From Empedobacter falsenii (GTDB taxonomy: Bacteria; Bacteroidota; Bacteroidia; Flavobacteriales; Weeksellaceae), in NCBI RefSeq assembly GCF_019308355.1, contig NZ_JAAGKM010000002.1:62001-126000 (forward strand): a DNA stretch of 64,000 nt, given 5' to 3'. A program made the position numbers and the translations under genes. Shown piece by piece: positions 1 through 64,000 of this stretch (the first letter of the stretch is position 1; the number at the start of each line of letters is the position of its first letter). Below the pieces are notes generated by a model, which was not told the DNA's origin, searched no databases, and worked only from the letters and a program-made list of their open reading frames with translations.

Positions 1-2412
<2,412 letters not shown>

Positions 2413-2433
2413 TATTAATGAGAATTGAAAGAA

Positions 2434-2461
2434 GTTCTACGTAAAACGTATCACGTAGAAC
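2434..2461 (-). terminator. hairpin after GH97 gene
   Basis: GTTCTACGT (2434-2442) and ACGTAGAAC (2453-2461) form perfect 9-bp arms just beyond the stop of the 2474-4579 gene. The T-tract on the minus strand is poor, so this is a terminator or an mRNA-stabilising 3' hairpin. Confidence 0.45.
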
Positions 2462-2473
2462 TTAAAACATTTT

Positions 2474-4579
2474 CTACTTTATTGGAAAAATCGAAATTGC
2501 TGTTCCTCCACTCGCCGCTAAATTCAATTTCAGTTTTGATTTTGAATTTACTTTTACTTTTTTGATGTCGTATGCTTTTGGATTTTTATCCCAATGTGCA
2601 TTTTTCGCATCTTGGTAAATTGTTGCTTCGTAAGTTACTCCAGGCGTTAAGAAATCTAATTTAATTTCAGTTTTTCGAGGATTTTCATCTGTAATCGCAC
2701 CTACAAACCAATTCTCCCTTCCTTTTGCTTTACGCGCTACTGTTAAATAATCACCAGGCTCAGCTTCTAAGTATTTTGTATCGTCCCAATCCACTGCCAC
2801 ATCTTTGATGAATTGGAAAGCATCGGCATACTTCTCGTAGTTTTCTGGTAAATCGGCAGCCATTTGTAACGGAGAATATAACGTCACATATAAAGCCAAT
2901 TGTTTCGCTAAAGTGGTATGCACTTTTGTATCACGACCAACATTATACACTTTCATTTCTGTTTCAAAAATACCAGGCGTATAATCCATAGGACCACCTA
3001 ACTGACGTGTGAAGGGTAGAATGGTTTCGTGCGCTGGAGGATTTCCATAACTCCATGCATTAAACTCGTTTCCTCTCCCTGCCTCAGCAGCAATATAATT
3101 TGGATACGTACGGTGATAACCCGAAGGACGAGAACTCTCGTGTGTATTGACTAAAATTTTATTTTCAGCGAAACGCTCTACCGTCCAATTGAAATGATTG
3201 ACCATTGTTTGTCCATCGTGATATTCTCCTCTTGGAATGATGCGACCAACATAACCTGTTTTTACTGCAGGATATTCGTAATGTTTCATTACCTCCATTG
3301 CACGGTCAAAACGACGTTCGTAGTTGGCTACTGAACCAGAAGTTTCGTGGTGCATAATCATTTTTACACCTTTTGATTTTGCATAAGCAGAAATTTCTTT
3401 GATATCGAAATCAGCATAAGGTGTTGTGAAATCGAAAACATCTTCTTTCCAGTTCCCATACCAATCTTCCCATCCTTCATTCCAACCTTCCACTAAAACT
3501 CCGTCGAATCCGTGTTTCGCTGCAAAGTCGATGTAACGTTTTGTATTTTCTGTAGTCGCTCCGTGAGGAAATTTAATTGCCTCCTGTCCGACTTGGTTTT
3601 GTGCGTTTTGAGTTCCTTGACGATCCCACGTTGATTTCCCAACGTGCATTTCCCACCAAATTCCGACATATTTCATTGGTTTAATCCAAGATGTATCTTC
3701 AATTTTTGATGGTTCATTTAAATTTAAAATCATTTGAGGACCTTTCCCTACGATATCTCGGGCATCATCTGATACCATTATTGTACGCCAAGGTGTGTTG
3801 AAAGGCGCTTGTAAATAAGCTAAATCTCCAATTGCGTTTGGTGCTAAATGCGATTTGAATTGATAGGAGTTTTTATCAAATTCTAAATGCATTACTGGAT
3901 AATTAACCACTGCAGCTTCGAAAATATTTAAGTAAATATTATCCGAAGTTTTCATTTGTAATGGCGTTTGAACTGAATTTGGTTTCCCAATTGATTTCAC
4001 TCCAATCCCATTATTCATATCAATTTTACTGTGATCGATTCCTGAAATCTTCGATTCGATGTATGTATATTCTTGTGTATCGAAATCACCAGGTAACCAA
4101 AATGTTTGATGATCTCCTGTTAAATTAAATTGTGTTTTTTCTTCTTTTACGACAAAGTAATTTAAGTTTTGTTGCTTCGGAAATTCATAGCGAAAAGCTA
4201 CACCTTCATCAAAAACTCGAAACGTAACATTTACATTTCGGTTAGTAGAAGTTTGCGTTAATTGAAACGTACCTTCGTTATGAATATCTTTAATTTCTTT
4301 GTATTCTCCTAAAACAGGTTGCCAAGCATCATTTACTGATTTAGTCGTATAATTTGTAACTGTAAATCCGTTTTCTAAAGCTTCTGCATCTTTTAAAATG
4401 AAACCTAATGTTGAAGGTTTTACAATTTCTTTTCCTTTATAAGTTACCGAATACGATGGTTGACCATTAGCTGTTAATTCGAAGTTAACTTTTACTTCCT
4501 TTGATGGCGATTCAATGATTTGGGCATTTAATGCGCCTATGGCAAGTAAAGTAAATATAGTTGTTGTTAATTTTTTCAT
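2474..4579 (-). CDS. susB: GH97 family alpha-glucosidase (SusB-like)
   Basis: This 701-residue protein hydrolyses alpha-linked gluco-oligosaccharides, most likely in the periplasm; a signal peptide ends at about residue 20 (LNAQ). The GH97 N-terminal beta-sandwich is followed by a TIM barrel with [10 protein letters not shown] near 364-373. Key residues seen: Glu412 in HHETSGS, His480-Glu481, and Glu499/Glu505 in EAGRGNE. Their order and spacing match the catalytic bases, calcium ligand and acid of the inverting enzyme SusB. It lies between the SusA-like GH13 gene and a second GH97 gene, as expected for a periplasmic malto-oligosaccharide trimming enzyme. An alpha-galactosidase or other GH97 specificity is less likely because the inverting-type bases are present. 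Confidence 0.93.
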   Translation of the reverse strand: MKKLTTTIFTLLAIGALNAQIIESPSKEVKVNFELTANGQPSYSVTYKGKEIVKPSTLGFILKDAEALENGFTVTNYTTKSVNDAWQPVLGEYKEIKDIHNEGTFQLTQTSTNRNVNVTFRVFDEGVAFRYEFPKQQNLNYFVVKEEKTQFNLTGDHQTFWLPGDFDTQEYTYIESKISGIDHSKIDMNNGIGVKSIGKPNSVQTPLQMKTSDNIYLNIFEAAVVNYPVMHLEFDKNSYQFKSHLAPNAIGDLAYLQAPFNTPWRTIMVSDDARDIVGKGPQMILNLNEPSKIEDTSWIKPMKYVGIWWEMHVGKSTWDRQGTQNAQNQVGQEAIKFPHGATTENTKRYIDFAAKHGFDGVLVEGWNEGWEDWYGNWKEDVFDFTTPYADFDIKEISAYAKSKGVKMIMHHETSGSVANYERRFDRAMEVMKHYEYPAVKTGYVGRIIPRGEYHDGQTMVNHFNWTVERFAENKILVNTHESSRPSGYHRTYPNYIAAEAGRGNEFNAWSYGNPPAHETILPFTRQLGGPMDYTPGIFETEMKVYNVGRDTKVHTTLAKQLALYVTLYSPLQMAADLPENYEKYADAFQFIKDVAVDWDDTKYLEAEPGDYLTVARKAKGRENWFVGAITDENPRKTEIKLDFLTPGVTYEATIYQDAKNAHWDKNPKAYDIKKVKVNSKSKLKLNLAASGGTAISIFPIK

Positions 4580-4620
4580 TTGCTTTTTACGTTGTACGTG
4601 ATATGTTTTACGTTATACGA

Positions 4621-4681
4621 TTTTGTTATTCTGAGCTTTTTAAGAATTATAAAAAACATTTCGACAAGCTCAGTGTGACAG
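4621..4681. repeat. dispersed intergenic repeat fragment
   Basis: The fragment contains TCGACAAGCTCAGTGTGACA (4661-4680), an exact copy of 2390-2409, preceded by TTCTGAGCTTTT. It fills most of the gap between the GH13 and GH97 genes. Confidence 0.6.
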
Positions 4682-4686
4682 TAATT

Positions 4687-6543
4687 CTATTTCATCAATT
4701 CAATAATCATCGAAGATTTTCCATCAATTGTGATTTCACCGTTTGGATGAATTGTGAAATCTTGATTCGATAAAATATCTTTTCCAGTATGATATCCTTT
4801 GATCGATTCTTCAAAACGATCCAATTGGAGGGTTTGCTTATCTAATTTATTATTTAAAATCACCATTACCGATTCGTTGTCATTGTATCGGAAATACACA
4901 TAGACATCATTGATTGGTGCATAATGTTTGGTTTTACCGGAATGAATCACCTCTTTATTTTTACGCCAATTGAATACTTTCGCTGTAAAATCATAGAACG
5001 CTTTTTGCGTTGCTGTTCGTGAATTTGGATTAAATGCATTTTGTGTATCAGACTTCCAACCACCAAGAAAATCTTGACGAATTGCTGCATCTCCACCAGT
5101 ATTTTTATCTCCAGCCATACCGATTTCAGTGCCGTAATAAATTTGTGGAATTCCACGAACCGTTCCGATTAAAGTCGTTGCTAGTTGATACGGCTTAATA
5201 TCTCCTTTGTAGATTTCGTTCCAACGTTCGGTATCGTGATTTTCAAAAAAGACCAATAAATTATTGATGTCTGGATATAAGAAATCATTCGTGAATGATT
5301 CGTAGATTTTCACCAAACCTTTATCCCACGATTCTTCTTCCTGAAAAGCTTTCGTCATATTTGCATACAACGAAAAATCCATCACCGCTGGTAAATTCGA
5401 ATTGTACCCCGCCATTTCACCGATTTTCGAATCTTTTTGCCAATACGATACATGAGCTGGCGAATGCATCCACGCCTCTCCTACTACATTTAGATTGGGA
5501 TATTCATCTGTAATTGCTTTTACCCAAGTTGCCATTCCTTCTTTGTTATTGTAAGGATATGTATCTACACGTAAACCTCCTAATTCGGCATATTCTATCC
5601 ACCAAATGGCATTTTGAGTGATGTACTTTAATACTAATGGATTTGCTTGATTGATGTCTGGCATCGTCGTATCGAACCAACCATTTAATGCGCCTATTTT
5701 ATCAATCTCTGAAGCATTAGGATCAAATTGGGTTGTTGTTCTATAATTCGAACGACGGAATCCATTTTCTCCTTCTGGAAATGTATGGATCCAATCTTTT
5801 GAAGGTAAATCCTGAATCATCCAATGTGAGATTCCCCAGTGATTCGTGACATAATCTTGAATCAAATACATTCCACGTTGATTCAATTTCTGAGACAATT
5901 CACGGTATTCTTCGTTTGTCCCGTAACGACCATCAATTTTATATAAATCGGTTTGAGCATACCCGTGATACGAATATTCTTTTTCATTGTCTTCGTTTAC
6001 TGGAGTTAACCAAACTGCAGTGGCTCCTAAATTTTGGATATAATCTAAGTTGTTGATAATTCCTCGTAAATCTCCTCCGTGACGACCACCTGGCAATTGA
6101 CGATTAACTTTCTCACGCAATTCTTTTTTCGAATCATTGCTTTCATCTCCATTGGCGAAACGATCCGGCATAATTAAATACACCATATCTTTTGACGTAA
6201 AAGATGTTCGATTTGCAGAATTTGGCTGACGATTTTTTAACTCGTATGTATACGAATCAACGATTTTATTTTTGTTTTTGATGTTAATTTTGAATGATGA
6301 TTTGTTTACTTCATTCGTATTAATCGTTACAAAAACATAATTTGGATTTTCAGTTTTCTGTAAATTTTGAATTTTTACATTATCCGATAATTCAATATTG
6401 TATTTACTAATATCTTTTCCATAAACCAGAATTTGAACTTCTGGATTTTTCATTCCTTTCCACCAAAACATTGGCTCTACTTTTTGAATTTGTGCAAAAG
6501 CTAATGTTGATAGGAAAGATGATAATAATAGTATTTTTTTCAT
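4687..6543 (-). CDS. susA: GH13 alpha-amylase/neopullulanase-type enzyme (SusA-like)
   Basis: This 618-residue protein has a signal peptide (cleavage near LAFAQ, residue 18) and is probably periplasmic. An N-terminal beta-domain of roughly 100 residues precedes the GH13 barrel, as in cyclomaltodextrinase/neopullulanase enzymes; SusA of B. thetaiotaomicron has nearly the same length. All four conserved GH13 regions are visible: QDYVTNH with Asp230, GLRVDTYPY with nucleophile Asp327, VVGEAW with acid Glu356, and FFENHDTER with Asp437. It would cleave imported malto-oligosaccharides or cyclodextrins into short products for the GH97 and GH65 enzymes. It is separated from the upstream GH65 gene by about 260 bp with a terminator-like hairpin, so it may start its own transcript. 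Confidence 0.94.
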   Translation of the reverse strand: MKKILLLSSFLSTLAFAQIQKVEPMFWWKGMKNPEVQILVYGKDISKYNIELSDNVKIQNLQKTENPNYVFVTINTNEVNKSSFKINIKNKNKIVDSYTYELKNRQPNSANRTSFTSKDMVYLIMPDRFANGDESNDSKKELREKVNRQLPGGRHGGDLRGIINNLDYIQNLGATAVWLTPVNEDNEKEYSYHGYAQTDLYKIDGRYGTNEEYRELSQKLNQRGMYLIQDYVTNHWGISHWMIQDLPSKDWIHTFPEGENGFRRSNYRTTTQFDPNASEIDKIGALNGWFDTTMPDINQANPLVLKYITQNAIWWIEYAELGGLRVDTYPYNNKEGMATWVKAITDEYPNLNVVGEAWMHSPAHVSYWQKDSKIGEMAGYNSNLPAVMDFSLYANMTKAFQEEESWDKGLVKIYESFTNDFLYPDINNLLVFFENHDTERWNEIYKGDIKPYQLATTLIGTVRGIPQIYYGTEIGMAGDKNTGGDAAIRQDFLGGWKSDTQNAFNPNSRTATQKAFYDFTAKVFNWRKNKEVIHSGKTKHYAPINDVYVYFRYNDNESVMVILNNKLDKQTLQLDRFEESIKGYHTGKDILSNQDFTIHPNGEITIDGKSSMIIELMK

Positions 6544-6554
6544 GTTTTTTGTTT

Positions 6555-6720
6555 TTTTGATACCTCGACAAGCTTTGTATGATATTTACTTTATTGTCAT
6601 TTTGAGTTTATCAAAGAATCTTTTTTAAATTCTCTGTCCAGCTGAACTTGTTTCAGCTTCTCATTCTCTGCTTCATGCGATCCTGAAATGAATTCAGGAT
6701 GACTTTTTTAAAATACGTTT
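6555..6720. repeat. dispersed intergenic repeat fragments
   Basis: The fragments include CTCGACAAGCTTTGTATGA, ATTTTGAGTTTATCAAAGAA, and GAACTTGTTTCAGCTTCTCA followed by CCTGAAATGAATTCAGGATG, which is a short inverted repeat. They are related to the blocks at 2265-2412 and 61684-61835. Confidence 0.55.
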
Positions 6721-6754
6721 TCAGAATAAACTTAGAACTTAAAACATCTATTCT

Positions 6755-6793
6755 AAATAAAAATACCCTGAAAACCGAAGCCTTCAAGGTATT
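6755..6793 (-). terminator. terminator-like hairpin after GH65 gene
   Basis: On the minus strand AATACCTTGAAGGC, a TTCG tetraloop and a complementary GTTTTCAGGGTATT arm are followed by TTTATTT, 13 bases after the stop codon at 6806. Confidence 0.75.
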
Positions 6794-6805
6794 AGATTCC
6801 CTTTA

Positions 6806-9103
6806 TTAAATCGAAGGCTGAACAACTACTTTCTGGTCGAAAACATAAACCTCTAACGGTTCTGTTCCTTCCAATTCAAATGTTGTTTCTCCTTTATTTA
6901 CAATAACTTTTAGGATTTGATGACGGAAATTTACTTTAAATGTAAAACCTTCCCATTGTTCTGGTAAACGTGGCTCAAAATACAATTGATCGTTTTTCAC
7001 ACGCATTCCACCAAATCCTTCTACAATCGACATCCAAGTTCCAGCCATAGATGTGATGTGTAATCCTTCGTGAACTTCTTTGTTATAATCATCTAAATCT
7101 AAACGAGAAGTTCTCAAATAAAATGTATATGCTTGCTCCATTCTTCCTAACGTTGCTGCTTGGATGGAATGAACACAAGGCGATAATGATGATTCGTGAA
7201 CCGTTAATGGTTCGTAAAAATCAAAATGTTTTTCTAATTGATCTTTCGAAAATTGATCTTCGAAATAATAGAACGATTGTAAAACGTCTGCTTGTTTGAT
7301 ATAAGCTGAACGTAAAATTCTATCCCAAGACCATTTTTGATTAATCGGACGTTCTTCTTTTGGTAATTCAGAAACAGGTGTTAAATCTTTATCCAAGAAA
7401 CCATCTTGCTGTAAATAAATTCCTAATTCTTCACTGAATGGAAAATAAATATTCTCTGCAACTTCTTTCATTTCTGCTAATTCAGCATCAGTAATACTTC
7501 TCTTTGCAGCGATTCGAGCGAAATCCTCTGGATAATTTGTTTTGACGTTTTCAACTTGTTCCAACAAATAATTCATACACCATTGTGCACAATAATTTGA
7601 ATGGAAATTGTTGTTGACATTATTTTCATATTCGTTAGGTCCCGTAACTCCTAACATCACATATTGTTTTTTGTCGTTTGACCAATTCACACGCTGTTTC
7701 CAAAAACGTGCAATTCCTAATAAAACCTCTAAACCAGCTTCTGGAATATACGTTTGATCTCCCGTAAAACGAACATAGTTGTAAATCGCAAATGCAATAG
7801 CTCCATTACGGTGAATTTCCTCGAATGTAATTTCCCATTCGTTATGGCATTCTTCACCATTCATCGTAACCATCGGATACAAAGCTGCACCTTTGTTGAA
7901 GCCTAATTTTTCTCCATTTTCAATCGCTTTATCCAATTGATTAAAACGATACATTAATAAGTTTCGCGCAACTTCTTGATTTTTTGTTACCATGTAAAAT
8001 GGCAAACAATATGCTTCTGTATCCCAATATGTAGAACCTCCATATTTCTCTCCCGTAAAGCCTTTTGGACCGATATTCAAACGCTCATCTTTTCCAGAAT
8101 ACGTTTGATTTAATTGAAAAATATTAAAACGAATACCTTGTTGCGCTTTTGTATCTCCTTCTATAGTGATATCAGCCATTTCCCAAATCTTTGCCCAAGC
8201 TTCTTTTTGGTTTATTAACAATTGTTCATAACCTTGTTCATTTGCTTGAGATAATACATTTTCGGCAGCGTTAATTAATTCATTTTTAGGATGATTTGTC
8301 GAAACTACATAACCTCCAAATTTCTCAATTGTCGCGGTATCATTCGCTTTTACCTCAACTTCATATGTAAATTCTACTTTTGTTTCAGTTTTAACATCAC
8401 TTGTTGGTGTATTTTGTTGATAACTTCCATTTACCAAGATTTTATTCTGCATAAATGTTACGACTTCAAAATGAGTTTTGAACGTACGCGCTTGTACAAA
8501 ACCTTGTTCACCTTTAATTTCAGAAAAAATTGGTTCCCAAAAAATCTCTTCCCAGTTCGCATCTTCGTTCTTTACAGCTGCATCAACATAAGGTTTGAAG
8601 ACAATTTTCGCATCATCATTGATTGGTTTGATGTCATATTTAATTGCTCCTAATTCATCTAAATCAGCAGAAAGAAAACGTCGAACAAAAACCTCAATTT
8701 CTAATCCTGAAGGTAAAATCGCAATAAATGAACGATCCAATAAACCTTCTTTCATATTCAATTCGCGACGGAAATTTTTAACTTCTTTACAAGTGTTTAA
8801 ATCAAATTTTTCACCGTTAATTTCGATGTCAATTCCAATCCAAACTGGCGCATTTAATACTTTTGCAAAATATTCTGGATAACCGTTTTTCCACCATCCC
8901 ACTTTTGTCTTGTCAGGATAATAAACGCCGGCAATATAGCTTCCTTGAAATGTATCACCTGAATAAAATTCTTCGAAATTGGCACGTTGTCCCATTGCTC
9001 CATTTCCGATAGAAAATAAACTTTCAGACGATTTTACACGATCTTTTTCAAACCCTTCTTCGATAATTGACCACGCATTCGGGATGATATAATCTTGATT
9101 CAT
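6806..9103 (-). CDS. GH65 family maltose phosphorylase-like enzyme
   Basis: This 765-residue cytoplasmic protein (no signal peptide) belongs to glycoside hydrolase family 65. Visible features are the substrate-site stretch GSTYWDTEAY (residues 356-365), and GVTGPNEYENN with Glu491, which corresponds to the general acid of bacterial maltose phosphorylases; a C-terminal beta domain closes the protein. The reaction would be maltose plus phosphate giving glucose and beta-glucose 1-phosphate. The product fits its neighbour: the beta-phosphoglucomutase gene lies 27 bp upstream on the same strand, so the pair converts maltose to glucose and glucose 6-phosphate. Trehalose or kojibiose phosphorylase activity is possible within GH65, but the starch-locus context favours maltose. 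Confidence 0.9.
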   Translation of the reverse strand: MNQDYIIPNAWSIIEEGFEKDRVKSSESLFSIGNGAMGQRANFEEFYSGDTFQGSYIAGVYYPDKTKVGWWKNGYPEYFAKVLNAPVWIGIDIEINGEKFDLNTCKEVKNFRRELNMKEGLLDRSFIAILPSGLEIEVFVRRFLSADLDELGAIKYDIKPINDDAKIVFKPYVDAAVKNEDANWEEIFWEPIFSEIKGEQGFVQARTFKTHFEVVTFMQNKILVNGSYQQNTPTSDVKTETKVEFTYEVEVKANDTATIEKFGGYVVSTNHPKNELINAAENVLSQANEQGYEQLLINQKEAWAKIWEMADITIEGDTKAQQGIRFNIFQLNQTYSGKDERLNIGPKGFTGEKYGGSTYWDTEAYCLPFYMVTKNQEVARNLLMYRFNQLDKAIENGEKLGFNKGAALYPMVTMNGEECHNEWEITFEEIHRNGAIAFAIYNYVRFTGDQTYIPEAGLEVLLGIARFWKQRVNWSNDKKQYVMLGVTGPNEYENNVNNNFHSNYCAQWCMNYLLEQVENVKTNYPEDFARIAAKRSITDAELAEMKEVAENIYFPFSEELGIYLQQDGFLDKDLTPVSELPKEERPINQKWSWDRILRSAYIKQADVLQSFYYFEDQFSKDQLEKHFDFYEPLTVHESSLSPCVHSIQAATLGRMEQAYTFYLRTSRLDLDDYNKEVHEGLHITSMAGTWMSIVEGFGGMRVKNDQLYFEPRLPEQWEGFTFKVNFRHQILKVIVNKGETTFELEGTEPLEVYVFDQKVVVQPSI

Positions 9104-9130
9104 TTTGTTTGTTGTATATAGTTTGTATAA

Positions 9131-9787
9131 TTATTGATTGATTAATTCGAACAAGAAATCCTCTGAGATTTCAGTAAAATTTTTAAAGTTGTATTTCGCT
9201 TCATTCAAAACTGAATCTTCTCCAATTCCGATGCTTGTCATTCCTGCAACATTTGCTGCTTCAATTCCTGCAACAGAATCTTCAAATACAATTGAATTTT
9301 CGTTTGTTTGATTCGCTTTTTTCGCTCCAACGATAAAAACTTCTGGATCTGGTTTTGCGTTAGAAACATCGTTTCCATCTACGATATCATCGAAATAATT
9401 TAGAATATTAACTTTCTCTAAAATTGGACGTGCATTTTTAGAAGCTGATCCCAAAATAATTGGTTGATTGTTTTCTTTTAGAAAGTTTAAAACGTCCATA
9501 ACGCCTGGTAAAATTTCAGAATCGTCCATCTTATCAATGTATTCTAAATATTCTTTGTTCTTCTGAATTAACCATTCGTTTTTCTGCTCATCAGAAGCTT
9601 CAACATTTCCCAATCCAAGAATAATTTCTAATGATCGCACACGAGAAACACCTTTCAATAATTCGTTATGTTCGTGCGTAAAATCGATGTTTAGATTATT
9701 CGCTAATTTTTTCCATGCTAAATAATGGTACTTTGCAGTGTCGACGATGACACCATCTAAATCAAAAATAAATGCTTTAGTTTTCAA
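9131..9787 (-). CDS. pgmB: beta-phosphoglucomutase
   Basis: This 218-residue HAD-superfamily protein converts beta-glucose 1-phosphate to glucose 6-phosphate in the cytoplasm. The phosphorylation motif FDLDGVIVDT puts the nucleophile at Asp9 and acid/base at Asp11; LGSASKN, NAKPDPE and FEDSVAGIEAA are the later HAD motifs, and the alpha-helical cap lies between. The length is usual for PgmB. It sits 5 bp downstream of the symporter gene and just upstream of the GH65 gene, so the three genes look co-transcribed. This context favours PgmB over a generic HAD phosphatase. Confidence 0.93.
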   Translation of the reverse strand: MKTKAFIFDLDGVIVDTAKYHYLAWKKLANNLNIDFTHEHNELLKGVSRVRSLEIILGLGNVEASDEQKNEWLIQKNKEYLEYIDKMDDSEILPGVMDVLNFLKENNQPIILGSASKNARPILEKVNILNYFDDIVDGNDVSNAKPDPEVFIVGAKKANQTNENSIVFEDSVAGIEAANVAGMTSIGIGEDSVLNEAKYNFKNFTEISEDFLFELINQ

Positions 9788-9792
9788 AATGA

Positions 9793-11139
9793 TTATGCTT
9801 TGATTGGTTCATCCACATCTTTTACGCGCGTTACAAAAAGTGCTGCAATAATTAGCGCAACACCGCTGGTAACAATGGCGAAAATTGGATTATCGTGATA
9901 TAAATATTTTACAATTGGACCGCCTAACAATGCGTTGACGATTTGAGGCATACAAATGAAGAAATTGAAAATTCCCATGTAAACACCCATTTTTTTCGCT
10001 GGAATTGCTCCCGCTAAAATTGCATAAGGTATCGATAAGATACTTGCCCAAGCGATTCCTACTCCGATCATGGAAAGGATTAGTAATTTTGGATCGTGAA
10101 TAAAATAGATTGAAATTAATCCTAATCCTCCACAAATTAATGAAATAGCATGTGTTGTTTTTCGACCAAATTTTAAGGCTATTGCTGGTAAAAAGAAGGC
10201 GAATATTGCAGAAATTCCGTTGTAAACTCCGAAGATAATTCCAACCCAATCTCCTGCTTTTTGATATGTTTCTGAATGGGTATCACTCAAAGACAAACCG
10301 TACACATGATGCGCGATTGCTGGCGTAGCAAATACCCACATTCCGAATAATGCAAACCACGTAAAGAATTGTACCAAACCTAATTGTTTCATCGTTTTTG
10401 GCATATTTCCAAAATCGGTAAAAATCTGTGTTAAGCTTGCTTTTTCTTCAACAATTGGTTCTCTACCTTCTGCTTTTTCGAAAGCGTCTAATTCTTCTGG
10501 CGAATATTCTTTTGTTGTAAAAATGGTGATTAAAACGGTTACAATAATTGCAATTGCTCCAATAATGAATGATAAAATTAAGTGAAACGGAACTTCTCCT
10601 TCCGCTGCAACACTTGAAACACCAAACCAGTTGCTCAAAATATAAGGTAACCACGAACCCACAACAGCTCCTAAACCAATAATTACAGTTTGAATTGAAT
10701 ATCCTAATGTACGTTGATCCGAAGGCAACATATCTGCTACAAATGCACGCATCGGTTCCATCGCGATATTGAATGAAGCATCCATTATCATCAAGAATCC
10801 AGCACCCATCCATAATGCAGGCATCAATGCCGTAAATGCACCTGCTTGTGGCATTAAGATTAATCCGAAAGAAGCCAATAAAGCTCCTACTAAAAAGTAT
10901 GGTTTTCTTCGTCCAAATTTAGACCAAGTATTATCTGAATAATGACCAATAATAGGTTGAACAATCAATCCCATTAGCGGTGCAACAATCCAAAACCAAG
11001 ACAATTCGTGCACATCGGCACCAAATGAACTTAGAATACGGCTCGCATTTGCGTTTTGCAAGGCGAAACCCATTTGAACTCCTAGATATCCGAAACTTAA
11101 ATTCCAGATTTCAAGAAATCCTAATCTACGCTTTCTCAT
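9793..11139 (-). CDS. MFS/GPH-type sugar symporter, probable maltose transporter
   Basis: This 448-residue inner-membrane protein has about twelve hydrophobic segments. The early loop GHYSDNTWSKFGRRKPY resembles the G-x3-D-x-GRRRP loop of the GPH/SLC45-like sugar-cation symporters. It probably moves maltose or short malto-oligosaccharides from periplasm to cytoplasm, where the GH65 and PgmB enzymes encoded directly downstream act. The gene starts 162 bp downstream of the LacI-type regulator. A polytopic carrier in this place takes the role that other MFS importers play in Bacteroidetes starch loci. The cation and the exact sugar are not visible. Confidence 0.87.
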   Translation of the reverse strand: MRKRRLGFLEIWNLSFGYLGVQMGFALQNANASRILSSFGADVHELSWFWIVAPLMGLIVQPIIGHYSDNTWSKFGRRKPYFLVGALLASFGLILMPQAGAFTALMPALWMGAGFLMIMDASFNIAMEPMRAFVADMLPSDQRTLGYSIQTVIIGLGAVVGSWLPYILSNWFGVSSVAAEGEVPFHLILSFIIGAIAIIVTVLITIFTTKEYSPEELDAFEKAEGREPIVEEKASLTQIFTDFGNMPKTMKQLGLVQFFTWFALFGMWVFATPAIAHHVYGLSLSDTHSETYQKAGDWVGIIFGVYNGISAIFAFFLPAIALKFGRKTTHAISLICGGLGLISIYFIHDPKLLILSMIGVGIAWASILSIPYAILAGAIPAKKMGVYMGIFNFFICMPQIVNALLGGPIVKYLYHDNPIFAIVTSGVALIIAALFVTRVKDVDEPIKA

Positions 11140-11165
11140 TATCGTAATTTTTTTATGTATTTTAC

Positions 11166-11186
11166 GATAAGCGTTTTATGCTTATC
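11166..11186. promoter_or_regulatory. inverted repeat upstream of the symporter gene
   Basis: GATAAGC (11166-11172) and GCTTATC (11180-11186) form 7-bp arms around a 7-base spacer, 27-47 bases before the symporter start. It contains GCGTTTT, a partial match to the 16-bp palindrome at 12422. It could be a weak regulator site or an attenuating hairpin. Confidence 0.35.
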
Positions 11187-11190
11187 AAAA

Positions 11191-11222
11191 CTATATTTTT
11201 GTAATTTGAGAAGTAAAAATAT
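11191..11222. promoter_or_regulatory. AT-rich inverted element shared with the susC control region
   Basis: The arms ATATTTTT and AAAAATAT flank a 14-base centre. The 15-mer GAGAAGTAAAAATAT at 11208-11222 is identical to 12497-12511 upstream of susC, and the preceding TATATTT-GTAAT part is also similar. It lies between lacI and the symporter gene. Its function is unknown; a shared regulator site is an inference. Confidence 0.4.
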
Positions 11223-11301
11223 GTTTTGATTTGTTTACAATGTTAAAACTTTTTTTTGGGATTATTGCAACTGTAACAATTATTTAACCAAAAAAAACTT
11301 A

Positions 11302-12321
11302 CTAAATCGTTGTAGTTTCTCTGTGTAATAATTCTGTTCCGACAACTTCGGTAATGTAATGCTCATGCTCGTTTTCTGACTCTAATTTTTGAATCAATAA
11401 ACGCGCTGCAATCTCACCCATTTTGAATGCATTTTGTTTGACTGTAGAAATGCTTGGAATTGAGTTCTTGGAAATTACACCATCTGTAAAAGCTATTAAA
11501 TGTAATTCTTCTGGCACTTTGATTCCTTTTTTCAGTGCTGCTCTCAACACTTTTACGGCATATAATTCATTTACTGCCATTACTGCGTCAAATTTATTTT
11601 TTTCGAAAAACTCATCAATCATAGTGTCCAACTGACTCTCGTCTTCTACACGCAAAATCAAGTTTTCGTCAACTGCAATTCCATTCGCTTCTAATGTTCT
11701 TTTATATCCTTCGGTTCTTAAGCGTCCAACACTTATATAATCTGGCGTTGTGATAAAACCGATTTTCTTGCGTTCTTTACTTATAAAATACTGAATTGCT
11801 TCTTGTGTCGCAAGTACATCATCAATAATCACTTTATCAGTATAAACCTCACGCGTTACACGGTCGAACATCACAACTGGCATTCCTTGGTTGATGATTT
11901 CTTTGATATGATGATAATCTTTTTTGGCTTGAGTTTCTTTCGAAAGAGAAATCACAAATCCGTCTATACTACCCGCTGCAAGCATCTCCATATTAATCAC
12001 TTCACGTTCGTACGATTCATTTGACAAACATATTAAGACATTATAACCATATTGATTGGCTAAATTTTCGATTCCACTAATTACCATCGCAAAAAAATCG
12101 TGAACGATTTCGGGAATAATCACGGCAATGGTTTTCGTTTTACGATTCTTTAGACTTAATGCTATATTATTCGGTTTGTAGTTGTATAATTTTGCAAATG
12201 CCTGAATCTTTTGTTTCGTTACAGCACTAATCTCTTCGCTATTTTTCAACGCCTTAGAAACCGTTGATATCGAAACATCTAACTCTTTTGCAATCTGTTT
12301 TAATGTCAAATTCTTTTTCAT
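11302..12321 (-). CDS. LacI-family transcriptional regulator of the maltodextrin locus
   Basis: This 339-residue regulator has a LacI-type helix-turn-helix at residues 4-50 (LKQIAKELDVSISTVSKAL, then the hinge YKPNNIALSL) and a periplasmic-binding-protein-like sugar domain (about 65-339) with the usual VVMFDR and VGRLRTEGY segments. The length is normal for the family. It is divergent from susC and upstream of the symporter, PgmB and GH65 genes, so it probably controls both arms in response to maltose or a malto-oligosaccharide. The perfect CG-centred palindrome at 12422-12437 in the divergent gap is the likely binding site. Whether it represses or activates cannot be told from sequence. Confidence 0.93.
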   Translation of the reverse strand: MKKNLTLKQIAKELDVSISTVSKALKNSEEISAVTKQKIQAFAKLYNYKPNNIALSLKNRKTKTIAVIIPEIVHDFFAMVISGIENLANQYGYNVLICLSNESYEREVINMEMLAAGSIDGFVISLSKETQAKKDYHHIKEIINQGMPVVMFDRVTREVYTDKVIIDDVLATQEAIQYFISKERKKIGFITTPDYISVGRLRTEGYKRTLEANGIAVDENLILRVEDESQLDTMIDEFFEKNKFDAVMAVNELYAVKVLRAALKKGIKVPEELHLIAFTDGVISKNSIPSISTVKQNAFKMGEIAARLLIQKLESENEHEHYITEVVGTELLHRETTTI

Positions 12322-12421
12322 AATCTTCTTTCTACCTTAACCATCAATCTTATTCTACTAATTTCCGTCTTTTTTATTAAAAATTAACATGCTATAACAA
12401 TTAATTTAATTATTTATTAAC

Positions 12422-12437
12422 ACGAAAACGTTTTCGT
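12422..12437. promoter_or_regulatory. 16-bp perfect palindrome, probable LacI-family operator
   Basis: ACGAAAACGTTTTCGT is a perfect palindrome with the central CG typical of LacI-family operators. It lies in the 224-bp divergent gap, about 100 bp upstream of the regulator start and about 47 bp upstream of the susC -7 element. Confidence 0.75.
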
Positions 12438-12483
12438 TTAACTAGTTAGTGTATTACATACACAATCAATCAATTAAACAACT

Positions 12484-12511
12484 TATATTTGGTAATGAGA
12501 AGTAAAAATAT
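12484..12511 (+). promoter_or_regulatory. susC promoter -7 element and adjoining AT-rich element
   Basis: TATATTTG at 12484-12491 matches the Bacteroidetes -7 consensus TAnnTTTG, 54 bases before the susC ATG. It is followed by GAGAAGTAAAAATAT at 12497-12511, shared with 11208-11222. No clear -33 TTG is seen, which would fit an activator-dependent promoter. Confidence 0.55.
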
Positions 12512-12545
12512 AAATTAATAATTAACGAAACAAAACAAAAAATAT

Positions 12546-15464
12546 ATGAGGATTTTAAAACAATCTCTTCTAGCATTAGTTTTATCAAGCCCTGCTATTT
12601 TATCTGCACAAACTGCGATAAAAGGAACAGTACAAGATAGCGCTAATAACACGGCTTTAGCTGGTGCAGATGTTTCGAACATTACAACAGGAGAATCGAC
12701 AGTTTCTGATGAAAAAGGAAATTTTACATTAGAAGCGAACGATGGTGATATAATTGTTATCAGTTTTTTTGGTTATGACGATCAAGAAATAACTTTTGCG
12801 GGACAAACGCAATTACAACTTCGTATGTCTAAAACGACAGAAAACTTGAAAGAAGTAGTTGTAATTGGATATGGTACAGCTAAAAAAGAAGATGTCACAG
12901 GTTCTGTAAATCAATTAAATTCAGAAGATTTCAACAAAGGATCAATCACTTCTGCGCAAGAATTAATGACAGGGAAAATCGCTGGTGTTGTGGTAACATC
13001 TGCTGGTGGAGCTCCTGGTGACGGTCAAAACATTATCATTCGTGGTAATAGTTCGTTATCATTAAACTCTCAACCATTATATGTAGTTGATGGTGTTCCT
13101 TTATCTGAAGTAAATATTGGAGGTTCTCGAAATCCTTTGGATTTCTTAAATCCTAACGACATCGAAACGATGACTATTTTGAAAGATGCTTCTGCAACTG
13201 CCATTTATGGTTCTCGTGCTGCGAATGGGGTTGTAATGGTTACAACTAAAAAAGGAAAAGGAAAAAAATTCCGTTTTAATTATAATTCAATTACATCAAT
13301 TTATCAACCAGAAGGTTATATTGATGTAATGAATGCAGATCAATTCCGTGAATTGGTAAAATCTGTAGGAACAGCTGACGAAATTTCTCGTTTAGGTAAC
13401 GCAAATACAGATTGGCAAAAAGAAATTTATAGAACAGCTGTAGGTTTTGATCACAACTTTAGTGCAACAGGAAATATTGGAGGTAAAATGCCGTCTCGTT
13501 TTTCTATTTCTAACACAGATCAAGATGGTATTTTGAAAGGAGATAACATCAATCGTACAACAGCTTCTATGAACTTAAGTCCATCTTTCTTAGATGATCA
13601 CTTAAAATTTGAATTGAATGCTCGAGGTTCTTATATCGAAAATCAATTTGCAAACAGAGGTGCAATTGGAGCTGCTTTAGAGTATGATCCAACTCAACCA
13701 GTTTATTCTGGAGCAAATATATTTGGAGGTTACCACACTTGGATGGACGGATCTGTTAAACACAATTTAGCGCCAACTAACCCAGTTGCATTAATCAACG
13801 AAAACAGAGATACATCAGAAGTTCGTCGTTTTGTAGGAAATGCAAAAATGGATTATAAATTACATTTCTTACCATCTGTTACTGCAACAGTTAATGTAGG
13901 TTATGATATTTCTAATGCGAATGGACGTAATGTAACAACTGCAAATATGCCAAACTCTTCTTTGACATGGGATGGTTCTAAAACAACATTTAGCGCACAA
14001 TTCTACAACAAATTATTTGATGCATATTTAACATTCAACAAAGATTTTGGACAACACGGATTAACTGTTGTTGGAGGTTACAGTTATCAATACTTTAATA
14101 CATACAACACCAATTACGATAGTGAATTAGAACAACAAGGTTCTGATCAATTTACATTCGTAGACCGTGATCACTATTCTTTACTATCATACTTCGGACG
14201 TTTAAACTATAATTTTGATAATCGTTACATCTTAACAGCTACTATGCGTGCAGATGCTTCATCAAAATTAAGCCATGACAACCAATGGGGTTATTTCCCT
14301 TCTGCAGCTATTGCATGGAATATCTCTAAAGAAGAATTCTTGAAAGGAAGTTCTGTTGTAAATGATTTGAAATTACGTGTTGGATATGGTAAAGTTGGTA
14401 ATGTGAACGGATTAGGAAACTTCCAATTCTTAACGCGTTATCAAGGATCAGAATCAACTGCTTATTATCAATTTGGTTCAACATTCTATCAAACTTATCG
14501 TCCTCAACCATTTAATGGTGATTTAAAATGGGAAATTTCTAGTACATTAAATGCTGGTATTGATTACTCTTTATTCAAAAATAGAATCTATGGTACATTA
14601 GACGTTTACAAGAAAAAAACAAGTGATTTAATTGCGAGTGTTTATGTAGATCCATTTACAAACTTTGGAAATATGATCGATAAAAATATCGGTGATATGG
14701 AAAATAAAGGAATCGAATTTAGCATCAATGCTGATATCGTAAAAACAAAAGATTTTGATTGGTCTTTTGGATACAACATCGCTTTTAATGATAATAAAAT
14801 TGTCAACTTACCTACTGATAATTTAACAGGTGGTATCGATGGAGGAACTGGTAACAATATTCAAATTCAACGTGAAGGAGAAGAACCATTTAGTTTCTAC
14901 GTATACAAACAAATTTATGATGCAAACGGAAAGCCTATCGAAGGAGCTTACGAAGATTTGAACAACGACGGAATCATCAACGAAAAAGACCGTTATATTC
15001 ACAAAAGTCCTTTCGCAAAAGTAACAATGGGATTCAATACATTCTTCCGTTACAAAAATTGGGATTTAAGTGCAACTGCTCGTGCTAATATCGGAAACTA
15101 TGCTTACAATAACATGGCTTCGTCTAAAGGTTACAGCAAAAAAGCGACAGGAAATGGTCAAAACTATTTATCTAATGTGCTTTCAAGCTACTACAACACA
15201 GGTTTCACAAGTATCACAGAAACTAATTTGTTAAGTGACCACTTTATAGAAGATGCATCTTTCTTCCGTATTGATAACATTACATTAGGTTACAACCTAA
15301 AACAAGCAATCAAAGGATTAGATATTCGTCTTTATGGAGCGGTTCAAAACGTAGCTGTATTCACAAATTACAGTGGTTTAGATCCTGAAATTTACCGCGG
15401 AATTGATAATAGTTTTTATCCAAGACCGAGAACGTATGTATTTGGTTTAAATGTTAATTTCTAA
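12546..15464 (+). CDS. susC: SusC/RagA-family TonB-dependent outer-membrane transporter
   Basis: This 972-residue outer-membrane protein imports malto-oligosaccharides using TonB energy. A signal peptide ends near ILSAQ (residue 22); a carboxypeptidase-regulatory-like domain covers about 24-95; the SusC signature stretch LKEVVVIGYG is at 101-110; a plug domain follows with LYVVDGVPL and ATAIYGSRAANGV; the 22-strand barrel runs to the C-terminus, which ends in Phe as in other outer-membrane barrels. It heads a plus-strand operon: susD starts 10 bp after its stop. The start is preceded by the operator-like palindrome and a TAnnTTTG element. Confidence 0.96.
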   Translation: MRILKQSLLALVLSSPAILSAQTAIKGTVQDSANNTALAGADVSNITTGESTVSDEKGNFTLEANDGDIIVISFFGYDDQEITFAGQTQLQLRMSKTTENLKEVVVIGYGTAKKEDVTGSVNQLNSEDFNKGSITSAQELMTGKIAGVVVTSAGGAPGDGQNIIIRGNSSLSLNSQPLYVVDGVPLSEVNIGGSRNPLDFLNPNDIETMTILKDASATAIYGSRAANGVVMVTTKKGKGKKFRFNYNSITSIYQPEGYIDVMNADQFRELVKSVGTADEISRLGNANTDWQKEIYRTAVGFDHNFSATGNIGGKMPSRFSISNTDQDGILKGDNINRTTASMNLSPSFLDDHLKFELNARGSYIENQFANRGAIGAALEYDPTQPVYSGANIFGGYHTWMDGSVKHNLAPTNPVALINENRDTSEVRRFVGNAKMDYKLHFLPSVTATVNVGYDISNANGRNVTTANMPNSSLTWDGSKTTFSAQFYNKLFDAYLTFNKDFGQHGLTVVGGYSYQYFNTYNTNYDSELEQQGSDQFTFVDRDHYSLLSYFGRLNYNFDNRYILTATMRADASSKLSHDNQWGYFPSAAIAWNISKEEFLKGSSVVNDLKLRVGYGKVGNVNGLGNFQFLTRYQGSESTAYYQFGSTFYQTYRPQPFNGDLKWEISSTLNAGIDYSLFKNRIYGTLDVYKKKTSDLIASVYVDPFTNFGNMIDKNIGDMENKGIEFSINADIVKTKDFDWSFGYNIAFNDNKIVNLPTDNLTGGIDGGTGNNIQIQREGEEPFSFYVYKQIYDANGKPIEGAYEDLNNDGIINEKDRYIHKSPFAKVTMGFNTFFRYKNWDLSATARANIGNYAYNNMASSKGYSKKATGNGQNYLSNVLSSYYNTGFTSITETNLLSDHFIEDASFFRIDNITLGYNLKQAIKGLDIRLYGAVQNVAVFTNYSGLDPEIYRGIDNSFYPRPRTYVFGLNVNF

Positions 15465-15474
15465 GAAAACTACA

Positions 15475-17100
15475 ATGAAAAAGATTAAAATTTCAACATA
15501 TATTTTAGCTGCGGCATTGGCTTTCTCTGTTTCTTCATGTCATGATGATTTAGATTTAATGCCAAATGATCCAGATACTTATACACAATTTGATGTATTC
15601 AAAGATGTTGCTACTGCAAAATCTGCTTTAGCAAAAGTATATTCTTCTTTAGCACTTACTGGACAAAAAGGTCCAGCGGGAAGTGGAGATATTCAAGGTA
15701 TTGACGAAGGTGCTTCTCAATATACTCGTTTAATGTTCAACTTAAATGTATTAACAACAGACGAATCTATTGTTGGCTGGGGAGATCCAGGTTTACCAAA
15801 CTTGCATGAGATTTCTTGGGGAGCAAGTAACAGTTTTGTTGAAGCGATGTATTATCGTTTAGCACAAACCGTTTCTTTCTCTAATTCATTTATTGCAAAC
15901 GCTGAAGCTTTATCAAGCACAACTCCAGAAGTGAAAGAATATGTAGCTGAAGCGCGTTTCATTAGAGCATATGCTTATTATAGCTTAATGGATTTATATG
16001 CGAATGTTCCGTTAGTAACAGAAGTTTCTTCTGAATTACCGAAACAAAGCAATCGTAAAGAGATTTTCACTTTCGTTGAAAGCGAACTAAAAGCTATCGA
16101 AGCTGAATTAAAAGCTGGTCGTACAAACGAATACGGACGTGTAGACAAAGCAGCTGCCGAAGCATTATTATCTCGTTTATATCTAAATGCAGAAACTTGG
16201 ATTGGTGAAGCAAAATATACAGAAGCCATCACTTATTCTAAATTGGCTATGCAAGCTGGATATACGCTTAACATAACTGATGGAAATAAAAATGGTTCTG
16301 CTTATGACGAATTATTTTTAGCTGATAACAATACGAATGGCGCGCAGAACGAAGCTATTTTCGTTTTAAATTTTGACGGAAATAATTCTCGTACATATGG
16401 AGGTTCTACTTTCTTAGTAAAAGCTGCAATTGGTGGAAAAATGACAGCTGCTGATTATGGTGTAAATGGTGGATGGGGAGGTCCTCGTTCTACAAAAGCA
16501 TTGGTGAATCAATTTACAGATGCTGTAACAACGAAAGACAGTAACGGAAATCCAACTGCATGGAAAGATAAACGTGCGATGTTCTTTACAGATGGACAAA
16601 CATTTGAAATTAACAACATAGGTACATTTGGAGAAGGTTATGCTGTTTACAAATGGTCAAATAAACGTTCAGACGGAAAAAGTGCAAACGACGCAACAGG
16701 AGAATATGTTGACACAGATGTTCCTATAATTCGTTTAGCAGAAGTTTATTTAAACTATGCCGAAGCTGTTTTACGTGGAGGAACTGGTGGTGATCGTGCA
16801 ACTGCATTGAGCTTAATCAACGAATTAAGAACTCGTGCATACGGAAATACATCAGGTAATATTACTGACGGACAATTAAACTTAGATTTCATTTTAGCAG
16901 AAAGATCAAGAGAGTTGTACTGGGAAGGAACGCGTAGAACGGATTTAATTCGTTTCAGTAGATATACAAATAATTACAATTGGCCTTGGAAAGGAGGCGT
17001 TCAAAACGGAACTTCTGTAGATGCTACAAAAGCTATCTTCCCAATTCCAAACAATATTATTGTCATTAATCCAAACTTAACTCAAAACCCAGGTTATTAA
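15475..17100 (+). CDS. susD: SusD/RagB-family starch-binding outer-membrane lipoprotein
   Basis: The ATG at 15475 is chosen over an in-frame upstream ATG at 15451 because it gives a proper lipoprotein signal MKKIKISTYILAAALAFSVS with lipobox Cys22. The mature protein (541 codons in all) has the SusD features: a helical TPR-like scaffold with EARFIRAYAYYSLMDLYANVPLV in the N-terminal part and the conserved C-terminal ILAERSRELYWEGTRRTDLIRF segment. It forms the surface lid of the SusC channel and binds oligosaccharide. It begins 10 bp after susC and is followed after one base by the SusE/F-like gene. Confidence 0.95.
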   Translation: MKKIKISTYILAAALAFSVSSCHDDLDLMPNDPDTYTQFDVFKDVATAKSALAKVYSSLALTGQKGPAGSGDIQGIDEGASQYTRLMFNLNVLTTDESIVGWGDPGLPNLHEISWGASNSFVEAMYYRLAQTVSFSNSFIANAEALSSTTPEVKEYVAEARFIRAYAYYSLMDLYANVPLVTEVSSELPKQSNRKEIFTFVESELKAIEAELKAGRTNEYGRVDKAAAEALLSRLYLNAETWIGEAKYTEAITYSKLAMQAGYTLNITDGNKNGSAYDELFLADNNTNGAQNEAIFVLNFDGNNSRTYGGSTFLVKAAIGGKMTAADYGVNGGWGGPRSTKALVNQFTDAVTTKDSNGNPTAWKDKRAMFFTDGQTFEINNIGTFGEGYAVYKWSNKRSDGKSANDATGEYVDTDVPIIRLAEVYLNYAEAVLRGGTGGDRATALSLINELRTRAYGNTSGNITDGQLNLDFILAERSRELYWEGTRRTDLIRFSRYTNNYNWPWKGGVQNGTSVDATKAIFPIPNNIIVINPNLTQNPGY

Positions 17101-17101
17101 G

Positions 17102-18127
17102 ATGAAAAATTTTATAAAATATATTTCGTTAGCTTGTGCGAGTATTTTTGCCTTAAGCGCATGTAACGATGATGAAGATATCATCAAATTAGATCCCTCA
17201 AATTTTGTTGCACCGAAAGTAGAAACACCTGCTTCATCAACAATTGAATTATTAGAAGAAAATGCTGCAAATACAGCAATGACATTTAATTGGAGTGCCG
17301 CAAATTATGGAACAAATACTCCTCCTAAATATGAATTACAAATTGATGTAAAAGGAGATAATTTTGAAAATCATCAAGTTCTTACTTCAACTTCAACATT
17401 AACAGCTGATGTTACCGTAAAAGAATTGAATTTAGCAGTTATTGCTTTAGGATTAGAACCTTTTAAAGAAGGAGAAATAGAATATCGTATTGTCTCTACA
17501 GTTGGTACTCCTGGTTCTCAACAGTTAATTTCTAATGTCAATATATTAAAAATAACGCCATATCCAACAGATTTATCTACAAATTGGGGTGTTGTTGGTT
17601 CTGCTACTCCTAACGGTTGGGACGGGCCAGATGTTCAATTTTGGAAAACTGATGTTACAAATGTATTTGTAGCGTATACAGATTTAAAAGCTGGTGAAAT
17701 CAAATTCCGTCAAGACAACAAATGGGAGTTAGATTATGGTGGATCTAATGGAAAACTTGAAAAAGGAGGTAAAAACATCGCAGTAGATGCCGGTACTTAC
17801 AAGATAACTATGGACTTAACAAATCTAACTTATAAATTAGATAATTATTCTTGGGGATTAGTAGGTGACGCTACAGCAAACGGATGGGATGGTCCAGACC
17901 AAAAATTGTCTTATGATGGTACTTTAGATGCTTGGACTATTACTACAACATTAAAAGATGGAGAATTTAAATTCCGTTTAAATAATGATTGGGGAACAAA
18001 TTTTGGTGGTACAAGTAATGCAGGAGAATTAACAGACAAAGACGGTACTAACATCAAAATAAAAGCTGGGAAATATAAAATCACAGCTAATTTCAACAAG
18101 AAAACTTATACAGTAGAAGCTCAATAA
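17102..18127 (+). CDS. SusE/SusF-like surface lipoprotein with two starch-binding-type modules
   Basis: This 341-residue lipoprotein (lipobox LSA-Cys21) has a SusE-like N-terminal beta domain (about 35-150) followed by two tandem related modules at about 161-247 and 250-340. Each module starts NWG(V/L)VG-type, then NGWDGPD, then (I/F)KFR and an end like AGTYKIT; the NGWDGPD and Trp positions are the probable sugar-contact elements by analogy with SusE/SusF starch-binding modules. It would hold starch at the cell surface for SusCD and the amylase. It starts one base after the susD stop and is followed by a strong hairpin terminator, so it closes the susCDE unit. Confidence 0.9.
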   Translation: MKNFIKYISLACASIFALSACNDDEDIIKLDPSNFVAPKVETPASSTIELLEENAANTAMTFNWSAANYGTNTPPKYELQIDVKGDNFENHQVLTSTSTLTADVTVKELNLAVIALGLEPFKEGEIEYRIVSTVGTPGSQQLISNVNILKITPYPTDLSTNWGVVGSATPNGWDGPDVQFWKTDVTNVFVAYTDLKAGEIKFRQDNKWELDYGGSNGKLEKGGKNIAVDAGTYKITMDLTNLTYKLDNYSWGLVGDATANGWDGPDQKLSYDGTLDAWTITTTLKDGEFKFRLNNDWGTNFGGTSNAGELTDKDGTNIKIKAGKYKITANFNKKTYTVEAQ

Positions 18128-18156
18128 AATTTTTTCTCATCAACAAATAATTTTTT

Positions 18157-18198
18157 AAAAGCCATTAAAATTCAATTACGTTTTTTAATGGCTTTTTT
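18157..18198 (+). terminator. rho-independent terminator of susCDE unit
   Basis: AAAAGCCATTAAAA pairs with TTTTTTAATGGCTTTT and is followed by a T-run. The stem is nearly the same as that of the terminator at 21028-21059. Confidence 0.85.
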
Positions 18199-18215
18199 CT
18201 AAAACTACACAAAAC

Positions 18216-21020
18216 ATGAAAAACATTCTATCTATTTTAATGCTTTTAATGGTAATATCTTTTACCAAAGCACAAATTACAACAACTCCTTCACCACCCG
18301 AAGCAAACCAAGCAGTTGTAATAAACTTCGATAAAACAGGAACAGGTCTTGCCAATTATTCAGGAGATATTTATGCGCATACAGGCGTAACTATTGATGG
18401 AAAACAATGGGAAAATATAATTGAAAGTTGGGGAAATAATACCACTCAACCCAAATTAACTTTCGTTTCTGGATCAACCTACAAATTAGAAATCCCTACA
18501 TCTATTTATCAATTCTATGGAGTTGATACTTCTAAAAATATTACAGCAATAGATGTTGTTTTTAGAAGTGCAGATGGAAAACAACAAACTACGGATCTTT
18601 CTATTTCGGTAGGTTCTTTCAAAGTTACTTTAACTAATCCGCTCGAAAATTCAATTACAAATGTTTCTTCAGGATCAAGTTTTAACATCAAAGCGATAGC
18701 TACAAAATCTGCTAATTGGACATTATCTGCTAACGGAACTCAAATTGATGCATTAAATAATTCAACTTCTTTTGATAAAAATTATACCATTTTACAAAAT
18801 CAGAATTATACATTAAATGCAACTTTTAATGGTCAAACAATAAGCAAATCTTTTACAATTAATATCAAACCAACGGTTAAAGATGTAGCCATTCCATCTA
18901 ATTTACATGAAGGAATTAATTATTTGAATAATGATTTTACAAAAGCATATTTGGTTTTATACGCTCCACAAAAAGAGTTCATTCATGTAATCGGAAGTTT
19001 CAATAATTGGCAACTTTCTGATCAATATGTGATGAATCGAGATACAACTAACAAGGATTTATATTGGATTGAATTATCTAATCTTAAAGCAAGTGAAATC
19101 TATACGTTTCAATATCGAACAAGTGATGGAATCAAAACTGCAGATCCTTATTCGACTTTAGTTTTATCGCCTTATGATGATCCGTATATTACCGCAGCAA
19201 CTTACCCAAATATGCCTGTATATCCTACTGGACAACAATTTGAAGTTTCGGTTTTACAAACAAATCAAGCAAAATACAATTGGAAAGTTTCAAATTTCAA
19301 TCGCCCAAATAAAGAGAATTTGATGATTTACGAATTATTAATTCGTGATTTCAATTCGACAAAAACATGGCAATCTTTAATTGATGATTTTGATTATTTC
19401 AAAAAATTAAACATTAACGCAATCGAAGTTATGCCCGTAATGGAGTTTGAAGGAAATATTTCTTGGGGTTATAATACAGCTTATCATCTTGCTTTGGATA
19501 AAGCTTATGGACCAGCAGATAAAATGAAAGAATTCATCGATTTGTGTCATCAAAATGGAATTTCAATCATTTTAGATGTTGCTTTAAATCATGTTTATGG
19601 TCGATCTCCGTTGGTTAGAATGTGGATGAATGATCCCGACAATGATGGTTTTGGAGAACCAACTGCTATAAATCCTTATGTTAATCAAACTGCAAAACAT
19701 AGTTACAATGTTGGATACGATTTAAATCATCAATTAACACCAACTCAAAATTATGTACAACGTACATTAAAACATTGGATTGAAGAGTTTAAAATTGATG
19801 GATTTAGATGGGATTTAACAAAAGGATTTACACAAAATTGTACACCTTCTGATGAAACTTGTACAAACGGATATCAAGCTGATCGTGTAGCAATTTTAAA
19901 AAAATATGCAGATATGCAATGGACAATTGATCCGAATTCCTACATCATTTTTGAGCATTTAGGAAATAATGGTTCAGCACAAGAGGAAACAGAATGGGCG
20001 AATTATCGCATTAACGAAGGTAAAGGAATTATGCTTTGGGGTAAAGCGACTAATAATTTTAATCAAAATACAATGGGATATGCTTCGGATAGTAACTTTG
20101 ATTGGTTGAAGCATACTGTAAAAGGTTTTACGAAAAAACATTTGGTTGCCTATGCAGAAAGTCATGATGAAGAAAGAATGATGTACAAGAATTTACAATA
20201 TGGTGCATCATCAGGAACTTATAATATAAAAGATTTAAAAACTTCTTTGGAAAGACAAAAAGCTCTTGGTGCAGTTTTATTTACAATTCCTGGTCCTAAA
20301 ATGTTGTGGCAATTCGGAGAATTAGGATATGATTACTCGATAAATCATTGCGAAGATGGAACAAATAATGACGGATGTCGCACCAATCCAAAACCTATTC
20401 CAAGCGAAATTGGTTACTTAACAAATGCCGATAGAAAATCTGTTTATGAAGTTTGGTCAAAAATTATTGGTCTTAAATTAAACAACAAAGTTTTCGAAAC
20501 TGATAATTATACAATTACATCTGGAGATTTAAAACCGCGTATTCAGATTACAAATAATTTATTATCGTCGTCTGATTTATATGAGGTAATTGTTATTGCA
20601 AACTTCACAACAAGCACTCAAGCAATTGCGCCACTTTTTCCATTTACAGGAAATTGGTACAATTTGATGGACGAAACAACGCTGAATGTCACCAATACAA
20701 ATTCATCATTTACAGTTAATCTAAATCCAGGTGAATTTAGAATTTTCGGGAATGCAAAAGCAAATTTATCAACAGATAATATTGAGGTTAATTCAGAAAA
20801 AATCTCTGTAACTCCAAATCCAGTTTCTTCCTCTTTTTCATTAAATATTAATTCAGAAAAAGTAAAAATCTATGATTTAACAGGAAAACTGATCAAAGAG
20901 TTTTCAGGAAAATTTTCAGCGATACATCAATTTAACATCAAAGAATTACCAAAAGGTATTTACATTCTTGACATTGAAGCTAAAAATCGAAAATCGTCGG
21001 CGAAACTGATTAAAAATTAA
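18216..21020 (+). CDS. secreted GH13 alpha-amylase with type IX secretion sorting domain
   Basis: This 934-residue multidomain amylase has a signal peptide to about residue 19, beta-sandwich domains to about 220, an E-set/CBM48-like domain near 235-315 (VIGSFNNW), and a GH13 barrel with all conserved regions: ILDVALNH, FRWDL with nucleophile Asp533, IIFEHLG with acid Glu580, and AESHDEE with Asp651. The last 75 residues (about 860-934) are a type A T9SS sorting domain: TPNPVSSSFSL, IYDLTGKLI, and LPKGIYILDIE, ending in LIKN. It should be exported across the outer membrane and cut starch outside the cell, the role SusG plays as a lipoprotein in Bacteroides. It has its own terminator on each side, so it may be transcribed apart from susCDE. 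Confidence 0.93.
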   Translation: MKNILSILMLLMVISFTKAQITTTPSPPEANQAVVINFDKTGTGLANYSGDIYAHTGVTIDGKQWENIIESWGNNTTQPKLTFVSGSTYKLEIPTSIYQFYGVDTSKNITAIDVVFRSADGKQQTTDLSISVGSFKVTLTNPLENSITNVSSGSSFNIKAIATKSANWTLSANGTQIDALNNSTSFDKNYTILQNQNYTLNATFNGQTISKSFTINIKPTVKDVAIPSNLHEGINYLNNDFTKAYLVLYAPQKEFIHVIGSFNNWQLSDQYVMNRDTTNKDLYWIELSNLKASEIYTFQYRTSDGIKTADPYSTLVLSPYDDPYITAATYPNMPVYPTGQQFEVSVLQTNQAKYNWKVSNFNRPNKENLMIYELLIRDFNSTKTWQSLIDDFDYFKKLNINAIEVMPVMEFEGNISWGYNTAYHLALDKAYGPADKMKEFIDLCHQNGISIILDVALNHVYGRSPLVRMWMNDPDNDGFGEPTAINPYVNQTAKHSYNVGYDLNHQLTPTQNYVQRTLKHWIEEFKIDGFRWDLTKGFTQNCTPSDETCTNGYQADRVAILKKYADMQWTIDPNSYIIFEHLGNNGSAQEETEWANYRINEGKGIMLWGKATNNFNQNTMGYASDSNFDWLKHTVKGFTKKHLVAYAESHDEERMMYKNLQYGASSGTYNIKDLKTSLERQKALGAVLFTIPGPKMLWQFGELGYDYSINHCEDGTNNDGCRTNPKPIPSEIGYLTNADRKSVYEVWSKIIGLKLNNKVFETDNYTITSGDLKPRIQITNNLLSSSDLYEVIVIANFTTSTQAIAPLFPFTGNWYNLMDETTLNVTNTNSSFTVNLNPGEFRIFGNAKANLSTDNIEVNSEKISVTPNPVSSSFSLNINSEKVKIYDLTGKLIKEFSGKFSAIHQFNIKELPKGIYILDIEAKNRKSSAKLIKN

Positions 21021-21027
21021 TTTTAAA

Positions 21028-21059
21028 AAAAGCCATTAAAATTCGTTTTGATGGCTTTT
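21028..21059 (+). terminator. rho-independent terminator of the amylase gene
   Basis: AAAAGCCATTAAAA, a TTCG loop and TTTTGATGGCTTTT form the hairpin, 8 bases after the stop codon. It shares AAAAGCCATTAAAATTC with 18157-18173. Confidence 0.85.
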
Positions 21060-21109
21060 CATTTTCACAAATCGTTGAAAAATCAATAACTTGTCGGTTA
21101 ATTTACACC

Positions 21110-22146
21110 ATGACAAAAAAGAAAAATTCTACTTGCCATTTTTTCCTTCGCTTATACGCTAGGATTTGCCCAAACCAACAAACAAGTTTTATTTACAAGC
21201 AAAAATCAATCGGATGTCAAATGTTATCGCATTCAGAGTATCATTACATCAGCAAAAGGAATATTGATTGCGGCAATCGACGAGCGTGTTCCAAATTGTG
21301 GCGATTTACTTTACAATCCTAATATCAATATTGTGATTAGGAAAAGTGATGACAAGGGAAAAACATGGTCAGCAATCAAGCGAGTTATCGATTTTCCAGA
21401 TCAAGAATCTGCTTCTGATGTATCGATGGTTTTGAATGAAAAGACAAAAGAAATTTATCTTTTTTACAATTACATGAATCAAAAAAATTGCGAAAAATGA
21501 ATTTCGATTACATTTTGTAAAAAGTGCTGACAATGGAGAAACGTGGTCAAAACCTGTTGATATTACAGACCAAATTACGCCAACGGAATGGAAAAAAGAT
21601 TTTAAATTCATTACTTCTGGTCGTGGCGCATACACAAAAGAAGGTTGGATTTTGAATACATTGGTTCGATTGAAAGACGGTGTTTACGTATTCGGAAGTA
21701 AAGATCATGGAAAAACGTGGGAACGAATTTCGAGTGTTGCAGATAAAGCAGACGAAACAAATATTGTACAACTTCCGAACAAAGATTGGATGTTAAATGC
21801 GCGCGTTCAAAATGCTGGTTTCCGTAAAATATTTATCTCAAAAGATCAAGGAAAAACGTGGGTTTCTAAAATGGAAGAACAATTAATTGATCCAATTTGT
21901 AATGCATCGACATTAGTTTTAGGAAAAAATATTGTGTTTAGTAATTTGCATGATTCAAAAGATCGTCAAAATCTGGGATTGAAAGTAAGTAAAGATCAAG
22001 CGAAAACATGGAATTTTATCAAAACTATTGAACCAAATTCTTCGGTTTATTCCGTTTTAACGAATATATCAAAAAATAAAGTTGGTATTTTTTATGAAGC
22101 TGATGATTACCAAGATATGTTTTTTGAAGTAGTTGATTTAAAATAA
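21110..22146 (+). pseudogene. sialidase (BNR/Asp-box exo-alpha-sialidase), two frameshifts
   Basis: Three frames must be joined to restore one protein. The ATG at 21110 lies in one frame; a frame change in the A-run near 21115-21126 gives a signal peptide (KILLAIFSFAYTLGFAQ) and the sialidase-like stretch GILIAAIDERVPNCGDL. That frame stops with TGA at 21498-21500; the third frame resumes after another A-run near 21481-21497 and runs to a TAA at 22144. Five Asp-box-like motifs are visible (SDDKGKTW, SADNGETW, SKDHGKTW, SKDQGKTW, SKDQAKTW). The family releases sialic acid from glycoconjugates, but this copy lacks an intact frame. Both lesions are in A homopolymers, so sequencing error is a real alternative to decay. 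No sialic-acid catabolic genes are next to it. Confidence 0.85.
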
Positions 22147-22164
22147 ATTCAATCATAAAAATAT

Positions 22165-22195
22165 AAAAAAACCTCATCAAATGATGAGGTTTTTT
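22165..22195. terminator. bidirectional terminator between convergent genes
   Basis: AAAAAACCTCATCA and TGATGAGGTTTTTT form a symmetric hairpin with A and T flanks, between the sialidase remnant (plus) and the LOG gene (minus). Confidence 0.85.
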
Positions 22196-22200
22196 GTTGC

Positions 22201-22917
22201 TTAAAAATTAAGCTTAATATTATATTTTTCGTAGAAATTCTCGATGTGAGCAACTGCTTCTTCTGCTGTATCAACCAAACGGAAAAGATCCAAATCTTTC
22301 TCAGAAATATAACCTTCTCTCAAAACTGTTTCTTTGATCCAATCAATTAAACCTGACCAATATTCAGTTCCAACTAACACAATTGGGAAACGTCCTGTTT
22401 TCTTCGTTTGTACCAATGTCATCGACTCAAATAATTCGTCTAACGTCCCAAAACCTCCTGGCATTCCGATAAATCCTTGTGAATATTTCACAAACATTAC
22501 TTTTCGTGCAAAGAAATAATCGAAATTAATTTCATATTCACGGTCGATATATTTGTTCAAGTCTGTTTCGAAAGGCAATGTAATTCCCAATCCAACAGAA
22601 GTTCCTCCACCCTTTTGCGCTCCTTTGTTTGCAGCTTCCATAATTGCCGGACCTCCACCAGTAATTACACCAAAACCTATTTGCGTTAATCGATACGCAA
22701 TGTCCTCTGCTAATGCATAATATGGATGATCTGGAGAAGTACGTGCCGAACCAAAAATAGACACGCAAGGTCCTATTTTAGACATTACTTCGTAACCATT
22801 TACAAACTCTGCCATAATCTTGAACAACGCCCAAGAATCATTTATTCTAATCTCATTCCAATCTTTTGGTCGAAACGGAGATTGTATTCTATCGTCTTCT
22901 TTTTCTTTATCTGTCAT
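22201..22917 (-). CDS. LOG family protein (TIGR00730-type Rossmann fold)
   Basis: This 238-residue cytoplasmic protein carries the LOG-family signature MPGGFGTLDELFE and the upstream GGGPAIMEAANKGA, which together form the nucleotide 5'-monophosphate site of cytokinin-activating phosphoribohydrolases and related nucleotide hydrolases. The N-terminal part (IGPCVSIFGSART) starts the Rossmann fold. The family can release a base from a nucleoside monophosphate; the natural bacterial substrate is not certain. A TAnnTTTG element lies 48 bases upstream on the minus strand. No functional link to the neighbouring genes is evident. Confidence 0.9.
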   Translation of the reverse strand: MTDKEKEDDRIQSPFRPKDWNEIRINDSWALFKIMAEFVNGYEVMSKIGPCVSIFGSARTSPDHPYYALAEDIAYRLTQIGFGVITGGGPAIMEAANKGAQKGGGTSVGLGITLPFETDLNKYIDREYEINFDYFFARKVMFVKYSQGFIGMPGGFGTLDELFESMTLVQTKKTGRFPIVLVGTEYWSGLIDWIKETVLREGYISEKDLDLFRLVDTAEEAVAHIENFYEKYNIKLNF

Positions 22918-22965
22918 AGTATCTTAAATAAAAAAACCGCAACAAAAATGCTACGATTCAATATA

Positions 22966-22973
22966 CAAATTTA
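22966..22973 (-). promoter_or_regulatory. -7 promoter element for the LOG gene
   Basis: TAAATTTG on the minus strand matches TAnnTTTG, 48 bases before the start codon. No -33 element is obvious. Confidence 0.4.
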
Positions 22974-22987
22974 TTGTTTCTTCATGA

Positions 22988-23692
22988 TTAATCTCTACTC
23001 ATAAAAATTCTCAAAATATACCAAAACAATAACATTAATGAAGCAAATAACGACAATGCCGCTGCAACATACTGTTGTGTTCCGAACTCATATTTTAATT
23101 GGTGAGTGTTGTACAAAATTGCTCCACCAGCTAAGGCGCACATTCCAACTGAGAACCATAATCCTAGATCGAACCCGAATAACATCCCTGCAATAATCAA
23201 TCCAATTGCTAAGAAAAATCCTATAGTTAATGCTCCTCGTAAAATAGAGAAATCTGCTTTTGTTAAAAATACAATAGCTGACAATCCTACAAATAATCCG
23301 CCTGTTACTACAGCTGCTTGTTTTATCACATAAGTTCCGCCATAATACAATGCGATGTAAAGCATTGGTACAAAAATTAAAGCTTCTGCAACTATATATA
23401 AAAAGTAGCCTAAATATTGTTTAGATTTTGAAATCGATCCGTACGCCATTTTTTGAGCAACCCATGTAATTCCCATGAAACCTGCTAATAAAATAAGCCA
23501 AAGATATCCAGAAGTTAAACTCAACATGAAGCTTACTAATGCTTCTGATTTTAACATCAAAGATTCGATTAAAACAAATACCAAAACTCCTCCAGCAACG
23601 TGTCCGTAAGTATGTTTATAGAAATTTGCCCTTTCTACGCTCGTTGCCTCTGCAACCAATTGGTTTTGTTGATATACGTGTTGATTTTCCAT
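22988..23692 (-). CDS. Bax inhibitor-1/YccA family membrane protein
   Basis: This 234-residue protein has a hydrophilic N-terminus (about 28 residues) and about seven closely packed transmembrane segments, ending in a short charged tail (IFMSRD). The pattern and the segment ILRGALTIGFFLAIGLIIAG with charged residues between helices fit the BI-1/TMBIM family of inner-membrane proteins. Members are linked to calcium leak or membrane-protein quality control, but the bacterial role is poorly defined. It stands alone between the LOG and PnuC genes, all on the minus strand, with 70-bp spacers, and could be monocistronic. Confidence 0.88.
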   Translation of the reverse strand: MENQHVYQQNQLVAEATSVERANFYKHTYGHVAGGVLVFVLIESLMLKSEALVSFMLSLTSGYLWLILLAGFMGITWVAQKMAYGSISKSKQYLGYFLYIVAEALIFVPMLYIALYYGGTYVIKQAAVVTGGLFVGLSAIVFLTKADFSILRGALTIGFFLAIGLIIAGMLFGFDLGLWFSVGMCALAGGAILYNTHQLKYEFGTQQYVAAALSLFASLMLLFWYILRIFMSRD

Positions 23693-23759
23693 ATTCGTAA
23701 TTTTTATAGGTTTTTCAAATTCAATTTATAAGGCTAAAATACTAATTTTAAATTATTTC

Positions 23760-24443
23760 TTAGCTCACTATTTTTTGGGAGTTTTTTACTGATTTTATCC
23801 AATCGATTAATCCGATAAATGATAAAATCAATAAGACAATATATTGCACAGAAGTGATAACTGCTCCTTTGTAAATCATTAATGGAATCATGATTAAATC
23901 GCCGATAATCCAGAAATACCAGTTATCAATTTTTCGTCTCGCCATCATCCACATTCCAATCAAAAAGATAGCGGTCGTCGAAGCGTCTACAAAATCAATT
24001 TTGGAATAATGTAATTTACATTGGTTTATAAAACTGAAATCAAAACCATTTTGAATAACTGGACGAAAATAATAAATCGTCAAAATAAAGATAAAACTCA
24101 ACGCGAAAAGTAAAGTTGCGTACAGATATTCTTTCTTCGTTGCCCACGAAACATCGACATGTTTATGATCTGCTTCGAGATTTTTTTGCCACAAAATCCA
24201 ACCATAAATCGCCATTGAAGTATAGTAAACATTAATAATTGTTTCACCATATAATCCCCAATTAAAAAATAAATAAATGAAAATAAATGTTGAAATAATT
24301 GTAGTTGGATAAACCCAAATATTGCGTTTGTAGGTATAATAAACTGAAATAATTCCGAAAAAAGTTGCTATCGTTTCGAGCAAGATATTCAACGTAGAAT
24401 AGGTTTTGTAAGGCGCAAGGATATAATCAATAAAATCGTTCAT
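23760..24443 (-). CDS. pnuC: PnuC-type nicotinamide riboside transporter
   Basis: This 227-residue inner-membrane protein has about seven hydrophobic helices. The PnuC pattern is visible: WVYPTTIISTFIF, LFFNWGLYGETIINVYY and YGWILWQ in the first half, and NWYFWIIGDLIMIPLMIYKG in the second. It would bring in nicotinamide riboside for NAD synthesis; thiamine (PnuT) or riboflavin (PnuX) transport are alternatives in this family, but no matching riboswitch or pathway gene adjoins it. Directly upstream of the ATG is a 6.3-copy heptamer repeat that may influence expression. Confidence 0.88.
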   Translation of the reverse strand: MNDFIDYILAPYKTYSTLNILLETIATFFGIISVYYTYKRNIWVYPTTIISTFIFIYLFFNWGLYGETIINVYYTSMAIYGWILWQKNLEADHKHVDVSWATKKEYLYATLLFALSFIFILTIYYFRPVIQNGFDFSFINQCKLHYSKIDFVDASTTAIFLIGMWMMARRKIDNWYFWIIGDLIMIPLMIYKGAVITSVQYIVLLILSFIGLIDWIKSVKNSQKIVS

Positions 24444-24450
24444 TCTTAAG

Positions 24451-24494
24451 TTGTGAGTTGTGAGTTGTGAGTTGTGAGTTGTGAGTTGTGAGTT
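24451..24494. repeat. 7-bp tandem repeat (TTGTGAG, 6.3 copies)
   Basis: Six exact copies of TTGTGAG plus two bases end 7 bases before the pnuC start codon. It is a simple sequence repeat that can change copy number by slippage; any effect on pnuC is inference. Confidence 0.9.
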
Positions 24495-24553
24495 AAAAAT
24501 AATTCATTCTAAATCAAAAATCTAAATTCGTAATTCTAATTTTAAACTTCGAC

Positions 24554-25183
24554 TTATTCATAATCCAACACCCAAACCAAATAATATTCACCAATCATTT
24601 TATAGAATGCATGATATTTTCGAGATTTTACATCATCCGAAATCCAACAAATAAATTGTTTATTTTCTATTAATTCAAATTCTTCTGCACGATAATGATT
24701 CAGAAAATTCCAAAGATTTCCACCATTCAATTTGTACAAACCTTCTTTCATTCCCCAAATTACATGCAAATATTCAGTTTCATGTTCTTGAGGTATCCAA
24801 GCTATTTCATCTGGACGGGCAAATTTATGTTTGATGTTCAAAATTTTTCTTGGTCGAGACAATTCAATATCTATCCCAATATTATATTCGCTCACGCCAA
24901 CAGAAACCAATCCATAGGAATGTGTGATGGAAATTTCTTTATTTGTAGGTAAAAAAGGTTTTCCTCTTTCGTCATAATTTACATCATAATCCAAGTCCAA
25001 TTTCTTTAGACAAGCGCGCAAACCAAGATATTCTCTGGCCTGTTTAGGTCGAAGATTATTATATTTTTCTATTCTATAGTCCTCTAAATGAAGATATTCT
25101 AATAATTCTTCATTCGATTCTGTTACATTCCACGTAATAATGCGGGTATGTTTAAAATCGTTAATATAATCGATAACGGGCAT
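24554..25183 (-). CDS. 4'-phosphopantetheinyl transferase superfamily protein (Sfp-type)
   Basis: This 209-residue protein transfers the phosphopantetheine arm of CoA to a carrier protein. The magnesium-binding motif NIGIDIE holds Asp105 and Glu107, and WGMKEGLYKL gives the conserved W-x2-K-E-x3-K (Trp143, Lys146, Glu147); ITHSYG supplies the CoA-binding His. The length fits the single-chain Sfp/AcpT class rather than AcpS. The carrier protein target is unknown since no NRPS/PKS genes are nearby. It is divergent from ahcY, with about 74 bp between the starts. Confidence 0.9.
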   Translation of the reverse strand: MPVIDYINDFKHTRIITWNVTESNEELLEYLHLEDYRIEKYNNLRPKQAREYLGLRACLKKLDLDYDVNYDERGKPFLPTNKEISITHSYGLVSVGVSEYNIGIDIELSRPRKILNIKHKFARPDEIAWIPQEHETEYLHVIWGMKEGLYKLNGGNLWNFLNHYRAEEFELIENKQFICWISDDVKSRKYHAFYKMIGEYYLVWVLDYE

Positions 25184-25205
25184 TTTATTAATCGAAATTT
25201 GTTTG

Positions 25206-25213
25206 TAAATTTG
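25206..25213 (+). promoter_or_regulatory. -7 promoter element for ahcY
   Basis: TAAATTTG fits TAnnTTTG and lies 44 bases before the ahcY ATG at 25258. Confidence 0.45.
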
Positions 25214-25257
25214 TTCCTTATAAACTTAAAAAAAAAGTTAGTTAAATATATCAATTG

Positions 25258-26571
25258 ATGGATACAAAAACGCAATACATTCCATACAAAGTTAAAGATA
25301 TTTCTTTAGCTGAGTGGGGAAGAAAGGAAATTACGTTGGCTGAGGCAGAAATGCCTGGGTTGATGGCTATCCGTGAAGAGTACAAAGCTGCTCAACCTTT
25401 GAAAGGTGCTCGCATTGCAGGTTGTCTACACATGACAATCCAAACTGCAGTATTAATCGAAACGTTGGTTGCTTTAGGAGCTGATGTTACATGGTCGTCA
25501 TGTAATATTTTCTCTACACAAGATCACGCTGCTGCTGCAATAGCTGCTGCTGGGATTCCTGTGTATGCTTGGAAAGGGATGAACGAAGAGGAATTCGATT
25601 GGTGTATCGAGCAAACATTATTCTTCGGAGAAGATCGTAAACCATTAAACATGATTTTGGATGATGGTGGAGACTTAACGAATATGGTGATTGATCGTTA
25701 CCCAGAATTGGTTGCTGAGATCAAAGGATTATCAGAAGAAACAACTACGGGTGTACACCGTCTTTACGAAAGAATGGAGAAAGGTACATTGCCTATGCCT
25801 GCAATTAACGTAAATGACTCTGTAACAAAATCTAAATTCGACAACAAATACGGATGTCGTGAATCTGCAGTAGATGCTATCAAACGTGCTACTGACTTGA
25901 TGATCGCTGGTAAACGTGTTGTAGTTTGTGGATTTGGTGATGTTGGGAAAGGTACAGCGGCTTCTTTCCGCGGTGCTGGAGCAATTGTTACAGTAACAGA
26001 AATCGACCCTATTTGTGCTTTACAAGCATCTATGGAAGGTTACGAAGTAAAAAAATTAGATACAGTGGTTGCAAACGCTGATATCGTAATTACGACTACT
26101 GGTAACTTTGGAATTGTACGTGCAGAGCATTTCGAGAAAATGAAAGACAAAGTAGTTGTGTGTAACATTGGTCACTTCGATAACGAAATCGATATGGCTT
26201 GGTTAAACGGAAACTACGGAAACACGAAAGAAGAAATTAAACCACAAGTTGACAAATACAACATCAACGGAAATGACATCATCATTTTGGCTGAAGGACG
26301 TTTAGTTAACTTAGGTTGTGCAACAGGACACCCTTCTTTTGTGATGTCAAACTCTTTCTCTAACCAAACTTTAGCTCAAATCGAATTGTGGACAAATTCA
26401 TCAGCTTACAAAAATGAAGTATATACTTTACCTAAGCATTTAGATGAAAAAGTTGCAGAATTGCATTTAGCTAAATTAGGAGTAGAATTAGAAGTTTTAT
26501 CTCAAGAACAAGCAGAATACATTGGTGTAACGGTTGAAGGACCATTTAAACCAGAATATTATAGATATTAA
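25258..26571 (+). CDS. ahcY: adenosylhomocysteinase (S-adenosylhomocysteine hydrolase)
   Basis: This 437-residue cytoplasmic enzyme splits S-adenosylhomocysteine into adenosine and homocysteine in the methyl cycle. The substrate domain contains [15 protein letters not shown] and the NAD-site Rossmann loop is [17 protein letters not shown]. Later conserved parts are GHFDNEID, the Lys/Tyr-rich end FKPEYYRY, and [19 protein letters not shown]. The ATG at 25258 is preferred over the TTG directly before it. The length agrees with the short bacterial AhcY class. The gene is monocistronic, ending in a strong GC-rich terminator. Confidence 0.97.
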
Positions 26572-26625
26572 TTAATTTTAATTCAAAATTTTTATTTGAA
26601 AAAAGAAAAAAGCACTTAACTATAT

Positions 26626-26656
26626 GCCCTCGCCCTGAACAAGCGAGGGCTTTTTT
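26626..26656 (+). terminator. rho-independent terminator of ahcY
   Basis: GCCCTCGC, a 9-base loop and GCGAGGGC are followed by TTTTTT. It abuts the end of the convergent broken gene at 26658. Confidence 0.92.
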
Positions 26657-26657
26657 G

Positions 26658-27397
26658 TTAGTCATTTTCTACGCCAGAAATTGATTCAAGTTCATTATTC
26701 AATTTATTTAGCTCTTCCTTTGTTGTATATTTTTTAGGAATATTTTTCTTAAATTAAATGTCGCTTCTTTTTTATTTTTTATCAAAATATCAGCATTGAT
26801 TGCAGGCGTAATTCCTAATGGTGTTTTCATCCACACATCAGAATCAGTCGTTTTATATAAACATTTAGCCAGCAAAGCTCCACTAAAATAAATTGGCTTT
26901 TCAACTTCTGTTAATAATTCTACTTTGATGAAAAAATCATCTTGATATTTAATATTCAAATCACGTAAATCCATCGAAAAGACATCATTCTGTTGATATT
27001 CTTTTTTTACAACAACTTCAAAAGGTTTTTCTAAAATTGATTGAGCTGGTTTCCCATTATTCATTGCCGTTAAATCAACTTTCAAAAGAATAGAATCTAA
27101 TTTCAAACTATTACTAAAATTGAAATTAATACGTTGAAAAGTGAATTCTTTTTTAGGCGCATTTATTGGAATTGCAAATTCTTTGGTAAACTTAGGAAGT
27201 GAATCTTTACTAAAATTAATATCAGCCGTTAATCCGATTAAAATTGATTTCGTCTTGGTATCCGAACCAACACGTTTCAATCGAAATTTGCTTTTATCAT
27301 ACAAAATCGTTTCATGTCATTCTATCGTATCTTTTTTATAATCTTGTGCATTTGCAAACGTTATAAAACATAAAAAAAGAAAGTAAATTTTTGTCAT
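26658..27397 (-). pseudogene. broken exported protein gene, function unknown
   Basis: Reading from an ATG at 27397 gives a clear signal peptide (MTKIYFLFLCFITFANAQ), then a TGA at 27317-27319 where TGG (Trp) would keep the frame (DTIE-stop-HETILYDK). The frame continues for about 190 residues, then near 26745 it shifts: the present frame ends at 26708, while the neighbouring frame gives a natural hydrophilic tail (IPKKYTTKEELNKLNNELES) to a TAA at 26658-26660. The body is beta-rich and has WMKTPLGITPAIN near the end, faintly like the terminal domain of some Bacteroidetes carboxypeptidase-like proteins. Start at 27304 (MYDK) would give an internal fragment without signal. I do not recognise a family. 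Confidence 0.65.
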
Positions 27398-27502
27398 CTA
27401 TTTGGTTTTTAAATCATTTATCAATTTTATAAAATATAGATGTTCAAAATTCACAAAGGTTACACAATGATATGTTAAAGTTTAACGCATTACATTAACA
27501 AA

Positions 27503-27529
27503 AGAAGAGTAACTTTTGGTTACTCTTCT
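27503..27529 (-). terminator. terminator of the sigma-factor operon
   Basis: AGAAGAGTAAC and GTTACTCTTCT flank a 5-base loop and overlap the last codons of the 27520-28110 gene; TTTGTT follows on the minus strand. Confidence 0.7.
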
Positions 27530-28110
27530 AATTGATGCAATATATTTTCTAATTCTACCAGATTCTTTTTATAATAAGTAGAAATCCACCATTTTAATAA
27601 TAAAACGCAAATTAATACATAAAAAAATAGTGTAAGAAAAATATAAAGATAAAACTGAAATTTGTATTCAAATTGCAACGAGTTAGGATGCTGGATATAC
27701 GAAATCCCAATAATCATCAACACTAAAATAGAAATCAAGTACGAGTAAATACTGTAAATATCAATCGCAGATTTGTAATTATAATAAAACCAATTGATGT
27801 TCTTTAGCGAATTATATTCCAGATGATATGATCGTTTATAAAACTTGAAAACATAAATAAACGGCACCAAAAAAGTCAACGAAATACACAACAATGTCCA
27901 CCAAATTGTTGGCGTATTTGCATCAAATAAGAAAGGAAAAGTATATAAAAACAATAATCCTAATAATTGAACATAAAACTCTTTCTTCAAGGTTTTTCGT
28001 ACTTTATCAATAATGGTATTTGCTTCTTGATTAAACTCAAGATTTGGATCAATTTTAACTTCATCTGAAGATTGATTGTCCCATTGTTTTTGTAATTCAT
28101 CAAAATTCAT
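27520..28110 (-). CDS. membrane protein paired with ECF sigma factor, possible anti-sigma factor
   Basis: This 196-residue protein has a hydrophilic N-terminus of about 45 residues (MNFDELQKQWDNQ) and about four transmembrane segments (near 49-66, 70-90, 114-134, 148-172). Its ATG overlaps the end of the sigma-factor gene by 11 bp, so the two are translationally coupled. A cytoplasmic N-terminal stretch followed by membrane helices next to an ECF sigma gene suggests a membrane regulator of that sigma factor, but no ASD or FecR-type domain is visible. The role is inference from context. Confidence 0.65.
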   Translation of the reverse strand: MNFDELQKQWDNQSSDEVKIDPNLEFNQEANTIIDKVRKTLKKEFYVQLLGLLFLYTFPFLFDANTPTIWWTLLCISLTFLVPFIYVFKFYKRSYHLEYNSLKNINWFYYNYKSAIDIYSIYSYLISILVLMIIGISYIQHPNSLQFEYKFQFYLYIFLTLFFYVLICVLLLKWWISTYYKKNLVELENILHQLEE

Positions 28111-28603
28111 AACCGTATTTTTTTATGATGATTTGTATTTTTTCTTTCGTTCTGTTCAATTTCACACGTGCATTTACTTCCGAAATTCCCAAGTTCATAC
28201 AAATTTCCTTGTGATTTTGTCCTTCCAAAAACAGAAAAATCAATGCTTTTTCTACTTTATTCAATTCATGAACTGCTTTATAAAACAATTCGAGTTGTGT
28301 TTCTTTTTCACCAAAATCCATCTCATCTACTTGATCAATATTTTCTAAAAAAGTATGACGATCTGCTTTTTTCTTTTCTTTTCTAAAATAAGTTAACGCC
28401 GTGTTCAACGAAACGCGATACATCCAAGTTGAAAATTGAGATTTACCTTCGAAACGATCAAAAGATTTCCATAGTTGCAAAACAATCTCTTGTATCAAAT
28501 CATTTTGATCTTCAGAATTATCCATATACATCTTAGCGATTTTGTGTAAAATCTCTTTGTGTTGATCGATTAATTCTAAAAAAAGGGTTTGTTTAGCTTC
28601 CAA
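28100..28603 (-). CDS. ECF-type RNA polymerase sigma factor
   Basis: This protein of about 167 residues has sigma-70 region 2 (DQNDLIQEIVLQLWKSF and FSTWMYRVSLNTA) and region 4 (LNKVEKALIFLFLEGQNHKEI, then LGISEVNARVKLNRTKEKI). It directs RNA polymerase to a stress or envelope regulon that the sequence does not reveal. The only good start is a TTG at 28603; no in-frame ATG exists near it. A 27-codon ORF ends 5 bases upstream and would fuse in frame if its A7 run were A8, so the true N-terminus is uncertain. It is followed by an overlapping membrane-protein gene. Confidence 0.88.
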   Translation of the reverse strand: MEAKQTLFLELIDQHKEILHKIAKMYMDNSEDQNDLIQEIVLQLWKSFDRFEGKSQFSTWMYRVSLNTALTYFRKEKKKADRHTFLENIDQVDEMDFGEKETQLELFYKAVHELNKVEKALIFLFLEGQNHKEICMNLGISEVNARVKLNRTKEKIQIIIKKYGYEF

Positions 28604-28608
28604 AATCG

Positions 28609-28692
28609 TTACTTTATTTTTTTCAACGCAACTTGTTCATCGTCTATTATGATAACATTATTTTCAACTGTTATTTCCAAAATAGATTTCAT
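28609..28692 (-). CDS. 27-codon ORF before the sigma factor (leader peptide or displaced N-terminus)
   Basis: ATG at 28692 encodes MKSILEITVENNVIIIDDEQ and a VALKKIK tail, with a TAA at 28609-28611, just before the sigma-factor TTG. Adding one A to the A7 run near its end would read through into KVTILEAKQTLF of the sigma factor. It could be a leader peptide, a frameshifted N-terminus or chance. Confidence 0.35.
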   Translation of the reverse strand: MKSILEITVENNVIIIDDEQVALKKIK

Positions 28693-28763
28693 CGCTTAAT
28701 TATTTAGTGTTTATTAGTAAGTAAACATAAAGTAAAAACGTTACAAAAATTTTGAAAAAAAAT

Positions 28764-29171
28764 TTAAAAAACCATTTCTAACCAAATCGGTAAACTGAAT
28801 TCTTCTAATAAATGAGCCAATTGAAATTCTTTGTAGTTTTCTTTCGTTATCCACGCCATTTCTTCTATCTCAGAAGCGATTTTAAGCGTTTCTAATGATT
28901 TTAATTTAACATGAAATACATTTGCATAAACTTCGGTATTAACTTCATTAACGGCAATAGAAGTGTGTTGCCCTAAAAATGAAACATCGTGCTGTACAAT
29001 ATCAACATTAATCTCTTCTAAAAATTCGCGTCGAAGTGTGGTTAATAATTCTTCATCTTGTTCTCGTTTTCCACCAACCATCTGAAAAAATTTCGATTTC
29101 TTTTTTCGGACAGCTAACATTCTACCCGTTTCATCTGTAACCAAGGCGTTCACCAAATAAATATGATTCAT
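28764..29171 (-). CDS. Nudix hydrolase
   Basis: This 135-residue protein has a Nudix box GGKREQDEELLTTLRREFLEEI (about residues 33-54) that fits G-x5-E-x7-R-E-U-x-E-E, with Asn in place of the last Gly of the box. It hydrolyses a nucleoside diphosphate linked to another group; the substrate is not readable. The N-terminal NHIYLVNALVTDETGRMLAVRKK strand pair is typical of MutT-like members. Its start codon is separated by one base from a 112-bp heptamer array, so the leader region is made of repeats. Confidence 0.88.
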   Translation of the reverse strand: MNHIYLVNALVTDETGRMLAVRKKKSKFFQMVGGKREQDEELLTTLRREFLEEINVDIVQHDVSFLGQHTSIAVNEVNTEVYANVFHVKLKSLETLKIASEIEEMAWITKENYKEFQLAHLLEEFSLPIWLEMVF

Positions 29172-29172
29172 T

Positions 29173-29284
29173 GTTATGCGTTATGCGTTATGCGTTATGC
29201 GTTATGCGTTATGCGTTATGCGTTATGCGTTATGCGTTATGCGTTATGCGTTATGCGTTATGCGTTATGCGTTATGCGTTATGC
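29173..29284. repeat. 7-bp tandem repeat (GTTATGC, 16 copies)
   Basis: Exactly sixteen head-to-tail copies of GTTATGC (112 bp) end one base before the Nudix start codon; on the coding strand the unit reads GCATAAC. The array has no spacers, so it is not a CRISPR. Copy number is expected to vary by slippage. Confidence 0.95.
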
Positions 29285-29341
29285 AAAAATAAAAAGTTTG
29301 GAGCAAAAAAAAGCCTCACAATAAGTGAAGCTTATAAAAGT

Positions 29342-29418
29342 TGGCGATCCGGACGGGACTCGAACCCGCGACCACTTGCGTGACAGGCAAGTATTCTAAC
29401 CAACTGAACTACCGGATC
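29342..29418 (-). tRNA. tRNA-Asp (GTC), copy 1, CCA encoded
   Basis: The cloverleaf is complete on the minus strand: acceptor GATCCGG/CCGGATC, anticodon arm CTTGC-CTGTCAC-GCAAG with anticodon GTC, T arm GCGGGTTCGAACCCG, and discriminator G. This copy alone continues with CCA (29342-29344). Confidence 0.96.
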
Positions 29419-29475
29419 AGTCTGTTTTTTTATTTATAATTTTCGATCGCACTAAAATAGAAAAAGAAATAGATG

Positions 29476-29549
29476 CGATCCGGACGGGACTCGAACCCGC
29501 GACCACTTGCGTGACAGGCAAGTATTCTAACCAACTGAACTACCGGATC
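29476..29549 (-). tRNA. tRNA-Asp (GTC), copy 2
   Basis: The mature sequence is the same as copy 1 with anticodon GTC. The 3' end is followed by CAT, so CCA must be added after transcription. Confidence 0.96.
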
Positions 29550-29597
29550 AGAAAATTATAAATTGATATATTTTTTATGAATTTTTATAAAAAATTG

Positions 29598-29671
29598 CGA
29601 TCCGGACGGGACTCGAACCCGCGACCACTTGCGTGACAGGCAAGTATTCTAACCAACTGAACTACCGGATC
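29598..29671 (-). tRNA. tRNA-Asp (GTC), copy 3
   Basis: The mature sequence is identical to the neighbouring copies, with anticodon GTC. CCA is not encoded (CAA follows). Confidence 0.96.
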
Positions 29672-29714
29672 AGAAATTATAAAAAATATATTGTGTAAAA
29701 GAACGAACTTTTTG

Positions 29715-29788
29715 CGATCCGGACGGGACTCGAACCCGCGACCACTTGCGTGACAGGCAAGTATTCTAACCAACTGAACTACCGGATC
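29715..29788 (-). tRNA. tRNA-Asp (GTC), copy 4
   Basis: This is the first copy in transcription order and is identical to the others, with anticodon GTC and no encoded CCA. About 45-60 bp of AT-rich spacer separates the copies, consistent with one precursor transcript. Confidence 0.96.
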
Positions 29789-29852
29789 AAAATCTGTATC
29801 GATTTCGGATTGCAAATATAGGCGGTTTTCTGATAAAACCTAAACTTTTTTC

Positions 29853-29885
29853 AAAAAAAATCTCGGAAATTTTGCATCCGAGATT
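29853..29885 (-). terminator. terminator of trxA
   Basis: AATCTCGGA and TCCGAGATT form a hairpin followed on the minus strand by a long T-run, downstream of the thioredoxin stop. Confidence 0.85.
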
Positions 29886-29915
29886 CTTTTATTTCAAAAT
29901 CAGCGATTTAATTTA

Positions 29916-30233
29916 TTATAAAATCGCGTTTAATTTTTCTACTAATTGCTCTTTTGGAACAACTCCAACAACTTTGTCTACTACTTCTCCGTCTTTGAAG
30001 AATAAAATTGTAGGAATGTTGCGAATTCCATATTTTGCTGCAACTTCTTGGTTTGTGTCTACATCAACTTTACCAATAACTGCTTTTCCTTGATATTCTG
30101 TAGCAAGCTCTTCCACAACTGGACCAACCATTCTACAAGGACCACACCAAACAGCCCAAAAATCAACCATTGCTGGTTTTCCTGACTCTATAATATCTGA
30201 TGCAAATGATGCGTCTGTTACTTCTAATGCCAT
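29916..30233 (-). CDS. trxA: thioredoxin
   Basis: This 105-residue cytoplasmic thiol-disulfide reductant has the active site VWCGPCRM (Cys near 31 and 34) inside VDFWAVWCGPC, the cis-proline loop IRNIPTILFF and the C-terminal VGVVPKEQL. It has no signal peptide, and its length and motif order match classical thioredoxin 1. It lies downstream of dnaE on the same strand with about 110 bp between, and a TAnnTTTG element at 30268 suggests its own promoter. Confidence 0.96.
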   Translation of the reverse strand: MALEVTDASFASDIIESGKPAMVDFWAVWCGPCRMVGPVVEELATEYQGKAVIGKVDVDTNQEVAAKYGIRNIPTILFFKDGEVVDKVVGVVPKEQLVEKLNAIL

Positions 30234-30267
30234 AATCTTATATTTTTTTTATCTAATCTTAAGTTTA

Positions 30268-30275
30268 CAAATCTA
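30268..30275 (-). promoter_or_regulatory. -7 promoter element for trxA
   Basis: TAGATTTG on the minus strand fits TAnnTTTG, 34 bases before the trxA start. Confidence 0.45.
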
Positions 30276-30344
30276 CATAAAATTTTATTCTTGAAAAATT
30301 TCGTTCATATTATCTATCAATTATTCAATAGATGAAACGAATAA

Positions 30345-33300
30345 TTAATTCAGTTTGAATGTAATTTCCTGCAATTCATCTAATTCTTTCAACAAATCTC
30401 GACAAATGTTAATTTTGATTTTACTTGCTGGTAAATCTAAATTATTCAAATAATCTTTTGGATCAATTAATTGAATTTTTAATAATTTATCTCCTTGATA
30501 TTTGAACATAATATCTGATAATTTGCTAAATGTTTCTTCCGAAAATTCTGGAACTTCAATCTTCACCGTCATTTTTTCGGCTTGTTTTTCAACAATTTCA
30601 TTCAACAACAAAATATTTGTGATGTTTTTATACACACGACCTTGCGTTACATTTCCTTCTTTGTCTTTGAATTCTTTTTTCGAGATATTCAATTTCAAAT
30701 TCAAGAACATATTTTCCTGCATAAAGTGTCTATATTTCATATAATCGCTACCAAAAACCATGATATCCATCGAATCGGTGTAATCACTAAACGTAAAAAT
30801 ACCAAATTCGTTTCCATTTTTGGCAATTCTATGTTGAATATTTGACATCATTCCACAAATTGAAACTTCTTTGTTGACAAAATTATCTTCATTCGCATTG
30901 ATATCAGAAATACTACAATTTGAAGCCATTTTCAACTCATGTTTGAAATCATCCAAAGGATGCGAAGAAATATAAATTCCAACAACTTCTTTCTCTTTCG
31001 ACAAACGTTGTAACATATTCCATTTCTCACAATCTGGCAACATCGGAACCACATCTTCTACAACAGAATCACCACCAAAATCGCCAAATAAAGAAGTTTG
31101 AGAAGAGTTTTTTTGCTCCTGATAATTTCCTCCATATTTGATTAATTTTTCCAGATTCGTCGTTGTATTATCGATAAAAAAATAACGTCCACGATGAAAT
31201 TCAAACGAATCAAAACCTCCAGCTAAAACTAAGTTTTCGATTGTTTTTTTGTTCACTGTTCGCAATTCGACACGTTTAACAAAGTCGTATATATCTTTGA
31301 ACGGACCATTTGCTTCACGTTCAGAAATTATCGAGTTTACTGCGGCTTGCCCAACACCTTTTACAGCTCCCATTCCAAAACGAATTTCATAATTTTCGTT
31401 TACGTTAAACTTCGTAATCGATTCATTGATATCTGGACCAAGAACCGCCAATCCCATTCGCTTACACTCTTCCATAAAGAAGGTCACTTGCTTGATATCA
31501 TTCATATTATTTGAAAGAACAGCCGCCATATATTCTGCTGGATAATGTGCTTTCAGATAAGCTGTTTGATACGCTACCCATGCATAACACGTCGAGTGCG
31601 ATTTATTGAAGGCATAGGATGCAAAGGCTTCCCAGTCTGTCCAAACTTTTTCTAAAATCTTAGGATCATGCCCTTTTTCTGAAGCTTGCGCAACAAATTT
31701 TGGTTTCATTTTATCCAAGACAGCTTTTTGCTTTTTCCCCATTGCTTTACGCAAAACGTCGGCATCACCTTTCGAGAAACCTGCTAATTTTTGCGAAAGC
31801 AACATTACTTGCTCCTGATAAACCGTAATTCCGTAGGTTTCTGATAAATATTCTTCCATCGCATCCAAATCGTACTGAATTGGTTCTTCACCATTTTTAC
31901 GGCGAACAAACGACGGAATATATTCGATAGGCCCAGGACGATAAAGGGCATTCATGGCAATTAAATCCGCGAAAACTGTCGGACGTAAATCCTTCATGTA
32001 TTTTTGCATTCCGGGTGACTCGTATTGGAAAACCCCAACCGTTTCGCCACGCTGGAAAAGCTCATATGTTTTTTCGTCGTCAATCGGAATTTCATCCGGA
32101 TTGATTTCGATTCCTGTTCTCGCTTTTACTAATTTGATGGTATCTTTAATCAAGGTTAAGGTTTTCAACCCCAAAAAGTCCATCTTCAATAATCCGGCAC
32201 TTTCTGCAACCGAGTTATCAAACTGCGTTACATATAAATCTGAATCTTTAGCTGTTGTTACAGGTACGAAATTCGTAATATCATCTGGCGTAATAATTAC
32301 CCCACACGCGTGAATTCCCGTGTTACGAACAGAACCTTCTAAGATTTTTGCTTGCTGAATAGTTTCCGCAGCTAAATCGTCTCCATTCGATAAACGTTTT
32401 AATTCGCTTACAGCATCAAACTCTTCTGGTTTTAAGGCTCCTTTTAATGCAGCTTCATCTAAATTGAAGATTTTAGATAACTTCATATTCGGAATCAAAC
32501 CTGCAACACGGTTCGCATCAAACAATGGTAAATCCAATACACGCGCCGTATCTTTAATCGAAGATTTCGCCGCCATTGTACCATAAGTGATGATTTGCGC
32601 TACTTGATTTGCTCCATATTTATCAATCACATAATCCATTACCAACGATCGACCTTCGTCATCAAAGTCGATATCGATATCGGGCATAGATACACGATCA
32701 GGATTTAGGAATCGCTCAAAAAGTAAATCGTACTGAATTGGATCTAAATTGGTAATCCATAAACAATAAGCAACTGCTGATCCTGCCGCCGAACCACGAC
32801 CTGGACCAACCGATACGCCCATTTTACGCGCCGCAGCAATAAAATCTTGTACAATCAAGAAATAACCAGGATAACCTGTTTTTTCAATTGTGGCTAATTC
32901 GAAATCCAAACGTTCTTTAATTTCGTCTGTCAATTCTGGATAACGAATTTTTGCACCTTCGTAGGTTAAATGTTTTAAATAAGCATTCTCACCTCTTTTC
33001 CCTCCATCTTCATCATCTTCTGCGTGATGAAATTCTTCGGGAATATCAAATTTTGGAAGTAATACATCTCGATAAAGCGTGTATTCTTCTATTTTATCAA
33101 CAATTTCTTGAATATTAATAATTGCTTCGGGAATGTCTTGAAACAATTGTTTCATTTCTGCTTCCGACTTAAAATAATATTCTTGATTTGGCAAACCAAA
33201 ACGGAATCCACGACCACGACCAATTGGCGTTGATTGTTTTTCTGCATCGCGCACACACAACAAAATATCGTGTGCATTCGAATCGTCTTGATTGATATAA

Positions 33301-34745
33301 TACGTATTATTTGTCGCAACAACTTTTACATTGTGTTTACGCGCAAACGCAAGCAAAGTCTGATTAACACGATCTTCATCTTCTTGTCCGTGGCGCATCA
33401 ATTCGATGTAAAAATCATCACCAAACTGCTCTTTCCACCAAAGTAAAGCTTCTTCGGCTTGCTTTTCACCAAGATTCAAAATTTTGTTTGGAACTTCACC
33501 TTGTAAGTTTCCAGACAAAACAATTAAATCTTCTTTATATTCTTCAATAATCGCTTTATCAATTCGAGGCACGTAGTAAAACCCATCAGTATAAGCCTTC
33601 GATGCCATTTTTGCTAAATGATGATAACCATTTTTGTTCTTTGCAAAAATTACAATTTGATAGCCATTATCCTTTTTTGTTTTGTCTAAATGATTTTCAC
33701 AAACAAAGAATTCGGAACCAATAATAGGTTTTAAGATAACTTCCGTTGGTTCTGCTCCGTCAGCAATTAACTCTTCATTCTTTACTTTTGCAGCTTTATT
33801 ATGATTTTGTACTTCTGCATTAAAATGAAAAGCTCCCATCATATTTCCATGATCGGTAATTGCAACTGCAGTCATTTTATTTTTTGCCGCAGCACTCACC
33901 AAATCGTTTACAGAAATAGTCGATTGAAGAATTGAAAATTGTGTGTGATTATGTAAATGTGCAAATTTTGCTTTCTCGAATTGTGCTAAAACTTCTTCCG
34001 AAATATCAATAACCTCATCTCCTCCATCTTCTTTGGCTTTAATTTTCGCAATTTCTTGTGAAGCTTTTTTAAGATTTACGTGATTTAGTCCAACTGGCTG
34101 AATATTTGTTTCATTAATTGCATTAAATCGAACAAAATATTCATCTTCAACTTCTAACTCGTTTTTTGTAAAAATACCTTTACGAATCAACTCGAAAAAA
34201 CAACGCGTAGTTGCCTCCACATCGGCAGTTGCGTTATGCGCTTCGCCAAACGAAACACCAAAAAGATATTGATGCAATTCCGTTAACGTTGGTAATTTGT
34301 AACGACCTCCACGACCTCCAGGAAGTTTCAATAACTCAGCAGTCACCTCGGTACAGGTATCCAAAACAGGTTTTTCGGCTAAATTATTTTCATAATTCAG
34401 ACGATAAAATTCGGCTCCCATAATGTTAATATCGAAACCTAAATTTTGTCCAACAATAAATTTAGCTTTACCTAAAGCTTCGTTGAATTTATCTAAAACT
34501 TCTTTTAATGGAACACCTTTTTCGGTTGCTAAATCAGTTGAAATTCCGTGAATACGTTCAGAATCATACGGAATATCAAAACCATCTGGACGCACCAAAT
34601 AATCTTGATGTTCAATAATTTGCCCCATTTCATCGTGCAATTGCCAAGCGATTTGTATACAACGCGGCCAGTTGTCGGAGTCAGAAATCGGCGCATTCCA
34701 ATCTTTCGGAAGACCAGTTGTCTCTGTATCGTATATTAAGTACAT
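30345..34745 (-). CDS. dnaE: DNA polymerase III subunit alpha with N-terminal 3'-5' exonuclease domain
   Basis: This 1466-residue replicative polymerase begins with a DnaQ-like exonuclease domain: DTET with Asp6 and Glu8, Asp105 in GFDINIM, and HNATADVEAT with His170 and Asp175. A PHP domain follows from about residue 260 (HLHNHTQFS, ITDHGN), then the polymerase core with VGPGRGSAAGS and the catalytic PDIDIDF (Asp689, Asp691). The tail carries the helix-hairpin-helix and OB-fold parts. Proofreading fused to DnaE is known in Bacteroidetes and explains the length beyond about 1160 residues in E. coli. It is probably monocistronic. Confidence 0.96.
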   Translation of the reverse strand: MYLIYDTETTGLPKDWNAPISDSDNWPRCIQIAWQLHDEMGQIIEHQDYLVRPDGFDIPYDSERIHGISTDLATEKGVPLKEVLDKFNEALGKAKFIVGQNLGFDINIMGAEFYRLNYENNLAEKPVLDTCTEVTAELLKLPGGRGGRYKLPTLTELHQYLFGVSFGEAHNATADVEATTRCFFELIRKGIFTKNELEVEDEYFVRFNAINETNIQPVGLNHVNLKKASQEIAKIKAKEDGGDEVIDISEEVLAQFEKAKFAHLHNHTQFSILQSTISVNDLVSAAAKNKMTAVAITDHGNMMGAFHFNAEVQNHNKAAKVKNEELIADGAEPTEVILKPIIGSEFFVCENHLDKTKKDNGYQIVIFAKNKNGYHHLAKMASKAYTDGFYYVPRIDKAIIEEYKEDLIVLSGNLQGEVPNKILNLGEKQAEEALLWWKEQFGDDFYIELMRHGQEDEDRVNQTLLAFARKHNVKVVATNNTYYINQDDSNAHDILLCVRDAEKQSTPIGRGRGFRFGLPNQEYYFKSEAEMKQLFQDIPEAIINIQEIVDKIEEYTLYRDVLLPKFDIPEEFHHAEDDEDGGKRGENAYLKHLTYEGAKIRYPELTDEIKERLDFELATIEKTGYPGYFLIVQDFIAAARKMGVSVGPGRGSAAGSAVAYCLWITNLDPIQYDLLFERFLNPDRVSMPDIDIDFDDEGRSLVMDYVIDKYGANQVAQIITYGTMAAKSSIKDTARVLDLPLFDANRVAGLIPNMKLSKIFNLDEAALKGALKPEEFDAVSELKRLSNGDDLAAETIQQAKILEGSVRNTGIHACGVIITPDDITNFVPVTTAKDSDLYVTQFDNSVAESAGLLKMDFLGLKTLTLIKDTIKLVKARTGIEINPDEIPIDDEKTYELFQRGETVGVFQYESPGMQKYMKDLRPTVFADLIAMNALYRPGPIEYIPSFVRRKNGEEPIQYDLDAMEEYLSETYGITVYQEQVMLLSQKLAGFSKGDADVLRKAMGKKQKAVLDKMKPKFVAQASEKGHDPKILEKVWTDWEAFASYAFNKSHSTCYAWVAYQTAYLKAHYPAEYMAAVLSNNMNDIKQVTFFMEECKRMGLAVLGPDINESITKFNVNENYEIRFGMGAVKGVGQAAVNSIISEREANGPFKDIYDFVKRVELRTVNKKTIENLVLAGGFDSFEFHRGRYFFIDNTTTNLEKLIKYGGNYQEQKNSSQTSLFGDFGGDSVVEDVVPMLPDCEKWNMLQRLSKEKEVVGIYISSHPLDDFKHELKMASNCSISDINANEDNFVNKEVSICGMMSNIQHRIAKNGNEFGIFTFSDYTDSMDIMVFGSDYMKYRHFMQENMFLNLKLNISKKEFKDKEGNVTQGRVYKNITNILLLNEIVEKQAEKMTVKIEVPEFSEETFSKLSDIMFKYQGDKLLKIQLIDPKDYLNNLDLPASKIKINICRDLLKELDELQEITFKLN

Positions 34746-34847
34746 TGAGTTTTCGTTTGAATCTGTAAATTTACGAAATCTTAGCAGAAGATTTTCTTAA
34801 GATAAGTTAAGAATAATTATCTATTTTAGATGTTCAAATCAACGAAA

Positions 34848-35372
34848 ATGAAAAATATTTTCATCATTAATGGAAGCACAAGCGAAAATTCATCTAATCA
34901 AAAAATCATAGAAAATTTTATTTCTTCTACATCTCAATATTTCAAATGTACTGTTTTTGATGAATTAAAAACTCTTCCTCATTTTGATCCAGAACGTTCT
35001 ATCGAAAATACGCCGCAAGAAATACTTGGTTTTAGAACTGAAATAGAAAAAGCTGATGGAATAATTATTTGTACGCCCGAATATATTTTTAGTATTCCGA
35101 GTGGATTAAAAAATGTATTAGAATGGTGCGTTTCTACAACTATTTTTGATGGAAAACCTTTAGGAATTATCACTGCGTCTGCAAATGGAGAAAAAGGACA
35201 TGAAGAATTGCAATTGATAATGAAAACGTTGATGACAAACTTCAATAATGAAACAACTTTACTCATTCAAGGTGTTAAAGGAAAAGTAAATTCGGAAGGA
35301 AAAATTATTGATAAAGTAACTTTACAACAATTGGAAGAGTTCATCGTAGCTTATAACCAACTATTAACCTAA
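34848..35372 (+). CDS. NADPH-dependent FMN reductase family protein
   Basis: This flavodoxin-fold protein of about 174 residues has the FMN loop INGSTSENSSNQ near the start and the family signature IICTPEYIFSIPSGLKNVLEW in the middle. The family reduces flavins or quinone-like substrates with NAD(P)H in the cytoplasm. The ATG at 34848 (MKNIFIING) is preferred to one six codons earlier because it starts directly on the first beta strand. Two small membrane-protein genes follow at 3 and 0 bp spacing, so the three look like one operon. Confidence 0.85.
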   Translation: MKNIFIINGSTSENSSNQKIIENFISSTSQYFKCTVFDELKTLPHFDPERSIENTPQEILGFRTEIEKADGIIICTPEYIFSIPSGLKNVLEWCVSTTIFDGKPLGIITASANGEKGHEELQLIMKTLMTNFNNETTLLIQGVKGKVNSEGKIIDKVTLQQLEEFIVAYNQLLT

Positions 35373-35375
35373 AAT

Positions 35376-35642
35376 ATGTTTTACGTTTATACTATTGCAA
35401 TACCACTTTTGATTATTTTGACTTTTTATTTCGTTGAACGAAAAATATTCAAAATAAATAACCTTCTCATTTTAGTTTTTTTATTCTGGCTTTACTTGAT
35501 TAGCTTATTTTTTTTACAATATTTTAAAATTTTAAATGATTTTTGGAGTTTATACTCCATTTTACTCTTCTTACTTCCAATCACTATTATTGTATTAATT
35601 ATAAAAATTGTAATGATTATTCTAAATAATTTTAAAAAATAA
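35376..35642 (+). CDS. small hydrophobic membrane protein, unknown
   Basis: This 88-residue protein has three hydrophobic segments (about 1-20, 28-48, 55-82) with a KNFKK end. It starts 3 bases after the flavin-reductase stop and ends exactly where the next start begins. No family is recognised. Its placement suggests co-expression with the DoxX-like gene. Confidence 0.6.
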   Translation: MFYVYTIAIPLLIILTFYFVERKIFKINNLLILVFLFWLYLISLFFLQYFKILNDFWSLYSILLFLLPITIIVLIIKIVMIILNNFKK

Positions 35643-36146
35643 ATGAAACAAAAACTAATCTATATACTTTATTGGTCAGCAATATTTACGGTTTCAATAT
35701 CAATGTTTGTGTATGGAATTGTAAAACCTACTCAATTCACAAATATGGATAACAGCATTAATAATCATCTTTCTGAAGGTCATCGATTGATGTGGAATTT
35801 TTATAGTTTTACCAAAGGGTATCCAATAATCATCGGAATTTTTGAAGTGATTGGTGCAATCACATTACTTTTTAGAAGGACAAGAATTTTTGCATGCTTG
35901 TTATTAACTACAATTTTAATCAATATTATTCTACAAGATTATTTCTATGAAATTGTTGCGCTAAATTCTTCTATTTTTTATCAAGTTTTAGTCTTTGTTA
36001 TCTTAATTATTGACAAAGAAAGAGTGATTGAAATTTTTTCGAAACTATTTGAATTAAAAACTAAACTAAAACCAAACTGGATTCTAATCATTATAAGTTT
36101 TATACTTGCAATTGGCTTTAAATTTATTGAAACAAAAGTTTTATAA
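35643..36146 (+). CDS. DoxX-like integral membrane protein
   Basis: This 167-residue protein has about four to five transmembrane segments. The order of a first helix, a loop with a conserved Lys-Pro, a GYPIIIGIFEVIGAITLLF helix with Gly/Glu, and two more helices resembles the DoxX/DoxD-like family, whose role is often unclear. It begins directly after the stop of the preceding small membrane protein and ends before a shared terminator with the convergent MerR gene. Confidence 0.6.
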   Translation: MKQKLIYILYWSAIFTVSISMFVYGIVKPTQFTNMDNSINNHLSEGHRLMWNFYSFTKGYPIIIGIFEVIGAITLLFRRTRIFACLLLTTILINIILQDYFYEIVALNSSIFYQVLVFVILIIDKERVIEIFSKLFELKTKLKPNWILIIISFILAIGFKFIETKVL

Positions 36147-36150
36147 CCAA

Positions 36151-36182
36151 AAAAGATGAACTTAATTCAGTTCATCTTTTTC
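36151..36182. terminator. bidirectional terminator between convergent genes
   Basis: AAAAAGATGAACT and AGTTCATCTTTTT pair around TAATTC. The stop codon of the minus-strand MerR gene lies inside the loop and stem. Confidence 0.85.
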
Positions 36183-36530
36183 TAAAATTTCTTCCGACTC
36201 AAAACTCATTTTAAGTTTGATGAGTTCATCTTTTATATTTTCTAATCGCTTCACAACATCTATTTCATCTGTTGTTGTCGCAATTCCTTTTTTACCAATC
36301 GCTTGTTTTGCACCTTCTAACGTATAGCCTTTTATTTTTACCAAATAATAGATATTCTTGAAACAATCAATATCATTTTTGGTAAATAATCGATTTCCTT
36401 TTTTGTTCTTTTTGGGTTGAATAATTTCAAATTCTTTCTCCCAAAATCGAATCAACGATGCATTTACATCAAAGGCTTTGGCGACTTCGCCAATCGAGTA
36501 ATATAGTTTATCAGGCAGGTCTACGTTCAT
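36162..36530 (-). CDS. MerR family transcriptional regulator
   Basis: This 122-residue protein has the MerR winged helix-turn-helix: YYSIGEVAKAFDVNASLIRFWEKEF near 9-33, the wing with KKGNRLFTKNDIDCF, and IKGYTLEGAKQAI. The C-terminal part is a short coiled coil for dimerisation and has no Cys pattern for metals, so the effector is unknown. It begins 9 bp after the M23 peptidase stop on the same strand, so the two are probably co-transcribed, which hints at a cell-envelope role. Confidence 0.88.
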   Translation of the reverse strand: MNVDLPDKLYYSIGEVAKAFDVNASLIRFWEKEFEIIQPKKNKKGNRLFTKNDIDCFKNIYYLVKIKGYTLEGAKQAIGKKGIATTTDEIDVVKRLENIKDELIKLKMSFESEEILEKDELN

Positions 36531-36539
36531 TATCAGCGT

Positions 36540-37490
36540 TTAATCCAAAGATAATGACAATTTTTTAGAGTTTTGATAAATTTTAATGAAATCGTCTGGA
36601 TCTACATCATTGTAGAAATACATAATTGGATCTACAGGTTCTCCATTCTTGTGAATTTCGTAATGCAAATGCGCTCCTGTCGACAATCCAGTCGTCCCAA
36701 CATAACCAATTACATCGCCTCTTTTCACTTTTTGTCCACTACGAACTTTCGCACGAGACATGTGAGCATACAAACTTTCGTAACCATTTCCGTGTTTCAA
36801 GACCACCATATTTCCGTAACCCGAATTAAATTCAGAAACTTTTACAGAACCATCTCCAGTTGCATAAATTGGTGTTCCTGTAGAAGCTGCAAAATCTAAA
36901 CCTTTGTGCATTTTATTCACTTTCAAAATTGGGTGAAAACGAGATCCATAACCAGAAGCTAATCTACTTACATATTTATCTGCAACAGGTTTTAGAACTG
37001 GCATTGATGATAAATTGGCATCTTTTACACCAGCAGAACGAAATACTTCGTCCAACGATTTTGATTCAATTTCGATTTTATCAATCAATTTTTCGATATC
37101 TTCTGCTGTATAATTATCAATTTCTTTGTTTACAGAATCGATATTTTCATTGACACGCATATCATAAATTGTACGATAAATATTGCGATCTTTTTCTTCG
37201 ATTTCTGTCAAAGCCTCTTCAACTTCTTTGAATTTTTTATGTAATTGCTGATTTTCATTTTCCATTCTTTCCAACTCAGCCAATAATTTGCTTTTGTCAT
37301 CTTTGAATTTCCCTGCTCTCGATGCGTATTCAGAATCATTAAAATGATAACCAATCATTCCAGCAGATATTGTCGATAGACATAAAAATAGTAATACGTA
37401 TAACGCTGTTTTAGGAGTTTTTTGGACTCTTTTCTTCGCCCAACTCATCAAAAATTTTACAGAATTATACTTATAGTTTTTATTTTCCAT
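36540..37490 (-). CDS. M23 family metallopeptidase, membrane-anchored
   Basis: This 316-residue protein is a likely peptidoglycan DD-endopeptidase. It has a basic N-terminus, one transmembrane helix (about 29-47), a coiled coil (about 60-145), and a C-terminal LytM/M23 domain with MHKGLDF (His195, Asp199), YAHM (His243) and HLHYE (His274, His276), the zinc and catalytic residues, all intact, so it is a true enzyme and not an EnvC-type activator. It is divergent from alaS, with a 99-bp gap, and precedes a MerR gene. Confidence 0.93.
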   Translation of the reverse strand: MENKNYKYNSVKFLMSWAKKRVQKTPKTALYVLLFLCLSTISAGMIGYHFNDSEYASRAGKFKDDKSKLLAELERMENENQQLHKKFKEVEEALTEIEEKDRNIYRTIYDMRVNENIDSVNKEIDNYTAEDIEKLIDKIEIESKSLDEVFRSAGVKDANLSSMPVLKPVADKYVSRLASGYGSRFHPILKVNKMHKGLDFAASTGTPIYATGDGSVKVSEFNSGYGNMVVLKHGNGYESLYAHMSRAKVRSGQKVKRGDVIGYVGTTGLSTGAHLHYEIHKNGEPVDPIMYFYNDVDPDDFIKIYQNSKKLSLSLD

Positions 37491-37509
37491 TACTTAACCA
37501 ACCTTTTAT

Positions 37510-37517
37510 TATCTTTG
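37510..37517 (+). promoter_or_regulatory. -7 promoter element for alaS
   Basis: TATCTTTG fits TAnnTTTG, 72 bases before the alaS ATG, within the divergent gap. Confidence 0.45.
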
Positions 37518-37589
37518 TAAAACGTTTGCAAAGTAACGAATATTGTACGAGTAAACTTGTTAATCAAATGATAAAAATAATTTAATTAA

Positions 37590-40199
37590 ATGAAATCCAA
37601 AGATATAAGAAAAGAATTTCTGCATTTTTTTGAGACAAAAGGCCACTTAATAGTAGACTCTGCGCCGATTGTTTTGAAAGACGATCCGACATTAATGTTC
37701 AATAATTCGGGGATGGCACAATTCAAAGAATATTTTTTAGGAAACGGAACTCCAAAAAGTAATCGTATCGCGGATACACAAAAATGTCTTCGTGTTTCTG
37801 GTAAACATAATGATTTGGATGATGTAGGAAAAGATACTTACCACCACACGATGTTCGAAATGTTAGGAAACTGGTCTTTTGGTGATTATTTCAAAAAAGA
37901 AGCAATCGCTTGGGCGTGGGAATTACTAACAGAAAAATACGGAATCTCTAAAGATCAAATTTATGTAACAGTTTTTGAAGGTGATAAAGGTGACGGAACA
38001 TCATTAGATGAAGAAGCATTAGAACTTTGGAAACAACATATTGCTGAAGACAGAATTCTTTACGGAAATAAAAAAGATAATTTCTGGGAAATGGGTGATA
38101 TCGGACCATGTGGACCATGTTCTGAAATTCATGTTGATATTCGTCCAGAAGCTGATCGTTTAGCTGTTGATGGTAAAACATTGGTTAATATGGATCACCC
38201 ACAAGTTATCGAAATTTGGAACTTGGTATTTATGCAATACCAACGTAAAGCTGATGGTTCTTTAGAATCTTTACCAGCGCGACACATCGATACAGGAATG
38301 GGATTTGAGCGTTTAGCAATGGTTTTACAAGGAAAATCATCAAATTATGATACAGATGTTTTTCAACCAACAATTCAAAAATTAGAAGAAATTTCTGGTG
38401 TAAAATATGGCGCAGCAGAAAAAACAGATATCGCGATTCGTGTTGTAGTTGACCATTTACGTGCAGTTTCTTTTGCAATTGCAGACGGACAATTACCATC
38501 AAACACAGGAGCTGGATATGTAATTCGTCGTATTTTACGTCGTGCTATTTCTTACGGATATCGTTTCTTAGGTCTTAAAGAGCCTTTTATCTATAAATTA
38601 TATCCAATCTTGAAAGCTGAAATGGGCGATTTCTTCCCAGAATTAGTAAAACAAGAAACAATTGTAACTGGCGTTATTCGTGAAGAAGAAGCATCTTTCT
38701 TACGTACAATTGAACAAGGATTAAATCGATTAAATCAAATCATTGAGCAATTAGGAGATTCTAAAGTTGTTCCTGGTGATGTGGTTTTCGAATTATATGA
38801 CACATTTGGTTTCCCCGCAGATTTATCTCGTATTGTAGCAGAAGATCACGGTTTCACAATTGACGAAGCTGGTTTTGAAGCTGAAATGGCGAAACAAAAA
38901 GAACGTTCGAAAAAAGCAACTGCTTTAGTAACGGATGACTGGGTTATTTTAGATGATAAAGGAAACGAAACCTCTATCGCTTATGATAACACAGAAGCTG
39001 AAGTAAAAATTACACGTTACAGAAAAGTAAAAAATAAAAAAGGAGAATTTTTCCAATTAGTATTCAATCAAACGCCTTTCTATGCAGAATCTGGAGGACA
39101 AATTGGTGATACAGGATCAATTTCTACTTTGAATGAAACAATTGAAGTTGTTGACACGAAAAAAGAAAATAACTTAGTAATTCATTTCGTTGAAACTTTA
39201 CCAGAAAATGTAAACGCTACATTCAATGCGAAAGTTGACACAGAAAAACGTAATGAGACAACTAAAAATCACTCTGCAACACACTTAATGCACGAAGCTT
39301 TACGCGAAGTTTTAGGAACGCACGTAGAGCAAAAAGGTTCTTATGTTGGAGATGATTATTTACGTTTTGACTTTTCTCATTTCTCTAAAATGACAGATGA
39401 AGAAATCGCAATTGTTGAGCAAAAAGTAAATGATAAAATTGCGGAAGCTTTACCACTAATCGAAAAAAGAGATTGTGATATCAACGAAGCTATCGCTGAT
39501 GGAGCAATGGCTTTATTTGGTGAAAAATATGGTGATAAAGTTCGTGTGATTCGTTTCGGATCTTCAATCGAATTATGTGGTGGTACGCACGTAAAAAACA
39601 CAGCAGATATTCGTTTGTTCAGAATTTTATCTGAATCTTCGACTGCTGCTGGTATTCGTCGTATCGAAGCAATTACATCAAACAAAGCTATCGAAGCATA
39701 CAAAGATGCTGAGAAAAACTACAATGATGTTTTAGCTGCACTTAAAACTAAAAATGATGCGGTAAAAGCGGTTCAACATTTATTAGATGAAAATGCAGAA
39801 TTGAAAAAGCAATTAGAATCTTTTGTTGCGCAACAAGCTGCTGCTGAGAAAGCGACTTGGAAAGCTGCGATTAAAGAGATTAATGGTGTTAATTTCTTAG
39901 CGGTTAAAACGAATTTAGATACAAATGCCGCAAAACAAAATGCAATTGATTTAACAAAAGAAATCGAAAATGCATTTATCGTTGTTGGTACGAATGATGC
40001 CGTAAAACCATCGATTACAATTTCTATCGCAAAAAACCTTGTAGATGAAAAAGGTTATAACGCAGGACAAATTGTAAAAGAAATCGCGAAGCATATCAAT
40101 GGCGGCGGAGGTGGACAAGCTTTCTTAGCTACAGCAGGTGGTAAAGAGGTTTCTGGATTAGATGCTGCACTAAAACAAGCAGAAGATTTTGTTAAATAA
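37590..40199 (+). CDS. alaS: alanine--tRNA ligase
   Basis: This 869-residue class II synthetase charges tRNA-Ala. The N-terminal catalytic core begins [14 protein letters not shown] and includes [13 protein letters not shown] and [16 protein letters not shown]. The editing domain carries [11 protein letters not shown] (HxxxH) and CGGTH, the zinc and editing residues. The C-terminal C-Ala domain has [14 protein letters not shown]. The length is as usual. It ends in a strong terminator. Confidence 0.98.
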
Positions 40200-40221
40200 T
40201 AAATCTCTATTATAATACTTT

Positions 40222-40255
40222 AAAAGCGACTTGGTTTATCAAGTCGCTTTTTTTT
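40222..40255 (+). terminator. rho-independent terminator of alaS
   Basis: AAAAGCGACTTG, a short loop and CAAGTCGCTTTT are followed by a T-run. Confidence 0.9.
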
Positions 40256-40301
40256 ATTTTTATAATTCTATTTTAGAATTAACACTTTTAACTTTTTTAT
40301 C

Positions 40302-41211
40302 TTGAAAGAGATCAAATTATTGATTGCCGTTAGTATAGTTGCAATACTTTGGGGAACAACTTTCCTCGGAATTCGTATAGCTGTAGAAACTATTCCTGGT
40401 TGGTTTGTTGCTGAAATTCGTAAATTTTTGGCAGGACTAATTATGCTAATTATTTTACTATCTAAAAAGGAATTAAAATAGATTGTCTGGAAAAACCTTT
40501 CTTATCAACTTATCTCGCTTCATTAATGCTGATAATGGCAAATGGATTAACTACTGCTGCAGAAGAAAACTTATCGAGTATTTTAGCTGCATTAATTAGT
40601 GCAACCTTACCTATTCTCGTTTTTTTAGGAAGTATTTTATTGGCTTAAAAAAATTCAGTTAGCGTGGGTTATTAGGTGTTTTACTTTATTTTTGGGGTGG
40701 AATATTTATTTTTTGGTAGGGAAATCAAGAATTAGCAAATCTAGCATATAGAACTGGAATTATTTTACTTTTTTGTGCGATTACAGGTTGGGCAACAGGA
40801 ACTATTTTCACAAAAAAAATGAATATTCAATCTAAAAATATTTCTCTCAATCTTTTTTATCAATTTATATTTGCTGAAATTGTTCAAATTATTTTTGCAT
40901 TCGCTTTTACTAAAAATTATAATTTCGAGAATTGGAGTACAAAAAGTATTTCTGCCGTGCTTTATTTAGCTGTTTTTGGTTCTGTGATTACGTTTTTTTC
41001 ATTTCATTATGCATTGACCAAAATTTCCCCTATACAAGTTTCTATTCTTTCTTATTTCAATACGATTATTGCAATTATTTTGAGTTGGTTAGTTCTTGAC
41101 GAGCAGATTTCATCAAAGTTTATTGTCGCTACTATTCTAATTATTCTTGGTGTTTTTATTATTAACTATAAGCCAGAAATGTTCAAAACTAAACGTTTAA
41201 AAGCAGATTAA
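40302..41211 (+). pseudogene. EamA/DMT-family transporter, heavily decayed
   Basis: From a TTG at 40302 the frame encodes a typical EamA start (AVSIVAILWGTTFLGIRIAVE) and then meets an in-frame TAG at 40479-40481. A different frame continues with LMLIMANGLTTAAEENLSSI and ends near 40648. The last frame has a TAG at 40717-40719 and then the C-terminal EamA half (VAVFGS-like LAVFGSVITFFSFHYAL to ILIILGVFIINYKPE) to 41211. At least two nonsense codons and two frame changes make this a real pseudogene and not a single read error. An intact copy would be an inner-membrane exporter of about 290 residues with ten helices. Confidence 0.88.
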
Positions 41212-41267
41212 GAGTTGCGTAATAAAATTTATTTTAATATTTTTAACATAATTTAACAACTTAATCT

Positions 41268-41687
41268 ATGATTGAAATATACAAACGAGTAATGTTTGAC
41301 AATTACGCCAATTTCTCGGGAAGAGCCCGCAGAAGCGAATTTTGGTATACAACTTTAATTAATACTATATTTTTTATAATATCTTTCATTTGTTTATTTA
41401 AATTTATAAATATATCAGACATAGTTTCATATACTATTGGAGGAATAATAGTTTTATTTTTTTTTATAACTCTTATACCAAGATTAGCTTTAATAAGTAG
41501 AAGATTGCATGACACAGGAAAAAGTGGATGGTTCTATTTATTAACTTTTATACCTGGAGGAAATCTTATTTTATTAATATTTTTTATTATGGATAGTCAA
41601 CCAGGTTCTAATCAATGGGGACCAAACCCAAAAGAAACTGATGATTCTATCAACGAAATAGAAAACGATTTAATCGAAAGATATTAA
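41268..41687 (+). CDS. DUF805 family membrane protein
   Basis: This 139-residue inner-membrane protein has the DUF805 pattern: a first loop YANFSGRARRSEFWYTTL, three to four hydrophobic helices, and RLALISRRLHDTGKSGWFYLL before the last helix, with PGSNQWGPNPK near the end. The function of the family is not known. It stands alone between the EamA remnant and a convergent unknown gene, with a shared terminator. Confidence 0.9.
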   Translation: MIEIYKRVMFDNYANFSGRARRSEFWYTTLINTIFFIISFICLFKFINISDIVSYTIGGIIVLFFFITLIPRLALISRRLHDTGKSGWFYLLTFIPGGNLILLIFFIMDSQPGSNQWGPNPKETDDSINEIENDLIERY

Positions 41688-41691
41688 AATT

Positions 41692-41718
41692 AAAAAGCGA
41701 GATTAATTCTCGCTTTTT
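41692..41718. terminator. bidirectional terminator between convergent genes
   Basis: AAAAAGCGAGA and TCTCGCTTTTT pair around TTAAT; the end of the minus-strand gene at 41703 lies in the loop. Confidence 0.85.
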
Positions 41719-42230
41719 AATTGGATCAATTTTATCCATTGTTTTAGATTATATCGTCTAAAAATTCCGAAATAACGTTGATTAAAAGAGTTCACCCAAA
41801 TCGAATTGTCTTCACAGTAAATCACAACTGTTTCGATATAATCTCTTCTTCGGTAATTGTATTTGTAAAAAATATTTCGTTCCGAATATTCAAAAAGAAA
41901 CAAACCTTCTTCGTCCAATGATTGCGTAAAATTATGTTGACGCTGTGCTAATTCTTTGATTAAATTAATATTCTCACTCAACGATTTTGATGTTTTAATT
42001 TCTACAAAAAATCTGTCTTTAATTGTCGTTATTATTCGGATTCCAAAAATTAAAATCATTGAAATAAAAACAATATTCATTTCACTTGATGCATAAATAA
42101 AGAATAAAACAAGTGCAAACATCAGCCCAAAATCTAAATAATTCCACATTTCGAAAGGTAGAAAATATTTATCACCAACCTTTTTGAGTTTTGTTTTATG
42201 ATGAAATGTGGAAAGATCATTTGTATTCAT
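41703..42230 (-). CDS. membrane protein of unknown function
   Basis: This 175-residue protein has a short hydrophilic start, two adjacent transmembrane helices (about 30-48 and 52-67) and a C-terminal cytoplasmic or periplasmic domain of about 105 residues rich in charged and aromatic residues (EYSERNIFYKYNYRRRDYIETVVIY). The layout recalls YcxB-like proteins but I cannot confirm that. It is alone on its strand. Confidence 0.6.
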   Translation of the reverse strand: MNTNDLSTFHHKTKLKKVGDKYFLPFEMWNYLDFGLMFALVLFFIYASSEMNIVFISMILIFGIRIITTIKDRFFVEIKTSKSLSENINLIKELAQRQHNFTQSLDEEGLFLFEYSERNIFYKYNYRRRDYIETVVIYCEDNSIWVNSFNQRYFGIFRRYNLKQWIKLIQLKSEN

Positions 42231-42359
42231 AAGTTTTAGATTTCTCTTAAAAATAAGAAATATTATCGAATTGAAACAATCTTAAATGAATAACAATTAA
42301 CTATTTTTATTAAAATAAGAAATTTTAATTATAAAACAAAAACATTCGAATCATTTTTG

Positions 42360-42367
42360 TAATTTTG
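42360..42367 (+). promoter_or_regulatory. -7 promoter element for ndk
   Basis: TAATTTTG fits TAnnTTTG, 37 bases before the ndk ATG. Confidence 0.5.
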
Positions 42368-42404
42368 CATCTCAAAAAATAAGTAATAAATACAATTCAA
42401 TAAA

Positions 42405-42821
42405 ATGGCAAACATTACATTTACAATGATTAAGCCTGATGCAGTTGCAAAAGGACACATCGGAGATATTTTAAAAGACATTACTGACGCTGGTTTCAAA
42501 ATTAAAGCGGCTAAAATGACTCAATTAGCAAAACAAGATGCTGAAGCATTTTACGCTATCCACGCAGAGCGTCCTTTCTTCAAGGATTTAGTAGAATTCA
42601 TGACTTCTGGACCAATCGTTGCTGCAGTTTTAGAAAAAGACAACGCAGTTGCTGATTTCCGTACTTTAATCGGTGCTACTAACCCAGCTGAGGCTGCAGA
42701 AGGTACAATCCGTGCTAAATATGCTGAATCTATCGATGCTAACGCTGTTCACGGTTCTGATTCTGACGAAAATGCTGCTATTGAAGCTGCTTTCCACTTT
42801 GCTGCGAAAGAAATTTTCTAA
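42405..42821 (+). CDS. ndk: nucleoside diphosphate kinase
   Basis: This 138-residue enzyme passes phosphate from ATP to other nucleoside diphosphates. The start [16 protein letters not shown] and the active-site segment [12 protein letters not shown], with the phosphorylated His116, are intact. The length is normal for the family. It is monocistronic, with its own TAnnTTTG promoter element and a terminator directly after the gene. Confidence 0.97.
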
Positions 42822-42848
42822 TCGAATAAGATTACAAAACATTATACA

Positions 42849-42882
42849 AATCCTTCTGAAAATATTCGGAAGGATTTTTTTT
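42849..42882 (+). terminator. rho-independent terminator of ndk
   Basis: AATCCTTC pairs with GAAGGATT around an AT-rich loop and is followed by a T-run. Confidence 0.85.
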
Positions 42883-42921
42883 GGCTCAAAATTTACTTAC
42901 CTTTAAATCAAATTCTAAAAA

Positions 42922-43380
42922 ATGAAAAAAATAATTTTAGCCACATTTACAATCGCAGCTTTTGTTGTGTCAAGTTGTAAAAGCGAAACAGAACCTGTAA
43001 AAAATGATGTAGAAAATGTAGAAGATTCAGTAAAAGTTGAAGCAAAAACTGCCGAAGAATCTATTCAATACGAAGGAGCTTACAAAGGAATTTTGCCTTG
43101 TTATGAGAAAGATTGCAAAGAGGTTGAAATGGAAATAAAATTATTACCAAACAAAGGATATGTCTATTCTACAAAACGTCTGGGGTTAGATAAAATGGCA
43201 ATTATGACATCTGGAACTTTTCAGTTTAAAGAAGATGGAAATACAATTGTTTTTCCTGAAATTGCCAATGTTCCGAATGCTTTTTTGGTTGAAGAGGGAA
43301 AAATTACTCAGTTAAATAAAAATCAGAAGAAAATAGAATCGGCCGATTCTGCTAAATTTGTTTTGACAAAAGAAAAATAG
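42922..43380 (+). CDS. NlpE-like lipoprotein
   Basis: This 152-residue lipoprotein has a signal MKKIILATFTIAAFVVSS with lipobox Cys19, an acidic linker, and a domain like the NlpE N-terminal barrel: YEGAYKGILPCYEKDCKEVEMEI, then GTFQF, and a KITQLNKN end. NlpE domains of enteric bacteria have CxxC at this place; here the two Cys are separated by four residues. In E. coli NlpE senses surface contact and copper stress through Cpx, but no Cpx system is seen here, so the role is open. It follows ndk with its own terminator. Confidence 0.75.
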   Translation: MKKIILATFTIAAFVVSSCKSETEPVKNDVENVEDSVKVEAKTAEESIQYEGAYKGILPCYEKDCKEVEMEIKLLPNKGYVYSTKRLGLDKMAIMTSGTFQFKEDGNTIVFPEIANVPNAFLVEEGKITQLNKNQKKIESADSAKFVLTKEK

Positions 43381-43382
43381 AT

Positions 43383-43413
43383 AAAAAAAGGTTTCGATAT
43401 GAAACCTTTTTTT
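43383..43413 (+). terminator. rho-independent terminator of the NlpE-like gene
   Basis: AAAAAAAGGTTTC and GAAACCTTTTTTT pair around a 5-base loop, 3 bases after the stop. Confidence 0.9.
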
Positions 43414-43423
43414 ATTGTAATAA

Positions 43424-43590
43424 TTTTAGATTCTTTGATAAACTCAGAATAATTGTTTTCAAAACTCTGATAAAGTAAATGTCATTCCGACGAAAGGAGG
43501 AATCTGAGATTCTTCATTCCACTTACGTTGCATTCTGACTTATTATCCATAAGTCATGTTGAACTCATTTCTACATCGCATTATACAAAG
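43424..43590. repeat. dispersed intergenic repeat fragments
   Basis: These include TTCTTTGATAAACTCAGAAT and a GTCATTCCGACGAAAGGAGG block followed by AATCTGAGATTCTTCATT, which is close to 61768-61806, and TCATGTTGAACTCATTTC. They occupy the gap between convergent genes; no ORF is seen there. Confidence 0.6.
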
Positions 43591-43594
43591 TATT

Positions 43595-44335
43595 TTACCT
43601 CAACTCCAATCGACAAACGAAGTTTACTTTTTCTTGATTAACAACTTTAAACTGAATTAAATTCTTAGTTTCTAATTTCTGAATTTCTATTTTGTCATGT
43701 AAACTTAATTCTTTCAAGAAATTCATATCAATCGCTTTGATACGATGTTTGAATATTATTTCAGGATCAATAGTATTCAAACACCAATCCAAATATTTGG
43801 TATTATTTGCGTGTTTTACGATATCTAAATCAGAAAACTGAACTTTATATTGAATAACTTCTGTTGGTTCAAAATCGATGTTTAAAATCGAATTCTCGAC
43901 TTCCGTTGGTTTCAGATCAGGAAAACGTTCAATGTGAGATGAATCAATTTGAAGAATATCAGGACGACGTTTTTCTGTATTGAAAACCGCCCACAAACTT
44001 GAAGCTCCAATTAATTTTTTTCCATTTTTCTCGATTGTAAAATCACGAATAGATTTTGCACCTTTCAATACTTCAATCCAAGTTTTTACATCAACAAAAT
44101 CTGTCCAAGAAGGTAATTCATCAATCTCAATTCGAAGTCGATTCATTACCCAAGATTGATTAAATTCTTGTAAATCAAAGAAACCTAAACCTCCTTTTAT
44201 CGCGTGTTCTGAAGCAGTTAATTGAAAAAGATTTGCCATTTCAGACAATTTCATCTTACCTGTCGGATCACATTGAGAAAAATAAATCTCCCAATTTTTC
44301 GTATAAATTGATTTAAAATCTTCTGCTATTGGCAT
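43595..44335 (-). CDS. acyl-ACP thioesterase family protein
   Basis: This 246-residue cytoplasmic protein shows a double hot-dog fold pattern. The first half has FQLTASEHAIKGGLGF and WVMNRLRIEIDELPSW, and the second half has FSDLDIVKHANNTKYLDWCL, like the HxNNxxYxxW segment of plant and bacterial acyl-ACP thioesterases. It probably frees fatty acids from acyl carrier protein or acts on a related thioester. It lies 30 bp downstream of ribH on the same strand, perhaps in one transcript, although no functional link is obvious. Confidence 0.85.
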   Translation of the reverse strand: MPIAEDFKSIYTKNWEIYFSQCDPTGKMKLSEMANLFQLTASEHAIKGGLGFFDLQEFNQSWVMNRLRIEIDELPSWTDFVDVKTWIEVLKGAKSIRDFTIEKNGKKLIGASSLWAVFNTEKRRPDILQIDSSHIERFPDLKPTEVENSILNIDFEPTEVIQYKVQFSDLDIVKHANNTKYLDWCLNTIDPEIIFKHRIKAIDMNFLKELSLHDKIEIQKLETKNLIQFKVVNQEKVNFVCRLELR

Positions 44336-44365
44336 CGATAAAGTTTTGAATCTATCATTCTAAAA

Positions 44366-44863
44366 TTATTTACCTAATTTCTTTTTCATATCCGCCATCA
44401 TAACCGCAGCTACACCAGCTTCAACTCCTTTATTTCCATGTTTTCCGCCAGAACGATCAATTGATTGCTGTTCATTTTCGTCTGTTAAAACACAAAAAAT
44501 AATTGGCATATTGTGTTTGATATTCAAATCTTTGATTCCTTGTGTCACACCTTGACAAACATAATCAAAATGCGCTGTTGCTCCACGAATCACACATCCA
44601 ACAACGATAATTCCGTCCAAATCTGGATGAACTTGCGCGACTTTATCAGCTCCATAAATCAACTCAAAACTACCAGGAACTTCATATAATGTAACATCAT
44701 CAGGATTTGCGCCCAAATCAATCAATGTATCTTTTGCTCCATCTCGCAAATTAAATGTGATATGATTATTCCATTCAGATGTAATGATTGCAAACTTAGA
44801 GCCCGCTACATTTGGTAATTCTGCTTTATTATATTGAGATAAATTTTTATTTTCTGTTGCCAT
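44366..44863 (-). CDS. ribH: 6,7-dimethyl-8-ribityllumazine synthase
   Basis: This 165-residue enzyme makes lumazine, the direct precursor of riboflavin. Conserved parts are FAIITSEWNNHIT with the Trp that stacks on substrate, YEVPGSFELIYGA, GCVIRGATAHFDYVCQGV with the catalytic His, and IIFCVLTDENEQQSIDRSGG. The length matches icosahedral RibH. No FMN riboswitch is seen upstream. It is followed by the acyl-ACP thioesterase gene. Confidence 0.97.
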   Translation of the reverse strand: MATENKNLSQYNKAELPNVAGSKFAIITSEWNNHITFNLRDGAKDTLIDLGANPDDVTLYEVPGSFELIYGADKVAQVHPDLDGIIVVGCVIRGATAHFDYVCQGVTQGIKDLNIKHNMPIIFCVLTDENEQQSIDRSGGKHGNKGVEAGVAAVMMADMKKKLGK

Positions 44864-44933
44864 TTTGTTTAAAATTTGAATGGTAAAATTACAAAAATGA
44901 TTTAGGATAAACTTTGATTTGAATCAATAAAAA

Positions 44934-44956
44934 AAGCCGAACAATTTGTTCGGCTT
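44934..44956 (-). terminator. hairpin after the TPR gene
   Basis: AAGCCGAACAA and its complement TTGTTCGGCTT form a strong stem, followed on the minus strand by a T-run before ribH. Confidence 0.8.
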
Positions 44957-44977
44957 GTAATTATCTTTTGAAGTGAA

Positions 44978-45685
44978 TTATTTCGCAGTTTCAGAAGCGT
45001 ATTTTAAACGCTCAATAAACTTCGCAGTTTCACCATTATTTGCATTTGGATATTTATCCTCTAAAGCTTGAAAATATTTTAAAGCATCAGCATTTTTACC
45101 TAATTCCATCGCAATTTCACCCGCTTTTGTATAGTAAGTCGATTGTAATGTTTCAACTTCTGTCGCTTCAGCAGCTTTTACATAGTAAGGTAAACCTTCT
45201 TCTAATTTGTTAGAAGCAACTAATGCATTTCCTAACATACCATATTTTTGCGCCAACATTACATTGTCATCTGTGTCAAAATCTTCTAATAATTTTACCG
45301 CAGATGCGTAATCTCCTAATTTATAATAAGAACTTGCCGCTTTGAAACGTGCTAAATTACCAGCATCAGTATTTCCATATTCATCAACAATTTGTTGTAA
45401 ACCTTGGAAACTTCCTGCGCTACCATTAAGAGCAACGTTAATAGAATCTTGATCAAAAAGACGTTCTGCTTGAACCATTTCTTTGAAAGCGTCTTCTGAT
45501 TTAGGTTCTACGACTAATTTTAAGTAAGCAAAATAACCTAAAACAGCTACAATAATTACTCCTAAACCAATACCAATTGCTTTAGCATATTTTTCAACAA
45601 AAAACTCTACGTTGAAAGCTGTTCTATCTAATTTTTCTACGAATTGCTCTGTAGCGAATTCTTCTTTTTTATTATTTTTTGCCAT
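44978..45685 (-). CDS. TPR-containing membrane-anchored protein (YfgM-like)
   Basis: This 235-residue protein has a charged N-terminus, one transmembrane helix (about 35-53) and then tandem TPR-like helices, e.g. GNLARFKAASSYYKLGDYASAVKLL and NADALKYFQALEDKYPNA. The arrangement is like YfgM-type proteins that help periplasmic folding at the translocon, but this is a family-level guess. It has a good promoter (45706-45736) and a terminator, so it looks monocistronic. Confidence 0.75.
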   Translation of the reverse strand: MAKNNKKEEFATEQFVEKLDRTAFNVEFFVEKYAKAIGIGLGVIIVAVLGYFAYLKLVVEPKSEDAFKEMVQAERLFDQDSINVALNGSAGSFQGLQQIVDEYGNTDAGNLARFKAASSYYKLGDYASAVKLLEDFDTDDNVMLAQKYGMLGNALVASNKLEEGLPYYVKAAEATEVETLQSTYYTKAGEIAMELGKNADALKYFQALEDKYPNANNGETAKFIERLKYASETAK

Positions 45686-45705
45686 TTTAATAATTTACGA
45701 GGTTG

Positions 45706-45736
45706 CAAAAATACAATTTGGAACAAATATATCCAA
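45706..45736 (-). promoter_or_regulatory. promoter of the TPR gene
   Basis: On the minus strand TTG (45736-45734), a 20-base spacer and TATTTTTG (45713-45706) fit the Bacteroidetes -33/-7 pattern, 20 bases before the ATG. Confidence 0.55.
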
Positions 45737-45759
45737 TAAATTTATTTACAAACAACCTT

Positions 45760-46359
45760 TTAGAATAAATATGCTACTGATAAGTTTAACATTTGCGGAC
45801 GATTTTCTGTTCTATATTGTCCATTTGATCCGTTCAAAATGTCAGATCCAACTTTTCCTAAACCGAATTCGTAACGTAAATCGAATAATAATTTAGAAAC
45901 TTCTACACCTGCACCAATTTGCATTCCGACATTAAATTCGTCTTGTTTTGCAGTTGTAAAATCTTTTACAGATAATTTATCATCAAAATAGTAAGAGAAA
46001 ACTGGACCAGCTTGAATATGTCCGATTCCTAAAAATCTTTTTCCAACATTTACAGGAATATCCATACGTTTTTTAGTTACATTCAGTTTTTGTCCATCAA
46101 CATCATATTCATTTTTGAATTGCGTATACAATAACTCTGGTTGAATGTAAATTCCTGCTAAAGAGACACGAGCTAAAGCACCAGCTTGAAACCCTGCAGA
46201 AGCTTTCCCATCTTTCTTGAAAATATTTCCAGCATCTTCCCAAACTTTTCCTTTATCTGTATTGAAAACAGCTCCTCCTTTGATACCAAAATTGATATTT
46301 TGTGCTGTTGCAAAATTTGCAGCTAAACCTACAATTGCAGTTAAAATTAATTTTTTCAT
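45760..46359 (-). CDS. outer-membrane beta-barrel protein (PorT/OmpA-barrel type)
   Basis: This 199-residue protein has a signal peptide (MKKLILTAIVGLAANFATAQ) followed by alternating strands such as INFGIKGGAVFNT, GFQAGALARVSLAGIYIQPELLY and a last strand ending MLNLSVAYLF with terminal Phe. This fits the eight-stranded outer-membrane barrel family common in Bacteroidetes. The function is unknown. It lies 24 bp downstream of the Mla-type ATPase gene on the same strand, which may point to a shared envelope role. Confidence 0.85.
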   Translation of the reverse strand: MKKLILTAIVGLAANFATAQNINFGIKGGAVFNTDKGKVWEDAGNIFKKDGKASAGFQAGALARVSLAGIYIQPELLYTQFKNEYDVDGQKLNVTKKRMDIPVNVGKRFLGIGHIQAGPVFSYYFDDKLSVKDFTTAKQDEFNVGMQIGAGVEVSKLLFDLRYEFGLGKVGSDILNGSNGQYRTENRPQMLNLSVAYLF

Positions 46360-46383
46360 AGAATTTTTATTTTTATTGATTTA

Positions 46384-47151
46384 TTATTGTTCTTTTAATA
46401 AGGCTTCTCTTAGTTTCTTGAAAAGATTTGACGAATATACAAAATCAATAACATTTGGATTATCAGCCACCAAAATCTCCTCTTTTGTCCCTTCCCATTC
46501 CAAGAAACCATTTTTTAAGAAAACAATATGATCTCCAATTTCCATTACCGAGTTCATATCGTGTGTATTTACAACGGTTGTTGTGTTGTATTCTTTTGTG
46601 ATATCATAAATTAATTGGTCGATAACTAACGCCGTTTTCGGGTCAAGACCAGAGTTTGGTTCATCAGCAAATAAATATTTTGGATTATTTACAATCGCGC
46701 GCGCAATCGCCACACGTTTTTGCATTCCTCCAGATATTTCTGACGGATATTTTTTAAGCGCTGTACGAGCTATTTCTACACGATCTAACACTTCACGCGC
46801 ACGTTTTTCGGCATCAGCATTTGACATATCCGAAAACATTTGCAATGGAAATTTTACATTTTCTACAATATTCATCGTATCATACAAAGCCGAACCTTGG
46901 AAAACTACTCCAATTTCTGAACGTAAACGTTGTTTTTCTTTGTAATCAAACTCGATCATATTATCTCCTTCGTACAAAATTTGACCTGAAGTTGGTGTTA
47001 ATAATCCAATCAAATTTTTCAAGAAAACTGTTTTTCCAGAACCACTTTGACCAATAATCAAACTAACTTTTCCTTTCTCGAAAGTGACAGAAAAACCTTT
47101 CAGAACTTCTACTGCATCAAATGATTTTCTGATATCTTTTACTTCAATCAT
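46384..47151 (-). CDS. ABC transporter ATP-binding protein, MlaF-like
   Basis: This ATPase of about 255 residues has Walker A GQSGSGKT, the Q-loop, signature SGGMQKRVAIARA and Walker B YLFADEP, and the H-loop VNTHDMNS. It is closest in layout to MlaF, which powers phospholipid or lipid transport at the inner membrane. The ATG at 47151 is chosen over one 20 codons upstream because it overlaps the permease stop (TAATG) and begins with MIEVKDIRKSF, the normal start of the fold. It is translationally coupled to the permease. Confidence 0.92.
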   Translation of the reverse strand: MIEVKDIRKSFDAVEVLKGFSVTFEKGKVSLIIGQSGSGKTVFLKNLIGLLTPTSGQILYEGDNMIEFDYKEKQRLRSEIGVVFQGSALYDTMNIVENVKFPLQMFSDMSNADAEKRAREVLDRVEIARTALKKYPSEISGGMQKRVAIARAIVNNPKYLFADEPNSGLDPKTALVIDQLIYDITKEYNTTTVVNTHDMNSVMEIGDHIVFLKNGFLEWEGTKEEILVADNPNVIDFVYSSNLFKKLREALLKEQ

Positions 47152-47897
47152 TAGCTCAAAATTGTTTGTGTTAATATTAAGTTGATCACAATAATTGCTA
47201 CTGATGTCCATACAACAGCTGTTGTTGCAGAACGACCAACTTCTAACGAACCTCCTTTTACTTTATAACCATAGTATGCCGGAATTGTTGCGATAACAAA
47301 CGCGAATACCATTGTTTTAAGGAATGTATAGACAAACAATTTTGTTGCCATATTCATTTGTAAACCTGTAATAAAATCGGCTGCCGACCATAGTTTTGTA
47401 AAAACTCCAATATAATAACCGCCTAATAATCCAAATCCGATAGAAATCATAACCAATAAAGGATTGAAAAATACACAGGCGATAATTTTTGGTAAAATCA
47501 AGAAGTTTGCAGAATTGATCCCCATTACATCTAACGCGTCAATTTGTTCTGTAACACGCATAGTTCCGATACTCGATGCGATGTACGAACCTACTTTACC
47601 AACTAAAATTAGCGACATAATGGTTGGGGCAAACTCTAACACCAAAACCACTTTGGTCGCATAACCAATGTAAGCATCTGGAACAGGAATAGACGCTCCC
47701 TGAAAGTTTTTCGCCATTTGTATTGCTACAACTGCACCCATAAATGTTGAGATAAAGGTTACAATTCCCAAAGAGTTGACACCTAAATCATATATTTCTC
47801 TAACGGTCAATTTCCAGAAAACGCTCAATTTTTGAGGTTTGCTAAATACTTTACCCATAAGCATAAAGTATGACCCTAAATTTTCGATTAGTTTCAT
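47151..47897 (-). CDS. ABC transporter permease, MlaE-like
   Basis: This 248-residue inner-membrane protein has five to six helices and MlaE features: FISTFMGAVVAIQMA near the start, ATKVVLVLEFAPTIMSLILVGKVGSYIASSIGTMRVTEQIDAL in the middle, and YYGYKVKGGSLEVGRSATTAVVW near the end. With the next gene it forms a lipid transporter core; no MCE-domain (MlaD) gene is visible in this window. A TAATTTTG element ends 5 bases before its ATG. Confidence 0.92.
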   Translation of the reverse strand: MKLIENLGSYFMLMGKVFSKPQKLSVFWKLTVREIYDLGVNSLGIVTFISTFMGAVVAIQMAKNFQGASIPVPDAYIGYATKVVLVLEFAPTIMSLILVGKVGSYIASSIGTMRVTEQIDALDVMGINSANFLILPKIIACVFFNPLLVMISIGFGLLGGYYIGVFTKLWSAADFITGLQMNMATKLFVYTFLKTMVFAFVIATIPAYYGYKVKGGSLEVGRSATTAVVWTSVAIIVINLILTQTILS

Positions 47898-47941
47898 TAC
47901 GACAAAATTAATATTTTTATTGGAAAGGCTTTTTATTTATC

Positions 47942-48541
47942 TTGCACAATGTGAATTTAGAACATTTAACTTCTTATCTCCCTCATAATGCAGACTTGTA
48001 TGTAAAAAAGTGGTTAGAAAATCATTTTATAACGTTAAAAATTACAAGAAGACGTGAAACTAAGTTGGGAGATTATCGCAAATTGGTCGAAAATAATCGT
48101 CATCAAATTACAGTGAATGGCGACTTAAATCAGTATGCTTTCTTTTTTGTTTTTACACATGAAGTGGCGCATCTCAAAACTTTTGTTCAGTTTGATTCGC
48201 GTAAAATAAATCCGCATGGAAAAGAATGGAAAACCATTTTTGGGCATTTATTATTAGAATCTCTTCACATTTATCCCGAAGAATTGCAACCGTATATTCT
48301 TCATCATGCCAAACATCCGAAAGCGAGTTTAGGAGCAGATATTAATATCTCAAAATATATTATAGATGATAAAAATCCTGCTCAAATTTATCTTGAAGAT
48401 TTGGAGGATGGTACAATATTTTCGATAGGAAAAAGAATCTTTAAAAAAGAATCTAAAAGAAAATTAAGGTATCTTTGTTTAGAGTTGAAAACCAAGAAAA
48501 AATATTTGATAAACGCAACTGCAACTGTAAATAAACTTTAA
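47942..48541 (+). CDS. SprT-like zinc metalloprotease-fold protein
   Basis: This protein of about 199 residues has the zinc motif FTHEVAHLKTF (HExxH), followed by HGKEWKTIFGHLL, as in the SprT-like family related to eukaryotic Spartan proteases. It may cut DNA-bound or other proteins, but this is only family knowledge. There is no ATG; a TTG at 47942 gives the longest form and a GTG at 47951 is equally possible. It is divergent from the MlaE-like gene and is followed after 9 bp by the mannose-1-phosphate guanylyltransferase gene. Confidence 0.82.
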   Translation: MHNVNLEHLTSYLPHNADLYVKKWLENHFITLKITRRRETKLGDYRKLVENNRHQITVNGDLNQYAFFFVFTHEVAHLKTFVQFDSRKINPHGKEWKTIFGHLLLESLHIYPEELQPYILHHAKHPKASLGADINISKYIIDDKNPAQIYLEDLEDGTIFSIGKRIFKKESKRKLRYLCLELKTKKKYLINATATVNKL

Positions 48542-48550
48542 AAGACAATC

Positions 48551-49645
48551 ATGAATAATAAAGATAACTACGCTGTTATCCTTGCCAGTGGTACAGGAGT
48601 GAGATTATGGCCTTTGAGTACAATTAAAAAACCAAAACAATTTCATGATTTATTAGGAATAGGAAAAACTTTTATTCAATTAACGTATAATCGCCTTAAA
48701 AAAGTCGTTCCGCAAGAAAATATTTTCATTGTAACTATTCAAGATTATAAAGAGATTGTAAAAGAACAATTACCAGATTTTGAGGATAAAAATTTTATCA
48801 TCGAACCAAGAGTCATGAATACCGCAGCTTGTAATTTATTGGCCGCAATGACAATCCAACAATTTAATCCAAATGCAAAATTGATTATTTCTCCTTCAGA
48901 TCATTTTATTTTTGATGAAGATGAATTTGTAGAAAAAGTAAATCTTGCTTTCGAGGATGCTGACAACGATCGATTGATTACTTTGGGAGTAGCTCCAACG
49001 CGTCCAGATGTTAATTACAGTTATATTCAGTTCATCGAAAATACAACACCTATAAAAAAAGTAAAATCTTATATCGATAAACCTGATTTAGAATTTGCTG
49101 AATCTTTTATAACGAGTGGTGAATTTATTTGGAATACAGGAATCCTTGTTTGGTCTGTAGATAGTATTGTAAAAGCTTTTCAACAACATTTACCTTCGAT
49201 GAAAGAAACTTTAAAAAAATATTTTGATCTTGATCGTTCTTTACAAAATACAGAAACTTTAAAACCTATTTACACAACGTTAGACGTAACTTCTATCAAC
49301 AAAGGAATTTTAGAACAAGCAGATAATGTTTATGTCATTCCAACAACTTTTGGCTGGAGTGATATTGGAACTTGGTCTGCAATCAACGAAAAGTATAAAT
49401 ACACAGGTGAAGATCAGGACGAAAATCACAATACATTATTATGCAAACATTTTTCTGGTTACAACGCTAAAAATAATTTTATTTATTCTACACAAGACAA
49501 AGCTATTATTATTGATGGATTAGACAATTATGTGGTTATTAATTCGGAGAAAGGATTACTCATTTGTCCTCGAAGCAATGTACAGTTTATAAAAACTTAT
49601 GTGAGCGATTTGAAATTACAGAAAAACGGAGAAAAATATTGTTAA
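48551..49645 (+). CDS. mannose-1-phosphate guanylyltransferase
   Basis: This 364-residue nucleotidyltransferase joins mannose 1-phosphate and GTP to GDP-mannose for surface polysaccharides. The motifs are LASGTGVRLWPLS with the phosphate loop, KPKQFHDLLG (Lys and Gln of the family), IISPSDHFI, and FIWNTGILVWSVDSI; the end includes TTFGWSDIGTW. No C-terminal isomerase domain is present, so it is the single-function type. It lies close behind the SprT-like gene and ends in a strong terminator. Confidence 0.93.
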   Translation: MNNKDNYAVILASGTGVRLWPLSTIKKPKQFHDLLGIGKTFIQLTYNRLKKVVPQENIFIVTIQDYKEIVKEQLPDFEDKNFIIEPRVMNTAACNLLAAMTIQQFNPNAKLIISPSDHFIFDEDEFVEKVNLAFEDADNDRLITLGVAPTRPDVNYSYIQFIENTTPIKKVKSYIDKPDLEFAESFITSGEFIWNTGILVWSVDSIVKAFQQHLPSMKETLKKYFDLDRSLQNTETLKPIYTTLDVTSINKGILEQADNVYVIPTTFGWSDIGTWSAINEKYKYTGEDQDENHNTLLCKHFSGYNAKNNFIYSTQDKAIIIDGLDNYVVINSEKGLLICPRSNVQFIKTYVSDLKLQKNGEKYC

Positions 49646-49646
49646 T

Positions 49647-49681
49647 AAAAAAACTCTTCAAGAATCTTGAAGAGTTTTTTT
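49647..49681 (+). terminator. rho-independent terminator
   Basis: AAACTCTTCA and TGAAGAGTTT pair around a short loop, with an A-run before and a T-run after. Confidence 0.88.
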
Positions 49682-49702
49682 ATGTATTTATAATTTTAAT
49701 AT

Positions 49703-50677
49703 TTATCGAAGTGTAATCACATTTTGACCAACTTTGTATCCATTTTGGTAAATATCGATTTTATATTCACCTTTTGGAAAGTCATAATCAACCCAGTCAA
49801 AATTAACTCTTGAACCAGACATATTATTGTAATTAACTTTTACACGATCAGAATATTCTACAGAAGATCCAGAACGTAAAGTTGTTTCACCTGCATCAGC
49901 ACCTTTAAATTTTCCTATCTCGCCGCTTGGTTTATAAATAGATACATACAATTCTTTGGTTTCTGAAGTCGCATTCAAGTTTTTATCCAAATCAAAAGAT
50001 ACTCTAACTTTATCAATTCTTCTTGCTCGCGTTGTTTCCACTTCTTTTCCGCTTGATTTTACTCTCAAACCTTTAATCGTATAATTTGAAATCGATAAAG
50101 TAGAATTTGTCTCTTTGATTAAATTCTGATGATTTTCTTTTTCAGTACTCAAATTTGATTCAACCGTTTTTTTCTGCTCATTCAAATGAGAATTTTCCGA
50201 AGTTAACTCTGTATTTTTGTTTGTCAGCTTTTTATTTTCGTCTTTCAAGCGAACAATTTCTTCTTTATAAACTTTAATATCTGCTTGTAAAGAAGTAATC
50301 AATCGTTTAGCACGCTGCAATTCTCCATTTGTAATGCCTTCTTTATTTAAGATTGATTGAATTTCTTTTTGTTTCTCCAAAATCAATCGATCTTGATAAC
50401 TTAAAGAAGAATCTTTTTTTACAACACGAGTTTTAGCATCATCAAAATCAGATCTAATTATACGTAATTCTTGTTTCAGAATTTCTCTAGATCGTTCCAA
50501 ATCATTGATATCACTTTGCATTTCTATCGAAGATTTTGCATTTGCTTCTTTAGAATATACAATATACCCAATAGCTAATAACAGGGCTACTGCTAAAACA
50601 GCAATAATAATATTCTTTACGAATTCATTTTTATGTTTAGGGTTTGTAGAGGGTTCAAGATCTTTGTATTCAGTCAT
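49703..50677 (-). CDS. membrane-anchored coiled-coil protein, unknown
   Basis: This 324-residue protein has a cytoplasmic tail of about 20 residues, one transmembrane helix (about 22-42), a long coiled coil (about 50-200, e.g. KEEIVRLKDENKKLTNKNTELTSEN) and a C-terminal beta-rich domain (about 205-324) with GEYKIDIYQNGYKVGQNVITL at the end. Similar proteins occur in Flavobacteriia without known role. It is alone on its strand. Confidence 0.7.
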   Translation of the reverse strand: MTEYKDLEPSTNPKHKNEFVKNIIIAVLAVALLLAIGYIVYSKEANAKSSIEMQSDINDLERSREILKQELRIIRSDFDDAKTRVVKKDSSLSYQDRLILEKQKEIQSILNKEGITNGELQRAKRLITSLQADIKVYKEEIVRLKDENKKLTNKNTELTSENSHLNEQKKTVESNLSTEKENHQNLIKETNSTLSISNYTIKGLRVKSSGKEVETTRARRIDKVRVSFDLDKNLNATSETKELYVSIYKPSGEIGKFKGADAGETTLRSGSSVEYSDRVKVNYNNMSGSRVNFDWVDYDFPKGEYKIDIYQNGYKVGQNVITLR

Positions 50678-50796
50678 TTTAATTATTTCGAGGAAAAATT
50701 ATTAAATCAAAAATTAAACCAATTTTATAATAATTAATAACTAATGTTAAATTTAACATTTACAAATTGTAATAAAACTTAATAAATAAAGACTTT

Positions 50797-51231
50797 TTAA
50801 TCGTATGTCTCTTTTTTAATGTCTTCAGAAGCTTCGTCTAATTTATTTTCGGCTTTTGTTTTTAATTCATCAGCTTTTTCTTCCAATTCTGTTTTTTCTT
50901 CTTTAAAAGTTTCTTTCAAATCCGAAACTTTCTCTTTCACAAAAGCACTTGTTTCTTTCATTTGCTTTTCCGCAATATCTTTTACTTCGTTATAATCTTG
51001 CTTCGATCTTTCTTTAAAATCTCTAGCGGCTTCTTTCGATTGTTCTTTCAGATCACCAGAAGCATCTTTTATATTATTGATTGTTTTACGCGCAAAATCC
51101 GATGCATCATCTGCAATCAATGTTCCTGCTTTTTTCACAGTTGCCGAAACATCGTCAAATTTATCTCCCGCAACATCAATCGCGGTTTCCGTTTTTCCTA
51201 AAATTCTTTTCAAAAAAGTTCTAAGTCCCAT
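50797..51231 (-). CDS. hydrophilic helical protein (LEA/YtxH-like)
   Basis: This 144-residue protein has no signal peptide and consists of charged amphipathic helices with an 11-residue-type rhythm rich in Lys, Glu, Asp and Ala (KEQSKEAARDFKERSKQD, ETFKEEKTELEEKADEL). It resembles LEA-like and YtxH-tail stress proteins, which is a compositional likeness only. It may protect membranes or proteins under stress. Confidence 0.65.
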   Translation of the reverse strand: MGLRTFLKRILGKTETAIDVAGDKFDDVSATVKKAGTLIADDASDFARKTINNIKDASGDLKEQSKEAARDFKERSKQDYNEVKDIAEKQMKETSAFVKEKVSDLKETFKEEKTELEEKADELKTKAENKLDEASEDIKKETYD

Positions 51232-51321
51232 AATAATTTATTTTGTTGATTATTTTCAGTTTAAATTTACAGCTTCATTCGTAATTTTAGAATGAATTAA
51301 TTTAATTTTTTATTTAAAAAA

Positions 51322-52218
51322 ATGAATTTCAACTATTTTAAACGATATTATCTCCGAATTTTAATGTTCAGTTTACTAACTATTTTTAGTTGTAATCCGA
51401 AGAAAAATCAATCCGAAACACATCAAAATACTTCATCCGAAGAAATATCCTTCAAATATTCGACCAAAAATAAAAACTTTGTCAGCGCACATCGTGGCGG
51501 AAGTGGAATACATGGTTTTCCTGAAAATTGTGTCGAAACTTTTGAACATCTTTATCAAAAAGGAATACAAATTTTTGAGATTGATGTTGCCGAAACAAAG
51601 GATAATCAACTTATTTTAATGCACGATAATTCGTTGCAACGAACAAGCACAGGGCGACAAGATGTCAATCAAGTTGACTTAAAAACCATTAAGGAATACT
51701 TTTTGGTAGATGATTTTGGACAACAAACGTCATACAAAATTCCGACTTTTGCAGAAGCGCTAAATTGGGGGAAAAGTAAACCGATTTATTTTATGGTTGA
51801 CATCAAAAAAGGTGTTGATTATCGTGATATTGTGAAGACAATAGAACATGTAAACATGCAAAAACAGGTTGTTTTGGTGACGTATACAGTTGGTCAAGCG
51901 AAAAAGTTGCATCAACTTGCGCCAGATATGCTATTGTCTGTTTCGATGCGAAACGAACGCGAATTTAATGAAATGATGAACAGCGGAATTCCGACTGACA
52001 AAATGGTTGCCTTTACAGGAACTCGACGCAATGACAAATCATTTTTAAACAAAATTCATGACAAGGATATTTTGGTCATTTTTGGGACGTTAGGAAACTT
52101 AGACAAAAGTGTTTCGGCGAGAAATGGACAACTTTACCGCGATTTAGAAAAAGATGGTGTCGACATTTTTGCAACAGACAGAGCAATGGATGTACATCAA
52201 ACGATTAATAAAAATTAA
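51322..52218 (+). CDS. glycerophosphodiester phosphodiesterase family lipoprotein
   Basis: This 298-residue lipoprotein (lipobox near Cys24 in LTIFSCNPKKN) has the GDPD motifs SAHRGGSGIHGFPENCVETF, IFEIDVAETKDNQLILMHD and RTSTG, which carry the metal and catalytic His and Glu residues. The barrel then continues to IFATDRAMD. It likely cleaves glycerophosphodiesters from phospholipid turnover in the periplasm. The bshC start codon follows its stop with no gap. Confidence 0.92.
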   Translation: MNFNYFKRYYLRILMFSLLTIFSCNPKKNQSETHQNTSSEEISFKYSTKNKNFVSAHRGGSGIHGFPENCVETFEHLYQKGIQIFEIDVAETKDNQLILMHDNSLQRTSTGRQDVNQVDLKTIKEYFLVDDFGQQTSYKIPTFAEALNWGKSKPIYFMVDIKKGVDYRDIVKTIEHVNMQKQVVLVTYTVGQAKKLHQLAPDMLLSVSMRNEREFNEMMNSGIPTDKMVAFTGTRRNDKSFLNKIHDKDILVIFGTLGNLDKSVSARNGQLYRDLEKDGVDIFATDRAMDVHQTINKN

Positions 52219-53817
52219 ATGGAAACAATATCACTTAAGGATTCAAATTATTTTTCAAAATTGATGCTAAATTATATCAATCAAGACGAGGATTTGAAAA
52301 ACTTCTACAACCTATTTCCAACCAAAGAAAACTATATAAAACAAGCGAAAAATAAGCTTGGACATTATAAAAATAGAGCAATTCTTGTTGAACAAATTTC
52401 GAAACAATTAGGTCATTTAGATTTATCGGAAAAGCAACAAAATAATCTACAAAAATTAAGAGAAAAGAATACAGTAACAATTACGACTGGACATCAATTA
52501 AATTTATTTACAGGTCCAATTTTCTTTTTTTATAAAATTTTGCAAGTTATCAAAGCATGCGAAGAATTGAATAATGAACAAAGTGAAATCAATTTTGTTC
52601 CGATGTTTTGGATGGCGACAGAAGATCACGATTTCGAAGAAATTAATCATTTCAAATTTGGAGATCGAATTATTCATTGGGAAAAAGAATTTGGTGGACC
52701 AGTTGGTCGTTTATCAACAAACGGTTTACAAAAAGTTTTTGATTCATTTTTGTCATTAATTCCAAATGGAAAAAAGAAAACTGAATTGCAAAATTTGATT
52801 GAAGCATCTTATTTATCGAATGATAATTTGACAGACGCAACACGAAAATTGGTTCATTTATTATTCAAAGATCTTGGATTGTTGATGATTGATGGAGATG
52901 ATAAAGAATTGAAAAAATTGATGATTCCAACTTTTGAAGAAGAATTAATTCAGTCAATATCGTTCAAAAAAGTAATACCTCAAAATGAGAAATTAGAACA
53001 ATTGGGGTATTCTATTCAAGTGAATCCTCGTGAGATAAATTTGTTTTATATCAATCAAAATAATTCGCGCGAACGTATTGTTGAACAAAATGGAACGTAT
53101 TTTGTCAATAACACTTCAATCAAATTTTCGAAAGAAGAAATTATTGCCGATTTACATCAAAATCCAGATAAATTTAGCCCAAATGTGATTTTGAGACCAT
53201 TGTACCAAGAAACAATTTTACCAAATGTTGCCTATGTTGGCGGCGGTGGCGAAATGGCTTATTGGTTACAACTGAAAGAAATGTTCAATCAATTTGAAGT
53301 TGATTTTCCACTTTTAGTTTTGAGAAATTCATTGTTAATCCGAACTGAAAAACAATACGAAAAACAACAAAAATTAGATCTATCAAACGAAGATTTATTT
53401 TCGAATAGTTTAGCAATCACAAAAAAACGTTCGATAAATTCATCAGAAATTGCTCCAAAACTTCCTGAATTGGAAGAAGAATTAAAAAGCATTTTTGAAC
53501 GTTTGGAACATTTGAGTTCGTTAACAGAATCTTCTTTTGCCGATATGATACAAGCGCAGCGTACAAAACAATTGAAAGGTTTTGAGAAAATAAAACAACG
53601 TTTGGTGCATGCAGAAGTGAAAAAAAATGAAGATTTATTGAAGAGAATCGAGCAATTATTAAATGATCTTTCTCAACAAAATGGTTTGCAAGAACGTGTG
53701 AAAAATTTTGCTGATTTTGATTACATTAATATTCAGTATTTCATTGATTTTATTGAAGATAGTCTTCGACCTTTTGAATTTGAGTTCATCATAAATACAT
53801 TGAAAGAGGAACTCTAA
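52219..53817 (+). CDS. bshC: bacillithiol biosynthesis cysteine-adding enzyme BshC
   Basis: This 532-residue cytoplasmic protein matches the BshC family: TITTGHQLNLFTGPIFFFYKI, then FVPMFWMATEDHDFEEINHF, FSPNVILRPLYQETILPNVAYVGGGGE, and a C-terminal coiled coil. BshC adds cysteine to glucosamine-malate in bacillithiol synthesis, a low-molecular-weight thiol found in many Bacteroidetes and Firmicutes. bshA and bshB are not in this window. It starts directly at the GDPD stop, so the two are probably co-transcribed. Confidence 0.95.
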   Translation: METISLKDSNYFSKLMLNYINQDEDLKNFYNLFPTKENYIKQAKNKLGHYKNRAILVEQISKQLGHLDLSEKQQNNLQKLREKNTVTITTGHQLNLFTGPIFFFYKILQVIKACEELNNEQSEINFVPMFWMATEDHDFEEINHFKFGDRIIHWEKEFGGPVGRLSTNGLQKVFDSFLSLIPNGKKKTELQNLIEASYLSNDNLTDATRKLVHLLFKDLGLLMIDGDDKELKKLMIPTFEEELIQSISFKKVIPQNEKLEQLGYSIQVNPREINLFYINQNNSRERIVEQNGTYFVNNTSIKFSKEEIIADLHQNPDKFSPNVILRPLYQETILPNVAYVGGGGEMAYWLQLKEMFNQFEVDFPLLVLRNSLLIRTEKQYEKQQKLDLSNEDLFSNSLAITKKRSINSSEIAPKLPELEEELKSIFERLEHLSSLTESSFADMIQAQRTKQLKGFEKIKQRLVHAEVKKNEDLLKRIEQLLNDLSQQNGLQERVKNFADFDYINIQYFIDFIEDSLRPFEFEFIINTLKEEL

Positions 53818-53832
53818 ACAAAACATAATTTG

Positions 53833-53840
53833 TATATTTG
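53833..53840 (+). promoter_or_regulatory. -7 promoter element for the LysM gene
   Basis: TATATTTG fits TAnnTTTG, 19 bases before the ATG at 53860, and lies after the bshC stop. Confidence 0.5.
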
Positions 53841-53859
53841 ACCACGAAAATTCATCTAA

Positions 53860-55707
53860 ATGAAAAAAATATTAGCTTTATTGTTATTTGTTGGTGCATC
53901 AGCACTTTATGCTCAACAAAAAACGCATACAGTTCAAGCAAAAGAAACCGTTTACGGAATTTCGAAGCAATATGGTGTTTCGCAAGAAGAATTGTATAAA
54001 GCCAATCCTAAAATTGAAAAAAATGGGATTCATCCAGGTGATTTGATTGTGATTCCAGGTAAAGGAACTACGACAACCAAACCAACTGAAACCAATACAC
54101 AAACGACTACGTCAAACGTAAAAATTTCGGACGATAATTATCAATATATTACAATTGAGCCGAAAGAAACGGTTTACAATTTGACAAAAAAATATAAAAT
54201 TTCGGAAGAAACATTGAACTCATTAAACCCTCAAATCAAAGAAAGAGGTTTAGAAATTGGTGACGTAATCAAGCTTCCAAAAGATGTGACAAATAAAGTT
54301 TTTTCTGTTCCAAAAGGAACGCATTTAATCAAAAAAGGAGAAACTTTATACACTTTAGCAAAACAGTATAATGTAAGTGTTGACGATTTATATGCAGAAA
54401 ATCCAGCTTTACAAACAGGTGTAAAAGAAGGAATGGTGATAACGATTCCTAAAAAATCTGGTTCTGTTGTAATCGAAGAAAACACGATCAACTATGTTGT
54501 TCAGAATGGAGATTCGGCTTACGGAATTTTAGAAAAATACAACACGAATTTAGATGAGTTATTGCGTTTAAATCCTGATTTAATCAATGGTTTAAAAGCT
54601 GGAATGACACTTAAAATTCCATTGCAAAAAAATGCTAAAATCATCAAATACGGAACTGCAGGAAAGTTGAAACGTGCTAATGACAATGAAATTAATGTTG
54701 CTATTATGCTACCTTTTGATGTTGCAAATAATCCGCAATTAAAAAATTCGCAAGCAATGCAATTTTTTACTGGAGCTAAATTAGCGTTGACTCATTTGGC
54801 GAAAAAAGGTAAAAATGTAAATGTGAAAGTGATCGATACGAAAAACGGAAACTTGCAAGATATTTTATCAACAACAGATTTTAGTAAAACGGATGCTGTT
54901 ATCGGCCCGTTGAACACGTCTGATATTACAGAAGTTGCCAACTTCTTCAGTAATTCTGGTATCGCTGTGATTTCGCCTTATGCAAATGACGATTCGTTAA
55001 ATTCTTTCAATGATTTATTGATTTCTAATCCAAAAGATGAAGTAATTGCAGATCAAATCATCGAAGAAATTGGGAAAAACTTTGCTGGAGAACAAGTTTA
55101 TTTATTAACAAATCGTGACGATCAAGAGTTAGCAAGTTATACGAAAAAACAATTAGAAAAACAGTTGAAAGCAAATGTTGTCATTGTAGATAGTGTTGCA
55201 AAAATTGTTCAACCACACGATAAAGTTAACGGTGAAGATTATTATACGCCAATTATTACGGTTTTAGTTGGTGATGATGATAATTTGGGAAAACAATATT
55301 TAGAAAAATTAAAAACATTTAACAAAGACAATATCAAAGCTTACGGAATAAAATCGGTTTCGGTTTATGATGTTTATAACGCAGATAATGCAAAAAATAT
55401 CGATGCATTCCGCGAATTTGGTTTTTTGTTTAGTACTGCGCGTTTAATCAATACAAGAGATACGGAAGTGCAAAGTGTGATCAAAGATTTCAAAGAAGTT
55501 TATTGTGAATTTCCGACGCGTTACGAGCAATTAGGTTACGATGTAACGTATGATATTGTGGACAGAATGAATAATAAAGGTGATGTTACCAACAATATTA
55601 CGACAGAAAACACACGTTTGGCGTCAAAATTTGCTTACAAAAAAATAAGCGGAAGTAAAGCTTATACGAACGATGCGAGCCGAATTGTACGTTTACCTAA
55701 AAAATAA
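53860..55707 (+). CDS. exported protein with four LysM domains and a PBP1-type domain
   Basis: This 615-residue protein has a signal peptide (cleavage near LYAQQ, residue 19), four LysM domains (about 22-66, 95-140, 153-198, 210-254; each with a VYGISKQY or TLYTLAKQY core and a LKIP-type end) and then a periplasmic-binding-protein type 1 fold (about 275-590: NVAIMLPFDVA, AVIGPLNTSDITEV, GIAVISPYAND). The LysM part should hold it to peptidoglycan. The PBP1-like part may bind a ligand or have only a structural role; no ABC transporter genes are adjacent. It has its own promoter element and terminator. Confidence 0.9.
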   Translation: MKKILALLLFVGASALYAQQKTHTVQAKETVYGISKQYGVSQEELYKANPKIEKNGIHPGDLIVIPGKGTTTTKPTETNTQTTTSNVKISDDNYQYITIEPKETVYNLTKKYKISEETLNSLNPQIKERGLEIGDVIKLPKDVTNKVFSVPKGTHLIKKGETLYTLAKQYNVSVDDLYAENPALQTGVKEGMVITIPKKSGSVVIEENTINYVVQNGDSAYGILEKYNTNLDELLRLNPDLINGLKAGMTLKIPLQKNAKIIKYGTAGKLKRANDNEINVAIMLPFDVANNPQLKNSQAMQFFTGAKLALTHLAKKGKNVNVKVIDTKNGNLQDILSTTDFSKTDAVIGPLNTSDITEVANFFSNSGIAVISPYANDDSLNSFNDLLISNPKDEVIADQIIEEIGKNFAGEQVYLLTNRDDQELASYTKKQLEKQLKANVVIVDSVAKIVQPHDKVNGEDYYTPIITVLVGDDDNLGKQYLEKLKTFNKDNIKAYGIKSVSVYDVYNADNAKNIDAFREFGFLFSTARLINTRDTEVQSVIKDFKEVYCEFPTRYEQLGYDVTYDIVDRMNNKGDVTNNITTENTRLASKFAYKKISGSKAYTNDASRIVRLPKK

Positions 55708-55729
55708 TTTTATCAAAAATTATATACCA

Positions 55730-55761
55730 AAAAGCGATGCTAAATTTTAGTATCGCTTTTT
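55730..55761 (+). terminator. rho-independent terminator
   Basis: AAAAGCGATGCTAAA pairs with TTTAGTATCGCTTTT with one internal mismatch, followed by a T-run. Confidence 0.85.
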
Positions 55762-55790
55762 TCTTTTTATCAACATTTAGAATTAAAACC

Positions 55791-55819
55791 TTGTATTGAA
55801 CGGATTTTTTCTAAATTTG
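55791..55819 (+). promoter_or_regulatory. promoter of the dicarboxylate symporter gene, possible leaderless start
   Basis: TTG (55791-55793), an 18-base spacer and TAAATTTG (55812-55819) fit the Bacteroidetes pattern. Only three bases separate the -7 element from the ATG at 55823, so the transcript may start at or inside the start codon. Confidence 0.5.
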
Positions 55820-55822
55820 ACT

Positions 55823-56992
55823 ATGCACAAACTTAAAGACAATTTACTCGTAAAAGTTATTCTTGCCATTGTACTTGGAATTTCACTCGGCGGAATAATA
55901 CCAGAAGCTATTGGTCGTATTTTTATGACTTTCAATGATTTTTTTAGCGAATTACTTAACTTTTTAATCCCATTAATCATTGTTGGATTAATCGTTCCAT
56001 CAATTGGAAGATTAGGACAAACAGCCGGAAAATTATTATTAGCAACCGTTTTAATTGCTTACGGATCAACCATTTTTTCAGGATTACTAGGCTACTCAGC
56101 GAGTATGTCTATTTTTCCACAATTATTAGAACATCAAACTGGGCAAATTAATTTAGCAGAAAAAGCCAAAGAATTTACACCATACTTTTCGATAGAGTTT
56201 CCTCCGTTATTTGATGTAATGCCAGCTTTGGTATTTTCATTTCTTTTCGGAATTGGATTATCACGATTAAAAGATTCGACTTTTGGAAAATTTGCAGATG
56301 ATTTCGAAGAAATTATTACGTATTTAATTCAAAATTTAATCATTCCATTATTACCAATTTTCATTTTCGGAATCTTCTTGAACATGTCATATTCAGGGCA
56401 AGTGGTGACAATTATGAATGTATTTTTGAAAATAATTGGTGTAATTTTCGTGCTACATGTTTTCTTGTTAGTGCTTCAATTTACAATTGCTGGAATTATC
56501 GCGAAAAAGAATCCTTTTACTATGTTGAAATTAATGTTACCAGCTTATTTCACAGCCTTAGGAACACAATCTTCAGCGGCTACAATTCCTGTAACAATTG
56601 CGCAAGTAAAGAAAATTGGAGTTCGCGACGAAATTGCCAATTTCGCTGTGCCGTTGTGTGCGACAATTCACTTATCTGGCTCGATGTTAAAAATCGTTTG
56701 TTGTTGTTTAGCATTGATGTTAATCCAAGGAATAGAAATTGATTTTGTTCAATTTTTAGGATTTATCATGATGCTTGGAATTGCGATGGTTGCAGCGCCT
56801 GGCGTTCCTGGTGGAGCGATTATGGCAGCGATTGGAATTATTGCTTCGATGTTAGGATTTAATGCAGAAAATCAAGCATTGATGATTGCACTTTATATCG
56901 CAATGGATAGTTTTGGAACAGCAGGAAATGTAACTGGAGATGGAGCTATTGCTGTAACGTTGAATAAATTATTCAAAAAAGAAGTTCAATAA
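55823..56992 (+). CDS. dicarboxylate/amino acid:cation symporter (DAACS family)
   Basis: This protein of about 390 residues has the glutamate-transporter fold. The second half has the hairpin motif SSAATIPVT and the helix ends GVPGGAIMAA and MDSFGTAGNVTGDGAIAV; the latter, with Asp and Gly-Asn, forms the cation and substrate site of GltPh-like carriers. It imports dicarboxylates or acidic amino acids with protons or sodium. The ATG at 55823 (MHKLKDNLLVKV) is preferred to the TTG nine codons upstream because it matches the usual family start. Confidence 0.92.
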   Translation: MHKLKDNLLVKVILAIVLGISLGGIIPEAIGRIFMTFNDFFSELLNFLIPLIIVGLIVPSIGRLGQTAGKLLLATVLIAYGSTIFSGLLGYSASMSIFPQLLEHQTGQINLAEKAKEFTPYFSIEFPPLFDVMPALVFSFLFGIGLSRLKDSTFGKFADDFEEIITYLIQNLIIPLLPIFIFGIFLNMSYSGQVVTIMNVFLKIIGVIFVLHVFLLVLQFTIAGIIAKKNPFTMLKLMLPAYFTALGTQSSAATIPVTIAQVKKIGVRDEIANFAVPLCATIHLSGSMLKIVCCCLALMLIQGIEIDFVQFLGFIMMLGIAMVAAPGVPGGAIMAAIGIIASMLGFNAENQALMIALYIAMDSFGTAGNVTGDGAIAVTLNKLFKKEVQ

Positions 56993-57013
56993 AAAAAATA
57001 TTAACCCAAATAA

Positions 57014-57046
57014 AAAAAGAGTTCCAAAAATATTGGAACTCTTTTT
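57014..57046. terminator. bidirectional terminator between convergent genes
   Basis: AAAAAGAGTTCCAA and TTGGAACTCTTTTT pair around a 5-base loop. Confidence 0.88.
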
Positions 57047-57085
57047 AGTTTTAAGAATATTTAAATAAATGAAGAATGTTTTTTT

Positions 57086-59467
57086 TTATTGTATACCGAT
57101 TCCACCACCGTTTTGCTCTGTTTTATTTTGCTGAGCTTCGGCTCTTGATTTAACTTTTCCTCCAAAATTGTAAGTAAATCCTAAGTAAGCTGTTTGAGAT
57201 TCCCAGTTGAAGTTTGCATATCCATAATATGGATCATCCATATGAACTCTTGCACGCATCGTTTTGAAAACATCATTAACACGAGCAGACAAAGAAGCTT
57301 TTCCGTCCATAAACGTGTAACGTAAACCTAAATCCATTCGCCACATTTCTAACATTTCTCCTTGTAAAAATTTAGTTTTACCTCTAAAGAATCCAAATTG
57401 TTGTAAACTTAATTTCTTAGATAAATTATACGTATTATTCATACGAGCAGAAAATACATTTGCTGTAATTTTCTTGTGGTCATTTTGCATTTCAGAAGAA
57501 GTAAAATCACCTGCCAAATAAACATTCATCCATTTAGCCAATTTATAATTCCAGCTTGCTTCAACTCCAAATTTATTTACTTTATCGTAGTTCAAATTGT
57601 ACTGAATAATTGCAGACTCGATATCTTCATCCTTTTTGAATGATTGAATGATATTGTCTTTTACACTTCTGTAAAATAAATTCGCAGAAATAGAACCTTT
57701 TGTTAATTGTTTTAAATAACCAATTTCATAAGAATCTGTATATTCTGGACGAAGATTTGGATTTCCTTCGCTCGACATTAATGCTGTTGAATATTGAGGA
57801 ACTGGAGTTAATTGATAAATTCCTGGTCGATTAATTCGTCGGCTATAGTTTAATGATAATTGTGCTTTTTCAGTCAAATCATACGTTAAGAAAGCCGAAG
57901 GAAATAAATCTGTATAATCTTTTTTCAGAGTTCCTGCTTCATTTGGTGAATAAAACCAATCTGCATTATCTTCAACACGCTCTAAACGTAATCCAACTTG
58001 CGCTCCAAACTTATTAAATTTCTGTTTGTAATTTGTATAAGCAGAATAAAACGAACGATCGAACTGAAAATCTACTGACGGATTATATATATTTCCATTA
58101 AGAGGATTTGTTAATTCTTTCGTAGAATCCATATCATTATCATTAGACTCTTTACGATATTGAATTCCTGCTTCTAATTTTCCTGCATTTTCAATTTGAT
58201 TGGTATAATCTAAATTAATACGAGTTGTTTGCGTTTTATCGTAACGATATTCTTGATAAAACTCGTCTTTTGGAAATGTATTTAAGTAATCTCTGTCATC
58301 ATCCTCTTTATTAATCGAATAAAATGCATCTAAAACAAGATTGTGATCTTTTTTATTAAAATCTAATTTGTAATTCAAACTATAATCAGAACTTCTTGAA
58401 TCTGACCAAATATCATTTCTATTTAATTTATTAAAATTAGTTTTTAAAACATTTGTATTGATTAAAGCAGCATGATCTCCATCCCACTGATTTGTATAAA
58501 TCGTTAAAGCATTTTTATCATTGATAAACCAATCGAATCCTGCTTTATACGATAAATTTCTATTTTTTGTATTTTGAATATCAAATAATTGATCAATTTG
58601 ATCATCATAATTACGACCAATACCATTTTGTTTTGCTGGACGATCAGCGTAATTAATATTTCCAAATAAATTGAACTTTCCTACATTCACATTTGTATTC
58701 AATGATGTATTGAAACGGCTTTTCTTTCCTTGTTCATAACCTGCAATCAACCCAATATTATAACCTTTTTTAGTTCCTTTTACCAAAACAATATTGATGA
58801 TTCCAGAATTTCCATCCGCTTCATATTTTGCTGAAGGATTGGTAATAATTTCAATTCGTTGAATTTGATTCGAAGGAATTTGCTTTAACAATTGCGCTGC
58901 TGACTGAGAAGAAGGTTTACCATCTACAAAAACTTTTACATTCTCGTTTCCTCTTAATGACAATGCTCCTGTTTGTTGATCCACATTTACAGACGGAATA
59001 TTATTCAGAACAGAAGCAGCATCAGATCCAGCAGATACCAAATCGTTCCCAACTTCAACAATACGTTTATCAATTTCATTACGATATTGAGAAACTTCTG
59101 CACGAACGAAAGCACCTTTCAATTCTACAGTTTCAGTTTTAGCAGTTTCTAAAATGATGTTACCTAAATTTAACTCACCTCCTTTTACTTCTGCAGTTGT
59201 TACAGATTGTTGATAACCAAATTCTGTAATCACCAAACGATAACTTCCGTCTTCTAAATCTGGAATCTCGAATGTTCCGTCTGCGTTCGCATACACTTCA
59301 TCGAATAATTCTTTTGAATCTGCTTTATAAATCTGAATCGCAGCCATACCAACCGCTTCATTTTTTGCATTTTCAATCTTTCCTTTCACAGGATGTTGTT
59401 CCTGCGAGAATCCGTAAATAGAGCAAACGGAGAAAAGAATAGCTAAAGTAAATTTGTTTAATCTCAT
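57086..59467 (-). CDS. outer-membrane TonB-receptor-like beta-barrel protein
   Basis: This 793-residue protein has a signal peptide (to about SIYGFSQ, residue 21), a carboxypeptidase-regulatory-like domain (about 22-110), a plug domain (about 120-235, with NIPSVNVDQQTGALSLRG and IEIITNPSAKYEADGNSGIINIVL) and a large barrel. The ending is atypical, with a polar NKTEQNGGGIGIQ tail after the last strand. It belongs to the outer-membrane beta-barrel family often seen near PadR or sensor regulators in Bacteroidetes; no SusD partner follows. A duplicated palindrome upstream suggests dedicated regulation, but its ligand is unknown. Confidence 0.88.
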   Translation of the reverse strand: MRLNKFTLAILFSVCSIYGFSQEQHPVKGKIENAKNEAVGMAAIQIYKADSKELFDEVYANADGTFEIPDLEDGSYRLVITEFGYQQSVTTAEVKGGELNLGNIILETAKTETVELKGAFVRAEVSQYRNEIDKRIVEVGNDLVSAGSDAASVLNNIPSVNVDQQTGALSLRGNENVKVFVDGKPSSQSAAQLLKQIPSNQIQRIEIITNPSAKYEADGNSGIINIVLVKGTKKGYNIGLIAGYEQGKKSRFNTSLNTNVNVGKFNLFGNINYADRPAKQNGIGRNYDDQIDQLFDIQNTKNRNLSYKAGFDWFINDKNALTIYTNQWDGDHAALINTNVLKTNFNKLNRNDIWSDSRSSDYSLNYKLDFNKKDHNLVLDAFYSINKEDDDRDYLNTFPKDEFYQEYRYDKTQTTRINLDYTNQIENAGKLEAGIQYRKESNDNDMDSTKELTNPLNGNIYNPSVDFQFDRSFYSAYTNYKQKFNKFGAQVGLRLERVEDNADWFYSPNEAGTLKKDYTDLFPSAFLTYDLTEKAQLSLNYSRRINRPGIYQLTPVPQYSTALMSSEGNPNLRPEYTDSYEIGYLKQLTKGSISANLFYRSVKDNIIQSFKKDEDIESAIIQYNLNYDKVNKFGVEASWNYKLAKWMNVYLAGDFTSSEMQNDHKKITANVFSARMNNTYNLSKKLSLQQFGFFRGKTKFLQGEMLEMWRMDLGLRYTFMDGKASLSARVNDVFKTMRARVHMDDPYYGYANFNWESQTAYLGFTYNFGGKVKSRAEAQQNKTEQNGGGIGIQ

Positions 59468-59485
59468 AGTTAATATTTTTTAATA

Positions 59486-59512
59486 GTACTATGTTTTACA
59501 TAATACATAGTA
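59486..59512 (-). promoter_or_regulatory. operator-like palindrome, copy 1
   Basis: TACTATGT (59487-59494) and ACATAGTA (59505-59512) form perfect 8-bp arms with a 10-base centre, 20-45 bases upstream of the beta-barrel gene start. It is repeated at 59597. Confidence 0.65.
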
Positions 59513-59596
59513 AGAGTTGTCCGTACTTTTTCCTAATTAGACGATCTAAAAAATGTTTTGTTACAAAATATTTAAACTTTTTTTAAGATTTTTCAA

Positions 59597-59620
59597 GTAC
59601 TATGTTTTGCATAATACGTA
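59597..59620 (-). promoter_or_regulatory. operator-like element, copy 2
   Basis: This element matches 59486-59509 at 22 of 24 positions (GTACTATGTTTTGCATAATA then CGTA), 111 bases further upstream. Changes in the right arm make this copy a weaker palindrome. The rest of the 300-bp gap (59468-59768) is AT-rich and shows no ORF. Confidence 0.6.
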
Positions 59621-59768
59621 AACCTAATCGTTGGATGATTTTACTAATAAGACGCAACAACTTCAAAAATGTTACAAGAATTTTTAATTTTTTTTTAAAA
59701 TTTTTTTCCTCGGCTGAAAAACTTACATTTATCATTCAATTAATATTAATCAAAAAATTGCTAAAACA

Positions 59769-60533
59769 TTGAGTTCAATTGTCATATTAGGTGCAGGAAA
59801 TGTTGCGTTTCACTTAACTCGTGCATTAATCGAAAACACTTGCAATGTTCGACAAATTTTCAATAGAACATTAGAACATGCTAGAGAAATCGGAGAAGCA
59901 AATAGAATTTCGTATACTGATAAAATTTCTGAAATAGAAAAAGCAGACATTTATATTATTGCAAGTGCCGATTCTGGAATCGAAGAATTCTCTCATTATA
60001 TTCCGTATGATGATGTTTTGGTTGTTCATACTTCTGGATCGTCTCCTATGTCTGTTCTGAAAGGCGATTACCGAAAAGGCGTTTTTTATCCATTGCAAAC
60101 TTTTTCGAAAGAAAGAACAATGCGTTATGATAATATTCCATTTTTCATCGAAGCAGAAAATCCTGAAGATTTGAAAAAATTGAATGAATTAGGAAATCGA
60201 ATTTCAAACGAAGTTCACAAACTAAATTTTGCAAGTAGAATGCAAGTTCATATGACAGGTGTTTGGGCAAATAATTTTGTCAATCATTTATATTATATCG
60301 CTGGAAATATTTGTGAACAAAACAATGTTCCGTTCGATGTTTTGTTGCCTCTTATACAAGAAACAGCAAATAAAGTGATCGAAATGAGTCCTAAAGATGC
60401 GCAAACTGGTCCAGCAAAACGTGGAGATCAAGTCATTATTGATCGTCATTTAGAGGCCTTACAAGATGATTCGAGATTATTACAGATTTACCAAATATTG
60501 ACAGATTCAATCAAACGAGTTTACGAAAAATGA
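59769..60533 (+). CDS. Rossmann-like/DUF2520 NAD(P)-binding protein
   Basis: This 254-residue cytoplasmic protein has an N-terminal dinucleotide fold (SIVILGAGNVAFHLTRALIE) and a helical C-terminal DUF2520 domain (LNFASRMQVHMTGVWANNFVNHLYYIAG, and PAKRGDQVIIDRHLEAL). It resembles ketopantoate or pyrroline-carboxylate reductase relatives, with unknown substrate. The start is a TTG at 59769, since no ATG precedes the glycine loop. Its TGA overlaps the next ATG (ATGA), so it is coupled to the KdsC-like gene. Confidence 0.87.
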   Translation: MSSIVILGAGNVAFHLTRALIENTCNVRQIFNRTLEHAREIGEANRISYTDKISEIEKADIYIIASADSGIEEFSHYIPYDDVLVVHTSGSSPMSVLKGDYRKGVFYPLQTFSKERTMRYDNIPFFIEAENPEDLKKLNELGNRISNEVHKLNFASRMQVHMTGVWANNFVNHLYYIAGNICEQNNVPFDVLLPLIQETANKVIEMSPKDAQTGPAKRGDQVIIDRHLEALQDDSRLLQIYQILTDSIKRVYEK

Positions 60534-61054
60534 TAAGTTATAAAGAAAAACTAAATAACATTAAAACCGTTATTTTAGATGTAGATGGAGTTTTGACAGA
60601 TGGAAATTTAATTTTATTACCAACTGGCGAAATGGTGAGAACAATGAATACGCGTGATGGTTATGCGATGCAATTAGCCATCAAACAAGGAATTCGTATT
60701 GCGGTGATTACAGGCGGAAGAGATGAAGCTGTTGTAAATCGTTTAAAATATTTAGGCTTAACTGATATTTATGTAAACAAACGTGATAAAGTAGAAGCTT
60801 TCGAAGATTTACTTTTTTCTTATGGATTAGATCCTGATGAAATTGCTTATATGGGCGATGATTATCCAGATTTAGCTGTGATGAATTTAGTTGGATTATC
60901 AGCTTGTCCTAACGATGCTTGTATGGATGTACGCAAAGCTTCAGAATATATTTCGCCAGAAAATGGAGGGAAAGGTTGCGTTCGCGATTTATTAGAACAA
61001 ATTTTGAAAGTTCAAAACAAGTGGTATAATGCAGAAGAAATTGCTTCTGTATAA
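60530..61054 (+). CDS. HAD-family phosphatase, KdsC-like
   Basis: This 174-residue protein has the C0-type HAD motifs LDVDGVLTDG (Asp17, Asp19), VITGGRDEAVV, and YMGDDYPDLAVM, with no cap domain, as in 3-deoxy-D-manno-octulosonate 8-phosphate phosphatase (KdsC), a step of lipopolysaccharide Kdo synthesis. CPNDACMDVRKASEYIS near the end also fits that family. It overlaps the preceding gene by four bases and is followed by maf after 11 bp. Confidence 0.9.
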   Translation: MISYKEKLNNIKTVILDVDGVLTDGNLILLPTGEMVRTMNTRDGYAMQLAIKQGIRIAVITGGRDEAVVNRLKYLGLTDIYVNKRDKVEAFEDLLFSYGLDPDEIAYMGDDYPDLAVMNLVGLSACPNDACMDVRKASEYISPENGGKGCVRDLLEQILKVQNKWYNAEEIASV

Positions 61055-61065
61055 AAGAATTTGAA

Positions 61066-61650
61066 ATGTTATTAACAGAAAAACTAAAAGATACCAATAT
61101 CATTTTGGCATCACAATCGCCAAGAAGAAAAGAACTTTTAGCTGGATTAGGATTGCAATTTTCGACAATTTCATTGGATATTGACGAAACATTTGATCGC
61201 AACGAATTCAAGAAAGAACAAATCACCGAATATCTTTCCGCTAAAAAAGCAAAAGCTTATACAGATATTCAACCAAATGATTTGATTATTACGTCGGATA
61301 CAACTGTTTGGGTGGATGATGATTCGTTAGAAAAAGCTTCGAATAGAGAAGAAGCGTACGAAATGATTAAAAAATTAAGCGGAAAAACACATTCTGTTTA
61401 TACATCAGTTACAATTCGTTCTTTAGAAAAAGAAGTTACTTTTTCAGACGAAACGCAAGTTACTTTCGCAGATTTAACAGATGAAGAAATTTATTTCTAC
61501 ATTGATAATTACAAACCTTTCGATAAAGCGGGCGCTTATGGAGTTCAGGAATGGATTGGTTACATTGGTGTGGAGAATATGAATGGAAGTTATTTCAATG
61601 TAATGGGACTTCCAACGCACAAACTATATAAAGAATTAGTAAAATTCTAA
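61066..61650 (+). CDS. maf: Maf-family nucleotide pyrophosphatase
   Basis: This 194-residue protein has the Maf start ILASQSPRRKELLAGLGL, the conserved ITSDTTVWVDDD, and FDKAGAYGVQEWIG. Maf proteins hydrolyse nucleoside triphosphates, chiefly dTTP/UTP or modified ones, and can affect septation. It is the third gene of the DUF2520-KdsC-Maf cluster and is followed by a terminator. Confidence 0.93.
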   Translation: MLLTEKLKDTNIILASQSPRRKELLAGLGLQFSTISLDIDETFDRNEFKKEQITEYLSAKKAKAYTDIQPNDLIITSDTTVWVDDDSLEKASNREEAYEMIKKLSGKTHSVYTSVTIRSLEKEVTFSDETQVTFADLTDEEIYFYIDNYKPFDKAGAYGVQEWIGYIGVENMNGSYFNVMGLPTHKLYKELVKF

Positions 61651-61656
61651 ACATAT

Positions 61657-61681
61657 AATCCAGCTCCGGCTGGATTTTTTT
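61657..61681 (+). terminator. rho-independent terminator after maf
   Basis: AATCCAGC, TCCG and GCTGGATT form a hairpin followed by a T-run. Confidence 0.88.
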
Positions 61682-61683
61682 AT

Positions 61684-61835
61684 TATTTGTCGTATTGAAC
61701 TTGTTTCAATATCGCATCAAGAAACAGAAAAAAATTAAGCAAACTCAAAATAGCACTAAAGTAAAAATCATTCTGATGAAAAGAGGAATCTAAGATTTTT
61801 CATTTCTCTAATGCTACATTCAAAATGACAAAAAA
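61684..61835. repeat. dispersed intergenic repeat fragments
   Basis: These include TCGTATTGAACTTGTTTCAA and TCATTCTGATGAAAAGAGGA followed by ATCTAAGATTTTTCATTTC, related to 43480-43535 and 6640-6660. They fill most of the maf-nadD gap. Confidence 0.6.
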
Positions 61836-61877
61836 CTTACATCATTTCACTTTCTTCCGAAACTTTATTAATTATCG

Positions 61878-61885
61878 TATTTTTG
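61878..61885 (+). promoter_or_regulatory. -7 promoter element for nadD
   Basis: TATTTTTG fits TAnnTTTG, 21 bases before the nadD ATG. Confidence 0.45.
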
Positions 61886-61906
61886 TTTTTCTAAAAAATC
61901 AATTTT

Positions 61907-62473
61907 ATGAAGGTCGGTTTATATTTTGGATCATTCAATCCTATTCATGTCGGACATTTAATTATTGCCAATCATTTTCAACAATTCACCGATTTGGATC
62001 AGGTTTGGTTTGTGGTTTCGCCTCAAAATCCATTGAAGAAAAAAAGTTCTTTAGCAAATGAATATGATCGATTAGAAATGGTAGAATTAGCGATTAAAGA
62101 TTATCCTAATCTTCGTGCTTCTAACATCGAATTTACGTTACCAAAACCTTCTTACACGATTGATACATTAATTCATCTAAACGAAAAATTTCCTGAGCAT
62201 GACTTTGCGTTGATTATGGGTTCTGATAATTTAGATGGAATTTCAAAATGGAAAAACGCTGAGATTTTAATGCGCGATTATCAAATGTATGTTTATCCGC
62301 GTCCTGGTTATTCGCAAGAAGAAAATTTGGATAATGTCGAAATGGTTGAAGCGCCTTTGATGGAAATTTCTTCTACATTTATCAGAAATGCAATCAAATA
62401 TGGAAAAAATATAAAACCTATGTTACCTCCAAAAGTTTGGGAATATTTGGATGGAAGTAATTTGTATGGATAA
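61907..62473 (+). CDS. nadD: nicotinate-nucleotide adenylyltransferase
   Basis: This 188-residue enzyme makes deamido-NAD from nicotinate mononucleotide and ATP. Conserved are GLYFGSFNPIHVGHLIIAN (with the HxGH nucleotide motif), WFVVSPQNPLKKK, ALIMGSDNLDGISKWKN and the C-terminal SSTFIRNAI (the SxTxxR motif). The length is normal for the family. It has its own promoter element and is followed by two small genes on the same strand. Confidence 0.96.
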   Translation: MKVGLYFGSFNPIHVGHLIIANHFQQFTDLDQVWFVVSPQNPLKKKSSLANEYDRLEMVELAIKDYPNLRASNIEFTLPKPSYTIDTLIHLNEKFPEHDFALIMGSDNLDGISKWKNAEILMRDYQMYVYPRPGYSQEENLDNVEMVEAPLMEISSTFIRNAIKYGKNIKPMLPPKVWEYLDGSNLYG

Positions 62474-62497
62474 ATTTAATGTGAGAATTTGAAGGTT

Positions 62498-62854
62498 ATG
62501 GACTGGGAAAATTTAATAGAATATGAATCATTAAGAATTCAAAAACAATTTGCTGGTGAAATTCGGTTTGGTCCAACTTTTTTCTCGCTTAATTCTAATC
62601 CAGAAATTAAAGAATTGAATAGTAAAATCTTTGGAGATTGGTTTTATAAACACAATTCAACGATATATTTACAACAATGGAATTCTACTAGAAATCCAGA
62701 TATAAATCTTATTTCAATAAATATATTTACACTTGAATATAAAATTGTATTAGAAAATATAAAATCTGTTTTTGGGAAAATGAGATGCAGAAATAATCAA
62801 TTATATTTTGTAGATAAATACAATAAAAAAGAATATTTAATCACAGCATCATGA
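62498..62854 (+). CDS. hypothetical protein
   Basis: This 118-residue protein has no signal or membrane segment (ATG at 62498 preferred to an upstream TTG). It has aromatic-rich stretches such as KIFGDWFYKHNSTIYLQQWNS and NQLYFVDKYNKKEYLI. No family is recognised. Its TGA overlaps the ATG of the acetyltransferase gene, so the two are coupled, and a shared role is possible. Confidence 0.6.
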   Translation: MDWENLIEYESLRIQKQFAGEIRFGPTFFSLNSNPEIKELNSKIFGDWFYKHNSTIYLQQWNSTRNPDINLISINIFTLEYKIVLENIKSVFGKMRCRNNQLYFVDKYNKKEYLITAS

Positions 62855-63291
62855 CACAACAAGCTACTATAAATAATCTAGAAGAATTAGTTCCTTTATT
62901 TGATGCGTATCGTCAATTTTATGATAAGAAATCTGATGTAAAAGCAGCGGAAAAATTTCTAGAAGCCAGAATTGTAAATGACGAATCGGTTATCTTTTTA
63001 GCCTATAATAAAGACGAAAAAGCAGTTGGTTTCGTACAATTATTTCCTTCATTTTCATCTACTCGAATGAAACGTTTCTGGATTTTGAATGATTTATTTG
63101 TTTCACCAGAATTTCGCGGACAAGGTTTTTCAAGAGAATTGATAGAAGAAGCAAAAAATCTGTGTCGCAAAACAGATGCTTGTGCAATGTTGTTAGAAAC
63201 AAGTGTTACGAATGATATTGGAAATTCATTATATCCAAGTGCTGGATTTCAATTGCGTGATGATGCAAATTTTTATGAATGGGAAGTTTAA
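62851..63291 (+). CDS. GNAT family N-acetyltransferase
   Basis: This 146-residue protein has the GNAT fold: VGFVQLFPSFSS, LNDLFVSPEFRGQGFSRELIEEA with the acetyl-CoA loop R-G-x-G-F-S, LLETSVTNDIGNSLYPSAGFQ and a final FYEWEV. The acceptor is unknown. It starts in a four-base overlap with the preceding gene and converges with DUF3820, overlapping its end by four bases. Confidence 0.9.
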   Translation: MTQQATINNLEELVPLFDAYRQFYDKKSDVKAAEKFLEARIVNDESVIFLAYNKDEKAVGFVQLFPSFSSTRMKRFWILNDLFVSPEFRGQGFSRELIEEAKNLCRKTDACAMLLETSVTNDIGNSLYPSAGFQLRDDANFYEWEV

Positions 63292-63518
63292 CCAAATTGA
63301 CGTTTCAATTCGTAGATAATATCTTCTAATCCATTTAATTTTATTTCATAAACAGTGGATAAAAGAATTCCTAATTTCCCTTTCGGAAAACCACCTTTAC
63401 CAACAAACCATTCCAAATAAGAAACAGGTAAATCGCACAACAATCGCCCTTCGTATTTACCGAAAGGCATTTTAGTTGTGACAATTTCTTTTAATATTTC
63501 GGGACGAAATCCTTCCAT
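63288..63518 (-). CDS. DUF3820 family protein
   Basis: This 76-residue protein has the DUF3820 signature MPFGKYEGRLLCDLPVSYLEWF and a KGGFPKGKLG segment. The family is small and of unknown function. It is coupled to the rhodanese gene (TAATG overlap) and overlaps the end of the GNAT gene. Confidence 0.88.
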   Translation of the reverse strand: MEGFRPEILKEIVTTKMPFGKYEGRLLCDLPVSYLEWFVGKGGFPKGKLGILLSTVYEIKLNGLEDIIYELKRQFG

Positions 63519-63931
63519 TATTTTGTTACAGTTCCTTTGTACGTTGACATTCCATCTTTGAAATTCTTCGCATTTTTGAAACCTTTTTCTTGCATTTTTT
63601 CTGTTGCTAATTTTGCTCTAACACCAGATTTGCAATAAATGAAATAATTCTTTTTTGTATCTAATTTCTGAATTTCTTCTTCGAAATTTGGATTTTTCAC
63701 ATCTATATTTACCGCTCCAGGAACATGACCTTCAGCAAACTCTTCAGGTGTACGAACGTCTAACAAAACATTCTTATTACTCTTGAAATTAATTTCATTT
63801 ACATTGTCTAATGTCGAAGTTATTTCTTCTATTTTCGCTTCTTTTCCTTCTGAGCTTGACGAATTGCTTGCACAAGAACCTAAAAAAAGTGTTCCTGCAA
63901 TCATTGCAACTCCTAAAATTTTATTTACCAT
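63518..63931 (-). CDS. rhodanese-like domain lipoprotein
   Basis: This 137-residue protein has a lipoprotein signal (MVNKILGVAMIAGTLFLGS with lipobox Cys20) and a single rhodanese domain: LLDVRTPEEFAEGHVPGAVNID, then the active loop IYCKSGVRA with the catalytic Cys, and KGFKNAKNFKDGM. It may move sulfur or sense redox state in the periplasm. Its start overlaps the end of a gene that runs off the right edge. Confidence 0.92.
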   Translation of the reverse strand: MVNKILGVAMIAGTLFLGSCASNSSSSEGKEAKIEEITSTLDNVNEINFKSNKNVLLDVRTPEEFAEGHVPGAVNIDVKNPNFEEEIQKLDTKKNYFIYCKSGVRAKLATEKMQEKGFKNAKNFKDGMSTYKGTVTK

Positions 63932-64000
63932 TATATTGATTCATTGTATTACCTAATCCTTGAAAAATAAACGACAAAACTGCATCAGCAGCCAAATTCA
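63921..64000 (-). CDS. C-terminal fragment of a gene cut by the right edge
   Basis: On the minus strand the frame NLAADAVLSFIFQGLGNTMN-QYNGK ends with TAA at 63921-63923, overlapping the rhodanese start. It looks like the tail of a coupled upstream gene. Too little is present to name it. Confidence 0.45.
   Translation of the reverse strand, partial: NLAADAVLSFIFQGLGNTMNQYNGK

Follow-up and report, generated by a model that had tools for sequence, protein, structure and literature searches.

The locus studied here raises the question of what controls a sus-type maltodextrin system that has a LacI-type gene in it, and whether a palindrome between that gene and susC is the control site. In the window (the whole 64,000-nucleotide stretch of Empedobacter falsenii DNA that was analysed), the gene content of positions 2474-21020 is that of a maltodextrin locus. 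On the forward strand, susC (a TonB-dependent receptor; 12546-15464, from the gene call and a domain scan) is followed by susD (15451-17100) and a susE-like gene (17102-18127), both identified by domain scan, and by a gene for a secreted GH13 alpha-amylase with a T9SS sorting tail (18216-21020; domain and family models). The reverse strand carries the gene for a LacI-type regulator of 339 amino acids (P0001; 11302-12321; Pfam LacI and Peripla_BP_1/3, 80 relatives fetched) and, by domain scan, genes for an MFS sugar transporter (9793-11139), a HAD hydrolase that is beta-phosphoglucomutase-like by context (9131-9787), a GH65 enzyme of maltose phosphorylase type by context (6806-9103), a GH13 cyclomaltodextrinase (4687-6543) and a member of the GH97 alpha-glucosidase family (2474-4579). 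The 224-bp gap between lacI and susC holds ACGAAAACGTTTTCGT at 12422-12437, a perfect 16-bp palindrome centred on CG, just as the earlier note had reported. That note took it for a LacI-family operator in a maltodextrin locus without SusR, a prediction supported by the domain scan, which found no SusR-type regulator among the ten genes of 2474-21020. The SusR of Bacteroides also controls a susCD starch system, but with maltose recognised in the periplasm (PMC10316084), whereas the locus regulator here is of LacI type. In its account of such loci, the same source names three Bacteroidota-specific regulators: SusR-like proteins, hybrid two-component systems and ECF sigma/anti-sigma pairs.

By itself, palindromy says little in favour of an operator, because 60 first-order Markov sequences gave a mean of 2.9 perfect 16-bp palindromes and 0.33 CG-centred ones, against four and one (the ACGAAAACGTTTTCGT site itself) in the window. 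Near matches are not in excess: with up to three mismatches there are two places in the window versus 0.75 expected. With up to two mismatches there is no excess in the organism's own genome (five places versus 30 for the reversed pattern), and this deficit has the same direction in all 14 genomes of the genus. The exact 16-mer is present twice in the genome (3,109,962 bp), against 0.0011 copies expected at the window's 32.4% GC, and was found in 10 of the 14 genus genomes versus 2 of 183 other genomes of the family; for the reversed pattern, used as a control, the corresponding counts were 0 of 14 and 5 of 183. The genus has 15 exact copies, seven of them in the lacI-susC gap and eight upstream of one GAPDH gene. 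Outside the genus, one copy is again in the lacI-susC gap (G055) and the other is inside a coding sequence that by eye is lysS-like (G110). A chance palindrome was rejected on the exact recurrence and on the spacing given below; the near matches, being without excess, carry no weight in this. The earlier note had suggested a genome scan with up to two mismatches, with many unrelated copies counting against an operator, and what was found was one other exact copy, conserved and upstream of GAPDH. The palindrome is very probably the operator, as predicted from its sequence, of the adjacent LacI-type regulator.

P0001 is a member of the LacI/GalR family: it has the N-terminal LacI helix-turn-helix (PF00356, 42.4 bits against a cut-off of 27) and a periplasmic-binding-protein-like domain (Peripla_BP_3, 88.3 bits; Peripla_BP_1, 76.6 bits), and a palindromic operator-like site with a central CG lies close to its gene. 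Its best match among the NCBIfam models and, by sequence, among solved structures is CcpA of the Firmicutes, but it scores only 185.6 bits where that model has a cut-off of 442.35; the FruR/Cra model gives 116.5 bits against a cut-off of 385. Since both curated cut-offs are missed, P0001 was filed under neither CcpA nor Cra. From what is general in the family we take the regulator to be cytoplasmic, and it has no counterpart of the tetramer helix found at the C terminus of E. coli LacI. The nearest named relatives of lacI, at six loci in Empedobacter, Algoriella, Chishuiella and Faecalibacter, are 80-96% identical. Flavobacterium-type lacI genes were also found on three contigs titled as Nitrotoga, Bifidobacterium and Bdellovibrio MAGs (L056, L079 and L083), which are probably mislabelled or contaminated bins.

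The centre of the window operator is upstream of both flanking genes, 116 bp from the susC ATG and 109 bp from the lacI ATG, and it lies 54 bp upstream of the predicted susC -7 box, TATATTTG (12484-12491, forward strand; pattern match), which we take to be of the Bacteroidota TAnnTTTG type. The position of about -67 proposed previously thus holds relative to the predicted susC transcription start, but not relative to the susC ATG. The operator was sought, by its half-site pattern, up to 500 bp upstream of lacI in 80 related lacI loci that were kept, mostly from Flavobacterium. It was found in 77 of them, and L029, L053 and L057 have no such pattern within that distance. The consensus is AACACGAAAACGTTTTCG, with one subgroup reading AACACTAYCACGTTTTCGTA, and no covariation was seen between the recognition helix and these two operator types. 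With a -7-like box accepted as TAnnTTT[ACG] or one of three variants, and picked by pattern in AT-rich DNA, the distance from operator centre to susC box is 52 bp in 68 loci, 53 bp in three and 54 bp in four; only L070 and L078 do not fit. When boxes were sought 20-90 bp from the centre, 52 bp led with 68 loci, the next distance being 42 bp with 24. Between operator and box the sequence is poorly kept: in the 68 loci with 52 bp, bases 9-44 of the spacer are only 37-44% identical, and 27 of these spacers are mutually less than 60% identical. The lacI side is nearly as constant, at 104-112 bp in 73 of the 77 loci. Of the four loci with a longer lacI side (176-284 bp), L080, L081 and L083 keep 52 bp to the susC box and L078 (180 bp) does not; few as these loci are, they disfavour an operator that is tied to lacI alone. 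Because the susC spacing is fixed, the spacer poorly conserved and 52 bp kept in these three loci, the operator looks like a part of the susC promoter, its separation from lacI being a matter of the three loci. Five loci (L040, L041, L046, L048 and L102) have a further operator-like site in the lacI-susC gap, 28 bp downstream of the first.

Class I activators stand at a fixed upstream place near -66, and because the operator does the same, activation is the best reading that we can infer for it at susC. The LacI-type protein could instead block both divergent promoters until maltose or maltodextrin releases it. Release from the operator by sugar is a trait of the LacI family, the lacI-side distance is itself close to constant, and the operator at gap (below) is where a repressor would sit. 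In the loci L031-L104, moreover, a AAGTTTTCAA block 9-20 bp from the operator centre towards lacI is 98% identical among the 68 loci with 52-bp spacing, and is perhaps the lacI -33 region; it is more conserved than the operator (98% versus 83%), two of its bases being fixed by the search pattern. Nearly 90% of the LacI-family proteins surveyed in PMC4052901 are local sugar-pathway regulators. A blocker, however, need not hold its spacing to the -7-like box, and the operator holds 52-54 bp in 75 of the 77 loci, including three of the four with a long lacI side. We therefore regard simple repression as rather doubtful, and the preference in the earlier note for an activator over simple blocking is supported by the same spacing.

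Downstream of the operator, the susC promoter region contains a dyad, GTGTATTACATACAC (= GTGTANNNNNTACAC), of the type GTGTA-N5-TACAC (12449-12463), with half-sites conserved in the genus. It is exact in 11 of the 12 lacI loci of the genus, with a one-base variant in G055, and its centre is 26 bp (25 in one locus) downstream of the operator centre. We presume that the dyad is the site of a second factor at susC. E. coli CytR works together with CRP, and on that model the bound regulator would act by hindering or helping the factor on the dyad; the half-sites and their distance from the operator are kept while the middle varies in 12 of 13 loci, as this would lead one to expect. In exact or variant form, however, the dyad is absent from all 74 loci L031-L104, and since most of these keep the operator spacing it cannot be the general mechanism, which makes this explanation very improbable. 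Further downstream is a leader motif, GAGAAGTAAAAATATA (12497-12512, forward strand), conserved in the lacI loci of the genus. The sequence GAGAAGTAAAAATAT occurs twice on the forward strand, in this leader (12497-12511) and between lacI and the MFS gene (11208-11222); the repeat in the window may be chance, and the susC copy is the one conserved in the genus.

The idea that the palindrome is a control element of this locus alone was not borne out, for the same motif recurs at the lacI 3' end and at gap, pckA and pgi. Sites in the genus were scored with a weight matrix (PWM) built from the lacI-susC sites only. The second best place in the 64 kb is TACTAAATCGTTGTAGTT at 11300-11317 (score 13.3), which overlaps the lacI 3' end and lies upstream of the MFS gene. 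A site of at least 8.8 is present from 40 nt before to 260 nt after the lacI stop in 48 of the 80 loci, and in 27 of the 48 it is centred at the stop. Looping at susC, which the earlier note had coupled with activation, found no positive support; the weaker second site is this one, 1,121 bp away. The second exact copy in the genome is 248 bp upstream of a gene for a 479-residue GAPDH (gap), and about 93 bp away on its other side a divergent tRNA-Ser gene starts. This distal gap site is strong (19.1-31.1) in 12 of the 14 genus genomes, at 230-264 bp upstream in eight and 446-567 bp in four. The same 12 genomes have a weak proximal site (7.4 or 9.5) 57-64 bp upstream, with a score that falls short of the 99th percentile (10.4) of the best scores given by 300-bp stretches of the window; the gap operator centre stands 12 bp upstream of a box, TACTTTTG, that was read by eye. 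Among 13 other long GAPDH genes scanned for the proximal site, seven score at least 10.9, three 5.8 and three 0.8. Eight genomes have 169-203 bp between the two gap centres, and four have 388-509 bp. Looping at gap is not claimed, because the phase is suggestive in some genomes only and the tetramer helix is missing. In L008, L012 and L014 the distal operator, some 560 bp ahead of gap, is perfectly palindromic and falls within a coding sequence (W-Q-[YH]-E-N-V-F-V-N-L); the homologue of that coding sequence in G061, which has no LacI orthologue, reads WQKSKTFSNL.

At pckA, a site scoring at least 11.9 lies 101-105 bp upstream in 13 of the 14 genus genomes, and the fourteenth (G061) has a different palindrome at the same place. 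Of sixteen pckA loci scanned outside the genus, G207 alone has anything similar, a site of 11.0 at -98. In L140-L154 the stretch from the LacI-type site to the pckA -7 box contains a conserved dyad of the TGACATAAGTCA type or a variant of it; we take this dyad to be FNR-like, and a variant also occurs in G055, which has no LacI-type pckA site. The pgi site scores at least 15.5 in seven of the 14 genus genomes, is weak (3.7-4.7) in three and is absent at that place in four; it was also absent in six Flavobacterium-type genomes and in G055. Its -7-like box, TAAATTTG, is 42 bp from the centre in all ten genomes with a strong or weak site. In 16 loci around further hits in the genus, most sites are inside an open reading frame, the exceptions being upstream of pgi, at a hexuronate-type cluster and at the gene of an outer-membrane protein in G099, and between two genes in G083 (the G099 and G083 genes being named in part by eye). 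A wider motif model, R2, was run genome by genome, with an E limit of 10 and hits on both strands counted. In the own genome, with 150 of 2,434 first-look candidates scored, R2 listed the susC gap, gap, pckA, a place upstream of a uvrB-like gene (C15:10934, unexplained) and the lacI 3' end, and did not list the pgi site although that had been used for the model; this list is no independent test because R2 was built partly from the same or identical sites. Since the same site also precedes genes of central sugar metabolism, the distribution suggests that starch uptake is coupled to glycolysis and gluconeogenesis through a single regulator.

Of the 14 genus genomes, 12 have the LacI orthologue. 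The two without it, G061 and G092, are exactly the two that have neither gap site, a co-loss with one chance in 91 if the two were unrelated and phylogeny is ignored; G092 keeps a proximal gap site with a damaged half-site. In seven of the 12 genomes with the orthologue, P0001 as query (E 0.001) retrieves no further LacI-type protein. G092 has an intact pckA site, and therefore either another factor may use that site or the loss is recent. In G125, the 245 bp ahead of lacI (L177) contain no operator, and the matching named locus, L029, is without susC there; the distal gap sites of this genome have no central CG, the pckA site is weaker (14.8), the pgi site is absent and the proximal gap site is unchanged.

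On its recurrence, conservation and spacing, the palindrome is best explained as the main operator of the divergent LacI-type regulator, acting as an activator of susC with a small central-carbon regulon, and we consider this explanation probable. Regulator binding, sign and effector would then be as follows. A dimer bound to the palindrome would stand some 66 bp ahead of the susC start and would contact RNA polymerase at that promoter, thereby activating susCDE and the amylase gene. The regulon would also take in the MFS-phosphorylase operon, through the site at the lacI 3' end, the long GAPDH gene, with one operator inside the core promoter and one distal, as well as pckA and, in some genus genomes, pgi. 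Position would predict sign: activation with the centre 42 bp (pgi) or 52-54 bp (susC) upstream of the -7 box, repression within the promoter (gap) and perhaps also on the opposite helix face, as at pckA, where the centre is 46-47 bp from the box in all 14 genus genomes, half a turn off. In the most likely physiology, the regulator would be bound when sugar is present, with uptake and glycolysis up and gluconeogenic enzymes down. The positions thus suggest, as a consistent reading, activation of uptake and glycolysis and repression of gluconeogenesis. Should this sign hold, one would expect the long GAPDH to be the gluconeogenic enzyme. The logic resembles that of CcpA, which is one of sugar present.

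The regulator is a LacI-family protein of a known general kind. The family includes several proteins that control central carbon metabolism, among them PckR, GapR, FruR and CcpA (PMC4052901). PckR and GapR of Alphaproteobacteria, with regulons predicted by comparative genomics in that study, likewise have pckA and gap targets, and the sign of PckR was predicted, as here, from site position. GapR has a palindromic operator and PckR a conserved motif, a likeness in kind to the window site. They differ in coming from another phylum and in having genes mostly unclustered with their targets, whereas P0001 is encoded inside a maltodextrin polysaccharide-utilisation locus. FruR/Cra of Enterobacteria is a dual regulator of glycolytic and gluconeogenic genes, and here operator-like sites are found at gap, pckA and pgi; besides missing the FruR/Cra model, P0001 has a predicted sign that is probably the opposite. 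Its putative targets suggest a regulator that does CcpA- or Cra-like work without passing the model of either family. AraQ and MalR1 of Bifidobacterium (PMC6882875) are also LacI-type central-carbon regulators; they are actinobacterial and are set beside P0001 by description only. The string 'flavobacteri' does not appear in the main text of PMC4052901, and a survey of Bacteroides (PMC3878776) gives LacI-family proteins for uronate pathways. Among the matches listed from the open-licence literature, we found no description of the setting seen here, a LacI-type regulator tying a sus-type locus to central carbon flux.

R2 gave 14-57 hits in seven Flavobacterium-type genomes, 10-19 in three genus genomes with the regulator and two each in G061 and G092, counts that alone prove little because chance hits are many at that threshold and genome size and composition differ. 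Among the matches listed, though not for every one, 60 regions around R2 hits were inspected; in eight the site falls within an open reading frame, and many of the flanking genes share no theme. The genes that recur beside these matches are eno (four genomes), a short gene followed by that for pyruvate kinase (pyk; three genomes) and, in two genomes each, class 1 fbp, pdhB, pdhA, gdhA and an acyl-CoA dehydrogenase gene, their names being confirmed by family models with one representative each; those seen once include pckA and a serine ammonia-lyase gene. From operator centre to -7-like box the distance is 52-53 bp at eno (4 of 4), 52 bp at one GH31 gene and 60 bp at pdhB. With imperfect boxes it is 52-53 bp at a sugar MFS gene (other boxes being possible) and 62-63 bp at pyk. 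The spacings of pgi, of susC, eno, GH31 and sugar MFS, and of pyk and pdhB are about one helical turn apart. At fbp and gdhA the operator is downstream of the box (boxes at -29 and -24/-25).

A test of helical phase gave a Rayleigh p of about 0.003 for eight uptake and glycolysis promoters and about 0.04 for four gluconeogenic or catabolic ones, with a permutation p of 0.0018; it is exploratory, since it was done after the distances were known and with groups chosen by the analyst. Left out were pdhA of L290 (boxes at 45 and 47), pckA of G203 (59, imperfect box), the acyl-CoA dehydrogenase of L322 (no box) and the fbp, gdhA, gap, HMG-CoA-lyase-like, biotin-carrier, GH3, AraC-like and unnamed promoters. 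Kept though doubtful were sugar MFS and pyk (imperfect boxes with other candidates), serine ammonia-lyase (46, or 22), L297 (E1-alpha-like, named by the analyst) and the acyl-CoA dehydrogenase of L316 (site inside another open reading frame).

These positions also bear on a Cra-like sign, in which the sugar-free regulator would bind and activate pckA and susC in sugar scarcity, repress glycolytic gap and be released by glycolytic intermediates. For FruR/Cra (described) and PckR (predicted), glycolytic genes are repressed and gluconeogenic genes activated (PMC4052901), and the gap operator in the core promoter and the pckA operator upstream would fit this. The Flavobacterium-type sites, upstream of the -7 box at eno, pyk and pdhB and downstream of it at fbp and gdhA, suggest the opposite, although they may be those of a paralogue, and we hold the Cra-like sign to be unlikely. 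Five of 14 Flavobacterium-type genomes counted have exactly two LacI-type proteins, the orthologue and a paralogue 46-51% identical to it with a near-identical recognition helix, and the central-metabolism sites of these genomes may belong to this close paralogue.

An extension of activation at susC to the Flavobacteriia is conceivable, and we put it forward tentatively. A pair of LacI-type paralogues sharing one operator would form a lineage-wide carbon switch, with activation or repression decided by the helical phase of the operator. Centres 42, 52-54 and 60-63 bp upstream of the -7 box would turn on uptake, pgi, eno, pyk and pdhB, and at fbp, long gap, gdhA and pckA, with sites in the promoter, downstream of it or half a turn off, the effect would be repression. 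The Empedobacter group would have kept only the maltodextrin paralogue, which took over the central targets. If a LacI-type regulator does tie a sus-type locus to central carbon flux, the Flavobacteriia would gain a candidate carbon-control system with a ready list of operators and a simple test, a half-turn shift of the operator. In four Flavobacterium-type genomes (L274, L280, L294 and L303), a high-scoring site was also seen inside a coding sequence, about 400-440 bp from a gene that by eye is Lrp/AsnC-like.
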